Assembly (NCBI GenBank): GCA_041879295.1
Contig: CP047152.1
Location: 1,865,501 to 1,929,500, forward strand
Source of the DNA: Pseudomonas putida
GTDB lineage: Bacteria; Pseudomonadota; Gammaproteobacteria; Pseudomonadales; Pseudomonadaceae
Reading direction: 5' to 3'
DNA: 64,000 nt
In this document: positions 1 to 64,000 of the stretch, piece after piece
Layout: each line of letters opens with the position of its first letter
Numbering within the stretch: position 1 is the first letter of the stretch
Translations under genes and position numbers: made by a program
Notes under the pieces: model-generated
What the model saw: only the letters and a program-made list of their open reading frames with translations
Told to the model about the DNA's origin: nothing
The model's database searches: none

Positions 1-1735
1 AGGCGGCGTAGGGCCGGACGTCAAGGTCGGGGTGGCCCTCGAACGCTCGCCACAGATGCTCGTCGCGTTGTTGGCCGTGCTCAAGGCCGGGGGTGCCTAT
101 GTACCGCTGGACCCTCATTACCCGGACGAGCGGCTGGCCTACATGATGGAGGACAGCGGCATCAGGCTGCTGCTGACCCAACCTTCGCTACAGGCACGCC
201 TGCCGATACCGGTCACGGTTCAGTGCCTGTTGCTGGCGCCCGAGCACCTGCTGGGCAGTGGCTGCAACGCGGCAGCCTACGGTGTGCACAACCCGCAGCT
301 GCAACTGTCGGCCGAGCACCTTGCCTACATGATCTACACCTCGGGCTCCACCGGCAGGCCAAAAGGGGTGATGGTGCCCCACGGCGCCCTGGTCAACTTC
401 ATCGCCAGCATGGCCAAGGCGCCGGGGCTGGCTACCGGCGATCGCCTGTTGTCGTTGACCACGTTCTCGTTCGATATCTTCGGGCTGGAGGTGTACCTGC
501 CTCTGGTGCAGGGTGCCTGCGTGGTCCTGGCCGGTCCGGATACCGCACAGGACCCGCAGCGGGTACTGGAGCTGGTCGCGCGGCAGGCGGTGACCGTGTT
601 GCAGGCCACCCCTTCGACCTGGCGCATGCTGCTAGACAGCGGCCGCGGTGAGGTGCTGGCGGGCTGCACGAAGTTATGTGGCGGTGAAGCGCTGAGCGAT
701 GACCTGGCGCAGCGGCTGCTGGCCCTGGGCGGGCCGTTGTGGAACCTGTACGGGCCGACCGAAACCACCATCTGGTCAGCGCTGCACCGCTTGCAGCCCG
801 CCAGGCCGCAGGCGTTGCTCGGCAGGCCGTTGGACAATACCCGGCTCTACCTGCTGGGTGAGGACCTGGCGCCGGTACCCGTTGGCGTTGCCGGCGAGCT
901 GCTGATTGGCGGGGCGGGGCTGGCGCGCGGGTATTACCAGCGGCCTGGGCTGACCGCCGAGCGTTTCGTCCCCGACCCGTTCGCCGAGAACGGTGAGCGG
1001 CTGTACCGTACCGGCGACCTGGCACGCTATCGGGCCGATGGTGTGGTGGAGTACCTCGGACGAATCGACCAGCAGGTGAAGATTCGTGGCTATCGTATTG
1101 AACTCGGTGAAATCGAGGCACAACTGGCGCGTCATCCCGCCATTCGCGAAGCGGCGGTGGTCGCCCGGCCGGGGCCTGGAGGCCAGCAACTGGTGGCTTA
1201 CCTGGTGCCGCAGGACGTGGCCGTGGTCGACGATGGGCAAACGCGCGAGGCACTGGGCGAGGCGTTGAAGCGGCAACTGCGCAGCGCGTTGCCGGAGTAC
1301 ATGGTGCCGACCTGGACGACGTTCGTCGCGACCTTCCCCCATACCCCCAATGGCAAGCTTGACCGCAACCGGCTGCCTGCCCCCGACCTGAGTGTCGCCC
1401 GGGTGGCCTACCTGGCACCGCAGAGCGAGCTGCAGCAGCAAGTGGCGCAGATCTGGCAGGAGGTACTGCACGTCGATCAGGTCGGCCTTGCCGACAACTT
1501 CTTCGACCTCGGCGGGCATTCGCTGCTGGCCACCCAGGTCACCGTGCGCCTGCGTGAGCAGTTGAAGCTGGAAACAGCAGTCAAGGCGCTGTTCACCACC
1601 CACGACCTGCAAGCCTACTGCGCCGAGATCGCAGTCGCCCCGCCGCAAACCCAGGCGGTCAACGATGCCTTGGCTAAATCCTTGGAGGCCCTCAAACGTC
1701 TATCAGCCGAAGATCTGGAAAATCTGATCTCTTGA
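1..1735 (+). CDS. Pyoverdine-type NRPS, 3' part: adenylation (Gly) and thiolation domains
   Basis: The open frame runs in from the left edge, so the N-terminus and any condensation domain are missing. The visible part is an A domain with its core motifs ([32 protein letters not shown]) followed by a T domain with the carrier serine in GGHSL. The ten specificity positions read D-I-L-Q-C-G-L-I-W-K, one change from the classic glycine code, so this module should load Gly. The protein ends in a short helical tail ([13 protein letters not shown]) that could dock to the next synthetase, whose gene starts 12 bases later in the same operon. The T domain is GGHS-type with no epimerase behind it, which fits achiral Gly. 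It acts in the cytoplasm on the siderophore assembly line. The amino-acid call is inferred from the code alone. Confidence 0.9.
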
Positions 1736-1747
1736 CAGGGGAAGGGC

Positions 1748-12042
<10,295 letters not shown>

Positions 12043-12046
<4 letters not shown>

Positions 12047-15000
12047 ACAGTTACGTAGACCAGGCCGACGACATCGGTTTTGCCCTGACCGTCGACCAGC
12101 AACACTGGCTCGATGCCTTGCCCGCTTGCCCGGACTGGTCACAGGCCGCGACGCTGCTGAAGATCTGCGTTCAGGGCCAGCCGGACCCGGCGCGCCTGAG
12201 ACAGGCACTTAGGCGCCTGGTCGAGCGCCACCCGATATTGGTCGGGCGCCTGGGCACTGCCTCGGGATACCGCGGTATGCGCCAGTTCATCGGCGCCCGG
12301 CGGCCAGCCCTGACGCTGGCAGTGCAGGCCGAGGCAGATGCGCCGGCACTGCTTGAGCCTTGGCTGCGGCAGCGCTTCGAAATCGACCAGCTGCCAGCCG
12401 CCCAGGCGTTGCTGGTACCGGCCGCCGAAGCCGGGCAGTGGCATTTATGGCTGGGGGTGGCGGGCTTTGCCTGCGACGAGGCGGGCATGGCCATGCTGTA
12501 CCGTGACCTGACGGCGTTGTATGACACGCCAGCCGGGCCGGATGAAGACCTGCCTGAAGCTTTCGGGCAGTATCTGGAGTGGCGTGCCGAAGTGGCCCAG
12601 GATGAGGATGCAGCGGCAGCCCGTGGCTACTGGCAAGGGCACCTGATGCCAACGGAGCAGGGCATGAGCGCGCCTTGGCCAGCCTATCGCCAGGACCAGC
12701 CAGCGACACACCAGGCACACCATCAGGTGAATCTGCCGCTGGCCTTGCAGGGGCAGTTGCAACGCTTGGCCGACGCCCGTAAGGCCAGCCTGGACACGCT
12801 GCTGCAGGCGGCCTGGTGGGGCTTGCTGGGCCGGCTTGGCGACAGCAACCGGTTGTTGGGCGCATGGCAGCACGATGCGCGACAGGATTATGACTACTTC
12901 GCGAACAGTGCGGGGGCGTTCAGCAAGCTATTGCCGTTGTGCCTGCAGTGGGCTGACGAAACCCGTTTCGGCGAGCACCTTGCAGCACTCGGCGCCGCGC
13001 TGGAGCAGCATGTGGCGTGGCAGGAGTACTGGGTACCGGAATGGGTGCCCACAGCCGTGCCGACCGTGGCGTTTTCCACTACTCCGGCGCTCGCGCCGCA
13101 GGTTGCCGGCGGGCTGTGCTGGCAGGGCGAGCTACTGGCGCCACGCCTGCCGGCGGGCATTGAGCTGCAGCTGCGCATTTGCCCAGCGGCGGGTGCTGAC
13201 CAACCGATTACCGTGAGCCTGGATTACCTGGCCGGGCGCTACAGTGCGCGCGGCATGCAAGGCCTGCTGGAGCAGTACATCGAGTTGCTGCGCAGCATCG
13301 TCCAGGCGCCGGACCGCCCGCTGCGGCAGTTGAACCTGCTGGGTGAAGCCGAGCGCCAGCGCCTGCTGTCGATCAACCCCGCACCGCAGCCACTGGGCGC
13401 GACGTCATTGGCGGCGCAGATCAGCCAGTGGGCAATCGACACCCCCGACGCGCTGGCGCTGATTGCAGATGACGCGGGGCTGAGTTACGCCCAACTGGAG
13501 CTGACAGTGCAGCGCCTGGCGCTGGCGCTGCAGCAGGCTGGCGTGCAACCCGGGGCGGTGCTGGCACTGGCACTGCCGCGCTCGCTGGACTGGGTCGTGG
13601 CGATGTTGGCCTGTTGGCGCGTCGGCGCGGCTTACCTGGCGCTGGAGCCGCACTGGCCCGTTGCCCGGCAGGTGCGCCTGATGACACAGGCCGGGGCCAC
13701 GCAGGTGCTGGTCGAACCGGCAGCGGTGGCCAGCCTGCGTGAGCAGGGCGTGGAAGCGCTGAGCCTCGACAGCCTGTACCCGCTGGCGGTTGACACTGCA
13801 CGGCTGCAACCGCACGCCGCCAGCGCCAGCGATGCCGCCTATGTTCTGTTCACCTCGGGCTCGACAGGCACCCCCAAAGGCGTGGTGGTCGAGCACCGGC
13901 AACTGCTGAACTACACCGCAGGCGTGTGCCACACGCTGGCGCTGGAGGACTGTCGTCACTTCGCCTTCGGCTCGACCGTGTCGGCCGACCTTGGCCATAC
14001 CACGCTGTTCGCTGCCTTGTATGTGGGCGCGACACTGCACGTGGCCGCCGACGAGGTGATGAAGGATGCCGAACTGTTTGCTGCGTACCTCGAGCAGCAG
14101 GCAATCGACTGCCTGAAGATCGTGCCATCGCACCTGAGCGCGCTGCTGGAGTCGAGGGCACCGGCAGTACCGGCCACCGTCATTCTGGGGGGGGATGCCC
14201 CGAGCGCGGCGTTGCTGCAGCGCCTGTTGCAGATACGTCCGGACTGCAAGCTGTTCAACCATTACGGCCCGACCGAAACCACGGTCGGGGTCATGGTGCA
14301 CCCGGTACGGGCGGTGCCGACTGGCACCCTCGGGTTGTCGCAGGTGTTGCCCAATAACCAGGTCTATGTGCTGGATCAACACTTGCAGTTGGCGGTCACC
14401 GGCATGCTGGGCGAACTGTATGTCGGTGGGCAGCAGGTGTGTCGCGGCTACCTGCAAGCCGTGCAGAGTGACCAGCCGGCTTTCGTCGAGAGCCCGTTCG
14501 TGGCAGGCGAACGGCTTTACCGCACCGGCGACCTGGCGCGCTATCGCCCGGACGGTGCTATCGAGCTGCAAGGCCGGCGCGACCATCAGGTGAAGATACG
14601 CGGCTTCCGCATCGAGCTGGCGGAGATCGAGGCACAGCTGTCGGGCGCACCGCAGGTGGTCGAGGCGGCGGTGTTGTGTGATGGAGAAGCGCTGAGCGCG
14701 TATGTCAGCTTGCGCGACGAGGCCACGGCGGCTGCCCTGGACGCGGTCCGCGAGTACCTTGGCCAGCAACTGCCGGCGGTGATGCTGCCGCGTACCCTGC
14801 AGGCATTGCCGCGGTTGCCGCGCCTGGGCAACGGCAAGCTCGACCGGCCAGCGTTGCGGCAGATGGGCAATGAACCTGCGGCGGGTCTGCTGGCCCCGCG
14901 TGATGCACTGGAAACCGTGATTGCGCAGCGCATGGCGCAACTGCTGGGGCTGGAGCAAGTGGGCATCGAGCAGGACTTTTTTGCACTGGGCGGGCATTCG

Positions 15001-15219
15001 CTGCTGGTCATCAAGCTGGCGGCCGGTATCCGCAAGTCGCTGCAGTGCGACATCAATCCGGGTGTCATTTTCGACCACCCGACGGTTGCTACCCTTGCCC
15101 AGGCGCTGCGCGAGCGCGAAGCCAACCCTGGCCAGTTGCTCAAATTGGCCCAGGCTCGTCTGCGGCTCGACAGCATGAGCCCTGAAGAAAAAGCCCGGCT
15201 GCTGGAAAAGAGCCGCTAA
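12043..15219 (+). CDS. Pyoverdine-type NRPS: interface (degenerate C-like) domain-A(Asp)-T
   Basis: This 1058-aa synthetase overlaps the stop of the preceding gene by 4 bases, so translation is probably coupled. Residues 10-440 have the layout of a condensation domain but lack the catalytic HHxxxDG; the matching place, near residue 140, reads GFACDEAG. This fits the non-catalytic interface domain described for siderophore synthetases that partner with fused Asp beta-hydroxylases. The A domain (about 455-960) reads D-L-T-K-I-G-H-V-G-K, an aspartate code. The T domain carries Ser986 in GGHSL and no epimerase follows. With the C3 and hydroxylase domains of the upstream protein it forms one complete module installing beta-hydroxy-Asp, an iron-chelating residue. 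A strong hairpin follows the stop. The tail (SPEEKARLLEKSR) may dock to the Thr synthetase encoded on the opposite strand. Confidence 0.9.
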
Positions 15220-15232
15220 GCCTCACCACGCC

Positions 15233-15264
15233 CAGGGGCGGGCAACCCGCCCCTGAGGTCTTTT
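15233..15264 (+). terminator. Rho-independent-like terminator after the + strand NRPS operon
   Basis: A ten-pair GC-rich stem (CAGGGGCGGG paired with CCCGCCCCTG) around a CAA loop is followed by AGGTCTTTT. It lies 13 bases after the stop of the Asp synthetase gene and separates the NRPS operon from the receptor gene. Confidence 0.75.
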
Positions 15265-15319
15265 GCATTGCCCCCCGTACTGCCGTGCCGATTGCGTGGA
15301 AGGATGCCGGCAAGATACT

Positions 15320-15338
15320 AATGCAAAAAATTCTCATT
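15320..15338. promoter_or_regulatory. Putative Fur box upstream of the siderophore receptor
   Basis: An AT-rich 19-base partial palindrome with AATG at one end and CATT at the other. The opposite strand reads AATGAGAATTTTTTGCATT, close to the GAGAAT-type half-sites of Pseudomonas Fur boxes. It sits about 190 bases before the receptor start. The rest of the 306-base gap (15220-15525) holds the NRPS terminator and no TAAAT-N16-CGT box. Confidence 0.45.
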
Positions 15339-15525
15339 CTGGATTTTCCAGGGTGATGCGTCTTATGTAGGAGCGCGCTGAAAGCCACACGTGGCAAGCC
15401 GTTTTGACTTGCGTGTCAGGCGTCTGTCGCGGGATCTGCCCGGGGGAGGATGGGCAGCTCGGCCGTTTGGAGGCCGTTGGCGGGCGCGGGACGATTTCAT
15501 TACCCGATATAAATAGAGAAATACC

Positions 15526-18018
15526 ATGCCAGCAGGATTTTTCGAGTTCAAACCATTGGCCAAGGCGCTTTGCATGTCCCGCTCGATCAGCGCCCGCTCA
15601 TCCCGGGCGTTGCTCGGTAAAGGGGTGCTGGGCGCCGCATTGATGCTGCCCATGGCCGCCCAGGTCTGGGCTCAGGGGGTCAACTTCGACATCGCTGCCC
15701 AGTCGCTGCCCAACGCCTTGCGTGCGCTTGGTGAGCAGGCCGATGTGCAGTTCATCTACAACGCCTCGGAAATGGCCGACCTGCGTGGCAACGAAGTGCG
15801 TGGCAGCTACACCGTCGACGCGGCAGTGGCCAAGCTGTTGCGCGGCTTGCCGGTCAGCTACAGCCTGGAGGGCGATACCCTGACCCTGGTGCGGCGTGAG
15901 CGCGCTGCGTCCTCGGCGCTGGAACTGGGCGCCACCAACATCACGGGCAACACGTTGGGCGTGACCACCGAAGGCAGCAACTCGTATACCACCGGTGGCG
16001 TCACCATCGGCAAGAGCGAACACAAGCTCAAGGATATTCCGCAGAGCGTGTCTGTGATGACCCGCAAGCGCATGGATGACCAGAACATCACCGACCTGAC
16101 GGAACTGTTGGCCAACGCCCCAGGCATGACCTTCGCCAAAAGCCCGGGCACCGGCGGCTTCATCACCTCGCGCGGTTTTGAAATCGACTCGCTGCAGTAC
16201 GATGGCGTGCCCATGACCCGTGGCATCTATGCGCTGGGCAGCTACCTGACCGAACCCACGGCATTCTATGACCGTGTCGAACTGCTGCGTGGCGGCGCTG
16301 CGCTGCTGCAGGGGGCCAACAGCCCCGGTGGCGCGATCAACTTCGTGCGCAAGCGCGGCCAGGCCAAGCCGACGGTCACCCTGACCGCCCAGGCCGGTTC
16401 CTGGGACCACTATGCCACCCAGGTGGACGTTGGCGGCCCGCTGAACGAGGCGGGCAACATACGTGGGCGTGCGGTGGTCGACTACGATACGCGCAACTCT
16501 TTCATCGACTATGTGGGCGGCTGGGAACAGAAGGTCTACGGTGCGCTGGACTTCGATCTGTCTGAAGACACCACCCTCGGTGTCGGCATCAGCGATCGCA
16601 AGACGCGTTTCACGCCCATGGTCGCCGGTTTGCCGCGCTTCAGTGACGGCCGCGACGTAGGCTTGTCGCGCTCGACATTCACCGGCTCCGACTGGAACCG
16701 CGGCATGACCGAGCAGCTGGCGTTGTATGTCGACCTCGAGCACCGCTTCAACGACCACTGGAAGTTCAAGACCGCGGCGGTGGCGATCAACGAGCGCAAC
16801 GAAATGACCTACGCCTACGTGGTAGCCCCGACCGGCCTGGCCAACGATGGGTCCGGCTTGTTCGACTGGCGCTACGCCACCGATTTCAACTCCCACAGCC
16901 GCGGCCTGGACATGTTCGTCGATGGCGACTTCAACGGGTTTGGCTTCGACCAGGAAGTGGTGTTCGGCGGTAACTACTCACGCTTCACCAGCGACAACAC
17001 CATGGCGGTGGTGCGCAGCGCCGGGGCGAACATTTTCGATCTCGACAACCACTTGCCCTTCGAGAACTACGACAGCCTGGCGGCCCGTGGCACGCGTACC
17101 GACAGCCAGTACACGATCGTGCAGAAAGGTATCTACGGTACCTGGCGCGTCAAGCTGACCGACCCGCTGACCCTGATCCTCGGTGGGCGTACCAGCTGGT
17201 ACTCCTACGATTACGACTCTCAGGTCTATCAGGCCGGTGTTCATGAGTACGACAGCCCGGCTTCCAAGGCCAACAACGGTGTCGTGACGCCTTATGTGGG
17301 GCTGGTTTATGAACTGACCCCGCAATGGTCGGCCTATGCCAGCTATGCCGACGTCTTCATCCCGCAGAGTGCCAAGGGCGTCGGTGGCTCCACGATCGAG
17401 CCGATCGTTGGCAGCAACTACGAACTCGGTCTGAAGGGGGAACTCTACGATGGCCAGGTCAATACCAGCGTTGCCCTGTTCCGCTATGACCACGAGAACC
17501 GAGCGGTGCCGGTTCAGGATGTCACGCAAATCTGTGATGGGTCCAGATGCTCGGAAGCGTCCGGCAAAGTGCGTAGCCAGGGCCTTGAGGCCGAGATCAA
17601 CGGTGAGGTGCTGCCAGGCCTGCAAGCGTCGGCCAGTTACGTCTACAACACCACCAAGTACCTCAAGGACAACACGAACGAGGGCAAGATCTTCTCCACC
17701 TGGACGCCGAAACACTCGGTGAAGGTGTGGACGGACTACACCCTGCCTGGTGACTTCAGCCGCTTCAGTGTCGGCGGCGGTTTCAACAGCCAGAGCAGTA
17801 CCGTTGCCTTCGATCGCAAGTTCGATTCGCCCGGCTTCACCATCTGGAATGCGCGCCTTGGTTACAAGGTCAGCGACGAAGTCAGCCTGGCGGTCAACTT
17901 CAACAACATCTTCGACAAGGTCTACTACATTCCGTCGTATGCGGCCGTCACTGCCAACAACTATTACGGCGACCCTCGCAACTTCATGTTCTCGGTCAAA
18001 TACACCCCGCAGTTCTGA
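15526..18018 (+). CDS. fpvA: TonB-dependent ferric siderophore (pyoverdine-type) receptor with signalling domain
   Basis: An 830-aa outer-membrane receptor. It has a long N-terminal signal region ending near VWAQG, then a secretin/TonB short N-terminal domain (about 50-125, FDIAAQSLPNAL start), a plug domain (about 155-275) and a 22-strand-type barrel ending in phenylalanine (KYTPQF). The signalling domain marks it as a transducer of the FpvA class, which contacts a periplasmic anti-sigma factor as well as TonB; no sigma/anti-sigma pair lies in this window. Its place between the synthetase genes makes the cognate siderophore the probable ligand. The first ATG is used here; an ATG at 15574 also gives a good signal peptide and is an alternative start. 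The gene symbol is assigned by family and context. Confidence 0.88.
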   Translation: MPAGFFEFKPLAKALCMSRSISARSSRALLGKGVLGAALMLPMAAQVWAQGVNFDIAAQSLPNALRALGEQADVQFIYNASEMADLRGNEVRGSYTVDAAVAKLLRGLPVSYSLEGDTLTLVRRERAASSALELGATNITGNTLGVTTEGSNSYTTGGVTIGKSEHKLKDIPQSVSVMTRKRMDDQNITDLTELLANAPGMTFAKSPGTGGFITSRGFEIDSLQYDGVPMTRGIYALGSYLTEPTAFYDRVELLRGGAALLQGANSPGGAINFVRKRGQAKPTVTLTAQAGSWDHYATQVDVGGPLNEAGNIRGRAVVDYDTRNSFIDYVGGWEQKVYGALDFDLSEDTTLGVGISDRKTRFTPMVAGLPRFSDGRDVGLSRSTFTGSDWNRGMTEQLALYVDLEHRFNDHWKFKTAAVAINERNEMTYAYVVAPTGLANDGSGLFDWRYATDFNSHSRGLDMFVDGDFNGFGFDQEVVFGGNYSRFTSDNTMAVVRSAGANIFDLDNHLPFENYDSLAARGTRTDSQYTIVQKGIYGTWRVKLTDPLTLILGGRTSWYSYDYDSQVYQAGVHEYDSPASKANNGVVTPYVGLVYELTPQWSAYASYADVFIPQSAKGVGGSTIEPIVGSNYELGLKGELYDGQVNTSVALFRYDHENRAVPVQDVTQICDGSRCSEASGKVRSQGLEAEINGEVLPGLQASASYVYNTTKYLKDNTNEGKIFSTWTPKHSVKVWTDYTLPGDFSRFSVGGGFNSQSSTVAFDRKFDSPGFTIWNARLGYKVSDEVSLAVNFNNIFDKVYYIPSYAAVTANNYYGDPRNFMFSVKYTPQF

Positions 18019-18030
18019 ACCTGGGGCCAC

Positions 18031-18069
18031 GCAGGCCATCTTGGCGGGTACCCCGCCCAGATGGCCTGC
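18031..18069. terminator. Bidirectional hairpin between convergent receptor and pvdO genes
   Basis: An 18-base arm (GCAGGCCATCTTGGCGGG) pairs with its inverted copy with one mismatch around a 2-3 base loop. It fills most of the 57-base gap between two convergent stops. There is no clear T run, so it may act as a barrier or RNA stabiliser as well as a terminator. Confidence 0.6.
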
Positions 18070-18075
18070 GCCAGG

Positions 18076-18954
18076 TCACAGCTCCCGCGCTACACGAAAG
18101 CCCAGGAAGTCGCCACGTACCGTGCGTTCGCGATCATTGCGATTGCCCGAACGCGAGAAGATCGGCGCTTCACCCCAGTCATTACCGCGCATGTGCGCCG
18201 CCTGGCAAAGCCCGCCGTCGGCCTCCATCCAGGCACTGCCATCGCTGGGCGCGCCGACGTAGTCCTTGTGGTAGCAGTCGGCGACCCATTCATACACGTT
18301 CCCGTGCATGTCATAGACGCCAAAGGCATTGGGCGGGTAGCTGCCAACCGGTGAGGTATAGCTGTAGCCGTCCTTGGGGCCGTAGGTATTGGCATGCTTG
18401 CTGATCTGGTAATCGCCTTCTTCGTCGAACGGGAACGGAAACGGCCCGGTGGAGCCGGCCCGTGCCGCGTACTCGCGTTCGGCCTCGCTGAGCATGCGGT
18501 AAGTGTGGCCGGTCTTTTTGCTTAGCCACTGCGCATAGGCCTGCACATCGTAGTAATCGACGCACACTGCCGGCTGGCGCGGCCCTTGCGGGTAGCGAGG
18601 CTTGCTGGCCTGGCACAGGCGCCCTGGGCGTTTGTCACCGTCCTTGATGACCACGCCGGTTTCCTTGATATAGGCATCCAGCTCGCCGGCGGTGACCTGG
18701 AAGCGGCTGATGGCGAAGGGTTTGGCGAAGGTCACGGTATGTTGCGGGCCTTCGTCGGGTTGCTTGCCCGGCTCGTCATCCGGCGTGCCCATGACGAAAC
18801 TGCCCGCAGGCAGCACGACCATTTCCGGGCAGCCGGCCTTGCAATCCTGGAAGACCTCGCCCGGGGTCTTGCCGGCAGCCTGGGCGAGTAGCGGGCAGGC
18901 CGCCATGGCCAGGGCAAGGGCCAGGCCGGTGACGGTGTAGGGGGCGCACTTCAT
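18076..18954 (-). CDS. pvdO: PvdO-like formylglycine-generating-enzyme-fold protein (pyoverdine maturation)
   Basis: A 292-aa protein with a signal peptide (MKCAPYTV to LLAQAAG) and an FGE-sulfatase fold. Family motifs visible include PAGSFVMG, YRMLSEAEREYAARAG, GVYDMHGNVYEW and a C-terminal GFRV. In P. aeruginosa PvdO acts in the periplasm in the last oxidation that converts dihydropyoverdine to the mature fluorophore. The start is placed at the ATG preceded by AAAGGAAA, because the longer frame upstream has no signal-like N-terminus. It follows the Thr synthetase gene by 37 bases on the same strand and should share its PvdS-type promoter. Overall sequence resembles PvdO more than catalytic sulfatase-modifying enzymes, judged by eye. 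Confidence 0.82.
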   Translation of the reverse strand: MKCAPYTVTGLALALAMAACPLLAQAAGKTPGEVFQDCKAGCPEMVVLPAGSFVMGTPDDEPGKQPDEGPQHTVTFAKPFAISRFQVTAGELDAYIKETGVVIKDGDKRPGRLCQASKPRYPQGPRQPAVCVDYYDVQAYAQWLSKKTGHTYRMLSEAEREYAARAGSTGPFPFPFDEEGDYQISKHANTYGPKDGYSYTSPVGSYPPNAFGVYDMHGNVYEWVADCYHKDYVGAPSDGSAWMEADGGLCQAAHMRGNDWGEAPIFSRSGNRNDRERTVRGDFLGFRVAREL

Positions 18955-18991
18955 GGCGAACGTTTCCTTTTTGGCAGGTGTGACGGGGTAT

Positions 18992-21900
18992 TCAGGGTGC
19001 CGGGCAGCTACGGCCAAACGCCTCGATGAACGAGTCGATCAGGGGCTGCTCCAGCATCATGGTTTCGTGTGGGTAGGGTGAGTGCAGCGAAACGTCCAGC
19101 TCACCCCCTGCGCAGAACTGGCGGATGACCTGCTCGGCGGAGTGAATGTGTGCTGCGCTCTTGTGCACCTGCGACCACCAGCAGCTGGGCTTGACCCTGA
19201 GCGGAGTGAGGGTGAAATCGGCGAAACTCGCTTCCAGCTGGTCGTGGATGTCGAACGCCTGGGCATTCATGATCTGGGCCTTGGCACTGGCCAGCACGCC
19301 CTGGACATCGGTGCCAGCGTCAGCCAGGTGCGCCGTGGCCCACTGGTAGAACGCCTTGATGTCCTGAGTAGGGTTGGCGTGCAGCTGCTCGGTGGCGGCC
19401 TGCCTGGCCTGCGGGAACAACAGCCCGAACAGCTCGACGGTGTCTTGCAGTTCGCGCTGGCCCGGTGCATCGCTGTGGCGGGCTGGGCGAGGGGTGTGAT
19501 GGGGGAACGCGGCGCGGCTCAACTGCGCCTCGGGCAGAGTGCTATCGACCAGCCCCAGGAATGCGACCTCGCAGCCGGCCTGTTCCAGCTGCCGGGCGAT
19601 GTCCCAGGCAATGCTGCCGCCCAGCGACCAGCCCATCAGGCGGTACGGCCCGGACGGTTGTGCCTGGCGGATCTGTGCGGTGTAGTCGGCGATCATTGCT
19701 TGCCAGCCCTGCTGTTCGGCCGGCGCCGGGCTGCCGCCCCGGTGCTGCACGCCGTAGACGCAAGCCTGCTGCTCCAGGCAGCGGGCCAGCGGCTGATAGC
19801 TGAAGACCATGCCGCCGCTGGGGTGGATACAGAACAATGCAGGCAGCGGTGTGGCCGGGCGGTTGAGGGGCACGATGCACGGGCTCGCAGAGGCATGCTC
19901 ACGGCCCAGATGTGCGGCCAGCAGGTCGATGCGGGGGTAGGCGAGCAGGTCCTGGATACGCACTGCCAGGCCCAGTTCCTGCTTGATGCTGGCCAGCAGC
20001 TGGATAGCCAGCAACGAGTGGCCACCCAGTTCGAAGAAGTGATCGTCGCGGCTGATACGTTCGACGTTGAGCGCGGTTTGCCACAACGTGGCCAAGGCCT
20101 GTTCAAGCGTGCCTTGGGGAGCGTTGTAGGCTTGCTGCAACAGGTTGGCATCGGCCTTGGGTAAGGCCTTGCGGTCGAGCTTGCCGTTGGCCGTCAGCGG
20201 CCACCGGTCGAGCAGCAACAGGTGCGCCGGGACCATGTAGTCCGGCAGCGCCTCCTTCAGCTGTTCGCGCAACTGCGCGCGCAGCCCGGCCTGCTGCTCC
20301 AGCGCTACCTCGGCAGCGGGTATCAGGTAGGCCACCAGTTGCTGGCCGGTCGCGCCTTCCTGGGCCAGCACCAGGGCCTCGCGCACCTGCGGCTGGGCCT
20401 GCAGGCGGGCTTCGATCTCGCCCAGCTCGATGCGGAAGCCGCGGATCTTCACCTGGTGGTCGATGCGCCCGGCGTATTCGATCACCCCGTCGGCGTGGTA
20501 GCGCGCCAGGTCACCGGTGCGGTACAGGCGCCCGCCAGGGGCACCGAACGGGTCCGGCACGAAGCGCGTGGCGCTCAGTTCGCTGCGCTTGAGGTAGCCG
20601 CGTGCCAGGCCGGCGCGGCCCACGTACAGCTCACCGATGCAGCCTTTGGCTACCGGGTTCAGGTCGCCGTCGAGCACATACCAGGACAGGTCGGGGATCG
20701 GCACGCCCATCGGGCTGCTGGCCGCCTTGCCCAGGTCAGCCAGCGACAGCGGCCGGTAGCTGACATGCACGGTGGTTTCGGTGATGCCGTACATGTTCAC
20801 CAGCTGCGGCTGGCGGTCGCCGAAGCGTTCGAACCACGGTGCCAGGCTGTTGACGTCCAGCGCTTCGCCCCCGAACACCACGCTGCGCAGTGCCAGCGGC
20901 CGCTGCGGCTCGGCCGTGGTGGCCACCGCCATCAGTTGCTTGAACGCCGACGGGGTCTGGTTCAGCACCGTGACCTGTTCATCGGCCAGCAACTGGTAGA
21001 AGGCCTCGGGCGAGCGGCTGGTGTGCTGCGGCACGATCACCAGGCGCCCGCCGTACAGCAGGGCGCCGAAGATTTCCCACACCGAGAAGTCGAAGGCATA
21101 GGAGTGAAACAGGCTCCACACGTCGTCGCTGCCGAAGCGGAAGTCGGCGTCGGTGGCCGTGAACAGGCGCAGCACGTTGCGCTGCGGCAGCAGCACCCCC
21201 TTGGGCTTGCCGGTGGAGCCGGAGGTGTAGATCACGTAGGCGAGGTTGTCCGGGCTGACCGTGACCGGCGAGCAGGCCAGCGGGTCGGCCTGGCTGCAGT
21301 CATCGTTGCTTTCCAGGCTGAGCACGCGCACGCCTGCCGGCACTGGCAGGCTAGCCAGCACCTGGGGCTGGGCCAGCAGGCGCTGCAGGCCGCTGTCTTC
21401 GATCATGTAGGCCAAACGGTCGGCCGGGTAGGCCGGGTCCAGCGGCACGTAGGCACCGCCGGCCTTGAGGATGGCGAAGATGCCGACGACCATGTCCAGC
21501 GAGCGCTCGGCAGCCAGGCCGACCAGCACGTCGGGCCCGACCCCGTCGTCGACCAGGCGCCGGGCCAGGGCGTTGGCGCGCTGGTTGAGCTGGGCATAGC
21601 TCAGGGCCTGGCCCTCGCAGGTGACGGCGATGGCATCGGGGGTGCGCTGCACCTGGGCCTCGATCCGGCTGTGCAGGGCCTGATCGGCCAGGTGCTCGGC
21701 GGGGGCCGGGTTCCACTGGGCGAAGGTGGCCTGCTGCTCCGGCGTGCCCAGCATGTCGAGCTCGCCCAGCCGTTGCTCGGGCCCCCGGGCCATGGCCAGC
21801 AGCAGGTTCTGCCAGTGCCGGGCCATGCGTTGCACGGTGGCGTGGCTGAACTGGCTGCAGTCGTATTCCAGGCTGAAGCCAAGGCCGTCGGCTGCGTATT

Positions 21901-23200
21901 CAAGGTCGATGCCGATCAGGCATTTGGCCTGGGCGCTGGCGGTATCGAGGAAGTCCAGCTGCAGGGGGCCCAGGGCCAGCGGGCCGCTGGCAGTCCCGGC
22001 CACGCGCCAGTTGAACAGCGCCTGGAACAACTGGGTGGGTAGCACCTGGCCGTTGTGCTGCAGCGTCTCCAGGTACAGCTCCATCGGGTAGTCGCTGTGG
22101 CTCAGGGCCGCAATAGACTGCTCGCGCAGGTTTTGCAGCAGGGTCTGCACGGATTGCTGCGGGTCGAGTTCGGCGCGGTAGATCTGGGTGCTGACGAAAA
22201 AACCTACCAGCTGCTGGGTTTCGCTGCGGTTGCGCCCGGCGCTGGGCACGCCGAGGGTGAATTGCCGCTGGCCGCTGTAGCGGCCCAGCAGCACCTGCCA
22301 GGCGGCCAGGGCGATGACGAAGGGTTGCACGCCCTGCTGCCGGCTGAGCTGCAGCAGGGCCTGGAACACCTCGGCGTCCAGTTGCAGGCCATGGTAGCGG
22401 GCACTGGTGCCCTCAGGCGGCACGCCAGCGCAGCGCGGGTCGAGGTCACCCGGCAACATCAACGGCTGCAGTTCGTCACCCAGCCGGGTATGCCAGTAGC
22501 GGGCAGACGCTTGGCACGCATCACTTTGCAGGTAAGCCTGGCGTTGCCAGATGGCGTAATCGGCATACTGGATGGCGGGCCGTTGCAGCTTGCAGGCTCC
22601 CTGGGCGGCTGCCTGCGAATAGGCGCCCACCAGGTCCTGCAGCAGGATTGGATTGGACCAGGCGTCTGAAACGATGTGGTGCATGTTCAGCAGCAACACA
22701 TGCTCGTCACCTTGTACTTTCACCAGTCGGGCCCGGATCAGGGGCGCCTTGCCGAGGTCGAACGGTGCCAGCGCATCCGCTTCGATGAGCCGCTGCAATG
22801 CATGAGGGCGTTGCGTGGCGGGCATGGCGGTCAGGTCGTCGCAGGGCATTTCGAGGCGTGCGTCGGCTTCGACGAACTGCTGCGGTATGCCCTCGACCTC
22901 GGCGAACCTGCTGCGCAGGATGTCATGGCGGTCGACCACCGCCTGCAAGGCCATGGCCAAGTGCTGGCCATGCAGTTCACCCTTCAGTGACAGTGCCCGT
23001 GGCAGGTTGTACGCCGCGCTCTGCGGGTTGAACTGCTGCAGGTACCACAGGCGCTGCTGGGCGAATGAGAGGGGGGCTGGGCCGGCGCGCTCGCGTGGTG
23101 CTATCCGGTCGGGTTCGGACGGCTCATCCTGGAGGAGGGCGAGCAAGGCGTCGTCCAGCAAGTCTTCAGCGAGCGAGTCGGCATCCAGTGATTCGTGCAT
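18992..23200 (-). CDS. Terminal pyoverdine-type NRPS: C-A(Thr)-T-TE
   Basis: This synthetase of about 1402 aa starts at the ATG after AGGGACCGCC. It has an acidic N-terminal tail, a C domain (about 45-480), an A domain (505-1010), a T domain (1025-1095, GGHSL) and a thioesterase (1108-1400) with the nucleophile Ser1192 in GWSLGGS. The A-domain positions read D-F-W-N-V-G-M-V-H-K, nearly the classic threonine code (D-F-W-N-I-G-M-V-H-K). The C-domain catalytic motif is HHIVSDA, with alanine in place of the usual final glycine. As the only protein here with a TE, it should add the last residue (Thr) and release the chain. It is encoded on the strand opposite to the other synthetases. An exact PvdS box lies 98 bases upstream. 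Whether release is by hydrolysis or cyclisation cannot be told from sequence. Confidence 0.9.
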   Translation of the reverse strand: MHESLDADSLAEDLLDDALLALLQDEPSEPDRIAPRERAGPAPLSFAQQRLWYLQQFNPQSAAYNLPRALSLKGELHGQHLAMALQAVVDRHDILRSRFAEVEGIPQQFVEADARLEMPCDDLTAMPATQRPHALQRLIEADALAPFDLGKAPLIRARLVKVQGDEHVLLLNMHHIVSDAWSNPILLQDLVGAYSQAAAQGACKLQRPAIQYADYAIWQRQAYLQSDACQASARYWHTRLGDELQPLMLPGDLDPRCAGVPPEGTSARYHGLQLDAEVFQALLQLSRQQGVQPFVIALAAWQVLLGRYSGQRQFTLGVPSAGRNRSETQQLVGFFVSTQIYRAELDPQQSVQTLLQNLREQSIAALSHSDYPMELYLETLQHNGQVLPTQLFQALFNWRVAGTASGPLALGPLQLDFLDTASAQAKCLIGIDLEYAADGLGFSLEYDCSQFSHATVQRMARHWQNLLLAMARGPEQRLGELDMLGTPEQQATFAQWNPAPAEHLADQALHSRIEAQVQRTPDAIAVTCEGQALSYAQLNQRANALARRLVDDGVGPDVLVGLAAERSLDMVVGIFAILKAGGAYVPLDPAYPADRLAYMIEDSGLQRLLAQPQVLASLPVPAGVRVLSLESNDDCSQADPLACSPVTVSPDNLAYVIYTSGSTGKPKGVLLPQRNVLRLFTATDADFRFGSDDVWSLFHSYAFDFSVWEIFGALLYGGRLVIVPQHTSRSPEAFYQLLADEQVTVLNQTPSAFKQLMAVATTAEPQRPLALRSVVFGGEALDVNSLAPWFERFGDRQPQLVNMYGITETTVHVSYRPLSLADLGKAASSPMGVPIPDLSWYVLDGDLNPVAKGCIGELYVGRAGLARGYLKRSELSATRFVPDPFGAPGGRLYRTGDLARYHADGVIEYAGRIDHQVKIRGFRIELGEIEARLQAQPQVREALVLAQEGATGQQLVAYLIPAAEVALEQQAGLRAQLREQLKEALPDYMVPAHLLLLDRWPLTANGKLDRKALPKADANLLQQAYNAPQGTLEQALATLWQTALNVERISRDDHFFELGGHSLLAIQLLASIKQELGLAVRIQDLLAYPRIDLLAAHLGREHASASPCIVPLNRPATPLPALFCIHPSGGMVFSYQPLARCLEQQACVYGVQHRGGSPAPAEQQGWQAMIADYTAQIRQAQPSGPYRLMGWSLGGSIAWDIARQLEQAGCEVAFLGLVDSTLPEAQLSRAAFPHHTPRPARHSDAPGQRELQDTVELFGLLFPQARQAATEQLHANPTQDIKAFYQWATAHLADAGTDVQGVLASAKAQIMNAQAFDIHDQLEASFADFTLTPLRVKPSCWWSQVHKSAAHIHSAEQVIRQFCAGGELDVSLHSPYPHETMMLEQPLIDSFIEAFGRSCPAP

Positions 23201-23297
23201 GGCGGTCCCTGTGGCAGTCGAGTCGAAGGACAGCAGCATGGGGGCCGGCCTCGCCGGGGAATGGCCGCTGTCCTCTGGAGAGGTGTATGGCCAGTAA

Positions 23298-23322
23298 ACG
23301 AGCCGCCGCACGGCAAATTTAC
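23298..23322 (-). promoter_or_regulatory. PvdS-type iron-starvation (IS) box for the Thr synthetase-pvdO operon
   Basis: On the minus strand the sequence reads GTAAAT, 16 bases, CGT. This matches the TAAAT-N16-CGT element recognised by the ECF sigma factor PvdS in fluorescent pseudomonads. It lies 98 bases before the synthetase start and just after the 3' end of the exporter gene. Confidence 0.8.
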
Positions 23323-23403
23323 CGGCAGGCGCAGGGGCGGGGCGGGTGGGCAGGCCCCGGCCAGGGCGGCCGACGGCCTGGCTGGGGCGAGGGATGCAGC
23401 CGG

Positions 23404-25053
23404 TCAGGCCGGCTGGGCTGCGGTGCGGACCTTGCCGCTGTCCATGTGTACCAGCTGGTCGGCAATATCGAAGTAGCGGTCATCGTGGGAGATGACAATG
23501 ATGGTCTTGCCCAGGCGCTTGAGGTCCGGCAGCAGCTCTGTGTAGAAGATGCGGCGGAAGGTTGGGTCCTGATCGGCTGCCCACTCGTCGAACACCAGCA
23601 CCGGGCGCTGCTCCAGCCAGGCGCTGATCAGTGCCAGGCGCTTGCGTTGCCCGGTGGACAGGTCGGTGGTGGTGAAGGCGCCGTCGCGTACGCTGACCTT
23701 GTGCGCGATCTCCAGGCGTTGCAGGTATTGGGTAGCATCGTCGGGAATCTGCTGGTCGCCCTGGACCACGTCGTCGAACAGGTAGTAGTCGGCGAAAATG
23801 GTGGTGAACAGTTGTCGGTAGTCATCCCGGTCAAGCACCGAGACCGGCTGACCATCCAGCAGGATGTCACCACTGTGCGGCGCATACAGGCCAAGCAGCA
23901 GCTTGATCAGCGTGGTCTTGCCACAACCGTTCTCGCCGACGATGAACACGATGTCGCCCTGGTTGATCGTGAGGTTCACCGGGCCCAGGCGAAACGGCGT
24001 GCTGCCCTCGACTGCCGGAAATGCGTACTGCACATTGCGCAGCTCCAGGCTGTCGATGGCCTGGCGGGGAGCGCCTTTGCCGTCGAGCAGCAGGTCAGGT
24101 TCGGGCGAGGAAAACTGCTCTGACAGCTCGGCAATGCGCTGGAATGCCACCTGTGCCTTGCTGACCAGCGGCAGTACGCTGACCAGATGGTCCAGTGGGC
24201 CTTTCATGTACAGCAGCACCAGCACGAAGCCGGTCATTGCCGCCTGATCGACGCTTGTCCAGGTGCTCTGCAAGGCCAGTGCCAGGCCGATGACGATGAA
24301 GAACAGCGTCGAGCCGAACGTCTTGGCCAGGATGTAGGTGTTGACTGCCTTGATCTGGATGGCGCTGATCCGCTCGCTGATCCCCTGAATGTGTCGGGTG
24401 AACATGCGATACCGGCGCGGCCGGTGTATGCGCAGCTCCTTGGCGCCCTGGGCAATTGCGTTGTAATGCTTCTGCAGATCGTCCTCGGCCTCGCGGGCGG
24501 TGTTGAACCCCTTGATGCCGCGCGTGCGGGCGATGACCTGGGCGGTAATGCCGGCGCCCAATGCCAGCAGCATCAGCAGGAACAGCGGGCCGGACAACGT
24601 TGCCAGGTAGCCCATGCAGCCCAGCGTCACCGTCAGCGAAATGGTCAGGGGGGCGAAGGCGAACGAGAAATCGCTGATGGTATCGATATCGTGGGTCAGC
24701 ACCGGGATCAGGCGGTGGCTGCGATAGCGCTCGATCTGCTCGATGGGCGCCGAAAGCACTTTTTCGCCCAACTCCTTGCGCAGTTTGGCGATGATCTTCT
24801 GGCCAACGAAATTGGTGCCCATGTCGGAGAAGATGCTGCTGAGCAAGGTCAGCACGCAGAGGCCGGCAAACAACCACAGCACGGCATGGGTCAGCCCTGC
24901 TTCGCTGTTGAGGGCGCGGTTGATGGTGGCCAGCAGCGTGGTGACGCTGAAGCCGCCGAGGATGCCCAACAGTATGGACACCAGCACGATGGGCCAGAAC
25001 GGCTTGAGCAATTGGGCAAGCTCGCGGGGCGCGCTGAGCGGTTTGCGAATCAT
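23404..25053 (-). CDS. pvdE: PvdE-like cyclic-peptide-export ABC transporter (fused TM and ATPase domains)
   Basis: A 549-aa half-transporter, the same length as P. aeruginosa PvdE from memory. Six membrane segments (about residues 20-330) precede an ATPase domain with Walker A GENGCGKTT, a signature in the form STGQRKR and Walker B VLVFDEW. PvdE exports the cytoplasmic precursor ferribactin across the inner membrane for maturation in the periplasm. The start at MIRKPLSAP is chosen because it has a GGAGAAG ribosome site and lies 22 bases after the acyltransferase stop. The longer frame would overlap that gene. It is co-transcribed with the acyltransferase. Confidence 0.9.
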   Translation of the reverse strand: MIRKPLSAPRELAQLLKPFWPIVLVSILLGILGGFSVTTLLATINRALNSEAGLTHAVLWLFAGLCVLTLLSSIFSDMGTNFVGQKIIAKLRKELGEKVLSAPIEQIERYRSHRLIPVLTHDIDTISDFSFAFAPLTISLTVTLGCMGYLATLSGPLFLLMLLALGAGITAQVIARTRGIKGFNTAREAEDDLQKHYNAIAQGAKELRIHRPRRYRMFTRHIQGISERISAIQIKAVNTYILAKTFGSTLFFIVIGLALALQSTWTSVDQAAMTGFVLVLLYMKGPLDHLVSVLPLVSKAQVAFQRIAELSEQFSSPEPDLLLDGKGAPRQAIDSLELRNVQYAFPAVEGSTPFRLGPVNLTINQGDIVFIVGENGCGKTTLIKLLLGLYAPHSGDILLDGQPVSVLDRDDYRQLFTTIFADYYLFDDVVQGDQQIPDDATQYLQRLEIAHKVSVRDGAFTTTDLSTGQRKRLALISAWLEQRPVLVFDEWAADQDPTFRRIFYTELLPDLKRLGKTIIVISHDDRYFDIADQLVHMDSGKVRTAAQPA

Positions 25054-25075
25054 GGGGAAGTCTTCTCCAGGCGGA

Positions 25076-26095
25076 TCAAAGGACGTGGTCATCAAAGAAG
25101 GCTTCACGCTCCAGACGCAGCAGAGCGGCTTTCTTGTGGGCCAGTTGAATGTCCTTCAGGTGGCCGAACCCCTGGGACTTGAGGAAGTCGATCTGGCGCG
25201 TATGGTCGATGCGCGGCTCGCCGAGAATCCGCTGGGTGCGTGGGTCATCGAGGAACATGTAATGCATCAGCGAGCGGAACCAGCCGCGCAGTTTGCCGAT
25301 GCCCTGGTGCTTGGGCTCGCCGATCACCACATGCCAGCCACGGTCGTAATCGGCGACGTCGTAGTAGGGGGCGATGCGGTCTTCCTTGCACCAGTACACC
25401 TCGAAGTAGGCGAAGGGTTCGTCATCGAAGCAGCCGATCAGCGGGTGTACGCGCGGGTCGTCGAGCATTTCGCGAATGTATTGCGCATGTTCTTCCGGAG
25501 TGCCGGTCTGCTCCCAGAAGAACGCGACTTGCTCCAGGTTCATCCAGCGGTTGAAGGCTGCAAGGTCCTTCACCGGGTCGATGGTGCGCAGTGAAAAGGT
25601 GGCGTTCAGCTTCGGCAGATGGCGTCGATAGACTTCGCCCGCCGGTTTGGGCGGGCGTTGTGGGTGGCGTTTCTCGCCTCTGAAGCAATAACGCGGGGCA
25701 GTGTGCACGCTGGCCGGCTCACGCAGCCATGGCAGGGGTTGCTGCCAGAAGGTCTGGCGGGTGCAGCGCAGGGCAAGCCTGCCTTGGTCGTCGACCTGCC
25801 AATGATCGAAAATGCCTTCACGTACGGCACGCACGGCAAATTCCCGGTCGCCAGGGACCTGCACATTCACCTCGTTGCATTGTTTGCGGTGGCAGAAACG
25901 GGTCGCCAGTACCGCCAGCATCGCGCTGGCCGGAAATGCTGGCGGAAGTTGCTCGAAGACGATGCGGTTGTCGACCTCCCGGTAGGGGATGGCGGCGCTG
26001 CTGTCGAGGCGCAGGCTGCCGCTCTCTGGCGTTTCATCCTGGGCACTGGCTTTGCGGCCATCGGCCAGGATCAGACTGAAAGAGGGTGCGTTCAT
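25076..26095 (-). CDS. Siderophore N-hydroxyornithine acyltransferase, GNAT (AlcB/PvdYII-like)
   Basis: A 339-aa protein whose C-terminal half (about 170-339) is a siderophore-type GNAT domain: an NRWMNLEQVAFFWEQ helix, PLIGCFDDEPFAYFEVYW, then GIGKLRGWFRSLMHYMF. Relatives (IucB, AlcB, PvdYII) transfer an acyl group from CoA to a hydroxylated amine, making the hydroxamate that binds Fe(III). Here the acceptor is probably N5-hydroxyornithine. The donor could be acetyl-CoA or hydroxybutyryl-CoA, which sequence alone does not decide. The start is the ATG preceded by CAGGAAG; the upstream extension overlaps opmQ and is not protein-like. A one-mismatch PvdS box lies 56 bases upstream. No formyltransferase gene (pvdF) is present. 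Confidence 0.82.
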   Translation of the reverse strand: MNAPSFSLILADGRKASAQDETPESGSLRLDSSAAIPYREVDNRIVFEQLPPAFPASAMLAVLATRFCHRKQCNEVNVQVPGDREFAVRAVREGIFDHWQVDDQGRLALRCTRQTFWQQPLPWLREPASVHTAPRYCFRGEKRHPQRPPKPAGEVYRRHLPKLNATFSLRTIDPVKDLAAFNRWMNLEQVAFFWEQTGTPEEHAQYIREMLDDPRVHPLIGCFDDEPFAYFEVYWCKEDRIAPYYDVADYDRGWHVVIGEPKHQGIGKLRGWFRSLMHYMFLDDPRTQRILGEPRIDHTRQIDFLKSQGFGHLKDIQLAHKKAALLRLEREAFFDDHVL

Positions 26096-26150
26096 AGGGC
26101 TTCCTGTGAGGGGGCGAGTGCGACTTGTCGGGTGCTGTCCATGGATAAAG

Positions 26151-26174
26151 ACGAACCGCACCTGCCGATGTTTA
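26151..26174 (-). promoter_or_regulatory. Near-consensus PvdS-type IS box for acyltransferase-pvdE, overlapping the opmQ 3' end
   Basis: The minus strand reads TAAAC, 16 bases, CGT. Spacing and the CGT element are exact, with one change in the TAAAT element. It lies 56 bases upstream of the acyltransferase start and overlaps the stop codon of opmQ. Confidence 0.55.
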
Positions 26175-27611
26175 AGCGCCGGGTATGGCACCTGCTTCAG
26201 CGCCATCGACCTGCCAGCCGCCGCCCAGGGCCTTGTACAGGGCGATGCTGCCCATGACCCGCTTGAGGCGCAGTTGCACACCCTCGTCCTGAGCCTGGTA
26301 CAGGGTGCGCTGGGTTTGCAGGACGGTCAGCAGGTCCTCGGCCCCTGCCTGGTAGCGGCTTTCGGCGATGTCGAAGGCTTTGCGTGCCTGTTGCAGTTCG
26401 ATGGCCTGCCAATGCAGTTGCCGGTCGATACCGTCCAGGGTATTGAGGGCCTTTTCCACATCGCCGAAACCAGCCAGGATGGCGCCGCGGTAGTTCTGCA
26501 GCAGTTCGTCCTGGGTTGCCACCGCCTTGTCGCGCTCAGCGCGCAGGCGGCCGTTGTCGAACACCGGCGTGATCAGGCCTGCGGCGAGGCTGGTGAAAGG
26601 GTTGCGCAAGACGTCCGGGAAATGATCGTTGCCGCTGCCGACGATCACCGTCAGGTTGAGTTTGGGCAGCATCGCCGCACGGGCAACGCGCACATTGGCC
26701 TGAGCCGCCGCCAGCTTGGCCTCGGCATTGGCGATGTCCGGCCGTCGGCTGATCAGTTCGCTGGGCAGGCCCGCATTGATCGAGGGCCACTTGAGCTGTT
26801 CAAAGCGCGTGTTGCCCAGTTGCAGGTTCTGCACCGGCTGCCCGACCAGGGTCGCCAGGGTAATCAGGGCCTCCCGGGCTTGTTGCTGGTAGAGAGGACG
26901 TTGCCGCTGCTGGGTGGCGACCAGGCTTTGTTGCTGGGCCAGTTCCAGTGCCGTCGCCGAGCCTGCATCGAAGCGGGTTTGTACCAGTTGCAGGACATGC
27001 TCCGCGTTGATCAGGTTGAGGTCAGCGATATGTCCTTGTTGCTGGAAGGCCAGCGCCTGCATGTAACTGTCGGCAACCTTGCCGAGCAAGGTCAGTTCAA
27101 CAGTCGCGCGCTCGAACTCACTGGCTTGCAGGCCGTGCAGGGCGCTCTCGCGCGCTGCCGCGTTGCCGCCCCAGAAGTCCACCTCATAGCTGGCCTTCAG
27201 GGCCACATCCAGGTAATGAGTGGTGCGCTGGGTCGGGCTGGAATTCAGTTGGCTGTAGCCGTTGCCGTGCTGCAGGCGCTCGCGGTTGGCATTGGCGGCC
27301 CCGGTGACTTCGGGCAGCAAGGGGCCGCCGGCAATGACCGCATCGGCCTGTGCCTGGCGAACCCGGGCCATGGCCGCGCCGACTTCAAAACTGTCGGTGC
27401 GGGCTTGCTCCACCAGTTGGTTCAGTGCAGGGCTGCCGAACGACTGCCACCAGCCGGTCAAGTGGCGTGGTGGGGCCTCGGGCGTGGCCGCCTGCCAGCG
27501 GGCCGGGGCATGCACGCCGTGTTGTGGCGGCGTTGCCGGGGTGGCGCAGGCGCTCAGCAGCAGGCAGGCGCCGAGCAGGGGCAAGGGTTTTATCAACGTT
27601 GGGGTACTCAT
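26172..27611 (-). CDS. opmQ: OpmQ-like outer-membrane efflux lipoprotein
   Basis: A 479-aa TolC/OprM-family channel. The N-terminus has a lipoprotein signal with lipobox LLLSAC, and the body has the two repeated outer-membrane efflux regions rich in coiled-coil helices (repeats starting near 60 and 265). It should form the outer-membrane duct of the PvdRT-OpmQ pump, which in P. aeruginosa recycles and secretes pyoverdine. The start overlaps the pvdT stop by 4 bases, so the two are co-translated. It is the last gene of the pvdR-pvdT-opmQ operon. Confidence 0.9.
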
Positions 27612-29578
27612 ACGCTGGTGAGGGCGGCCACCGGATCGAGCCGGGCGGCCTTGCGGGCGGGCATGAAGCCGAATGCGATACCGGTGACCACGGCGCAGGC
27701 GAAGGCACCGATGGCGGCGGGCAGCGAGAAGGCGACGGCGACCTGGGCCAGGCTCAGGGCGCCGCCGATCAGCAATGCCAGGGCGATGCCGCTGACGCCG
27801 CCGACCATGGTCAGCATCACGGCTTCGGTGAGGAACTGGCGCAAGATGTCGCGCTGGCGCGCGCCGGTGGCCATGCGGATACCAATTTCCCGAGTGCGCT
27901 CGCGTACGGTCATCAGCATGATGTTCATCACCCCGATGCCGCCCACCAGCAGCGAAATGGCGGCAATGGCGCCCAGCATCAGCGACAGCGCGTTCTGCGT
28001 CCTGGCTTCGGCCTGGATCATGGCCGCATTGTTGGTCAGTTCGAAGTCGGGTACGCCGTTGTGCAGTTTCAGCAGCAACTGGTCGATGACCTGCTCGGTC
28101 TGCTTCACCTGGCGCGCATCTGCAGCGGCGATCACCACGTATTCCGGGGCCTGGTTGCCGAACAGGCGCACGCTGGCCGTGGTGTAGGGCACCATCACTC
28201 GGGCGTCGGCATCCTGGTCGCCAGAACTGGCGCCCTTGCCGGCCAGTACCCCGATGACCTGGAACGGTGCGTTCTCGATGAGTATGTACTGGCCCACCGG
28301 GTTGCGGTCGGCAAACAGTTTTTCCCGGGTCTTTTCGCCAATCACCGCCACTGCCGCGCCGGCGGCTTCGTCGGCCTCGGTGAAGAAACTGCCCTGTGCC
28401 ACTGGCCAGTTGAATATCTGCGGGAAGTAGGTGTTGGAGCCTCCTACATAGAGCTTCAGGTCCTGGTTGCCATAGCGCACACCGGCTTTGCCGCCATTGA
28501 CGGGCATGATCATGCGCACCTGGGGCAGGGTGGCGATGGCGCGGGTGTCGTCCAGGGTGATGATGCCTTCCGGCGCCCTGGGGGCGGGTGGCTTGCCATT
28601 GAGGTAGATGATGTTGGAGCCGAAAGCGCCCATCTGCGCCATGACCTGGCGCTTGCTGCCTTCACCCACGGCCAGCATGACCACCACCGACGCCACGCCG
28701 ATGATGATGCCCAGCAACGTCAGTGCGGTGCGGAAGCGGTTGATCCACATCACCCTCCATGCCGCCTTGACGGCGTCCAGCAGTTCACCTTTCCAGGCGC
28801 CGTTGTGCTCGCTGCCGTCGTTCAGGCGCTGGCGCAGGTCGACGGCCTGCAGCACCTCGCTCTTGGGCGGCGAAGCGGGCAGTGGCTCAGGCTGGGCCTG
28901 GTCGCTGATGATCTGGCCATCGCGGATTTCGATGATGCGCTTGGCTCGTGCGGCGACTTCCCGGTCGTGGGTGATGAGGATCACCACATGGCCCTGGCTG
29001 GCCAGTTCGTCGAGCAGGGCCATGACTTCGGTACCGCTGCGGCTGTCGAGGGCGCCAGTGGGTTCGTCTGCCAGAATGATGTGGCCACCGTTCATCAGCG
29101 CGCGGGCTATAGATACGCGTTGCTGCTGGCCGCCGGACAACTGGTGCGGGCGATTACTGGTGCGTTCGGCCAGGCCCAGGCGGGTGAGCAGGGCATGGGC
29201 GCGCGCGTGGCGCTCGGCGGCGGGCATACCGGCATAGATTGCCGGCATTTCGACATTCTCCTGGGCGGTGCCGGAGGCAATCAGGTGATAGCCCTGGAAC
29301 ACGAAACCGAAGGCTTCACGCCGCAGCCAGGCGAGTGCGTCACTGTCCAGGCTGGCCACCTGTTCACCCGCGAACAGGTAGTCGCCACTGGAGGGGCGGT
29401 CCAGGCAGCCGAGGATGTTCATCAGCGTAGACTTGCCTGAGCCAGAGGTACCGACAATGGCGACGAATTCACCGGCGTGAATGCTCAGGTTGATGCCGCG
29501 CAACACCTCGATTCGCGGTGTATCGACGCCGCCATAGCATTTGCGGATATCGCGCAGCTCGATCAGTGGGACTGGCAT
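27608..29578 (-). CDS. pvdT: PvdT-like MacB-family ABC transporter (ATPase plus permease)
   Basis: A 656-aa MacB-type protein. The N-terminal ATPase domain (1-230) has Walker [10 protein letters not shown], signature LSGGQQQR and Walker [12 protein letters not shown]. One membrane helix near 290 is followed by a periplasmic MacB domain and then three C-terminal helices (about 535-645) of the FtsX type. It powers the tripartite pump with the PvdR adaptor and the OpmQ channel. The start is directly adjacent to the pvdR stop. Confidence 0.92.
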
Positions 29579-30742
29579 TTACCCTCCCGCACTGAGCAAG
29601 GGGCTGATCAGCAGGTGGTCTCCTTCTTCCAGCCCTTCGAGAATCTGCACGCGCAGCCGGTCACTGATGCCGGTGCGTACTTCGCGATTCTCGATGGCGC
29701 CGTGTTTCGTCAGTACCTGTGCCAGCCTGCGATCAGGTTGCTTGCCTGGGTTCAGCGCAGAAATCGGGGCGGTCAGCACATTGTGCGCACGGTCAGCGAC
29801 GAAGAATACCTGGGTGGTCATTTCCGCCATCAGGGCGCCGTCGGCGTTATCGACGTCCAGCAAGACCGTATACAACACCACGCGGCCATTGCTTTTGCTG
29901 GCCGGGCTGCCGCTGCCCTGGTTGGCGTGCTCCAGCGGCTTGGGCGGCACCGGCAGGATCTGCCGTACAGTGCTGTTCCAGCGCCGGGTGCCACCGCTGA
30001 GCGTGGTGAAATAGGCGTGCATGCCGGGTTTGACATGACCAATGTCCGCTTCCGACACTTCAGCCCAGACCGTCATCGGTGACAATTTGGCGATGCGCAG
30101 GATCAGCGGGGTCTGCTGCTGAGCGTTTAGCGTCTGCCCCTCGCGGGCATCCAGTGCGACCACGGTGCCACTCATGGGGGCATAGATGCGTGTGTAACCC
30201 AGTTCGGCCTGGTCGCTGCGCAGGCTGGCCTGGGCCTGGCGAATCTGCGCCTGGATCATGTCGATGCGCGCCTGGGTGGCCTTGAGTTCGGCGCGCGCCG
30301 TTTGCACATCCTCTTCGCGCGTGGCACCGCCCGCCGCCAGGCTCTGCTGGCGCCGGGCCTTCTGCCGGGCCAGCTCATGCTGGGCACGTTGTTCTTGCAG
30401 CTGTGCCTGCAGGTTCTCGATCGAGTAGCGCCCCGCGTCCAGCTTGGCCTGTTGCGTGGACGGGTCGATCTCGACCAGCAACTGGCCTTCTTGCACCGTG
30501 TCGCCGACCTCGACCTTGATGGCACGGATTTGCCCGGATGCCTGGGCGCCGACGTCTACATAGCGGCGTGGCTGCAAGGTGCCGATGGCGGTAACGCTGC
30601 TCTCGATATCACCCCGGCTGACAGTGACGGTATTCAGGCCGTTGTGGCTGGGCGGCATGAACTGCCAGGCACTCACGGCCAGCAGTGTTGCCAGACCAAA
30701 TAAGGTGATCAGGGCCCGACGGGCCAAGAGGGGACGTTTCAT
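29579..30742 (-). CDS. pvdR: PvdR-like periplasmic adaptor (membrane fusion protein)
   Basis: A 387-aa MacA/HlyD-family adaptor. It has an N-terminal membrane anchor (about 8-27), a split biotinyl-lipoyl-like domain (VDVGAQASGQIRAIKV at the start), a long alpha-hairpin (about 95-170) and beta-barrel domains. It links the PvdT inner-membrane transporter to OpmQ. The start MKRPLLARRAL is chosen over an upstream ATG because it begins a normal membrane anchor and is preceded by GGAACCC. It is the first gene of the operon, with an exact PvdS box 57 bases upstream. Confidence 0.92.
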   Translation of the reverse strand: MKRPLLARRALITLFGLATLLAVSAWQFMPPSHNGLNTVTVSRGDIESSVTAIGTLQPRRYVDVGAQASGQIRAIKVEVGDTVQEGQLLVEIDPSTQQAKLDAGRYSIENLQAQLQEQRAQHELARQKARRQQSLAAGGATREEDVQTARAELKATQARIDMIQAQIRQAQASLRSDQAELGYTRIYAPMSGTVVALDAREGQTLNAQQQTPLILRIAKLSPMTVWAEVSEADIGHVKPGMHAYFTTLSGGTRRWNSTVRQILPVPPKPLEHANQGSGSPASKSNGRVVLYTVLLDVDNADGALMAEMTTQVFFVADRAHNVLTAPISALNPGKQPDRRLAQVLTKHGAIENREVRTGISDRLRVQILEGLEEGDHLLISPLLSAGG

Positions 30743-30798
30743 GCAGGGTTCCGGCCAAAGTAAATTCCTCCGAGACACGTCGCGGGGTTGTACTTTGA

Positions 30799-30823
30799 AC
30801 GAGAAGCAGCCCGCAAAATTTAC
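30799..30823 (-). promoter_or_regulatory. PvdS-type iron-starvation (IS) box for pvdR-pvdT-opmQ
   Basis: The minus strand reads GTAAAT, 16 bases, CGTTC, an exact match to the PvdS element TAAAT-N16-CGT. It lies 57 bases before the pvdR start, a usual distance for an ECF promoter, and indicates iron-starvation control of the efflux operon. Confidence 0.82.
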
Positions 30824-30906
30824 TGCGCGGCACGGGACGGGGGGTGATAGTTGCCGAAGGCGAGTGAACTATCGGCTTAAACGGTTAAGCTCCAACTTGC
30901 GAACAC

Positions 30907-30937
30907 AAAAAAACCCGACAGTTGTCGGGTTTTTTTG
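30907..30937 (-). terminator. Terminator of the small lipoprotein gene
   Basis: An AAAAAAACCCGACA / TGTCGGGTTTTTTT hairpin with A and T runs on both sides. It lies 10 bases after the lipoprotein stop and would work in either direction. Confidence 0.85.
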
Positions 30938-30947
30938 TTCGCTCAAG

Positions 30948-31259
30948 TTACTGCTTGGCAGGTTCTGCCGGAGTAGCTGGAGCTGCTTCTGGCGCCGGAG
31001 AAGTCGGAGCTGCTTCTGGTGCCGGAGTAGCCGGAGCGGCTTCTTCGGCAGCCTTCTGCTCGGCTTCGGCCTGATCTTTGGCAGCTTCAGCGTTTTCCTT
31101 GGCTGCTTCGTTCATCTTATCCTGAGCTTCACCCATTTTTTCCTGGGCTTGCTCGGCGTGTTGCTGTGCGTCTTGGGCTTTGTCTTCGCTCGCTTTATCG
31201 CAAGCAGCCAGGCCCATGGCAGCGGCCAGCATCAGAGCAAAAGCAAAAGGTTTACGCAT
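30948..31259 (-). CDS. Small Ala/Glu/Pro-rich lipoprotein, function unknown
   Basis: A 103-aa protein with a lipoprotein signal and lipobox GLAAC. A charged Ala/Glu/Gln/Lys helix (about 22-70) is likely to be coiled coil, and a C-terminal Pro-Ala-Glu tail is built from imperfect PAPEAAP/TSP repeats. The start is the ATG behind a strong AAGGAGAAAC ribosome site; the longer frame upstream has no such site. Such a protein would sit in a membrane by its lipid anchor with an extended tail in the periplasm. It stands alone between the pvdR promoter region and the thioesterases, with its own terminator. I do not recognise a specific function. Confidence 0.8.
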   Translation of the reverse strand: MRKPFAFALMLAAAMGLAACDKASEDKAQDAQQHAEQAQEKMGEAQDKMNEAAKENAEAAKDQAEAEQKAAEEAAPATPAPEAAPTSPAPEAAPATPAEPAKQ

Positions 31260-31413
31260 GGGGATGTTTCTCCTTGGTGGAATAAGTGACTTGTTCCTTC
31301 GAGTGCCACTACGCGGAATAAGTTCAACGAAGAATACAGATATATAACGTCCGGTTCTATATAGACTTTTAAACGAATTCATGCCGCTGCCCTGCGGCCG
31401 GTGGAAACAGCCA

Positions 31414-31890
31414 ATGAGCGATTCAACCTTGATGGCAATGGCCGAGCGCTTTCTCTCGGCGTTAAAACATTGTCATTTGTTGCAGATGCGCGTGGCGCAG
31501 GCCGATGGCGACGGCATGACCTTGGTCCTGCCATGGTCGCCGGCCATTGTCGGCAACCCGCAAACCGGTGCCGTGCACGGCGGTGCACTGACCACGCTGA
31601 TGGACACCACTTGTGGGATGGCCACGTTGTGTGTGCTGCCGCGCTTCGAAGTGTGCCCGACGTTGGACCTGCGCATCGACTACATGCACCCGGCTGAGGC
31701 GGGCAAGGACATTTACGGCCACGCCCAGTGCTACCGTGTAACCCGCGACGTGATCTTCACCCGTGGCACCGCCTACCAGGACGACCCCGACCAGCCCATT
31801 TGCCAAGTGGTCGGCACGTTCATGCGCCTGGGCCAGGACATCAAGGGCGGCATCCGTTTCGGCGACAGCCTGAAGGAGGGCGACGCATGA
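31414..31890 (+). CDS. PaaI-type hotdog-fold thioesterase (first of a pair)
   Basis: A 158-aa hotdog protein. The family motif appears as NPQTGAVHGGALTTLMDT, followed by DLRIDYMHPA. Such enzymes hydrolyse acyl-CoA or aryl-CoA thioesters in the cytoplasm; the substrate is not evident. The start MSDSTLM is used because GGTGGAAA precedes it; an ATG 33 bases upstream is possible. The stop overlaps the start of the second thioesterase by 4 bases (ATGA). Confidence 0.85.
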   Translation: MSDSTLMAMAERFLSALKHCHLLQMRVAQADGDGMTLVLPWSPAIVGNPQTGAVHGGALTTLMDTTCGMATLCVLPRFEVCPTLDLRIDYMHPAEAGKDIYGHAQCYRVTRDVIFTRGTAYQDDPDQPICQVVGTFMRLGQDIKGGIRFGDSLKEGDA

Positions 31891-32369
31891 TTCCACACGC
31901 GGTGCGTCAGCAGCTCAACGCCGCCCATGCGGTAGGCGACTATCGACCATTGCTGGCGCTGATTCCCTATGCCGGGCTGATCGGCATCGAATGCGAGCGT
32001 CAGGGCGATGATGTGTTGTTCCGCTTGCCGGCCAGCCCGGACAATATCGGCAACCCGCTGCTACCGGCCATCCATGGCGGCGTGATCGCCGGCTTCATGG
32101 AGCTGTCGGCAGCGCTGTACCTGCTGATCTACAGCGAGAGCGCAAGCATTCCGAAGATCATCGACTTTTCCATCGACTACCTGCGCGCCGGGCATTTTCG
32201 CGATACCTACGCCCAGTGCCAGCTGTGGCGCCAGGGCCGGCGGGTGACCAACGTGGCCATCACTGCCTGGCAGGGCGACAGACAGTCGCCGATTGCCACG
32301 GCCCGTGCGCATTTCAAGATCGAACCGGAAAAGCCCTTGAAATCATCCGGGCAGCCCCCATCTGCATGA
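31887..32369 (+). CDS. PaaI-type hotdog-fold thioesterase (second of a pair)
   Basis: A 160-aa hotdog protein with NPLLPAIHGGVIAGFME and DFSIDYLRAG at the positions matching its upstream neighbour. The neighbour's catalytic-type Asp in LMDT is Glu here (FMEL). The two are diverged tandem paralogues, co-translated through an ATGA overlap with an AAGGAGGG ribosome site inside the first gene. A mixed complex or different substrates are both possible. Confidence 0.83.
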   Translation: MIPHAVRQQLNAAHAVGDYRPLLALIPYAGLIGIECERQGDDVLFRLPASPDNIGNPLLPAIHGGVIAGFMELSAALYLLIYSESASIPKIIDFSIDYLRAGHFRDTYAQCQLWRQGRRVTNVAITAWQGDRQSPIATARAHFKIEPEKPLKSSGQPPSA

Positions 32370-32438
32370 CATCCGCCGTTAACGCTGGCCGAACCGGCCG
32401 CCAGGCGCCACCGCCATCAGATCGGAGTTTCGAAGACC

Positions 32439-34343
32439 ATGACTGTGGAAACACAAAAGGAAACGTTGGGCTTCCAGACCGAGGTGAAGCAACTGCTGCA
32501 CCTCATGATTCACTCGCTGTACTCGAACAAGGAAATCTTCCTGCGGGAGCTGATTTCCAACGCTTCCGATGCCGCCGACAAGCTGCGTTTCGAAGCCCTG
32601 GCCAAGCCAGAACTGTTCGAGGGCGATACTGACCTGAAGATTCGCCTAAGCTTCGACAAGGACGCCGGCACCGTGACCCTCGAGGACAACGGCATCGGCA
32701 TGAGCCGCGAAGACGTCATTGCCCACCTGGGCACCATCGCCAAGTCCGGCACTGCCGACTTCATGAAGAACCTCACCGGTGACCAGAAGAAAGACTCGCA
32801 CCTGATCGGTCAGTTCGGCGTGGGCTTCTACTCTGCGTTCATCGTTGCCGACAAGGTCGACGTGTACAGCCGCCGTGCTGGTCAGCCAGCGGCCGAAGGT
32901 GTGCACTGGTCGTCGAAAGGCGAGGGCGAATTCGAAGTCGCCACCATCGACAAACCACAGCGCGGTACCCGTATCGTCCTGCACCTGAAGAAGGACGAGC
33001 AGGAGTTCGCCGATGGCTGGCGCCTGCGCAACGTGGTCAAGAAGTACTCCGACCACATCGCCCTGCCGATTCAACTGCCGAAAGAGCAGGCCGCCGCCGA
33101 AGGTGAAGAACAGCCGGCCGAGGAGTGGGAGACCGTCAACCGCGCCAGCGCCCTGTGGACCCGTTCGCGCACCGAGGTGAAGGACGAGGAGTACCAGGAG
33201 TTCTACAAGCACATTGGCCATGACTTCGAAAACCCGCTGGCCTGGAGCCACAACAAGGTCGAAGGCAAGCTCGAATACAACTCGCTGCTGTACGTGCCGG
33301 CCCGTGCGCCGTTCGACCTGTACCAGCGCGAAGCACCGCGCGGCCTGAAGCTGTACGTGCAGCGTGTGTTCATCATGGACCAGGCCGAGTCGTTCCTGCC
33401 GTTGTACCTGCGCTTCATCAAGGGTGTGGTCGATTCCAACGACCTGTCGCTGAACGTGTCGCGTGAAATCCTGCAGAAAGACCCGATCATCGACTCGATG
33501 AAGACCGCGCTGACCAAGCGCGTGCTGGACATGCTGGAGAAGCTGGCGAAGAACGAACCCGAGCAGTACAAGGGCTTCTGGAAAAACTTCGGTCAGGTGC
33601 TGAAAGAGGGCCCGGCCGAAGACTTCGCCAACAAGGAGAAAATCGCCGGTCTGCTGCGCTTTGCGTCCACTCAGGACGACAGCGGCGAGCAGAACGTCGC
33701 CCTGGCCGACTACCTGGCCCGCGCCAAGGAAGGTCAGGACAAGATCTATTACCTCACCGGCGAGTCGTACGCGCAGGTCAAGAACAGCCCGCACCTGGAA
33801 GTCTTCCGCAAGAAAGGCATCGAAGTGCTGCTGCTGACTGACCGCATTGACGAGTGGCTGATGAGCTACCTCAATGAGTTCGACGGCAAAGCCTTTGTCG
33901 ATATCGCCCGTGGCGACCTGGACCTGGGCAAGCTGGACTCGGAAGAAGACAAGAAAGCCCAGGAAGAAGTCGCCAAGGACAAGGAAGGTTTGGTCGAGCG
34001 ACTGAAAGGAGCGCTGGGTGACAGCGTGGCCGAAGTGCGCGTATCGCACCGCCTGACCGACTCGCCGGCAATTCTGGCCATCGGTGAGCAGGACCTGGGT
34101 CTGCAGATGCGCCAGATTCTGGAAGCCAGCGGGCAGAAAGTGCCGGAGTCCAAGCCGATCTTCGAGTTCAACCCGACTCACCCGCTGATCGAGAAGCTGG
34201 ACCACGAGCAGAGCGAAGACCGTTTCGCCGAGCTTTCGCACATCCTGTTCGATCAGGCGGCACTGGCGGCCGGTGACAGCCTGAAGGACCCGGCGGCGTA
34301 CGTTCGTCGCCTGAACAAGCTACTGGTCGAGCTGTCTGCTTGA
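32439..34343 (+). CDS. htpG: Chaperone HtpG (Hsp90 family)
   Basis: A 634-aa bacterial Hsp90. The N-terminal ATPase domain has the GHKL motifs ([30 protein letters not shown]), followed by the middle domain ([10 protein letters not shown]) and a C-terminal dimerisation domain. It folds and stabilises cytoplasmic client proteins. Length is normal. A clear terminator follows, so it ends its transcription unit. In other bacteria HtpG supports the biosynthesis of some nonribosomal metabolites, but the link to the nearby cluster is only positional. Confidence 0.98.
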
Positions 34344-34357
34344 GTTGATGCATAGGA

Positions 34358-34381
34358 AAGCCCGCTTCGGCGGGCTTTTTT
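34358..34381 (+). terminator. Rho-independent terminator after htpG
   Basis: AAGCCCGC and GCGGGCTT pair around a TTCG tetraloop, followed by six T. It lies 14 bases after the htpG stop. Confidence 0.92.
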
Positions 34382-34421
34382 CATGGCAGCCTTTTTGTGA
34401 GAAGTGCCAAAGGAGTGCTAG

Positions 34422-35147
34422 ATGAGCAAAGTTATCGTCGAATCGCTGGTTTATCACCTGTCTGGCAAGGCCTACGAAAGCCGTTTGGTCTATGAGCCAG
34501 GGGTGCTGGGCCGTCCGGGCCTGGTGATGGCGCCGAACTGGATGGGCATTGGCGAAGGTGCCGAGCGGATCGCCAAGGAAGTGGCCGAGAAGGGCTACGT
34601 GGTGCTGATTGCCGACCTCTACGGGCAATCGGTGCGTCCGTCCAATGCCGATGAGGCAGGCGTGGCGATGATGCCGCTGAAGAATGACCGTGGCGAACTG
34701 CGCAAGCGCATGCAGGAAGCCTTGGCGCAATTGCTGGGGCAGTCGAAGGCGCTGCTGGAGCCTGGCAAGGTGGCCACCTTCGGCTTCTGCTTCGGTGGCT
34801 GCTGCGCCCTGGAACTGGCCCGTAGCGGCGTCGATCTGCGCGCGGCAGTGTCGTTCCACGGGACCTTGGACACGCCGAACCCTGAAGATGCCAAGCACAT
34901 CAAGGGCTCGGTGCTGGTGTTGCACGGTGCCTCCGACCCATTGGTGCCTAAAGAGCAACTGCCCGCATTCGAAGACGAGATGAACGCAGCCAAGGTGGAC
35001 TGGCAGTTGCTCAGTTACGGCGGCGCGGTGCACTCGTTCACCGACCCGAGTGCCAATGTACCGGGCAAGATGCAGTATGACCGGCGGACCTCGGAGCGGG
35101 CGTTCCGCTCAATGCATAACCTGCTGACTGAAGTGTTCCAGCGCTGA
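34422..35147 (+). CDS. Dienelactone hydrolase family protein
   Basis: A 241-aa alpha/beta hydrolase. The nucleophile elbow GFCFGGC carries the cysteine typical of dienelactone hydrolases, with Asp in GASDPLVP and His in GGAVHSF completing a Cys-Asp-His triad. The enzyme probably hydrolyses a small lactone or ester in the cytoplasm. No catechol-degradation genes are nearby, so the classic role in chloroaromatic breakdown is not supported. It has its own ribosome site (AAAGGAG). Confidence 0.88.
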   Translation: MSKVIVESLVYHLSGKAYESRLVYEPGVLGRPGLVMAPNWMGIGEGAERIAKEVAEKGYVVLIADLYGQSVRPSNADEAGVAMMPLKNDRGELRKRMQEALAQLLGQSKALLEPGKVATFGFCFGGCCALELARSGVDLRAAVSFHGTLDTPNPEDAKHIKGSVLVLHGASDPLVPKEQLPAFEDEMNAAKVDWQLLSYGGAVHSFTDPSANVPGKMQYDRRTSERAFRSMHNLLTEVFQR

Positions 35148-35155
35148 TAGTGCAC

Positions 35156-35174
35156 GGGGCCGCAAAGCGGCCCC
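35156..35174. terminator. Hairpin between convergent genes
   Basis: GGGGCCGC and GCGGCCCC pair around AAA in the 29-base gap between the dienelactone-hydrolase stop and the pirin stop. Symmetry and position suggest a shared bidirectional terminator without a strong T run. Confidence 0.6.
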
Positions 35175-35176
35175 AA

Positions 35177-36040
35177 TCACCGAGGCAACTCGATCCTCGA
35201 AGTTTCCCCTGGCACCGCAGGCCAATCCCCGGCAGCCCACCTGGCCCTTGCCTGCTCGATCAGTTCCGGGTCGCTGGCCACGAAATTCCAGTTCATCCGC
35301 CGCGGCCCATCCAGCGGTGCGCCACCTATCAGCACCAGCTGACACTCACCTTCAGCATACAATGTCACCGCTTCGCCCTCCGCAAGCACCACCAGGCTGC
35401 ACGGCGCCACGTCCTCGTCATTCATCATCAGCTCACCGTCGAGCAGGTACAGCGCACGCTGCGCAGGCTCTTCTGGCACCAGCAGGGTAGTCGCCGGCTG
35501 CATCCGGACATGGGCATACAGGGTGGGGGACAGCACCGGTACCGGGGACGTCAGGCAAAACCCGCTGCCGGCAATCATGCAGATACGCACCCCCAGGCTG
35601 TCGCTGACCGGCAGGCTCGCCGCAGGGTGATGGCTGTAGCTCGCCGGCCCTTGTTCATGCTCACGCGGCGACGCCAGCCATACCTGCAGGCCGTGAAGAC
35701 GTGAGCCATGGGCCAGGGCGTCCGCTGGCGTGCGCTCAACGTGGGCCACGCCGCTGCCAGCCGTCATCCAGCTGACATCGCCGGGCAGCACGTGTTGGTC
35801 CGAACCCAGGCTGTCCTTGTGCTGGATTGCCCCTTCGAACAGGTAGGTCAGGGTGGACAGGCCGATATGCGGGTGCTGGCGGATGTCCATGCCATGCCCC
35901 GGGGCGTAGTCGGTTTCGAGCATGTGGTCGAAAAACACGAACGGGCCAACGCTGCGGCACTGGGCCGATGGCAGCGGGCGCAGGATCGGCTGGCCCTCGA
36001 CCGATTCGGCACGGGGGTGAATGACCAGGGGGCTGCTCAT
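35177..36040 (-). CDS. Pirin family protein
   Basis: A 287-aa bicupin. The N-terminal cupin keeps the metal-site pattern HPHIGL and, about 45 residues later, HVE, matching the His-His-His-Glu set of pirins. Members bind Fe or other metals; some oxidise quercetin and some bind metabolic enzymes. The start MSSPLVIHP is preferred because the upstream frame extension has no domain match and reaches into the region before the divergent amidohydrolase gene. It is monocistronic and convergent with the preceding gene. Confidence 0.88.
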   Translation of the reverse strand: MSSPLVIHPRAESVEGQPILRPLPSAQCRSVGPFVFFDHMLETDYAPGHGMDIRQHPHIGLSTLTYLFEGAIQHKDSLGSDQHVLPGDVSWMTAGSGVAHVERTPADALAHGSRLHGLQVWLASPREHEQGPASYSHHPAASLPVSDSLGVRICMIAGSGFCLTSPVPVLSPTLYAHVRMQPATTLLVPEEPAQRALYLLDGELMMNDEDVAPCSLVVLAEGEAVTLYAEGECQLVLIGGAPLDGPRRMNWNFVASDPELIEQARARWAAGDWPAVPGETSRIELPR

Positions 36041-36156
36041 GGGACGGCTCCAGGCGAGGTGACAGTGCTTCAAGCATAACGGTTTGCCTGCTGTGGCTGA
36101 ACCGTCGCGTTGGCCGGCCGGTCTATTGTTTTCATACTCGGAGAAGGAACCTGCCC

Positions 36157-37164
36157 ATGATTGCCAGAGCGCTGGCCTGCGTGATGTTGTCTGCCTGTCT
36201 AAGCCAGGCGGCCCAGGCACGCGACTACCGCTACAGCGATGCCCATTTGCATTACGTGGACTTTTTCCAGGAAAGCGAAGGCATGCCGGCCCTGCTTGAG
36301 GCCATGGATGCTGCGGGTATCGAGCAGTCGATGATTTCCGGAATACCAGTGGCCAAGAAATGGCACGAAGACGAACCCAAACGCCCGCGCTACTACGCCG
36401 GTGATGACGCTGATGCCTACTGGTACAGCGCCACCGACACCTACGTGGCTGCGGCTCTGCAGCAGCTGCCGATCGAGCAGCGCAAACGTTTTCACCCGTT
36501 TTTGAGCGGTTTCAACCCGGTGGACAAGAACGCTGTCAGTCATATCGAGCGCATGCTCGATATGTACCCAGGGCTGTGGCAGGGCATCGGCGAGGTGTTC
36601 ACCCGCCATGATGACCTGACAGCGCTGACCAGTGGCGACACGCCACGTGCCAACAATGAAGCCATGACGCGTATCTACTACCTGGCGGCCGAGCGCGACC
36701 TGCCCGTGCTCCTGCATTCCAACCTTACTTCCAAGCGCGAGCGCAACCCGCTGTACCTGGCGGAGATCGAAGAGCCGCTGCGCAATCACCCGCATACGCG
36801 ATTCATCTGGGCGCACGCGGGCAGCAGCATGGAGATACACCGCCACCAGACGCAGATGGACTTTCTGCTGCCAGTGCTGACGCGATTGCTGGAGGACTAT
36901 CCGAACCTGTATGTCGATTTGTCGTGGAGTGTGCTGCAGCCTTATCTGCTGAACGAGAAGGGCAAGCCGCGCGAGGAATGGCTGGCATTGGTCGAGCGCT
37001 TCCCGGAGCGGTTCATGCTGGGTTCGGATGTGGTAGGGCGGTTTGGCAGCCTGGGGGAGCAGATGCACGGGTTCAAACCGTTTCTGGATGCCTTGCCGGA
37101 GGCGGTAGCGCACAAGGTGGCCCGTGAGAACTTTCTGGCGGTGCTGCCCAAGGCGCGCCATTAG
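36157..37164 (+). CDS. Exported amidohydrolase-family protein
   Basis: A 335-aa protein with a signal peptide (MIARALACVM to AAQA) and an amidohydrolase-2-like TIM barrel. The metal motif appears as DAHLHY near the mature N-terminus, with FIWAHAGSS and MLGSDVV further on. It should act in the periplasm as a metal-dependent hydrolase or decarboxylase of unknown substrate. The ribosome site GGAGAAGGAA precedes the chosen ATG. It is divergent from the pirin gene with a 116-base gap. Confidence 0.82.
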   Translation: MIARALACVMLSACLSQAAQARDYRYSDAHLHYVDFFQESEGMPALLEAMDAAGIEQSMISGIPVAKKWHEDEPKRPRYYAGDDADAYWYSATDTYVAAALQQLPIEQRKRFHPFLSGFNPVDKNAVSHIERMLDMYPGLWQGIGEVFTRHDDLTALTSGDTPRANNEAMTRIYYLAAERDLPVLLHSNLTSKRERNPLYLAEIEEPLRNHPHTRFIWAHAGSSMEIHRHQTQMDFLLPVLTRLLEDYPNLYVDLSWSVLQPYLLNEKGKPREEWLALVERFPERFMLGSDVVGRFGSLGEQMHGFKPFLDALPEAVAHKVARENFLAVLPKARH

Positions 37165-37196
37165 CCTGTGACGGCCTCTTCGCGGGCAACACAAAC

Positions 37197-37226
37197 AAAA
37201 ACGCCCCGAACCAGTCGGGGCGTTTT
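37197..37226 (-). terminator. Rho-independent terminator after fabB
   Basis: ACGCCCCGA and TCGGGGCGT form the stem. On the minus strand a T-rich stretch (TTTTTGTTTGT) follows. It lies 20 bases after the fabB stop, and part of a REP-like sequence (GCCTGTGACGGCC) adjoins it at 37164. Confidence 0.85.
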
Positions 37227-37245
37227 CATTTACAGCAGCAGCGTC

Positions 37246-38466
37246 TTACTTGCCTTCCCAGCGCTTGAGCACCAGGGTGGCGTTGGTGCCGCCAAAGCCG
37301 AAGCTGTTGCTCATGACCGTGTCGATCTTGGCGTTTTCTTCGGTTTTACGCAGGATTGGCAAGTCGGCGACTTCCGGATCCAGCTCGTCGATGTTGGCAG
37401 AGCCGGCGATGAAGTTGTTTTCCATCATCAGCAGGCAGTAGATCGCCTCGTGCACGCCGGCAGCGCCCAGCGAGTGACCCGACAGGCTCTTGGTAGAGCT
37501 GATCTTCGGAGCCTTGTCGCCGAACACGGCACGCACGCCCTTGATCTCGGCCACGTCACCGACCGGGGTCGAGGTACCGTGGGTGTTCAGGTAGTCGATC
37601 GGGGTGTCGACGGTGGACAGCGCCTGCTGCATGCAGCGGATGGCGCCTTCGCCGCTAGGAGCAACCATGTCATAGCCGTCGGAAGTTGCACCGTAGCCAA
37701 CGATTTCGGCGTAGATCTTGGCGCCGCGGGCCAGGGCGTGTTCCAGTTCCTCGACCACGACCATGCCGCCACCGCCAGCGATGACGAAGCCATCGCGGTC
37801 AGCGTCGTAGGCGCGCGAGGCCAGTTCCGGGGTTTCGTTGCGCTTGGTCGACAGGGCGCCCATGGCATCGAACAGGAACGACTGGCTCCAGTGCTCTTCT
37901 TCACCACCGCCGGCGAAGACGATGTCCTGCTTGCCCCACTGGATCTGCTCCAGTGCGGTACCGATGCAGTGAGCCGAGGTGGCGCAGGCCGACGAGATCG
38001 AGTAGTTGATGCCCTTGATCTTGAACGGGGTGGCCAGGCATGCCGACACGGTGCTGCCCATGGTACGGGTTACCCGATATGGGCCGACGCGCTTGACGCC
38101 CTTCTCACGCAGGGTGTCCAGCGCTTCCATCTGGTTCAGGGTCGAGGCGCCGCCGGAGCCGGCCACCAGGCCGGTACGCGGGTTGGAAACCTGCTCTTCG
38201 GTCAGGCCGGAGTCCTTGATCGCGTCCTGCATGGCCAGGTAGGCGTAGGCAGCCGCGTGGCCGACGAAGCGGTAAACCTTGCGGTCGATCAGTTCTTCGA
38301 GGTTGAGGTCGATGGACCCGGAAACCTGGCTACGCAGCCCCATTTCCTTGTATTCCGGGTTGAAACGGATACCCGGACGGCTGTTGCGCAGGTTTTCGGT
38401 GACGGTAGCTTTGTCATTGCCCAGGCACGATACGATGCCCAGACCAGTGATAACGACGCGGCGCAT
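37246..38466 (-). CDS. fabB: Beta-ketoacyl-ACP synthase I
   Basis: A 406-aa thiolase-fold enzyme with the catalytic Cys in [10 protein letters not shown] and two catalytic His in [11 protein letters not shown] and [12 protein letters not shown]. It elongates acyl-ACP, including the cis-unsaturated branch, by decarboxylative condensation with malonyl-ACP. It follows fabA by 11 bases in the usual fabA-fabB operon of gammaproteobacteria. The length is normal. Confidence 0.97.
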
Positions 38467-38477
38467 GCGAATAACCC

Positions 38478-38993
38478 TTAGAAATTGTCAGTGGAGGTGA
38501 ACACGCCGACCCGCAGGCCTTCGGCAGTGTAGATCTCGCGGCCGTCGACGCTGACCGAGCCATCGGCGATGGCCATGTTCAGCTTGCCTTTCAGGACGCG
38601 CTTGATGTGAATGTTGTACGTGACTTTCTTGGCTTCAGGCAGTACCTGGCCAAAGAATTTCACCTCGCCCGAACCCAGGGCGCGGCCACGGCCCGGCAGG
38701 CCCTGCCAGCCGAGGAAGAAGCCAACCAGCTGCCACATGGCGTCGAGGCCCAGGCAGCCCGGCATTACCGGATCGCCTTCGAAATGGCAGGCGAAGAACC
38801 ACAGGTCCGGGTTGATATCCAGCTCGGCGACCAACTCACCTTTGCCGTACTTGCCGCCTTCTTCGCTGATATGGGTGATGCGATCGACCATCAGCATGTT
38901 CGGCGCGGGCAGTTGCGCATTACCTGGGCCGAACAGCTCACCGCGACTGCAGCGCAGCAGGTCTTCCCGAGTAAAGGCGTGTTGTTTGGTCAT
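38478..38993 (-). CDS. fabA: 3-hydroxydecanoyl-ACP dehydratase/isomerase
   Basis: A 171-aa hotdog enzyme with the active-site His in [13 protein letters not shown] and Asp in LGLDAMWQ. It dehydrates 3-hydroxydecanoyl-ACP and isomerises the product to the cis-3 form, starting unsaturated fatty-acid synthesis. The start has the ribosome site GAGGAGCTCGC. First gene of fabAB; the 207-base gap upstream holds its promoter, in which I could not identify a specific operator. Confidence 0.97.
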
Positions 38994-39200
38994 GCGAGCT
39001 CCTCAATAACCCCCTGCGGCAGGGGATGAATCTTCCCGGCCGGCTCGAAAACCAAGCGCTTCGAGGCGGCAGCCTACAGGTAGACTATTGCGTTGTGGTG
39101 AAAGTCACAGCGCACCTGGTGAAAGAAGTACAGGTGTGCACTGAAACGTCTATTTTCAGGTCCGATGAAGGTCCTGTCCAGTGTTTAAGACTGCCGCAAT

Positions 39201-41132
39201 TTAGCATTTATCGCCAGTCGCGGTTGTCTGACCGGGTAACCAGTGCTGCAGCACCCGCTGCAATTCGGTGCGGCGCAAGGGTTTGCTGAGATAATCGTCC
39301 ATACCGGCGGCCATGCAACGTTCACGGTCGCCCTGCAGGGCGTTGGCGGTCAGGGCGATGATCGGTAGCCCCTTGCCGTTGGGCAACTGGCGGATGCGTC
39401 GGGTGGCTTCATAGCCGTCCAGGTGCGGCAGGCGGCAATCCATCAGTACGGCAGCAAAGCGCTGGCGGCCGACCAGTTCGACGGCTTCGAGGCCATCCTC
39501 GGCCGTGCACACTGGCACCCCCAGACTGCGCAGCATGGCTTCTACGACACTCCGGTTGACCGGATTGTCCTCCACCAGCAGTACCTTATCATTGTCCGGT
39601 ACCGTCGTTTGTGCAGTTGTTGGCGGCGTCCGCGGAATGGGGGCAGGGATGGCGAGGGCCAGCGGCATCTCCAGGGTGAAGGTCGAACCCAGGCCCTCAC
39701 GGCTTTCACCGCGTAGCTTGCCGCCCATGCGCTCGGCCAAGGTACGAGCGATCGACAACCCCAGCCCGGTGCCGCCGTAACGACGGGAAATCGAGCTGTC
39801 GGCCTGCTGGAAGGCGACGAACATCATTTCCAGGCGATCGCTGTCGATGCCGATGCCGGTGTCGCGCACGCTGCAGGTCAGCCAGATCGGCTGCCGGTCG
39901 AGCACCTGCCAGCGTGCCTCGACTTGCACTTGGCCACGTTCGGTGAACTTCAGGGCGTTGCCCACCAGGTTAAGCAGGATCTGGCGGATGCGCGTGGGGT
40001 CGCCGTTCACCTGCAACTGCTCGATACCGGCCGGCAGTTGCAGGTGCAGGCCCAGGCCGCGTTGCTGGGCGCTGTGCTGGAACGACTGGACACTGCTGGT
40101 GATCAGCTCGCCGAGGTTGAAGTCGATGTGTTCCAGTTGCAATGCGGCGCGTTCGATGCGCGAAAAATCGAGGATGTCGTTGATCACCTTAAGCAAATGC
40201 CCGGTGGACTCACTGGCCACTGCCGTGTAATCGGCCTGTTCACTGCTCAGCGGTGTAGTTTCCAGCAGTTGCAGCATGCCCAGCACGCCATTCATCGGCG
40301 TGCGCAACTCATGGCTCATCATCGCCAGGAAATCTGATTTGGCGCGGTTGGCTTGTTCGGCCTCCTCGCGCGCCTGGATCAGTTCGGCAATGGCCTGCTT
40401 CTGTTCATCACTGGCCTGCTCCAGGGCGCTGGCCAGGTTGTTGATGTGGCGGGCCAAGTGGCCCAGCTCGCTGTCGTCGACTACCGGCAGGGGGGTGTTG
40501 TACTCGCCTTGCTGAATAGCCTTGACCGCGTGGCCCATGTCGCTGATCGGCTTGGCCAGGCTCAGGGCCAGGCGGCGTGCCAGCAAAAAGGTGAACAGCA
40601 GGGCGAACAGCGCCAGGATCCCGGCCTTGATCACGATTTCCTGCTGGCGCTGACTGAAGGCGTCATCGGACATGCCGACAATCACCCGGCCCAGGTAGTC
40701 GTCACCGATGGCCGGGAGGGTGGTTTTGCCCTGTTGCAGGAAGTCGTTGTCCAGGCGGATTTGTTGCAGGCGAATGGGCGCCTGGAACACCTCGACCTGT
40801 TGCGCGCGGTTGGCGCTTTCGTCGGACTGCTCGACGTACACCAGGATGTGGTTGCGGCTGTCCTGCACTTCCAGAAAGCGCACGTGCGGGATGCTGAGGG
40901 TGGCGCGCATCAGCCCTTCAAGCACTTCGTTGTTGCCCGAAATCACCCCGTACTCCGACGCCGGTGCCAACTGGTTGGCGATCAGTTGCCCGGTGTGGTT
41001 GAGTTCCTGGCGCAGGTCCTGGATGCGTACGAAGGTAAAGAAGCTGATCAAGAGCAAGGTCAGTAACAGGGCGGGGCCGAGGCTGATGATCTGCGTGCGG
41101 GTATGAATGTCCCAGCTCAAGCGTTTGCTCAT
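39201..41132 (-). CDS. Hybrid sensor histidine kinase (HAMP-HisKA-HATPase-REC)
   Basis: A 643-aa inner-membrane kinase. TM1 is at 17-36, a periplasmic or sensor region at 37-165, TM2 at 168-187, HAMP at 188-240, and HisKA has His274 in [11 protein letters not shown]. The HATPase region has DTGIGI and [11 protein letters not shown]-terminal receiver (about 520-640) keeps [10 protein letters not shown] and the phospho-Asp in [12 protein letters not shown]. No HPt domain is fused, so the phosphorelay must continue through a separate HPt protein. Its start overlaps the stop of the periplasmic binding protein by 4 bases, so the sensor is made together with a binding protein and a TonB receptor. 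The ligand is unknown. Confidence 0.88.
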
Positions 41133-42019
41133 GGGGTAGGTTCTCCCTCGGCCAGGGCCTTGGCGGCGGCGTTCTGATCGATCGGTTCCAGACCCAGGGC
41201 ACGGGCCACCTGCTGGTTGCCACTGACGCCGTAGCGCATGGGGTACAGGCTGCGCGGCCAGCGCGTCGGCGGCTGATCGAGCAACTGGTCAAGCACCCAC
41301 AACCAGTCGTCCTGGTCGCTGTAGGTACTGGCCAGGGCGCCGGCGCGAACGAAGCCGGCGTTCGGGCCGATCAGCGCCATCTGCCGGCCATAACTGCTCA
41401 ACAGCAGATTCTTTGCAGTCTTGGAGTTGTACAAGTCAGGGTCGTCCAGGCCCAGTAGGACATCGCTGTTGCCCAGCAGATGCTGCAGGGGGCGGTTATC
41501 ACGCGGATCGGACCAGTCCTGGGCAATGATCTCCAGGCCTAGCGGCCGTGCAGCATGGCGCAGTTCGTCCAGCAGGAAACTGCTGTGCTCGCCGTACAGC
41601 ACGCCAATGCGCCTGGCCTGCGGCAACAAGTAGCGTATCAGGCGCAGTTGCCGTCCCAACGGTGCGTCGCTCCACAAAAGTGTGAGGAACGCGGGGCGCG
41701 ACTTTCCCAGGCGCTGTTCAGCCTGTACCCGGCTGACCCGCATGACCAGTGCCGGCGGGCCGGCGGTTTCCCCCAGGCGCCATTCCAGTGCTGCGCTGTC
41801 GAGCAGGATCAGGCGTTGGTCGGCTTTGAGCTTGCCTGGGCGTGGCAGGTTGGCGGTGATCTGAAACTGCACGTGATCTTGCGGTCGGCGGCTTTCCAGT
41901 GCGGCGATGAAGCTGCGGATACCGGGCTGGTCCTCAGCCCCCACCAGCAGGATTTCGCTGGCGGACAAAGGCCCCAACGGCCACAGGCACAGCAACAACA
42001 AGCGCAGCAGCAGGGCCAT
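41129..42019 (-). CDS. Periplasmic ABC-type substrate-binding-like protein
   Basis: A 296-aa protein with a short signal peptide ending near GPLSAS and the fold pattern of the ABC substrate-binding (ABC_sub_bind) family: [37 protein letters not shown], then [17 protein letters not shown]. No permease or ATPase genes accompany it. It sits between a TonB receptor (1-base stop/start overlap) and a sensor kinase (4-base overlap), which suggests it delivers a ligand signal to the kinase rather than to a transporter. The ligand is not evident. Confidence 0.75.
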
Positions 42020-44133
42020 CAGAACTCCAGCTCCGCGCTCACGCTCAGGCGGTGACGGCTGTCGTAGCGGTTCTGCACGGCAGTGGTCGGTTCATCGTCC
42101 AGGCGCTGCTGCCACAGTGCCGCCAGTTCCAGGTTACTGCCATACACCCGAAAGCGTTTTGCCAGGCGCAGGTCCAGACGCTCGTAGCGGTACTGGTTAA
42201 GGGCATCGTCGCCGTAGTAGAACAGCGCGCTCGACCAACCGGCACCCCATTCGCGCATCCACCCGGCCGAGCCGCTGTTGCGGGCGCTGAGGCGGCGGTC
42301 GTCGGGGTTGCTGGCCCAGGCATCGACGTAGGCATAGGTCAGGCGCAGGCGGTCGCGCAGGGTGGGACGCCAGTCCATCTGCGCCTCGCTGCCGCTGAAA
42401 CGGGCCTTGTTGGCGTTGCTGGCGATGTACTGGTTGTTCCTCAGAGGCTCGCTGATCATGCCGGTGATCTCGTCGTAGAACAGCTTCACATCCAGGCTCA
42501 GGTCGATGTCGCTGAAGTAGCCGTTGTAGCCTAGCTCGCGCGAGCGCATGCGCTCCTGTTCAAGGTCGCCAGGGCCACGGGTCTTGACGAAGTACTCACC
42601 GTTTTGCAGCCCGAATGCATTAGGGGTCAGGTTCTTGACCGTGTAACTCCAGTTGACGTTGTTCTCGAACATGTCGGGCGAGCGCACCGCTTCGGAGTAC
42701 ACCGCACGCAGGCCGTGGCGCGGGGTGATCAGGTAGTTGACCGCGACGCGCGGGGTCAGCGAACTGCCAGACAGGCGCGAGTCTTCGAACATGGCCCCAC
42801 CTTGCAGTATCCAGTGCTCGTCGGCCCGCCATTCCAGCTGGCCGAACAGACGCCAGGTCTGGTCGTCGATGCTGCCGTTGAAGTAGGTCTGCGAGTCGGC
42901 GCGGTCATAGCGGTAGTTCATGCCACTGAGCAGACGCAGACTGTCGGTCAGGCTCAGGGTGTCCTGGATTTCCAGGTCATAGCGGGTTTCACGGGTGCTC
43001 TGGTCCACATCGCCGCAGACCGGCTGGCTGCCACCGGCCTTCCATTGCGCCTGCACTTTGTCGGAGAGCGCACTCAGCACCGGGTCGCTGGTCGTGGGCA
43101 GGTTGCCCAAGGCAACCCCGCGCGCCACTTTTTCGGCAAAGTCGGGGTTCAACTGCCACAGCTGGGTCAGTTCGGGGCTGAACGACTGCAAGGCATCACA
43201 GGCGCGCCACACTTGCTGGCGATCGAAATGCTGGGCTGAGCCCTGGATATAAAGGCTGTGTTCGGCGCTGAAGTCTTTGGTCCAGCGCAACGAGCCCGCA
43301 TAGTCCTTGGCGTTGACGTCGGCATTGTTCCCGGACTCGTACTTCTGGAACACTGGCTGGTAGGTGTAGGGCCGCTGATTGCTGCCTTCCTTGGCCGCCA
43401 GTTGCCACTCCAGGGTCTGGTCGACTGCCAGGTTGTGGTTGGCGCTGAGGTTGAGGCGGGTAAGGCGGCGGCTGTCGCGGTAGTCCTGGCCGAACTGGTT
43501 CTCATCGAAGCCGTCGTCCTGTTGGCCTGACAGCGACAGGCGCATGTCGCCGCCGTCCCAGCCGAAGCCGTGGCTGGCATAGAAGTCGTTGATGCCGTCC
43601 TGGCCGCGCGTCACTTTCAGCCGCGTACCATGGCTGTCAGCGGGGCGGCGGGTGAGGATGTTGACCACCGCCATCAATGCGTTGGCGCCATAGCTGACTG
43701 TGTTCGGCCCGCGGAATACCTCGATGCGCTCGATATCCTCCATGGCCAAAGGGATGTCGCTCCAGTCCACCGTGGCCAGGCCTGCGCGATACACCGAGCG
43801 GCCATCGATCAGTACCTGCATGCGCCGTGCGTCGTTGACGTTGCTGCCGTGGTAGTTGACCGTGGGTTGATTACCGGCACCGTAGCCGATCATCATGCCC
43901 GGTACCAGACGCAGCAGTTCGGGGATGTCACGGGCACCGCTGGCGCGAATCAGTTCGCTGTCGAGTACGGTCATGCTGCCCGGTACAGCGGCGGGGGATT
44001 GTTTCAGGCGTGTGGCGGTCAGAACCTGTGGCAGATCGGTATTGTCGATGAACAGGTCGTCGGCCATGGCCTGACTGCCGAGCAGGGCGGTCAATAACAG
44101 CAGGCGCGGGTAAGGGGGCGTGCCAGGGAACAC
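42019..44133 (-). CDS. TonB-dependent outer-membrane receptor, first gene of a sensor operon
   Basis: A 704-aa receptor using a GTG start. It has a signal peptide cleaved near AMADD, a plug domain (about 40-165; [19 protein letters not shown], then [22 protein letters not shown]) and a barrel ending VSAELEF with the expected C-terminal Phe. There is no N-terminal signalling domain, so it is not an FpvA-type transducer; signalling may instead go through the co-encoded binding protein and hybrid kinase. Plug-domain features resemble the vitamin B12/catecholate receptor group, but the substrate cannot be assigned. No Fur box was recognised upstream. Confidence 0.85.
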
Positions 44134-44250
44134 GGGGCTGCCTTTGTTTCAGGATTGAAACAGGCATGGTAACTGACCTTGGCGTATTTTCCAGTGATCT
44201 GCAGCGGTTTTGCAGCGTGCCTGTCTTGACGCTTTCACGGGGGCGGAAAT

Positions 44251-44303
44251 CGAACGCCGCCCCGCGCGGCGCATCGCGAGCAAGCTCGCTTCTGCATTTG
44301 TTG
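44251..44303. repeat. Solo arm of the large inverted-repeat element
   Basis: A GCCGCCCCGCGCGGCGC palindrome followed by ATCGCGAGCAAGCTCGCTTC and GCATTTGTTGC. It matches one arm of the paired elements at 59731-59996 and 63302-63520. It lies in the 275-base gap before gpsA; nothing else was recognised there. Confidence 0.7.
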
Positions 44304-44408
44304 CAATGTGGCCATGACAGTGTCATCTGCGTTGCTAGCCTTGGCGCATGGCAGGCGAGCCGTATAATGGCGGGGTCGCCACTAACTTTTGGCTTTAATG
44401 GATTGGAT

Positions 44409-45434
44409 ATGACTGAACAGCAACCTGTTGCGGTTCTGGGCGGCGGCAGCTTCGGCACCGCCGTGGCGAACCTGCTGGCGGAAAACGGTGTGCCGGTGCG
44501 CCAATGGATGCGCGATCCGGCGCAGGCCGAGGCCATGCGTGTGAATCGCGAGAATCCGCGCTACCTCAAGGGCATCCGCTTGCACGATGGGGTTGAGCCG
44601 GTCAACGACCTGCTGGCCACCCTGCAGGCCAGTGAGCTGATCTTTGTTGCCCTGCCATCGAGTGCCTTGCGCAGCGTATTGGCACCCCATGCCGAACTGC
44701 TGCGCGGCAAAGGCCTGGTCAGCCTGACCAAGGGCATCGAAGCGCAAAGCTTCAAGCTGATGAGCCAGATCCTCGAAGAAATCGCCCCCGAGGCGCGCAT
44801 CGGCGTTTTGTCGGGGCCTAACCTGGCGCGCGAAATCGCCGAACATGCACTGACTGCCACAGTGGTGGCCAGTGAGCACGAAAAACTGTGCCAGCAGGTA
44901 CAGGCCGTGCTGCATGGGCGCACCTTCCGCGTCTACGCCAGTGCCGACCGTTTCGGCGTCGAACTGGGCGGGGCACTGAAGAACGTCTACGCGATCATCG
45001 CCGGCATGGCGGTGGCCTTGGGGATGGGCGAGAACACCAAGAGCATGTTGATTACCCGGGCCTTGGCCGAGATGACCCGCTTCGCCGTCAGCCAGGGCGC
45101 CAACCCCATGACCTTCCTCGGCCTGGCCGGTGTCGGTGACCTGATCGTCACCTGCTCCTCGCCCAAGAGCCGCAACTATCAGGTTGGCTACGCACTGGGT
45201 CAGGGCCAAAGCCTGGAAGAGGCGGTCAACCGCCTGGGCGAAGTGGCCGAGGGTGTCAACACGCTCAAGGTGCTCAAGACCAAAGCCCAGCAAGTGCAGG
45301 TGTACATGCCGCTGGTCGCTGGCCTGCATGCCATCCTGTTCGAAGGCCGCACGTTGAACCAGGTGATCGAGCACCTGATGCGCGCCGAGCCCAAGACCGA
45401 TGTCGATTTCATTTCCATCAGCGGTTTCAACTGA
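44409..45434 (+). CDS. gpsA: Glycerol-3-phosphate dehydrogenase [NAD(P)+]
   Basis: A 341-aa enzyme with an N-terminal nucleotide-binding motif ([10 protein letters not shown]), [18 protein letters not shown] and the conserved [11 protein letters not shown] and [11 protein letters not shown] segments. It reduces dihydroxyacetone phosphate to sn-glycerol-3-phosphate for phospholipid synthesis. The start MTEQQPV is used because the longer frame upstream runs through the repeat arm and has no homology. It heads a + strand run with the DUF4389 and SixA-like genes. Confidence 0.96.
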
Positions 45435-45469
45435 GCCCTTGCGGCTCTGACACGAGCAAGGAGCAACAC

Positions 45470-45817
45470 ATGAACGATACGCCCGAACGCGCCCAGCGCG
45501 AGTCGATCATCCTGCGGGTGCTGTGGATGCTGGTGTTCCTGGTGGTATGGCAACTGGCCGAGGTGCTGCTGGGTGGCCTGGTGCTGGTACAGCTGATCTA
45601 CCGACTGGTGTATGGGGCGCCCAACGCCAGTCTCATGAACTTCGGCGACAGCCTGAGCCAGTACCTGGCACAGATCGGCCGCTTCGGCAGTTTCCACAGC
45701 GACCAGAAGCCATGGCCGTTCGCTGACTGGCCTGCCCCGCGTGCGCCGGAAGGCGAAGCCGCGCACGCCGTGGCGCCGGCACCCCACCCGGTGCGTGACG
45801 AGGAACCCAAGCTGTGA
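45470..45817 (+). CDS. DUF4389 small membrane protein
   Basis: A 115-aa protein with one or two hydrophobic segments (about 14-45) and a Pro-rich soluble tail. The pattern (RVLWMLVFLVVWQLAEVLL, then DSLSQYLAQIGRF) fits the DUF4389 family. The ribosome site AAGGAG is strong, and the stop overlaps the phosphatase gene start by 4 bases. The function is unknown. Confidence 0.78.
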   Translation: MNDTPERAQRESIILRVLWMLVFLVVWQLAEVLLGGLVLVQLIYRLVYGAPNASLMNFGDSLSQYLAQIGRFGSFHSDQKPWPFADWPAPRAPEGEAAHAVAPAPHPVRDEEPKL

Positions 45818-46272
45818 AGCTGTGGGTACTGCGCCACGGTGAAGCTGAGCCGCGAGCCAATACAGACGCCGAGCGCCGGCTGACGGCCCATGGTCGCGAG
45901 CAGGTGCTGCACAGTGCTGCTCGCCTGATCGGGCAGCCATTGCAGGCGATTTTCGCCAGCCCTTACGTACGCGCCCAGCAGACAGCCACGCTGGTACATG
46001 ACACCCTGGGCTTCGTCGAACCGGTGCGCACCGTGCCCTGGCTGACGCCAGAGGGTGATGTGCAGCAGGTCATCGGTGAAATCGAACGCCTGGGGCTTGA
46101 GCATGTACTACTGGTCAGCCATCAGCCGCTGGTGGGTACCCTGGTAGGTGCGCTGGAGCACGGTCACAAGCAACAGCCGGCGGCCATGAGCACTGCCAGC
46201 CTGGCGGAGCTGGAAGGTGACTGGCCGCTGGCCGGGCTGATGACGCTTCGGGCCATCCACTCACCCGCTTGA
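45814..46272 (+). CDS. sixA: SixA-like phosphohistidine phosphatase
   Basis: A 152-aa histidine-phosphatase-superfamily protein with the catalytic RHGEAE motif at the N-terminus, a second arginine in FASPYVRAQQTA and the late His in LLVSHQPLV. SixA removes phosphate from phosphohistidine on phosphotransfer proteins. It is translationally coupled to the DUF4389 gene by an ATGA overlap. The symbol is given by family. Confidence 0.85.
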   Translation: MKLWVLRHGEAEPRANTDAERRLTAHGREQVLHSAARLIGQPLQAIFASPYVRAQQTATLVHDTLGFVEPVRTVPWLTPEGDVQQVIGEIERLGLEHVLLVSHQPLVGTLVGALEHGHKQQPAAMSTASLAELEGDWPLAGLMTLRAIHSPA

Positions 46273-46422
46273 ACTTGCGATGGCTTGTGCAGGCCGCTGT
46301 CTCGCCCGGGTCTAAATGCTGGCGTGGGTAATGATCGATAAGGCAACTGGCATTTTTGTCAGTTGTCGCGCTTCACCATCGCTTGCTAGCGTTGCCCCAC
46401 GGCAAATATCAGGGAGCGGCGA

Positions 46423-46809
46423 ATGAGGGGTGAAATGCTGGAGCTGTTGCGCTCCTTGGACCTGCAACCCACCCTGGAACAGGTTGACCAAGGTACTTCG
46501 CTGGATTTCGCCCAATACAGCCTGCTGCGCGAATCGGCCGATGCCAGGTTCTACCACCTGATGCGCAAGGTGAGCGACAACCCCAGGCTGGAGTCCACGG
46601 CGAGGCAACAATGCGAACAGGACTTGCGTACACTGCAGGACGCCTGCCTGCGGGTCTCGCACCTGCTGCAAACCAGTTGTCTGGCCTTGCGCCGCCTGCA
46701 ACTGGATTACCAGGACCAGCGTCTGGCCCGCGAGGCGCTGGAGAGCCAAGTGGCCTACATGCAGGCTTGCCTGCGGCGGTCGTTGAGCAGTTTCGACCGT
46801 TCGGCATGA
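46423..46809 (+). CDS. Hypothetical helical protein
   Basis: A 128-aa mostly helical protein (Leu/Gln/Arg rich) with likely coiled coil across 60-120, no signal peptide and no motif I recognise. A good ribosome site (AGGGAG) supports the start. It lies alone between the phosphatase and the hydrolase pair; codon use resembles the neighbours, so it is likely to be real. The 150-base gap before it shows no clear terminator. Confidence 0.72.
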   Translation: MRGEMLELLRSLDLQPTLEQVDQGTSLDFAQYSLLRESADARFYHLMRKVSDNPRLESTARQQCEQDLRTLQDACLRVSHLLQTSCLALRRLQLDYQDQRLAREALESQVAYMQACLRRSLSSFDRSA

Positions 46810-46901
46810 CCTGATCCCCCTCGCCGATGACCTTTATGGACATTGCCGAACCGCTGCGCGATGCCGACAATGGGTCATCATTCCGCTCCGGACCAGGCGC
46901 C

Positions 46902-47690
46902 ATGTCGCAGCAGATCTTCTTCGCTCATGCCAACGGTTTCCCATCGGCCACCTACGGCAAGCTGTTTGCAGCGCTGGCGCCGGACTATCAGGTGCAGCAC
47001 CTGGCCCAGCATGCGCATGACCCGCGCTTTCCCGTGGACGAAAACTGGCAAAGCCTGGTCGATGAATTGTTGCATCACCTGGCGCAGCAGGACCAGCCAG
47101 TCTGGGGCGTTGGTCATTCGCTGGGTGGCGTGTTGCACCTGCACGCAGCATTGCGCTGCCCCGAGTACTACCGGGGGCTGGTAATGCTCGACTCTCCGGT
47201 GCTCACCCGCGCTGATCAATGGCTGCTGCGCACAGCCAAGCGCTTTGGTTTCATCGACCGCATCACACCGGCCGGGCGCACCCTGGGGCGTCGCGAAACC
47301 TTCAACGACCGCGACAGCGCCCGGGACTATTTCGCGGGCAAATCACTGTTCCGCCATTTCGATCCCGATTGCCTCGACGCTTATTTGGAACATGGCCTGC
47401 AGGCGGTGGAGCAGGGGCTACAGTTGCGCTTCGATCCTGCGACCGAAATCAGCATCTACCGCAGCATCCCGCATACCAGCCCCGCCCCCGCGCGCCAGTT
47501 GCAGGTGCCGCTGGCCATGGTGCGCGGCAACCGTAGCAACGTCATTCGTCGCCACCACACTTTGGCTGTGCGTGGCATGCCCAAAGGTGAATACCACAGT
47601 GTACCGGGTGGGCACATGTTCCCGCTGGAGCGCCCGACCGACACTGCCAGCCTGATCAAGGGCCTGTTCGACCGCTGGAGCCAGGCATGA
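46902..47690 (+). CDS. Alpha/beta hydrolase (first of an overlapping pair)
   Basis: A 262-aa alpha/beta hydrolase. FAHANGFPS forms the oxyanion region, GVGHSLGGVLH is the nucleophile elbow and a late His lies in VPGGHMFPLE. The start MSQQIFF begins directly at the first beta strand; earlier in-frame ATGs at 46827 and 46836 add a stretch with no fold match. The stop overlaps the second hydrolase gene by 4 bases. The substrate is unknown. Confidence 0.85.
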   Translation: MSQQIFFAHANGFPSATYGKLFAALAPDYQVQHLAQHAHDPRFPVDENWQSLVDELLHHLAQQDQPVWGVGHSLGGVLHLHAALRCPEYYRGLVMLDSPVLTRADQWLLRTAKRFGFIDRITPAGRTLGRRETFNDRDSARDYFAGKSLFRHFDPDCLDAYLEHGLQAVEQGLQLRFDPATEISIYRSIPHTSPAPARQLQVPLAMVRGNRSNVIRRHHTLAVRGMPKGEYHSVPGGHMFPLERPTDTASLIKGLFDRWSQA

Positions 47691-48541
47691 GCGCGCACGT
47701 TGAGGAGATTCGCCTGAGCCTGGGCCATATCGAACTGGCTGCACACCTGTTCGGCCCCGAAGACGGGCTGCCGGTGATTGCCCTGCATGGCTGGCTGGAC
47801 AACGCCAACAGCTTTGCCCGCCTGGCTCCGCAACTGAAAGGGCTGCGCATCGTCGCCCTGGACCTGGCCGGCCATGGCTATTCGGAGCACCGCCCGCTCG
47901 GCGCCGGTTATGCCCTGGCCGACTATGCCCATGACGTGCTGCGAGTGGCCGAGCAACTGGGCTGGCAGCGTTTCGCCCTGCTGGGGCATTCGTTGGGCGC
48001 GATCATTTCGGTGCAACTGGCCGGGGCATTGCCCGATCGGGTCAGTCACCTGGCGTTGATCGACGGCGTCATCCCGCCGACCGGCGCCGAGCAGGACGCC
48101 GGCGAGCGCTTAGGGATGGCACTGCAAGCCCAGTTGCGGCTGGATGGCAAACGCAAGTCGGTGTACGCGACATTGGAAGCCGGTGTGCAAGCCCGGATGA
48201 AAGGCATGGTCGCGGTCAGCCGTGAGGCGGCCGAGCTGCTGGCCCAGCGTGGCCTGATGCCGGTGCCCGGTGGCTACAGCTGGCGCAGCGACAGCCGCTT
48301 GACCCTGCCCTCGCCGGGGCGCCTGAGCGAGGCCCAGGCCATGGCCTATGTGCGGCGGGTGAGTTGCCCGGCGCTGTTGGTGGTGGCTGCCGACGGCATG
48401 CTGGTACGCCACACGGGGTTGCTGGAGCAGCTACCCTTTGAACAGGTGACGCTGCCCGGCGGCCATCACCTGCACCTGAACGATGCGCAGGGCGCAGTCC
48501 TTGTCGCAGACTGTATCAATCGCTTCTTTGGCTTTGCTTGA
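47687..48541 (+). CDS. Alpha/beta hydrolase (second of an overlapping pair)
   Basis: A 284-aa alpha/beta hydrolase with ALHGWLDNANSF, nucleophile elbow LLGHSLGAIIS and late His in LPGGHHLHLN. It is clearly diverged from its upstream neighbour, so the two probably differ in substrate. Co-translation is likely from the ATGA overlap. Confidence 0.86.
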   Translation: MSAHVEEIRLSLGHIELAAHLFGPEDGLPVIALHGWLDNANSFARLAPQLKGLRIVALDLAGHGYSEHRPLGAGYALADYAHDVLRVAEQLGWQRFALLGHSLGAIISVQLAGALPDRVSHLALIDGVIPPTGAEQDAGERLGMALQAQLRLDGKRKSVYATLEAGVQARMKGMVAVSREAAELLAQRGLMPVPGGYSWRSDSRLTLPSPGRLSEAQAMAYVRRVSCPALLVVAADGMLVRHTGLLEQLPFEQVTLPGGHHLHLNDAQGAVLVADCINRFFGFA

Positions 48542-48591
48542 CTTGCACCGGACAAGTGTCGAGGCTTGGCGGGTTGAACAGGGAGACAACC

Positions 48592-48654
48592 ATGCAACTG
48601 CCAGACATCCTGGAGCTTCAATTCGGCGCTGAACGCCGCCTGGTTCGCCAATGA
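48592..48654 (+). CDS. Possible 20-residue leader ORF upstream of the DUF4892 gene
   Basis: A tiny frame (MQLPDILELQFGAERRLVRQ) with a good ribosome site (GGGAGA, 5-base spacing). Its TGA overlaps the ATG of the DUF4892 gene as ATGA. It could be a leader that couples translation, or a decayed remnant of a gene. There is no direct evidence that the peptide is made. Confidence 0.35.
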   Translation: MQLPDILELQFGAERRLVRQ

Positions 48655-49445
48655 GCGCGCCTGTTTCCATTCGCACTGCCCTGGCAGCCTGCCTGGTGCT
48701 CGCCAGCCCCGTGCTTTGGGCCGGTAGCCTGCCGGTACCGCAGGACGCCAAGGTGGTCGATCAACGCCCGGCCGTCGAGCAGGAGCGGGTCTACCCGATG
48801 GGCCCGTTGCGCAAGATCAGTGGCCGCCTGCGGGTCGATGACAAGGTCGAGAGCCGCGGTCAGGTCAGCTCGGTGACCTACGAATTGCCCGTCGAGCGTA
48901 CTGCCCGTGAGGCCTTTACCAGTGCCCGCGAAGCACTTGTACGCGACGGTGGCTACCCGTTGTTCTGGTGCCAGGGGCGTGATTGCGGTGAGGCCAGCCT
49001 GTGGGCCAATGATGTATTCGCCAATGCCCGCCTCAACGGTGGCGATGAGCAGCAGGCGTTCATTCTGCTACGCCGCTCGGCAGAAGAGGCCGACACCCTG
49101 GTCGCGCTGTACAGCGTTACCCGTGGCAACCGCCGTGCCTACCTGCATGTGGAAGAGTTTATCGCAGACAGCCCGCTGGGCGAGCTGCTGCCAACCGCTG
49201 CCACGGTGCTGCGCGAAATGCTCGACACCGGCAAGCTTGACTACCCTGACCTTGCCGCGCCGCAAGACACCTGGGTAAACCTGCTGGCCCGCAGCCTGAA
49301 CCTCGACAGCAGCTTGCGCGTCAGCCTCAGTGGCGCCCAGGCTGAGGCCTGGCGCGAGGCGCTGGTCAAGGCCGGGGTGCGTAGCCGCCGCCTTGAAGTC
49401 GGCAGTGCGCCTGCAGACGGCCTGCACCTTGAACTGATCCGTTGA
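48651..49445 (+). CDS. DUF4892 family exported protein
   Basis: A 264-aa protein with a signal peptide (MSAPVSIRTA to PVLWAG) and a conserved body (FWCQGRDCGEASLWANDVF, then NRRAYLHVEEF) that fits the DUF4892 family of periplasmic proteins. The C-terminal third has an OmpA-like helix-strand pattern (SLSGAQAEAWREALVKAGV), judged by eye. The function is unknown. It lies 12 bases before the AI-2E-family permease gene and may be co-transcribed with it. Confidence 0.78.
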   Translation: MSAPVSIRTALAACLVLASPVLWAGSLPVPQDAKVVDQRPAVEQERVYPMGPLRKISGRLRVDDKVESRGQVSSVTYELPVERTAREAFTSAREALVRDGGYPLFWCQGRDCGEASLWANDVFANARLNGGDEQQAFILLRRSAEEADTLVALYSVTRGNRRAYLHVEEFIADSPLGELLPTAATVLREMLDTGKLDYPDLAAPQDTWVNLLARSLNLDSSLRVSLSGAQAEAWREALVKAGVRSRRLEVGSAPADGLHLELIR

Positions 49446-49457
49446 ACGAGCACCATC

Positions 49458-50510
49458 ATGATTAACAATGATCGCCTGCTGGTCCAGATTCTGCTGGTGG
49501 CGTTGCTCGGTGCTGGCCTGTGGGTGATGGCACCGTTCATATCGGCATTGCTGTGGGGGGCCATCCTGGCCTTTGCCAGCTGGCCGTTGATGCGCTTCCT
49601 CACGCGCCTGTTGGGGGGGCGTGAGACGCTGGCAGCGGGCCTGCTGACCACGGCCTGGATCCTGATTGTGGCACTGCCGCTGGTGTGGCTGGGGTTCAAC
49701 CTGGCCGATCACATTCGCGATGCTACGGCGTTTGTGCGTGATGTGCAGGTCGACGGCCTGCCCGATGCGCCGGCCTGGCTGGGCGGCATACCCTTCGTTG
49801 GCGAGCGCCTGGTCAACGGTTGGCAATCGCTTGACCAGCAAGGTGCAGCCTTGCTTGCCTCGATCAAGCCTTACTTTGGGCAGGTGGGTAACTGGTTGCT
49901 GGCTCGCAGCGCACAGATTGGCAGCGGCGTGCTGGAACTGACCCTGAGCCTGGTGTTCGTGTTCTTCTTCTACCGCGACGGGCCACGCTTGGCGGCATTC
50001 GTGCTGCGCTTGCTGCACCGGCTGATGGGCGAGCGCGCCGAGTATTACCTCGAGCTGGTAGCCGCTACCGTGCAGCGGGTGGTCAACGGGGTGATCGGCA
50101 CGGCGGCCGCGCAGGCCATCCTGGCGCTGATCGGCTTCCTGATCGCGGGGGTGCCCGGGGCGATCGTGCTGGGGTTGGTGACCTTCATGCTCAGCCTCAT
50201 CCCCATGGGGCCGCCGCTGGCCTGGATCCCGGCCACCGCTTGGCTGGTGTGGAAGGGCGAATACGGCATGGCAGTGTTCCTGGGCGTCTGGGGCACCTTC
50301 GTAATCAGTGGCGTGGACAACGTGCTCAAGCCTTACCTGATCAGCCGTGGCGGCAACCTGCCGCTGGTGATCGTGCTGCTGGGCGTGTTCGGTGGCTTGC
50401 TTGCCTTTGGCTTCATTGGCCTGTTCATCGGGCCGACCTTGCTGGCGGTCGGCTACAGCCTGTTGCTGGACTGGAGCCGTAACGCGGCTCAGCAGCCGCC
50501 ACAACAATAA
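49458..50510 (+). CDS. AI-2E family transporter (UPF0118)
   Basis: A 350-aa inner-membrane protein with about seven or eight hydrophobic segments and the family motif near the C-terminus (ISGVDNVLKPYLISRG, then GLFIGPTLLAVGY). Members are named after TqsA, a putative autoinducer-2 exporter, but many act on other solutes or as ion antiporters. The substrate cannot be assigned. Confidence 0.88.
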   Translation: MINNDRLLVQILLVALLGAGLWVMAPFISALLWGAILAFASWPLMRFLTRLLGGRETLAAGLLTTAWILIVALPLVWLGFNLADHIRDATAFVRDVQVDGLPDAPAWLGGIPFVGERLVNGWQSLDQQGAALLASIKPYFGQVGNWLLARSAQIGSGVLELTLSLVFVFFFYRDGPRLAAFVLRLLHRLMGERAEYYLELVAATVQRVVNGVIGTAAAQAILALIGFLIAGVPGAIVLGLVTFMLSLIPMGPPLAWIPATAWLVWKGEYGMAVFLGVWGTFVISGVDNVLKPYLISRGGNLPLVIVLLGVFGGLLAFGFIGLFIGPTLLAVGYSLLLDWSRNAAQQPPQQ

Positions 50511-50624
50511 GCCTGTAACGGCCCTTTCGCGGGCTTGCCCGCTCCCACAGGTACCACACAGGCCTTGAAGGCTGTGCAGTGCCTGTGGGAGAGCGGGCGT
50601 GCCCGCGAAGAGGCCGTTACAGGC
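50511..50624. repeat. REP pair in inverted orientation (REPIN-like)
   Basis: Two REP palindromes face each other. The outer ends GCCTGTAACGGCC and GGCCGTTACAGGC are exact inverse copies, and each side carries CGCGGGC...GCCCGC plus CTCCCACAGG or its inverse. This is the common extragenic palindrome of the P. putida group. It lies right after the AI-2E permease stop and may also act as a terminator. Confidence 0.85.
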
Positions 50625-50749
50625 AGACCACAACGCTGATTTTACGCATTCTTTATACCCACCCCCACACCCCGCTCTCGCCCCTTTACGCCCCTCCCTC
50701 GGACAATTTCCCTAAAGCGGCCCAAGCCGTAACACGGGGAGAACCACAT

Positions 50750-50839
50750 ATGAACATGCTCGACGGGCTGTCACTGCTGCTGGCAGTGGCATTGGCGTTT
50801 TATCTGCTGGTGGCGCTGCTGCGCGCCGATCGCAGCTAG
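50750..50839 (+). CDS. kdpF: K+-transporting ATPase small subunit KdpF
   Basis: A 29-aa single-span membrane peptide (MNMLDGLSLL start, hydrophobic core, RADRS end). It is preceded by GGGGAGA and followed 9 bases later by kdpA. KdpF stabilises the KdpFABC complex. It is the first gene of the operon; the promoter should lie in the 125 bases after the REP pair, where I see no certain elements. Confidence 0.88.
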   Translation: MNMLDGLSLLLAVALAFYLLVALLRADRS

Positions 50840-50848
50840 GGAGCGGCC

Positions 50849-52543
50849 ATGCACAGTTACGATTTCGCCTTGCTCCTGGCATTCTTCGCCATTGTGCTGC
50901 TACCGGCACCCTGGCTTGGGCGGTTCTTCTTCAAGGTCATGGAGGGCCAGCGTACCTGGCTGACGCCTGTGCTGGGCCCGGTCGAGCAGGGCTGTTACCG
51001 GTTGGCAGGTGTGAACGCCAACCAGGAGCAGGACTGGCGGCAATACGCTCTGGCCCTGCTGGCGTTCAACCTGGTCGGCTTCCTGCTGCTGTTCAGCGTG
51101 CTGCTGTTGCAGGGCTACCTGCCACTCAACCCACAGCACCTGCCTGGCCAGGAATGGTCACTGGCGTTCAACACCGCCGTCAGTTTCGTTACCAATACCA
51201 ACTGGCAGGCCTATAGCGGTGAGGCGTCGGTCAGCTACCTGAGCCAGATGCTTGGCCTGACCGTGCAGAACTTTGTCAGCCCTGCCACCGGCCTGGCCGT
51301 GCTGGTTGCCCTGTGCCGCGGTATCGCCCGGCGCAGTGCGACGACGCTGGGCAACTTCTGGGTCGACATGACTCGTGCCACCCTCTATGGCCTGTTGCCG
51401 CTGTGCGTGCTGCTGGCGCTGCTGCTGGTCTGGCAGGGCGTACCGCAGACCTTTGCCGACTACGCCCACGCGCTGACCTTGCAAGGTGGCGATCAGACCA
51501 TTCCGTTAGGGCCGGCCGCCAGCCAGATCGCCATCAAGCAGCTGGGTACCAATGGCGGCGGCTTCTTCGGCGTCAACTCGTCGCACCCGTTCGAAAACCC
51601 TACGGCCTGGAGCAACCTGTTCGAGGTGGCGTCGATCATCCTCATTCCGGTGGCTTTGGTGTTCACCTTCGGTCACTACGTGAAGGACCTGCGCCAGAGC
51701 CGCGCCATCCTCGCCTGCATGCTTGCCCTGTTCCTGATCGGAGGCAGCACGGCATTGTGGTCCGAGCACCAGCCGAACCCAGCGCTGGAAAGCGCCCAGG
51801 TGCAGCAGACCGCCCCCCTGGAGGGCAAGGAAAGCCGCTTCGGCACCACTGGTTCGGTGCTGTGGGCGGTCACCACCACCGCTGCCTCCAACGGTTCGGT
51901 CAACGCCATGCACGACAGCCTCAACCCGCTGACCGGCATGGTGGCGATGGTCAACATGATGGTCGGCGAGGTGATCTTCGGCGGCGTTGGCGCCGGGCTG
52001 TACGGCATGTTGCTGTTCGTGCTGATCGCGGTGTTCCTGGCCGGGCTGATGATTGGTCGCACGCCGGAATACCTGGGCAAGAAACTGCAGGCCCGTGAGG
52101 TGCAACTGCTGGTGGCAACGCTGCTGGTGATGCCGGTCGGTGTGCTGGTACTTGGCGCCATCGCCGCCAGCTTGCCCGGCCCGGCCGGGGCGGTCACCAA
52201 CCCGGGGGCGCATGGTTTCAGCCAGTTGCTGTACGCCTACACCTCGGGCTCGGCCAACAACGGCTCGGCCTTTGCCGGCTTTGGTGCCAACACCGTGTAT
52301 CACAACCTGATGATCGGCCTGGCCATGCTCATCGGCCGCTTCGGCTACATCCTGCCGATACTGGCGTTGGCCGGCAGCCTGGCGGCGAAAAAAAGCGCGC
52401 CGCTGGGGCAGAACAGCTTCCCCACCCACGGCCCGCTGTTCACCGGCTTGCTGCTGGTGACCATCCTGCTGGTCGGTGGCCTGACCTTCCTGCCGTCCCT
52501 GGCCCTTGGGCCAATCGCCGAACACCTTAGCCTGGGTTTTTGA
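50849..52543 (+). CDS. kdpA: K+-transporting ATPase subunit A
   Basis: A 564-aa channel-like subunit with about ten membrane segments and the four selectivity-filter-like repeats of the SKT superfamily (visible examples include [15 protein letters not shown] and [10 protein letters not shown]). It binds and conducts K+ in the high-affinity KdpFABC uptake system of the inner membrane. Length and start are normal. Confidence 0.97.
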
Positions 52544-52552
52544 GGACCGATC

Positions 52553-54607
52553 ATGAACATGCCCATTCCTGAAGTGAATAGCCGGCACAGCGCCAAGGAC
52601 CAGACCCGCTTCGCCGCGCTGTGGCGCCCGGCGCTGGTGCAGGCGTTCGTCAAGCTCGACCCGCGTCAGCTCAAGCGCTCACCGGTAATGCTGGTGGTGG
52701 CCCTGACCGCAGTACTGACCACCGTGCTGTGCTTTGCGCCCGGCGGCGGTGTGAGCACCGGCGTTGCGGTGCAGATCGCCCTATGGCTGTGGTTCACCGT
52801 GTTGTTTGCCAACTTCGCCGAGGCGTTGGCCGAGGGCCGGGGCAAGGCCCGCGCCGACAGCCTCAAGGCCGGCAGCCAGGGCCTGACCGCTCAGCGTCGC
52901 CAGCGTGATGGCAGCTACGAGACGGTGGCTGCCAGCGCACTGCGCAAGGATGATGTGGTACGCGTGGTCGCCGGCGAAATGATCCCCGGCGACGGCGAGG
53001 TACTTGAAGGCATTGCGGCCGTCAACGAGGCCGCCATTACCGGTGAGTCCGCGCCGGTAATACGCGAATCAGGTGGCGACCGCTCGGCGGTGACCGGCAA
53101 CACGCGGCTGGTCTCCGACTGGCTGCTTATCCGCATCACCAGCAACCCGGGCGAGTCGACCCTGGACCGCATGATCGCCCTGGTCGAAGGTGCCAAGCGG
53201 CAAAAGACCCCGAACGAAATCGCCCTCGACATCCTGCTGATCGGCCTGACCCTGATTTTCCTGATCGTGGTGGTGACCTTGCAGCCGTTCGCCCACTTCG
53301 TGGGTGGCAGCCTGCCGCTGATCTTCCTGGCCGCGCTGCTGGTGACGCTGATTCCCACCACCATCGGCGGCCTGCTGTCGGCCATCGGCATCGCCGGCAT
53401 GGACAGGCTGGTACGGCTGAATGTCATTGCCCGCTCGGGCCGCGCCGTCGAGGCGGCCGGGGACGTGCATACACTGATGCTCGACAAGACCGGCACCATC
53501 ACCTTCGGCAACCGCCGCTGCAGCGCACTGCATGCGGCACCGGGCATTACCGCCAAGGAACTGGGGGAGGGCGCCTTGCTGGCCTCGCTGGCCGACGACA
53601 CCGCCGAAGGCAAGTCGATTGTCGAGTACCTGCGCCAGTTGCACGACTTTGTCGAGCCGCCTGCCGGGCAGTTCGAAGCGGTGGCCTTCAGTGCCGAGAC
53701 ACGCCTGTCGGGCATCGACTTCCAGCAGCACCGCTACCGCAAGGGCGCCGTCGATGCGGTGCTGGCATTCGTCGGTATGCAACGCCTGGAAATGCCGGCG
53801 GCGCTGGCCCGCGAAGTCGAACGCATTGCGCAGAGTGGCGGCACACCGTTGCTGGTGTGCGTCGACAAGCGCTTGCTGGGCGTGATTCACCTCAAGGATG
53901 TGGTCAAGCCTGGCATCCGCGAGCGCTTCGCCGAGCTGCGCAAGCTGGGCATCCGCACGGTGATGGTGACCGGCGACAACCCGCTGACTGCAGCTGCCAT
54001 CGCCGCCGAAGCGGGGGTAGATGACGTGCTGGCCGAAGCCACGCCCGAGAAGAAGCTGGCGCGTATTCGCCAGGAGCAGAATGACGGCCGCCTGGTTGCC
54101 ATGTGCGGCGACGGTGCCAACGACGCCCCGGCGCTGGCCCAGGCTGACGTAGGCATGGCCATGAACGATGGCACTCAGGCTGCGCGGGAGGCCGCCAACA
54201 TGGTCGACCTGGACAGCGACCCTACCAAGCTGCTGGACGTAGTACAGGTCGGCAAGGAGCTGCTGGTCACCCGTGGTGCGCTGACCACATTCTCCATTGC
54301 CAACGATGTGGCCAAATACTTCGCCATCCTGCCGGCGCTGTTCGCTGCCATCTACCCGCAACTGGGCGTACTCAACCTGATGCAACTGGCCAGCCCGCAG
54401 AGCGCGATCCTGTCGGCCATTGTGTTCAACGCGCTGATCATCATCGTGCTGATCCCGCTGGCGCTACGTGGCGTGCGCGTGCAGGCGGTGAGTGCGGCGC
54501 ACCTGTTGCGGCGCAATCTGTTGATCTACGGGTTGGGTGGCATTGTGGTGCCGTTTGCCGGGATCAAGCTGATCGACCTGCTGCTCAATGCCCTGAACCT
54601 GGTCTGA
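52553..54607 (+). CDS. kdpB: K+-transporting P-type ATPase subunit B
   Basis: A 684-aa P-type ATPase with the phosphorylation motif [14 protein letters not shown] in the actuator domain ([10 protein letters not shown]) and the hinge motif [16 protein letters not shown]. It hydrolyses ATP to drive K+ uptake through KdpA. It follows kdpA by 9 bases with the ribosome site TGAGGACC. Confidence 0.97.
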
Positions 54608-54617
54608 GGAGGCCACC

Positions 54618-55169
54618 ATGACTGCTTATCTACGCCCGGCATTGAGCCTGGCTTTGTTGATGACCCTGGTGACTGGCGCCCTGTATCCGCTGGCGGTGAC
54701 CGGTATTGCTCAGGTCGCTTTCCCGAACCAGGCCAACGGTAGCCTGGTGCGCGATGCGCAAGGGCAGGTGCGGGGTTCGGCATTGATCGCCCAGGACTTC
54801 CAGGGCGATGGCTGGTTCCACTCGCGGCCCTCGGCAGGTGCCTACGCGACCGTGGCCAGCGGCGCCAGCAACCTGTCGCCGAGCAACCCGGCGCTGGCTG
54901 AGCGGGTAAGGAGCGATGCGGCCGCGTTGTATCAGGCACAGCAAGGGCCAGTGCCGCAGGCGCTGCTGACTACCTCGGGCAGCGGCCTGGACCCGCACTT
55001 GCCACCGGAGGCATTGGCCTATCAGATCCCGCGGGTGGCGGCGGCACGGCAGTTGCCGGTCGAGCGCTTGCAAGCCTTGCTGGAACAGGCCACCCTCCAC
55101 CCATTGATCGGCCCGCCGGTGGTCAATGTGCTGGCGTTGAACCAGGCGCTTGAGCAACTGAGCCACTGA
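54618..55169 (+). CDS. kdpC: K+-transporting ATPase subunit C
   Basis: A 183-aa single-span subunit. The N-terminal membrane helix (about 8-28) is followed by a periplasmic domain with [21 protein letters not shown] and the C-terminal NVLALNQAL. It assists KdpA-KdpB assembly and K+ affinity. Ribosome site GAGGAGG. Confidence 0.96.
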
Positions 55170-55174
55170 TACTG

Positions 55175-55280
55175 GGACCGCTTTGCGGCCCTTCGCGGGC
55201 AAGCCCGCTCCCACAGGAACAGCGCTCCTTTCGAAGTGGGCGATTTCCTGCGGGAGCGGGCTTGCCCGCGAAGGCCTGGA
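55175..55280. repeat. REP pair between kdpC and kdpD
   Basis: Inverse copies of the CGCGGGCAAGCCCGCTCCCA palindrome face each other across about 30 bases. The pair separates the structural genes kdpFABC from kdpDE and may lower read-through or protect the upstream mRNA. Confidence 0.85.
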
Positions 55281-55324
55281 AAGCTGGCCATCAGTCGACC
55301 GCCGTCCCTTCTGAAGGATGAAAC

Positions 55325-57979
55325 ATGAGTGACTCCACCCGCGCCGATGCGCTGTTGGCCAACCTCCCGCGAAATGGCCGGGGCCGGCTAAAGGTGTTCC
55401 TCGGCGCCGCCCCTGGCGTCGGCAAGACCTTCGCCATGCTTCAGGCCGCCCACGCCCAGCAACGCCAGGGCGTGAAGGTGCTGGCCGGCGTTGTCGAAAC
55501 CCACGGCCGCGCTGAAACCGAGGTGCTGCTCGCGGGCCTTCAACAGCAACCTCTACTGCGCAGCCAGTATCGCGGTGTCACCCTCGAGGAGATGGACCTC
55601 GACGGCCTGCTGCGGGCCGCGCCGGCCTTGGCCCTGGTGGACGAACTGGCCCACACGAACGCCCCCGGCAGCCGCCACGCCAAGCGTTGGCAGGACGTAC
55701 AGGAACTGTTGGCCGCTGGCATTGATGTATTCACGACGGTCAACGTCCAGCACCTGGAAAGCCTCAACGACAAGGTCCGCGACATTACCGGCGTGCAGGT
55801 GCGCGAGACCCTGCCGGACTGGGTACTGCAGGAAGCCTTCGAGCTGGTGCTGATCGACCTGCCACCGCGAGAGCTGCTCGAACGCCTGCGTGAAGGCAAG
55901 GTGTACGTGCCCGAGCAGGCTCGGGCGGCCATTGATGCGTTCTTTTCGCAAACCAACCTCACCGCCCTGCGCGAGCTGGCCATGCAGACCGCCGCTGCTC
56001 AGGTCGATGCCGACCTGGCCCACGGCTATCGTCAGCGCGGCCAGGAAGCGCCGGCCTTGCGCGGCCGGTTGCTGGTGGGCATAGACGGTGACGACCAGGC
56101 CGAACGCCTGGTGCGCCATGCCAGCCGCGTGGCCCAGCGTCGCCACCTGCCCTGGAGCCTGGTGCATGTGGACAACGGCCGGCTACGTGACGAAACCGCA
56201 CGGCATCGTTTGCAGGCCGCTCAGCAACTGGCCGAGCGACTGGGCGGGGAAGTGGTGCTGCTGCGTGCTGGTGAAGTGGCCCGCACGCTGATTCAGCATG
56301 CTGCCGAGCGGCGGGCCAGCCTGGTGCTGGTCGGGCAGTCCCGTGACCGTCTGCGCAGGCGTTTGTTCGGCACCGGTGTGGCGGCGCGGCTGCTGCGCGA
56401 GAGTCATGGCCTGGAAATCAACGTGCTGGACCGTGATGTGCAGCCGCCAGCGCCGCGTTCGGCGGTGCGGCGGGTGTGGGTGTGGCGTCATTACCTGCTG
56501 GCGCTGCTGGCCACCGTGATGGCTGCGGGCCTGGCCTGGGCGGTGTCCAGTGTGCTCGCATTGCCCAATATCTCGCTGGTGTTCCTGGCGGCGGTGCTGC
56601 TGGTGGCGGTGCGCAGTAGCCTGGGACCTGCGCTGGCCTGCGCTGCGCTGTCGTTCCTGGTCTATGACTTCCTGTTCATACCGCCCAACTTCTCGTTCAG
56701 CATTCAGCGCGAAGAAGATGTGCTGACGCTGGTGTTCTTTCTGTTGATGGCTGCGCTCACCGGCAACCTGGCCGCGCGTCAGCGTCGGCAGTTGCAGGCG
56801 CTGCGCGAGACCCAGGCGCAGACCAGCCAGTTGCTCGACCTGTCTCGCCGGTTGACGGTAGCCACCGATCGCCAAGCCATATTCAAGGCTGCCGGCCAGC
56901 ACCTGGGCGGCTGGCAGGACACCCAGGTGTGCTTGCTGGAGCGCAACGCCGAAGGCCAGTTGCAAGTGGCCAGTGGGGAAGCCCACACTTTCAGCGACAC
57001 CGAACGGGCTGCTGCCGATTGGGCCTGGCAGCACGTGCAGGCCGCTGGCCACGGCAGCGATACCCTGCCCGATGGCCGCTGGTGGTGGTGGCCGTTGGCG
57101 GTGGACGAGCAGCCTCTGGCGTTGCTGGGCGTGCGCCCGCGCACCGGGCGGCCGCTCAGCGACCCTCGCAGGCGCCTGCTCACTGCTCTTGGCCAGCCCT
57201 TGGCCCAGGCCCTGGCCCGCGCACGCTTGGCTGAACAGTTGGAAGCCGCACGCCTGCACGGCGAAACCGAGCAACTGCGCAGTGCCCTGCTGGCCTCCGT
57301 ATCCCATGACTTGCGCACGCCGTTGACCGCCATGCGTGGCAGCATCGACAGCCTGCTGGCGTTGGGCGACGCGATTCCGGCTGAAGACCGCCGCGAGTTG
57401 CTGGAAGGCACCCGCAACGAGGCCGAGCGTCTTGATCGCTACATCCAGAACCTGCTGGACATGACCCGCCTGGGCCATGGCGGCCTCAAGCTGGCCCGCG
57501 ACTGGGTGGCCCCGGCGGATATCGTCGGCAGTGCGCTCAACCGCTTGCGGGTGGTGCTGGCGCCGCTGCGTGTGCACACGGACGTGCCGGCCGAGCTGCC
57601 ATTGCTGTTCGTGCATGCGGCGTTGATCGAGCAGGCGCTGGTCAACGTGCTGGAAAACGCCGCACGCTTTTCGCCGGCCAATGGTCGGCTTGAGCTGCAG
57701 GTGGCCGTGCATGACGACCAGTTGCGCCTGACCGTCAGCGACCAGGGCCCCGGCATTCCCGTGGCCGACCGCGAGAAGATCTTCGACATGTTCTATACCG
57801 CCGCCCGTGGTGACCGCGGTGGGCAGGGTACCGGGCTGGGCCTGGCTATCTGCCAGGGCATGATCGGTGCCCATGGCGGGCGGATTCTGGTGGGCGAAGG
57901 CATTGATGGCCAAGGCACCAGCATCACTTTATGCTTGCCGCTGCCTCCTCAACCTGAAGCCGATAGCGAAACCCCATGA
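55325..57979 (+). CDS. kdpD: Osmosensitive K+ channel sensor histidine kinase KdpD
   Basis: An 884-aa sensor. The N-terminal KdpD domain has a Walker-like GAAPGVGKT (about 28-36), followed by a universal-stress-type domain (about 245-370), four membrane segments (about 395-490), a GAF-like region, HisKA with His661 in SVSHDLRTPLTAMRG and a HATPase with GTGLGLAIC. It senses low K+ or turgor and phosphorylates KdpE. The stop overlaps the kdpE start by 4 bases. Confidence 0.96.
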   Translation: MSDSTRADALLANLPRNGRGRLKVFLGAAPGVGKTFAMLQAAHAQQRQGVKVLAGVVETHGRAETEVLLAGLQQQPLLRSQYRGVTLEEMDLDGLLRAAPALALVDELAHTNAPGSRHAKRWQDVQELLAAGIDVFTTVNVQHLESLNDKVRDITGVQVRETLPDWVLQEAFELVLIDLPPRELLERLREGKVYVPEQARAAIDAFFSQTNLTALRELAMQTAAAQVDADLAHGYRQRGQEAPALRGRLLVGIDGDDQAERLVRHASRVAQRRHLPWSLVHVDNGRLRDETARHRLQAAQQLAERLGGEVVLLRAGEVARTLIQHAAERRASLVLVGQSRDRLRRRLFGTGVAARLLRESHGLEINVLDRDVQPPAPRSAVRRVWVWRHYLLALLATVMAAGLAWAVSSVLALPNISLVFLAAVLLVAVRSSLGPALACAALSFLVYDFLFIPPNFSFSIQREEDVLTLVFFLLMAALTGNLAARQRRQLQALRETQAQTSQLLDLSRRLTVATDRQAIFKAAGQHLGGWQDTQVCLLERNAEGQLQVASGEAHTFSDTERAAADWAWQHVQAAGHGSDTLPDGRWWWWPLAVDEQPLALLGVRPRTGRPLSDPRRRLLTALGQPLAQALARARLAEQLEAARLHGETEQLRSALLASVSHDLRTPLTAMRGSIDSLLALGDAIPAEDRRELLEGTRNEAERLDRYIQNLLDMTRLGHGGLKLARDWVAPADIVGSALNRLRVVLAPLRVHTDVPAELPLLFVHAALIEQALVNVLENAARFSPANGRLELQVAVHDDQLRLTVSDQGPGIPVADREKIFDMFYTAARGDRGGQGTGLGLAICQGMIGAHGGRILVGEGIDGQGTSITLCLPLPPQPEADSETP

Positions 57980-58671
57980 GCCAGTCCGCCACCCTGTTGG
58001 TCATCGACGATGAACCGCAGATCCGCAAGTTCCTGCGTATCAGCCTGGCCTCGCAAGGCTACAAGGTGCTGGAGGCAGCCACCGGTGCCGAAGGGTTGGC
58101 CCAGGCGGCACTGGGCAAGCCGGATCTGGTGGTGCTCGACCTGGGGCTGCCGGACATGGACGGCCAGCAGGTACTGCGTGAATTGCGTGAATGGAGTGCA
58201 GTGCCGGTGATGGTGTTGTCGGTGCGTGCCAGTGAAGTGCAGAAGGTCGATGCGCTGGATGGTGGCGCCAATGACTATGTGACCAAGCCGTTCGGTATCC
58301 AGGAGTTTCTCGCGCGCGTGCGGGCTTTGCTGCGCCAGGTGCCACAAGCTGGCGGCTCGGAAGTGGCGGCCTGCTTTGGGCCGCTGACGGTGGATTTTGC
58401 CTTCCGGCGGGTGACGCTCGATGGTGTGGAGGTGGCATTGACACGCAAGGAGTATGCGTTGCTGGCGCTGTTGGCCGGGCACCCCGGGCGGGTGATTACC
58501 CAGCAGCAACTGCTCAAGGATATCTGGGGGCCTACCCATGCGGAGGATACCCACTACCTGCGGATCGTGGTCGGGCATCTGCGACAGAAACTGGGCGATG
58601 ACCCCACGGCGCCGCGGTTCATCATTACCGAGGCGGGGGTTGGGTACAGGTTGGTAGCGCCGACAGCATAA
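57976..58671 (+). CDS. kdpE: Response regulator KdpE
   Basis: A 231-aa OmpR-type regulator. The receiver has DDEPQIRKFL and the phospho-acceptor Asp55 in VVLDLGLPDMDG; a winged-helix DNA-binding domain (about 130-228) follows. When phosphorylated by KdpD it activates the kdp operon. It is translationally coupled to kdpD and converges with the LysR gene. Confidence 0.96.
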   Translation: MSQSATLLVIDDEPQIRKFLRISLASQGYKVLEAATGAEGLAQAALGKPDLVVLDLGLPDMDGQQVLRELREWSAVPVMVLSVRASEVQKVDALDGGANDYVTKPFGIQEFLARVRALLRQVPQAGGSEVAACFGPLTVDFAFRRVTLDGVEVALTRKEYALLALLAGHPGRVITQQQLLKDIWGPTHAEDTHYLRIVVGHLRQKLGDDPTAPRFIITEAGVGYRLVAPTA

Positions 58672-58734
58672 TCCGCTCCCACAGCCCAAAGGGTTCGTCG
58701 GGCGCCTGCTGGGCAGGGTCTCGTACAAGGGATA

Positions 58735-59640
58735 TCAGGCCCTGGGGGGTTCCTTCTCGAACAGCTGGCGCATGACTTCCAGGTAGCGCCGCGCGCCCAG
58801 GCCCAACGGGCGCGACTTGATCCAGATAATGTCTACCCACAAGCGCAGTCGGCTGGCCATATTGTCGAAGCGCACCTCGGCGAGTGCGCCCGAGGCAATC
58901 AGCGGTTCAACCAATGGCTGCGGCAGGTAGGCCCAGCCCAGCCCGGACTGCACCAGATCCAGCGTGGCCAGGTAGCTGTCGGTCAGCCAGATGCGCCGGG
59001 ACAGGACCATGCGCGGGTCCGATCCGGTGGCCTTGCCCGAGGCCACGATGATCTGCCGTTGTTCGGCAAAGGCCTCCTCCGGCAGTGGCGTACCGCTGTT
59101 CTGCCCGGCCGGATGGCGCGGTGACGCTACGGCCACCAGCAGTTGGCTGCCGGCTTCGAGGAATGACTCGCGCTCGTCGATGCCGGGCCGTTCGAACACC
59201 AGGGCCAATTGCACACTGCCGTCATGCAGCAGGCGAATGGCCTCGGTCTGGGTGGCCGAACGTACCTCGACTTCCAGGCTGGGAAATGCCTGGGCGAGGA
59301 TTTCCAGCGGTTGGTTCCAGGGGCCGGTCTGCAACTCGGGCGCCATGGCGATGGTCAGGCGTTTTTCCAGGCCTTGGTGCAGTTGCAGGGCCTGGGCGTC
59401 GAGCAGGTTGAGCTGGCAGATCACCTGCCTGGCCTGGGGTTCAAGGGCCAGGGCCGCGCTGGTGGGCAGGGCCTTGCGCGTGGCCCGGTCGAACAGCGGC
59501 AGGTCCAGCTCGGCCTCAAGCTGGGCGATCGCCATGCTCACGGCTGAAGGTACGCGGCCCAGCTTGCGGGCGGCGGCGGAGAACGAGCCGGCGTCCAGCA
59601 CTGCGAGGAAAATTGCCAGGGAGTCGCTGGAGAAGGCCAT
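58735..59640 (-). CDS. LysR-type transcriptional regulator
   Basis: A 301-aa regulator with an N-terminal winged helix (AVLDAGSFSAAARKLGRVPSAVSMAIAQLE) and a periplasmic-binding-like effector domain. Its usual divergent target is not obvious: upstream lies a 580-base repeat-rich gap and then the 3' end of the aminotransferase gene on the same strand. The effector is unknown. Confidence 0.9.
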   Translation of the reverse strand: MAFSSDSLAIFLAVLDAGSFSAAARKLGRVPSAVSMAIAQLEAELDLPLFDRATRKALPTSAALALEPQARQVICQLNLLDAQALQLHQGLEKRLTIAMAPELQTGPWNQPLEILAQAFPSLEVEVRSATQTEAIRLLHDGSVQLALVFERPGIDERESFLEAGSQLLVAVASPRHPAGQNSGTPLPEEAFAEQRQIIVASGKATGSDPRMVLSRRIWLTDSYLATLDLVQSGLGWAYLPQPLVEPLIASGALAEVRFDNMASRLRLWVDIIWIKSRPLGLGARRYLEVMRQLFEKEPPRA

Positions 59641-59730
59641 GTTCGGTGAACCTGATGTTGGGGCGTTGTGAGCGAATAGTAATGGATGGGATTGCGAAGG
59701 GTAGGGTTTGAAGTATTAGGTGTTTGTGAG

Positions 59731-59996
59731 ATCGAGCGCCGCCTGTATGGCGGTAGAGGTGCGTCGCCTGGGAGACCGAGCGCCGCCCGCGCGGCGCATC
59801 GCGAGCTGCGCTCGCTCCTACGTTTGTTTCGGGCCAATCATTCCTGTGGGATTTGTGCGCGAACGCCTTGGCGCATGGCTCGATATCGCGTCGTACAAAC
59901 AAGGCGGTCGCGCGCGCCTGCCACAGGCGTTACTGGCCAGAAACAAACGTAGGAGCGAGCGCAGCTCGCGATGCGCCGCGCGGGCGGCGCTCGATT
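59731..59996. repeat. Large inverted-repeat element, copy 1
   Basis: Two arms of about 60 bases, each with a CGCCGCCCGCGCGGCG palindrome, GCGAGCTGCGCTCGC, GTAGGAGCG-type sequence and a TTTGTTTCGGGCC end or its inverse, flank a centre of about 100 bases. The same layout occurs at 63302-63520. There is no coding capacity beyond chance frames. The left end has an extra partial unit (CGCCGCCTGTATGGCGG). Confidence 0.8.
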
Positions 59997-60080
59997 TCTG
60001 CCACCCCCTAAAACCCACGGCAAACACACCCGGCCATTACGCAACGTCATGCCGGGCGGTGTGGCCTTGAGGGTATGGTG

Positions 60081-60177
60081 GGAGAGGTGCGTCGCCTGGG
60101 AGACCGAGCGCCGCCTGTATGGCGGTAGAGGTGCGTCGCCTGGGAGATCGAGCGCCGCCCGCGCGGCGCTCGATCTA
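60081..60177. repeat. Tandem short palindromes related to the arms of the large element
   Basis: Two direct copies of GAGGTGCGTCGCCTGGGAGA, each followed by a CGAGCGCCGCC palindrome (one around TGTAT, one ending CCGCGCGGCGCTCG). The same motif also occurs at 59757-59775. With copy 1 this fills the gap 59641-60220; the remaining stretch (about 60000-60080) shows nothing recognisable. Confidence 0.75.
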
Positions 60178-60220
60178 ACAGGCGCTGAACCTCTAAAGCC
60201 CAACACCCCAACCCAAAACC

Positions 60221-63151
60221 CTACAGCCCTTCACCCAGCACCCGGTCAATACAATCAACAAAGTAATCCACGCTGGCCCGGCTGGTACACATCGGCGGTT
60301 TGATCTTGAGGATGTTCAGGTAGTCGCCAGTTGGCTGCATGAAGATACCCAGATCCCGCAACCGGTCGCACAGCAGCATGGTCTCTTCGGTGGCCGGCTC
60401 CAGGGTGTCGCGGTCGCGCACCAGCTCCAGCCCCAGATAGAAGCCCGAACCATGCGCCGCACCGGCCAGCGGATGCTTGTCGACCAGCGCCTGCAAGCGT
60501 GCCTTGAAGTAGCGCCCGGTGTCGCGGGCGTTGTCCCACAGGCCTTCTTCCTGCATGACATCCAGCACCGCCATGCCGATGCGGCAGCTGACCGGGCTGC
60601 CTCCGGCCGAGGAAAAGAAGTAGCCCTCGGCCTCCAGCGCCTCGGCGATTTCGCGACGGGTGATGACCACGCCCAGTGGCTGGCCGTTACCCATGCCCTT
60701 GGCCATGGTAATGATGTCCGGAACCACGCCCTGTTCCTCGAAGCCCCAGAAGTACTCGCCCAGGCGGCCATAACCCACCTGCACTTCGTCGGCGATGCAC
60801 ACCCCGCCGCGGGCGCGGACCTTGGCATAGACGTCGCGCAGGTAGCCTGCGGGCAGCGAGATACCGCCGGCATTGCCGTACACCGGCTCGCAGATGATGC
60901 CCGCCAGCTGACGGCCACGGGCGTCGAGGTCTGCCAGCTTGGCGTCGACGTCTTGCAGGTAGTCGGCGGCGCTGTCGGCCCCGCGGAAACGACCGCGGAA
61001 GGTGTTCGGTGCTTCGACCGGGTGTACCCAGTCCGGGCGGGTTTCCAGGGCTTGCGGGTTGTCGGCGATCGACGTGGAGATGGCATCGGTAGCCACTGAC
61101 CAGCCGTGGTAGGCCTCCAGCACGCTGAGCAGGTCGCGCCCGCCGCTGTAGGCCCAGGCCAGGCGAATCGCCAGGTCGTTGGCCTCGGTGCCGCTGTTGA
61201 CCATGAACACTCGGTCGAAACCTTCGGGGGCCAGGTCCAGCAGGCGTTCGGAGAACTCGGTGATCGCCGCGTAATGGAAGCGCGAGTTGGTGTTCAGCAG
61301 TGACCACTGCCGCGCCGACTCGGCAACCATGCGTGGGTGGCCATGGCCCAGCACCGCGACGTTGTTGAGCATGTCCAGGTAGGAACGGCCCTGCATGTCG
61401 ATCAGGTAGTTGCGCCAGCCGCGCTCAATGTGCGGCGGTTGCGCGTAGTAGTGCTTCTGCGAGCGGGCGAAGCTGGCATCGCGGCGGGCCAGCAGGGCTT
61501 GCGGATCAGGTAGCGGCTCGGCATCGCAATCGAAACCCAATAATGTGGCTGGCGACGGGCACAGGGCCAGCCACGCAGCAGCCTGTGACGGCGTGGCGAA
61601 GAAGGGGGGCTGGATGCTGTTATCCAGGCACAGTTGTACGCTGAGGATACTGCCGCTGCTGCCCAGGGGCTGGCCTTTTTCCACGGCCTGGCCGTCTGCC
61701 GGTGCGTCTTCCAGGCCTTGCAGCCACAAAGCCCAGTGCACGGTGCGCAGACAGCCACGGCCGTCGCCATGACGCTGCCAGGTGCCGGCTGCTGGCGCTT
61801 GCACAGGGCTGCCGTTGGGCACATGCAGCTCGACGCCAAGGGCGCAGGTGGCTGGCTCTTCGGGGCGGTCGATATGGGTTTGCGACAGGCGATATTGCCC
61901 GTGCAGGCTGCAGGCCGGTGCGGCTTGCGAGGTCAGCAGTTGCTGGTCGTAACCGGGTTGTTCCCAGTTACCGGCCTCGAAGTGTTCGCTGAGTACCCCC
62001 AGGTCCACCCGTGTGACAGCCTGCCCGGCCAGCTCGGGGAGCAGGGGGGCGCAGCCGTTCAAGTCCGGCGCCGCGGGTTGCAGGCCCGCAGCCTGCAGAA
62101 TGGCCGCCTCCATCAGGGCGAAAGGCACGGCGGTGGCCGTGTCGAAAATTTCCCATTCGTGGGCAATGTTGTCGCGGGTGTACTGGTTGCCCGGGTCGAC
62201 GGCTAGCTGTTGTTCGCTGCTCAGCACCAGTACGGCAGCGCGGTTCAGTACCAGCGGCCACAGGGCGCGCAGTTCGGCCTCGGTCAGCGGGTTGAGCGCC
62301 TGGTAGGCCTGCACGGCTGGGAGGATGCGCAGCGGGTCGCCCTCGGCGTGGTGCAACAGCGCAGCGCAGGTCACCGACAGGTCGGCGATACGCCAGGTGC
62401 GCAGCAGGTCGCCAAAATCGATCACGCCTTGCAGTTGCCACTGACGCTGGGCATCACGGGCCCACACGGTGTTGTCGTCGGTGATGTCCAGGTGCACGGC
62501 CTGACTGGGCAGTTGATCGACCAGCGGCATCAAGCGCTCGTTGGCCTGTCGCGTGGCGTGTTCGATGCGGGCGCGTAGCCCGCTGTCCTGCAGCACCGGC
62601 AGCAGGTGATCGATCAGTGCCCCGGCATGCTGCGGGTCCCATTGCAAGGTGCGCGCAAGGCCTGGGTGGTCGAAATGGGCAAGCGCCTTGTCCAGCTTTG
62701 CACAGAGCCCGCCCAGCTCGGCCATCAGGCGTGGCTCCATGTGCTTGAGGCGGGTCAGCGGTTGGCCTTCGATGTAATCGAGCAGGCGCAGGCGCAGTGG
62801 TTGCGCGTCGATGTCCAGTTCCAGCAGCCCCATGCCGTTGTGGGCTGAGCGCACGGCGGGTACCGGCAAGCCTTGATCGCGCAGGAAGGCCAGGGCGGCG
62901 TGCTGGGCTTCAAGCTCCAGCTGGGCATAGCTGCCGTGGCAGGCCTTCAGCACATAGCCACCTTGCGGCGTGACCACGCGAAAGTTCAGGTCTTGCTGGC
63001 TGCCCAGTAGCGACAGGTTGCCGGCAAGGCCGTAGTGGGCCTGCAGCACAGCGTGTGCCTGGGCTTCGCTCAGCGTTGGGCTGGGCAGGCCGGAGCGCTG
63101 GATCAGGGTGGCCAGGGCGGGGGAAGCGGGCTGGGGTTGGGGGCTGGACAT
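60221..63151 (-). CDS. Three-domain protein: APH-type kinase, M23-like domain, class III aminotransferase
   Basis: A 976-aa fusion. Residues about 30-330 are an aminoglycoside/homoserine-kinase-like domain with Brenner-type motif HLDITDDN and DFGDL. About 390-530 resemble an M23 peptidase fold, but the metal-site pattern is degenerate (CALGVEL where active enzymes have HxGxD). About 555-975 are a class III PLP enzyme with the lysine in MAKGMGNG and IADEVQVGYGRLG. The pairing of kinase with aminotransferase-like domain recalls the vertebrate hydroxylysine kinase and phosphohydroxylysine phospho-lyase pair and its ethanolamine-phosphate relative. A kinase plus phospho-lyase acting on an amino alcohol is therefore plausible, but the substrate is not shown here. 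The gene is monocistronic. Confidence 0.85.
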   Translation of the reverse strand: MSSPQPQPASPALATLIQRSGLPSPTLSEAQAHAVLQAHYGLAGNLSLLGSQQDLNFRVVTPQGGYVLKACHGSYAQLELEAQHAALAFLRDQGLPVPAVRSAHNGMGLLELDIDAQPLRLRLLDYIEGQPLTRLKHMEPRLMAELGGLCAKLDKALAHFDHPGLARTLQWDPQHAGALIDHLLPVLQDSGLRARIEHATRQANERLMPLVDQLPSQAVHLDITDDNTVWARDAQRQWQLQGVIDFGDLLRTWRIADLSVTCAALLHHAEGDPLRILPAVQAYQALNPLTEAELRALWPLVLNRAAVLVLSSEQQLAVDPGNQYTRDNIAHEWEIFDTATAVPFALMEAAILQAAGLQPAAPDLNGCAPLLPELAGQAVTRVDLGVLSEHFEAGNWEQPGYDQQLLTSQAAPACSLHGQYRLSQTHIDRPEEPATCALGVELHVPNGSPVQAPAAGTWQRHGDGRGCLRTVHWALWLQGLEDAPADGQAVEKGQPLGSSGSILSVQLCLDNSIQPPFFATPSQAAAWLALCPSPATLLGFDCDAEPLPDPQALLARRDASFARSQKHYYAQPPHIERGWRNYLIDMQGRSYLDMLNNVAVLGHGHPRMVAESARQWSLLNTNSRFHYAAITEFSERLLDLAPEGFDRVFMVNSGTEANDLAIRLAWAYSGGRDLLSVLEAYHGWSVATDAISTSIADNPQALETRPDWVHPVEAPNTFRGRFRGADSAADYLQDVDAKLADLDARGRQLAGIICEPVYGNAGGISLPAGYLRDVYAKVRARGGVCIADEVQVGYGRLGEYFWGFEEQGVVPDIITMAKGMGNGQPLGVVITRREIAEALEAEGYFFSSAGGSPVSCRIGMAVLDVMQEEGLWDNARDTGRYFKARLQALVDKHPLAGAAHGSGFYLGLELVRDRDTLEPATEETMLLCDRLRDLGIFMQPTGDYLNILKIKPPMCTSRASVDYFVDCIDRVLGEGL

Positions 63152-63301
63152 GGGCTCTACCGTTGGTACTGGGAGGTGACGGTGGAGAATTTATGCCCGA
63201 TCCGGCTGATGATGGAAGACGATTATTGTCAGAAAAATTGATCACTGCTGCATTGCGTCAGGGCGGCAAGGCGCCTGCCTTGGTTTTTGTGGTGTTGCGT
63301 A

Positions 63302-63520
63302 GATCGAGCGCCGCCCGCGCGGCGCATCGCGAGCAAGCTCGCTCCTACATTTGTTTCGGGCCAATTATTCCTGGGGCAGACGCGCGCGTCCCCTTGGCGC
63401 TCAACTCGACATCGTGGGGAACAAACAAGGCGGTCGCGCGCGCAGGCACAGGCGATACTGGCCCGAAACAAATGTAGGAGCGAGCTTGCTCGCGATGCGC
63501 CGCGCGGGCGGCGCTCGATC
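63302..63520. repeat. Large inverted-repeat element, copy 2
   Basis: Arms 63302-63362 and 63460-63520 are inverse copies with only scattered differences. The centre shares ACAAACAAGGCGGTCGCGCG and CCTTGGCGC with copy 1. The left arm ends GTTTCGGGCC and the right arm begins GGCCCGAAAC. It occupies most of the 411-base gap 63152-63562; the remainder is the 5' region of the fusion gene and a short AT-poor stretch. Confidence 0.8.
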
Positions 63521-63562
63521 TCCGCAACACCGCAAGAACCAAGGCGAACACCCACCCATTCC

Positions 63563-64000
63563 CTACGAACCCTCAACCTCCAAAAACGCCGCCTCCAGCA
63601 ACTGCCGGGTATACGGATGCTGCGGCGCATGGAAGATCGCCTGCGCATCCCCTTGCTCCACCACCTGCCCATGCTTGATCACCATCAACTGGTGGCTCAG
63701 CGCCTTGACCACCGCCAGGTCATGGCTGATGAACAGGTACGTCAGGTTGTACTTTTGCTGCAGGTTACGCAGCAATTCCACTACCTGCCGCTGCACGGTG
63801 CGGTCAAGTGCCGACGTGGGTTCATCCAGCAGAATCAGCGCTGGCTTCAACACCAGCGCCCGGGCAATGGCAATGCGCTGGCGCTGCCCACCAGAGAACT
63901 CATGGGGGTAGCGATGCCGCGTGCGTGGGTCCAGGCCTACTTCCTCCAGGGCCGCGATAATCGCCGCTTCCTGTTCCTGCGCGGTGCCAATGCCGTGAAT
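63563..64000 (-). CDS. Oligopeptide/microcin C-type ABC transporter ATP-binding protein (3' part)
   Basis: The frame is open to the right window edge, so the N-terminus is missing; about 145 C-terminal residues are visible. They include the signature FSGGQRQRIAIARAL, Walker B LILLDEPTSALD, the switch His in FISHDLAVV and the HAPQHPYTRQLL tail typical of OppF/DppF/YejF ATPases. It should power import of peptides or similar solutes. YejF is the closest match by eye; other oligopeptide ATPases remain possible. Confidence 0.88.
   Translation of the reverse strand: MHGIGTAQEQEAAIIAALEEVGLDPRTRHRYPHEFSGGQRQRIAIARALVLKPALILLDEPTSALDRTVQRQVVELLRNLQQKYNLTYLFISHDLAVVKALSHQLMVIKHGQVVEQGDAQAIFHAPQHPYTRQLLEAAFLEVEGS

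What the first reader, a model, noticed from the sequence alone, without database searches (positions are those of the whole stretch)
1..23200. Predicted C-terminal half of the siderophore: Gly-D-Ser-L-Ser-OHAsp-Thr
Specificity residues read from the four synthetases give Gly (DILQCGLIWK), Ser (DVWHISLIDK) with epimerase, Ser (same code), Asp (DLTKIGHVGK) with a beta-hydroxylase, and Thr (DFWNVGMVHK) with the only thioesterase. Most P. putida pyoverdines I recall end in cyclo-hydroxyornithine, so a free or cyclised Thr end is a minority type. From memory, a pyoverdine reported from P. putida isolates contains Gly-Ser-Ser-OHAsp-Thr after a hydroxybutyryl-hydroxyornithine-containing start; this cluster could be its genetic basis. 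That literature match is unverified.
Basis: partly seen in the sequence, partly recalled or inferred. Interest (0 to 1): 0.75.

Follow-up and report, generated by a model that had tools for sequence, protein, structure and literature searches.

The report
Known-type pyoverdine assembly line ending in threonine
These genes build the second half of an iron-scavenging molecule (a pyoverdine) whose predicted building-block order matches one already reported for Pseudomonas putida F1, so the finding is correct but describes a largely known system.

Summary
Window 1-23200 encodes the last five modules of a pyoverdine assembly line: Gly, Ser plus epimerase, Ser, Asp with a fused TauD-type hydroxylase, and Thr plus the only NRPS-fused thioesterase found in the genome. 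One detail was misread: the Gly code is DILQLGLIWK, not DILQCGLIWK. Upstream DNA of the same genome adds PvdL and a 5230-aa synthetase coding Asp, OHOrn (E), Dab (E), Thr. The full prediction, Asp-acylOHOrn-Dab-Thr-Gly-Ser-Ser-OHAsp-Thr, matches residue for residue the peptide printed for P. putida F1/PutC (Asp-OHbutOHOrn-Dab-Thr-Gly-Ser-Ser-OHAsp-Thr, MW 1370, PMC4219678). The printed mass fits a linear free acid (calculated 1370.51), not a cyclised end (1352.50). A GNAT acyltransferase beside pvdE fits the acylated hydroxyornithine; hydroxybutyryl versus acetyl cannot be read from sequence. Less expected: inside the repeated Ser and Thr A-domain blocks, site patterns in two genomes suggest homogenisation by gene conversion. 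Verdict: confirmed, already known, low interest.

The parts
1..1735 (+). 3' part of the 1130-aa C-A(Gly)-T synthetase (gene begins upstream of the window, C1:1863843)
   Evidence: Pfam AMP-binding and PP-binding; code DILQLGLIWK
1748..12046 (+). 3432-aa synthetase C-A(Ser)-T-E-C-A(Ser)-T-C-TauD
   Evidence: Pfam, whole-genome C and A hits, codes DVWHISLIDK twice
5057..6379 (+). epimerisation domain after the first Ser module
   Evidence: Condensation-family hit; HHLVVDG motif and clustering with three other E-type domains of this line in the C-domain tree
9599..10909 (+). intact condensation domain before the hydroxylase (HHIISDG)
11102..11965 (+). TauD-type Fe(II)/2-oxoglutarate hydroxylase domain fused at the C-terminus (H-N-E and distal H motifs), proposed to make beta-OHAsp
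   Evidence: Pfam TauD E 8.8e-44; solved TauD-like relatives; motif positions
12043..15219 (+). 1058-aa synthetase: interface-like degenerate C domain - A(Asp) - T
   Evidence: weak Condensation match, HHxxxDG aligned to AGFACDE; code DLTKIGHVGK
15526..18018 (+). TonB-dependent siderophore receptor, FpvA-like
   Evidence: Pfam; NCBIfam TIGR01783 336 bits, cut-off 223.5
18076..19017 (-). PvdO, dihydropyoverdine dehydrogenase
   Evidence: NCBIfam NF051459 531.2 bits, cut-off 500
18992..23200 (-). terminal synthetase C-A(Thr)-T-TE (ORF open to 23311; ATG at 23200 is the likely start)
   Evidence: Pfam, code DFWNVGMVHK, TE motif GWSLGG and start position
19523..19840 (-). matched part of the thioesterase domain; active-site Ser codon at 19625-19627
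23298..23321 (-). PvdS-type iron-starvation box (TAAAT-N15..17-CGT, consensus recalled) upstream of the ATG of the terminal synthetase
   Evidence: 3 matches in window; 0.72 expected; 6 of 100 shuffles reach 3
23404..25107 (-). PvdE-like peptide export ABC transporter
   Evidence: Pfam; NCBIfam TIGR01194 780 bits, cut-off 286.2
25076..26281 (-). GNAT acyltransferase ORF (Acetyltransf_8), proposed hydroxyornithine N5-acyltransferase
   Evidence: Pfam E 3.6e-52
3163..4800 (+). Ser A-domain DNA block, copy 1 (97.25% identical to copy 2)
7694..9330 (+). Ser A-domain DNA block, copy 2
20075..21738 (-). Thr A-domain DNA block, partner of C1:1861937-1863600 in the upstream synthetase (97.1% over 1664 bases, 97.8% over 1640)

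Best explanation
The window holds the second half of the peptide synthetase line of a pyoverdine of the P. putida F1/PutC type, Asp-acylOHOrn-Dab-Thr-Gly-Ser-Ser-OHAsp-Thr behind the chromophore precursor made by PvdL. The acylated peptide passes from PvdL to the 5230-aa protein (Asp, D-OHOrn, D-Dab, Thr), then to the Gly module, then to the 3432-aa protein, which adds D-Ser and L-Ser. The condensation and hydroxylase domains at its end join the chain to, and hydroxylate, the Asp held on the next protein, whose degenerate C-like domain docks the hydroxylase. The opposite-strand synthetase adds Thr, and its thioesterase most likely hydrolyses the chain to a linear free acid. Shown here: gene order, domains, codes, no other NRPS found in the genome. 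Inferred: hand-over order between proteins, hydroxylation of that Asp, 3-hydroxybutyryl as the acyl group, linear release. The confidence covers the line and its residue order; linear release and the acyl group are less sure (see rivals).
For: Domains and codes. Nine of nine predicted residues agree in order with the F1/PutC peptide printed in PMC4219678 Table 2. Calculated mass of the linear succinic-acid form 1370.51 against the printed 1370. Acyltransferase next to pvdE; one strong ornithine-monooxygenase hit, at C1:2156732, of five hits; four formyltransferase-family hits, none near the pvd loci. PvdO over its curated cut-off. A second genome (G081, whose contig length and coordinates equal those of Pseudomonas sp. 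LB-090624) keeps the locus at 95.5% DNA identity over 51 kb with the same nine peptide modules (one residue of its Gly code fell in a gap; its PvdL was not examined).
Against: No direct sequence comparison with the F1 cluster was possible. Amino acid meanings of the codes are recalled, not taken from a predictor. In pyoverdine PL9 the same last residues (Ser-Ser-OHAsp-Thr) are printed as cyclised, so a Thr-TE end does not by itself mean linear. The printed masses behave like values calculated from the structures (18 of 20 rows), so 1370 may not be an independent measurement; one row without brackets (1187) is lighter by one water than its printed chain, so an unmarked ring is possible in that table. 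No exact iron-starvation box was found upstream of PvdL, the 5230-aa gene or the receptor gene.
Confidence: 0.88

Rival explanations
1. Same peptide, but the thioesterase cyclises it: the Thr carboxyl closes on a Ser or Thr hydroxyl or on the Dab side-chain amine.
For: Pyoverdine PL9 with the tail (Ser-Ser-OHAsp-Thr) is printed as cyclic in PMC4219678, and its printed mass 1150 fits the cyclic form, 1150.41.
Against: The printed F1 mass 1370 fits the linear form (1370.51) and not the cyclic one (1352.50); the F1 entry is printed without brackets.
Confidence: 0.12
2. Same peptide, but hydroxyornithine carries acetyl (or another acyl) instead of 3-hydroxybutyryl in this strain.
For: Relatives of the acyltransferase at 61-79% identity occur in 15 other genomes of the 398 searched, besides the 97% copy in G081, so the family is not private to this cluster; sequence alone does not show acyl choice.
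Against: The only printed compound I found with this whole peptide carries OHbut; the acetyl form would weigh 1326.48.
Confidence: 0.12
3. The opposite-strand Thr-TE synthetase does not act last in this line and belongs to another product.
For: It is encoded on the other strand, beyond the receptor gene.
Against: No other NRPS and no other NRPS-fused TE was found in the genome; the gene sits between pvdO and pvdE; an iron-starvation box precedes it; the same arrangement recurs in G081.
Confidence: 0.02

Closest known systems
Pyoverdine of P. putida F1 / PutC (Asp-OHbutOHOrn-Dab-Thr-Gly-Ser-Ser-OHAsp-Thr; PMC4219678 Table 2, seen in passages)
   Same: All nine residues in order; OHAsp and Thr at the end; acylated hydroxyornithine supported by an acyltransferase gene
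   Different: Acyl identity and linear or cyclic end not tested for this strain; F1 DNA not available for comparison
Pyoverdine PL9 (Ser-AOHOrn-Ala-Gly-(Ser-Ser-OHAsp-Thr); same table)
   Same: Same last five residues Gly-Ser-Ser-OHAsp-Thr
   Different: Different first three residues (Ser-AOHOrn-Ala) in place of Asp-OHbutOHOrn-Dab-Thr; printed as cyclised
P. putida NBRC 14796 pyoverdine (Asp-Orn-Dab-Gly-Ser-Ser-OHAsp-Thr; PMC12195549 Table 4, seen in passages)
   Same: Same tail Gly-Ser-Ser-OHAsp-Thr and Asp-Orn-Dab start
   Different: No Thr before Gly; no acyl group printed on Orn
Fused siderophore aspartyl beta-hydroxylases with interface domain (IBH_Asp; Reitz et al. 2019, known here only through passages of PMC12971057 and PMC7100376 and from recall)
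   Same: TauD domain fused to the C-terminus of an NRPS; neighbouring C-like domain without HHxxxDG; Asp module next
   Different: Whether the split over two proteins seen here is usual was not checked; stereochemistry (expected L-threo) not tested

Membership tests
Pyoverdine biosynthesis cluster | Chromophore NRPS PvdL with acyl-ligase start and three further modules | tested here: met
   C1:1780427-1793599, four AMP-binding hits and four condensation-family hits in a 4390-aa frame
Pyoverdine biosynthesis cluster | Chromophore maturation enzyme PvdO | tested here: met
   NF051459 531.2 bits, cut-off 500
Pyoverdine biosynthesis cluster | PvdE-type exporter and TonB-dependent siderophore receptor beside the peptide synthetases | tested here: met
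F1/PutC-type pyoverdine | Residue order Asp-OHOrn-Dab-Thr-Gly-Ser-Ser-Asp-Thr | tested here: met
   9 of 9 codes in collinear order; code meanings recalled
F1/PutC-type pyoverdine | 3-hydroxybutyryl on N5 of hydroxyornithine | tested here: inconclusive
   GNAT acyltransferase present; substrate not readable
F1/PutC-type pyoverdine | Linear C-terminal Thr, MW 1370 | not testable with these tools
   Calculated mass agrees, but no MS of this strain
F1/PutC-type pyoverdine | DNA orthology with the F1 cluster | not testable with these tools
IBH_Asp hydroxylase with interface domain | TauD domain fused at the C-terminus of an NRPS | tested here: met
IBH_Asp hydroxylase with interface domain | C-like domain lacking HHxxxDG next to the Asp A domain | tested here: met
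   16 of 17 C-type domains of this line keep the HH pair, only the 1058-aa protein's lacks it
IBH_Asp hydroxylase with interface domain | Placement in the IBH_Asp clade or profile | not tested
   reference sequences and that profile were not at hand; the Pfam and NCBIfam hits include no such model

The most novel reading that the evidence does not exclude
The repeated residues of this pyoverdine are kept by ongoing gene conversion of whole A-domain blocks. The Ser/Ser pair in one gene and the Thr/Thr pair in two oppositely oriented genes about 22 kb apart are each homogenised separately in two related genomes, with edges near the C-A and A-T linkers. The same exchange could copy a specificity to another module in one step.
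Probability: 0.6. Interest if true: 0.4.

Novelty: already known. Interest (0 to 1): 0.22.

Why it matters
It ties a complete gene set, module by module, to a pyoverdine known from the literature and gives concrete masses to check. The A-domain blocks look like a natural example of module copying with clear edges, of use to those who engineer peptide synthetases.

Tried and rejected
Formyl-hydroxyornithine was considered and set aside: four formyltransferase-family hits in the genome all lie far from the pvd loci, while a GNAT acyltransferase is next to pvdE. I did not assign those four hits one by one.

A second TE-bearing synthetase elsewhere was looked for and not found.

I tried to read acyl choice from the neighbourhoods of acyltransferase relatives. 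Ten of the 15 other genomes at 61-79% identity were fetched, up to 20 kb to each side (13 kb on one side of one). All 10 showed NRPS A domains there, 7 of 10 with a DGE..GGVTK-type (OHOrn, recalled) code, some read with one gap. The motif scan misses A domains and the clusters run past the fetched ends, so no acyl group could be assigned.

Receptor relatives in named genomes: 60 loci returned; I scanned 5 of them (L024-L028) for synthetase codes. L024 has Ser, Asp, Thr-TE as here; L028 has another code, then Asp and Thr, with its TE motif in a separate frame and no TauD motif found by my pattern; L025-L027 showed no synthetase within 10 kb by this scan.

A literature search for papers holding at least two of six terms (five specificity codes as strings, and pyoverdine) found nothing; nor did one for pyoverdin, hydroxybutyryl, OHAsp and putida together.

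Full report
WHAT IS THERE. The window is G000:C1:1865501-1929500 of a 6.05 Mb genome in three contigs. Its first 23.2 kb hold the end of one peptide synthetase gene and three whole ones, a receptor gene and pvdO; pvdE, an acyltransferase and an outer-membrane channel/MacB/MacA-type efflux set follow to about 30.8 kb (the MacA-type adaptor is named from its sequence and place, not from a family search). PvdO is identified by a curated model over its cut-off, so this is a pyoverdine locus.

CODES. I re-derived the ten specificity residues by aligning A domains and reading the positions anchored on known motifs. The amino acid meanings of the codes are recalled; no predictor was available.

THE WHOLE LINE. 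Fetching 90 kb upstream gave PvdL (C1:1780427-1793599) and a 5230-aa synthetase (C1:1848154-1863846) with codes DLTKVGHVGK (Asp), DGEGSGGVTK (OHOrn), DIWELTADDK (Dab) and DFWNVGMVHK (Thr), with E domains after the second and third modules. The genome's 18 condensation-domain hits all lie in PvdL and the five peptide synthetases. Of six thioesterase-family hits only the one after Thr lies in a synthetase. The prediction is therefore Asp - D-(acyl)OHOrn - D-Dab - Thr - Gly - D-Ser - Ser - OHAsp - Thr.

HYDROXYLASE. The 3432-aa protein ends in an intact C domain and a TauD domain. The next protein begins with a C-like domain in which HHxxxDG is replaced (AGFACDE), the only one of the 17 C-type domains of this line without the HH pair. 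As I recall it, this is the layout described for fused siderophore aspartyl hydroxylases with an interface domain (Reitz et al. 2019, not held here). Passages of PMC12971057 and PMC7100376 confirm the fused-hydroxylase class, not the interface domain. From that literature L-threo-OHAsp is expected. PMC7100376 is inconsistent between its abstract and introduction on which enzyme gives which isomer; its abstract and results assign L-threo to the fused domain.

LITERATURE. A full-text search for Gly-Ser-Ser-OHAsp-Thr found two papers. PMC4219678 (passages read) lists in Table 2, under MW/Da, P. putida F1, 1370, Asp-OHbutOHOrn-Dab-Thr-Gly-Ser-Ser-OHAsp-Thr, with P. putida PutC as another producing strain. 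PMC12195549 (passages read) lists Asp-Orn-Dab-Gly-Ser-Ser-OHAsp-Thr for P. putida NBRC 14796. PMC5187384 (passages read) gives the predicted peptide Asp-Orn-Dab-Thr-Gly for its clade IV strains F1, DOT-T1E, TR01 and LS46 (ND6: Asp-Orn-Dab-Gly-Ser), citing Ye et al. 2013 for all but DOT-T1E; that paper was not read. PMC3056050 (passages read) notes a peptide NRPS cluster with pvdE and fpvA in all four P. putida strains it compares, F1 among them. In the searches I ran on this I found no complete module-to-residue assignment of this tail, but the library holds only open-licence papers, and I read only passages.

LINEAR OR CYCLIC. I calculated masses from residue masses and a recalled chromophore formula. 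Of 20 computable rows of that table, F1 included, 18 fit the succinic-acid form as printed, with or without ring. KT2440 (1072) is 1 Da lower and fits the succinamide; the 1187 row, printed without brackets, is one water lighter than its chain. The F1 peptide gives 1370.51 linear and 1352.50 cyclised, so the printed 1370 fits a free C-terminal Thr. The regularity suggests that many printed values are calculated from the structures, so 1370 need not be an independent measurement. PL9, with the same last five residues, fits its printed cyclic form (1150.41). A Thr-TE end can thus go either way, and the point is open for this strain.

ACYL GROUP. A GNAT acyltransferase lies next to pvdE (25076-26281, -). 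In 398 genomes of the genus, own included, 239 have a relative at E <= 1e-60; among the listed matches 17, own included, are at 61% identity or more. Neighbourhoods of 10 of these were read and did not settle the acyl choice.

RELATIVES. The receptor matches 133 of 398 genus genomes, own included, at E <= 1e-200, but only 4 of the 397 others at 68% identity or more. The nearest, G081 (contig length and coordinates equal to those of Pseudomonas sp. LB-090624, L024), is 95.5% identical over 51 kb and carries the same nine peptide modules. One residue of its Gly code fell in an alignment gap in the script; its PvdL was not examined.

A-DOMAIN BLOCKS. The two Ser modules share a DNA block of about 1.64 kb at 97.25% identity, and the upstream and terminal Thr modules share one of similar length at 97.1-97.8%. 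On the 5' side identity drops to 32-55%; on the 3' side it declines over some 200 bases to about 45%. I compared the four copies of each from the two genomes, with block ends that I chose. For Thr, 21 sites group the copies within genomes and 21 group them by position, but all 21 of the latter lie in the last 56 aligned bases, past the block edge; 2 sites cross. For Ser, 26 sites group within genomes, 11 by position (6 of them at the two ends, 5 inside) and 5 cross. Overall identities are close and by themselves do not decide: Ser own1/own2 97.25, G081 pair 98.11, own1/G081-1 97.31, own2/G081-2 96.27; Thr own1/own2 97.12, G081 pair 96.93, own1/G081-1 97.36, own2/G081-2 96.63. Inside the blocks the site patterns favour homogenisation within each genome, as gene conversion would give, clearly for Thr and less cleanly for Ser. 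Recombination with other strains is not excluded, and only two genomes were compared. Homogenising gene conversion in assembly lines is discussed in print (PMC9205934, passage read), and an intragenic Thr-domain duplication is suggested in another pyoverdine cluster (PMC11366639, passage read).

REGULATION. Three exact matches to a recalled PvdS box lie in the window; two sit just upstream of minus-strand genes (23298-23321 and 30799-30822) and one inside coding sequence. Chance gives 0.72 on average, and 6 of 100 shuffles reach three, so the count alone is weak and the positions are the better argument. In the 154 kb region scanned, no exact match lies just upstream of PvdL, the 5230-aa gene or the receptor gene.

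VERDICT. The finding is right in substance. The system is a pyoverdine line of a type already known in product and strain group.

Noticed in passing
window 3163-4800 and 7694-9330 (+); 20075-21738 (-) with C1:1861937-1863600: Paired Ser and paired Thr A-domain blocks about 97% identical in DNA with clear edges; site patterns against G081 suggest gene conversion within each genome, clearly for Thr and less cleanly for Ser.
   Followed up: partly
window 12043-15219: Between own genome and G081 the OHAsp synthetase is 91.2% identical in protein while the other four peptide synthetases are 97.6-97.9%; the difference is spread along the protein, somewhat stronger in the interface-like domain.
   Followed up: partly
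L025, L026, L027 (match at 10001 onward in each): Receptor relatives at 68-76% identity with no synthetase found within 10 kb by a motif scan; they may be receptors without the matching cluster, or the cluster lies further off.
   Followed up: no
window 26172-30778 (-): Outer-membrane channel, MacB-type ABC pump and a MacA-like adaptor next to the cluster, with an iron-starvation box 20 bases upstream of the adaptor ORF; probably the pyoverdine efflux set.
   Followed up: no
G000:C1:2147691-2157775: A probable stand-alone type II thioesterase and the strongest ornithine-monooxygenase (PvdA-like) hit lie within about 10 kb of each other, about 0.26 Mb from the peptide synthetases.
   Followed up: no
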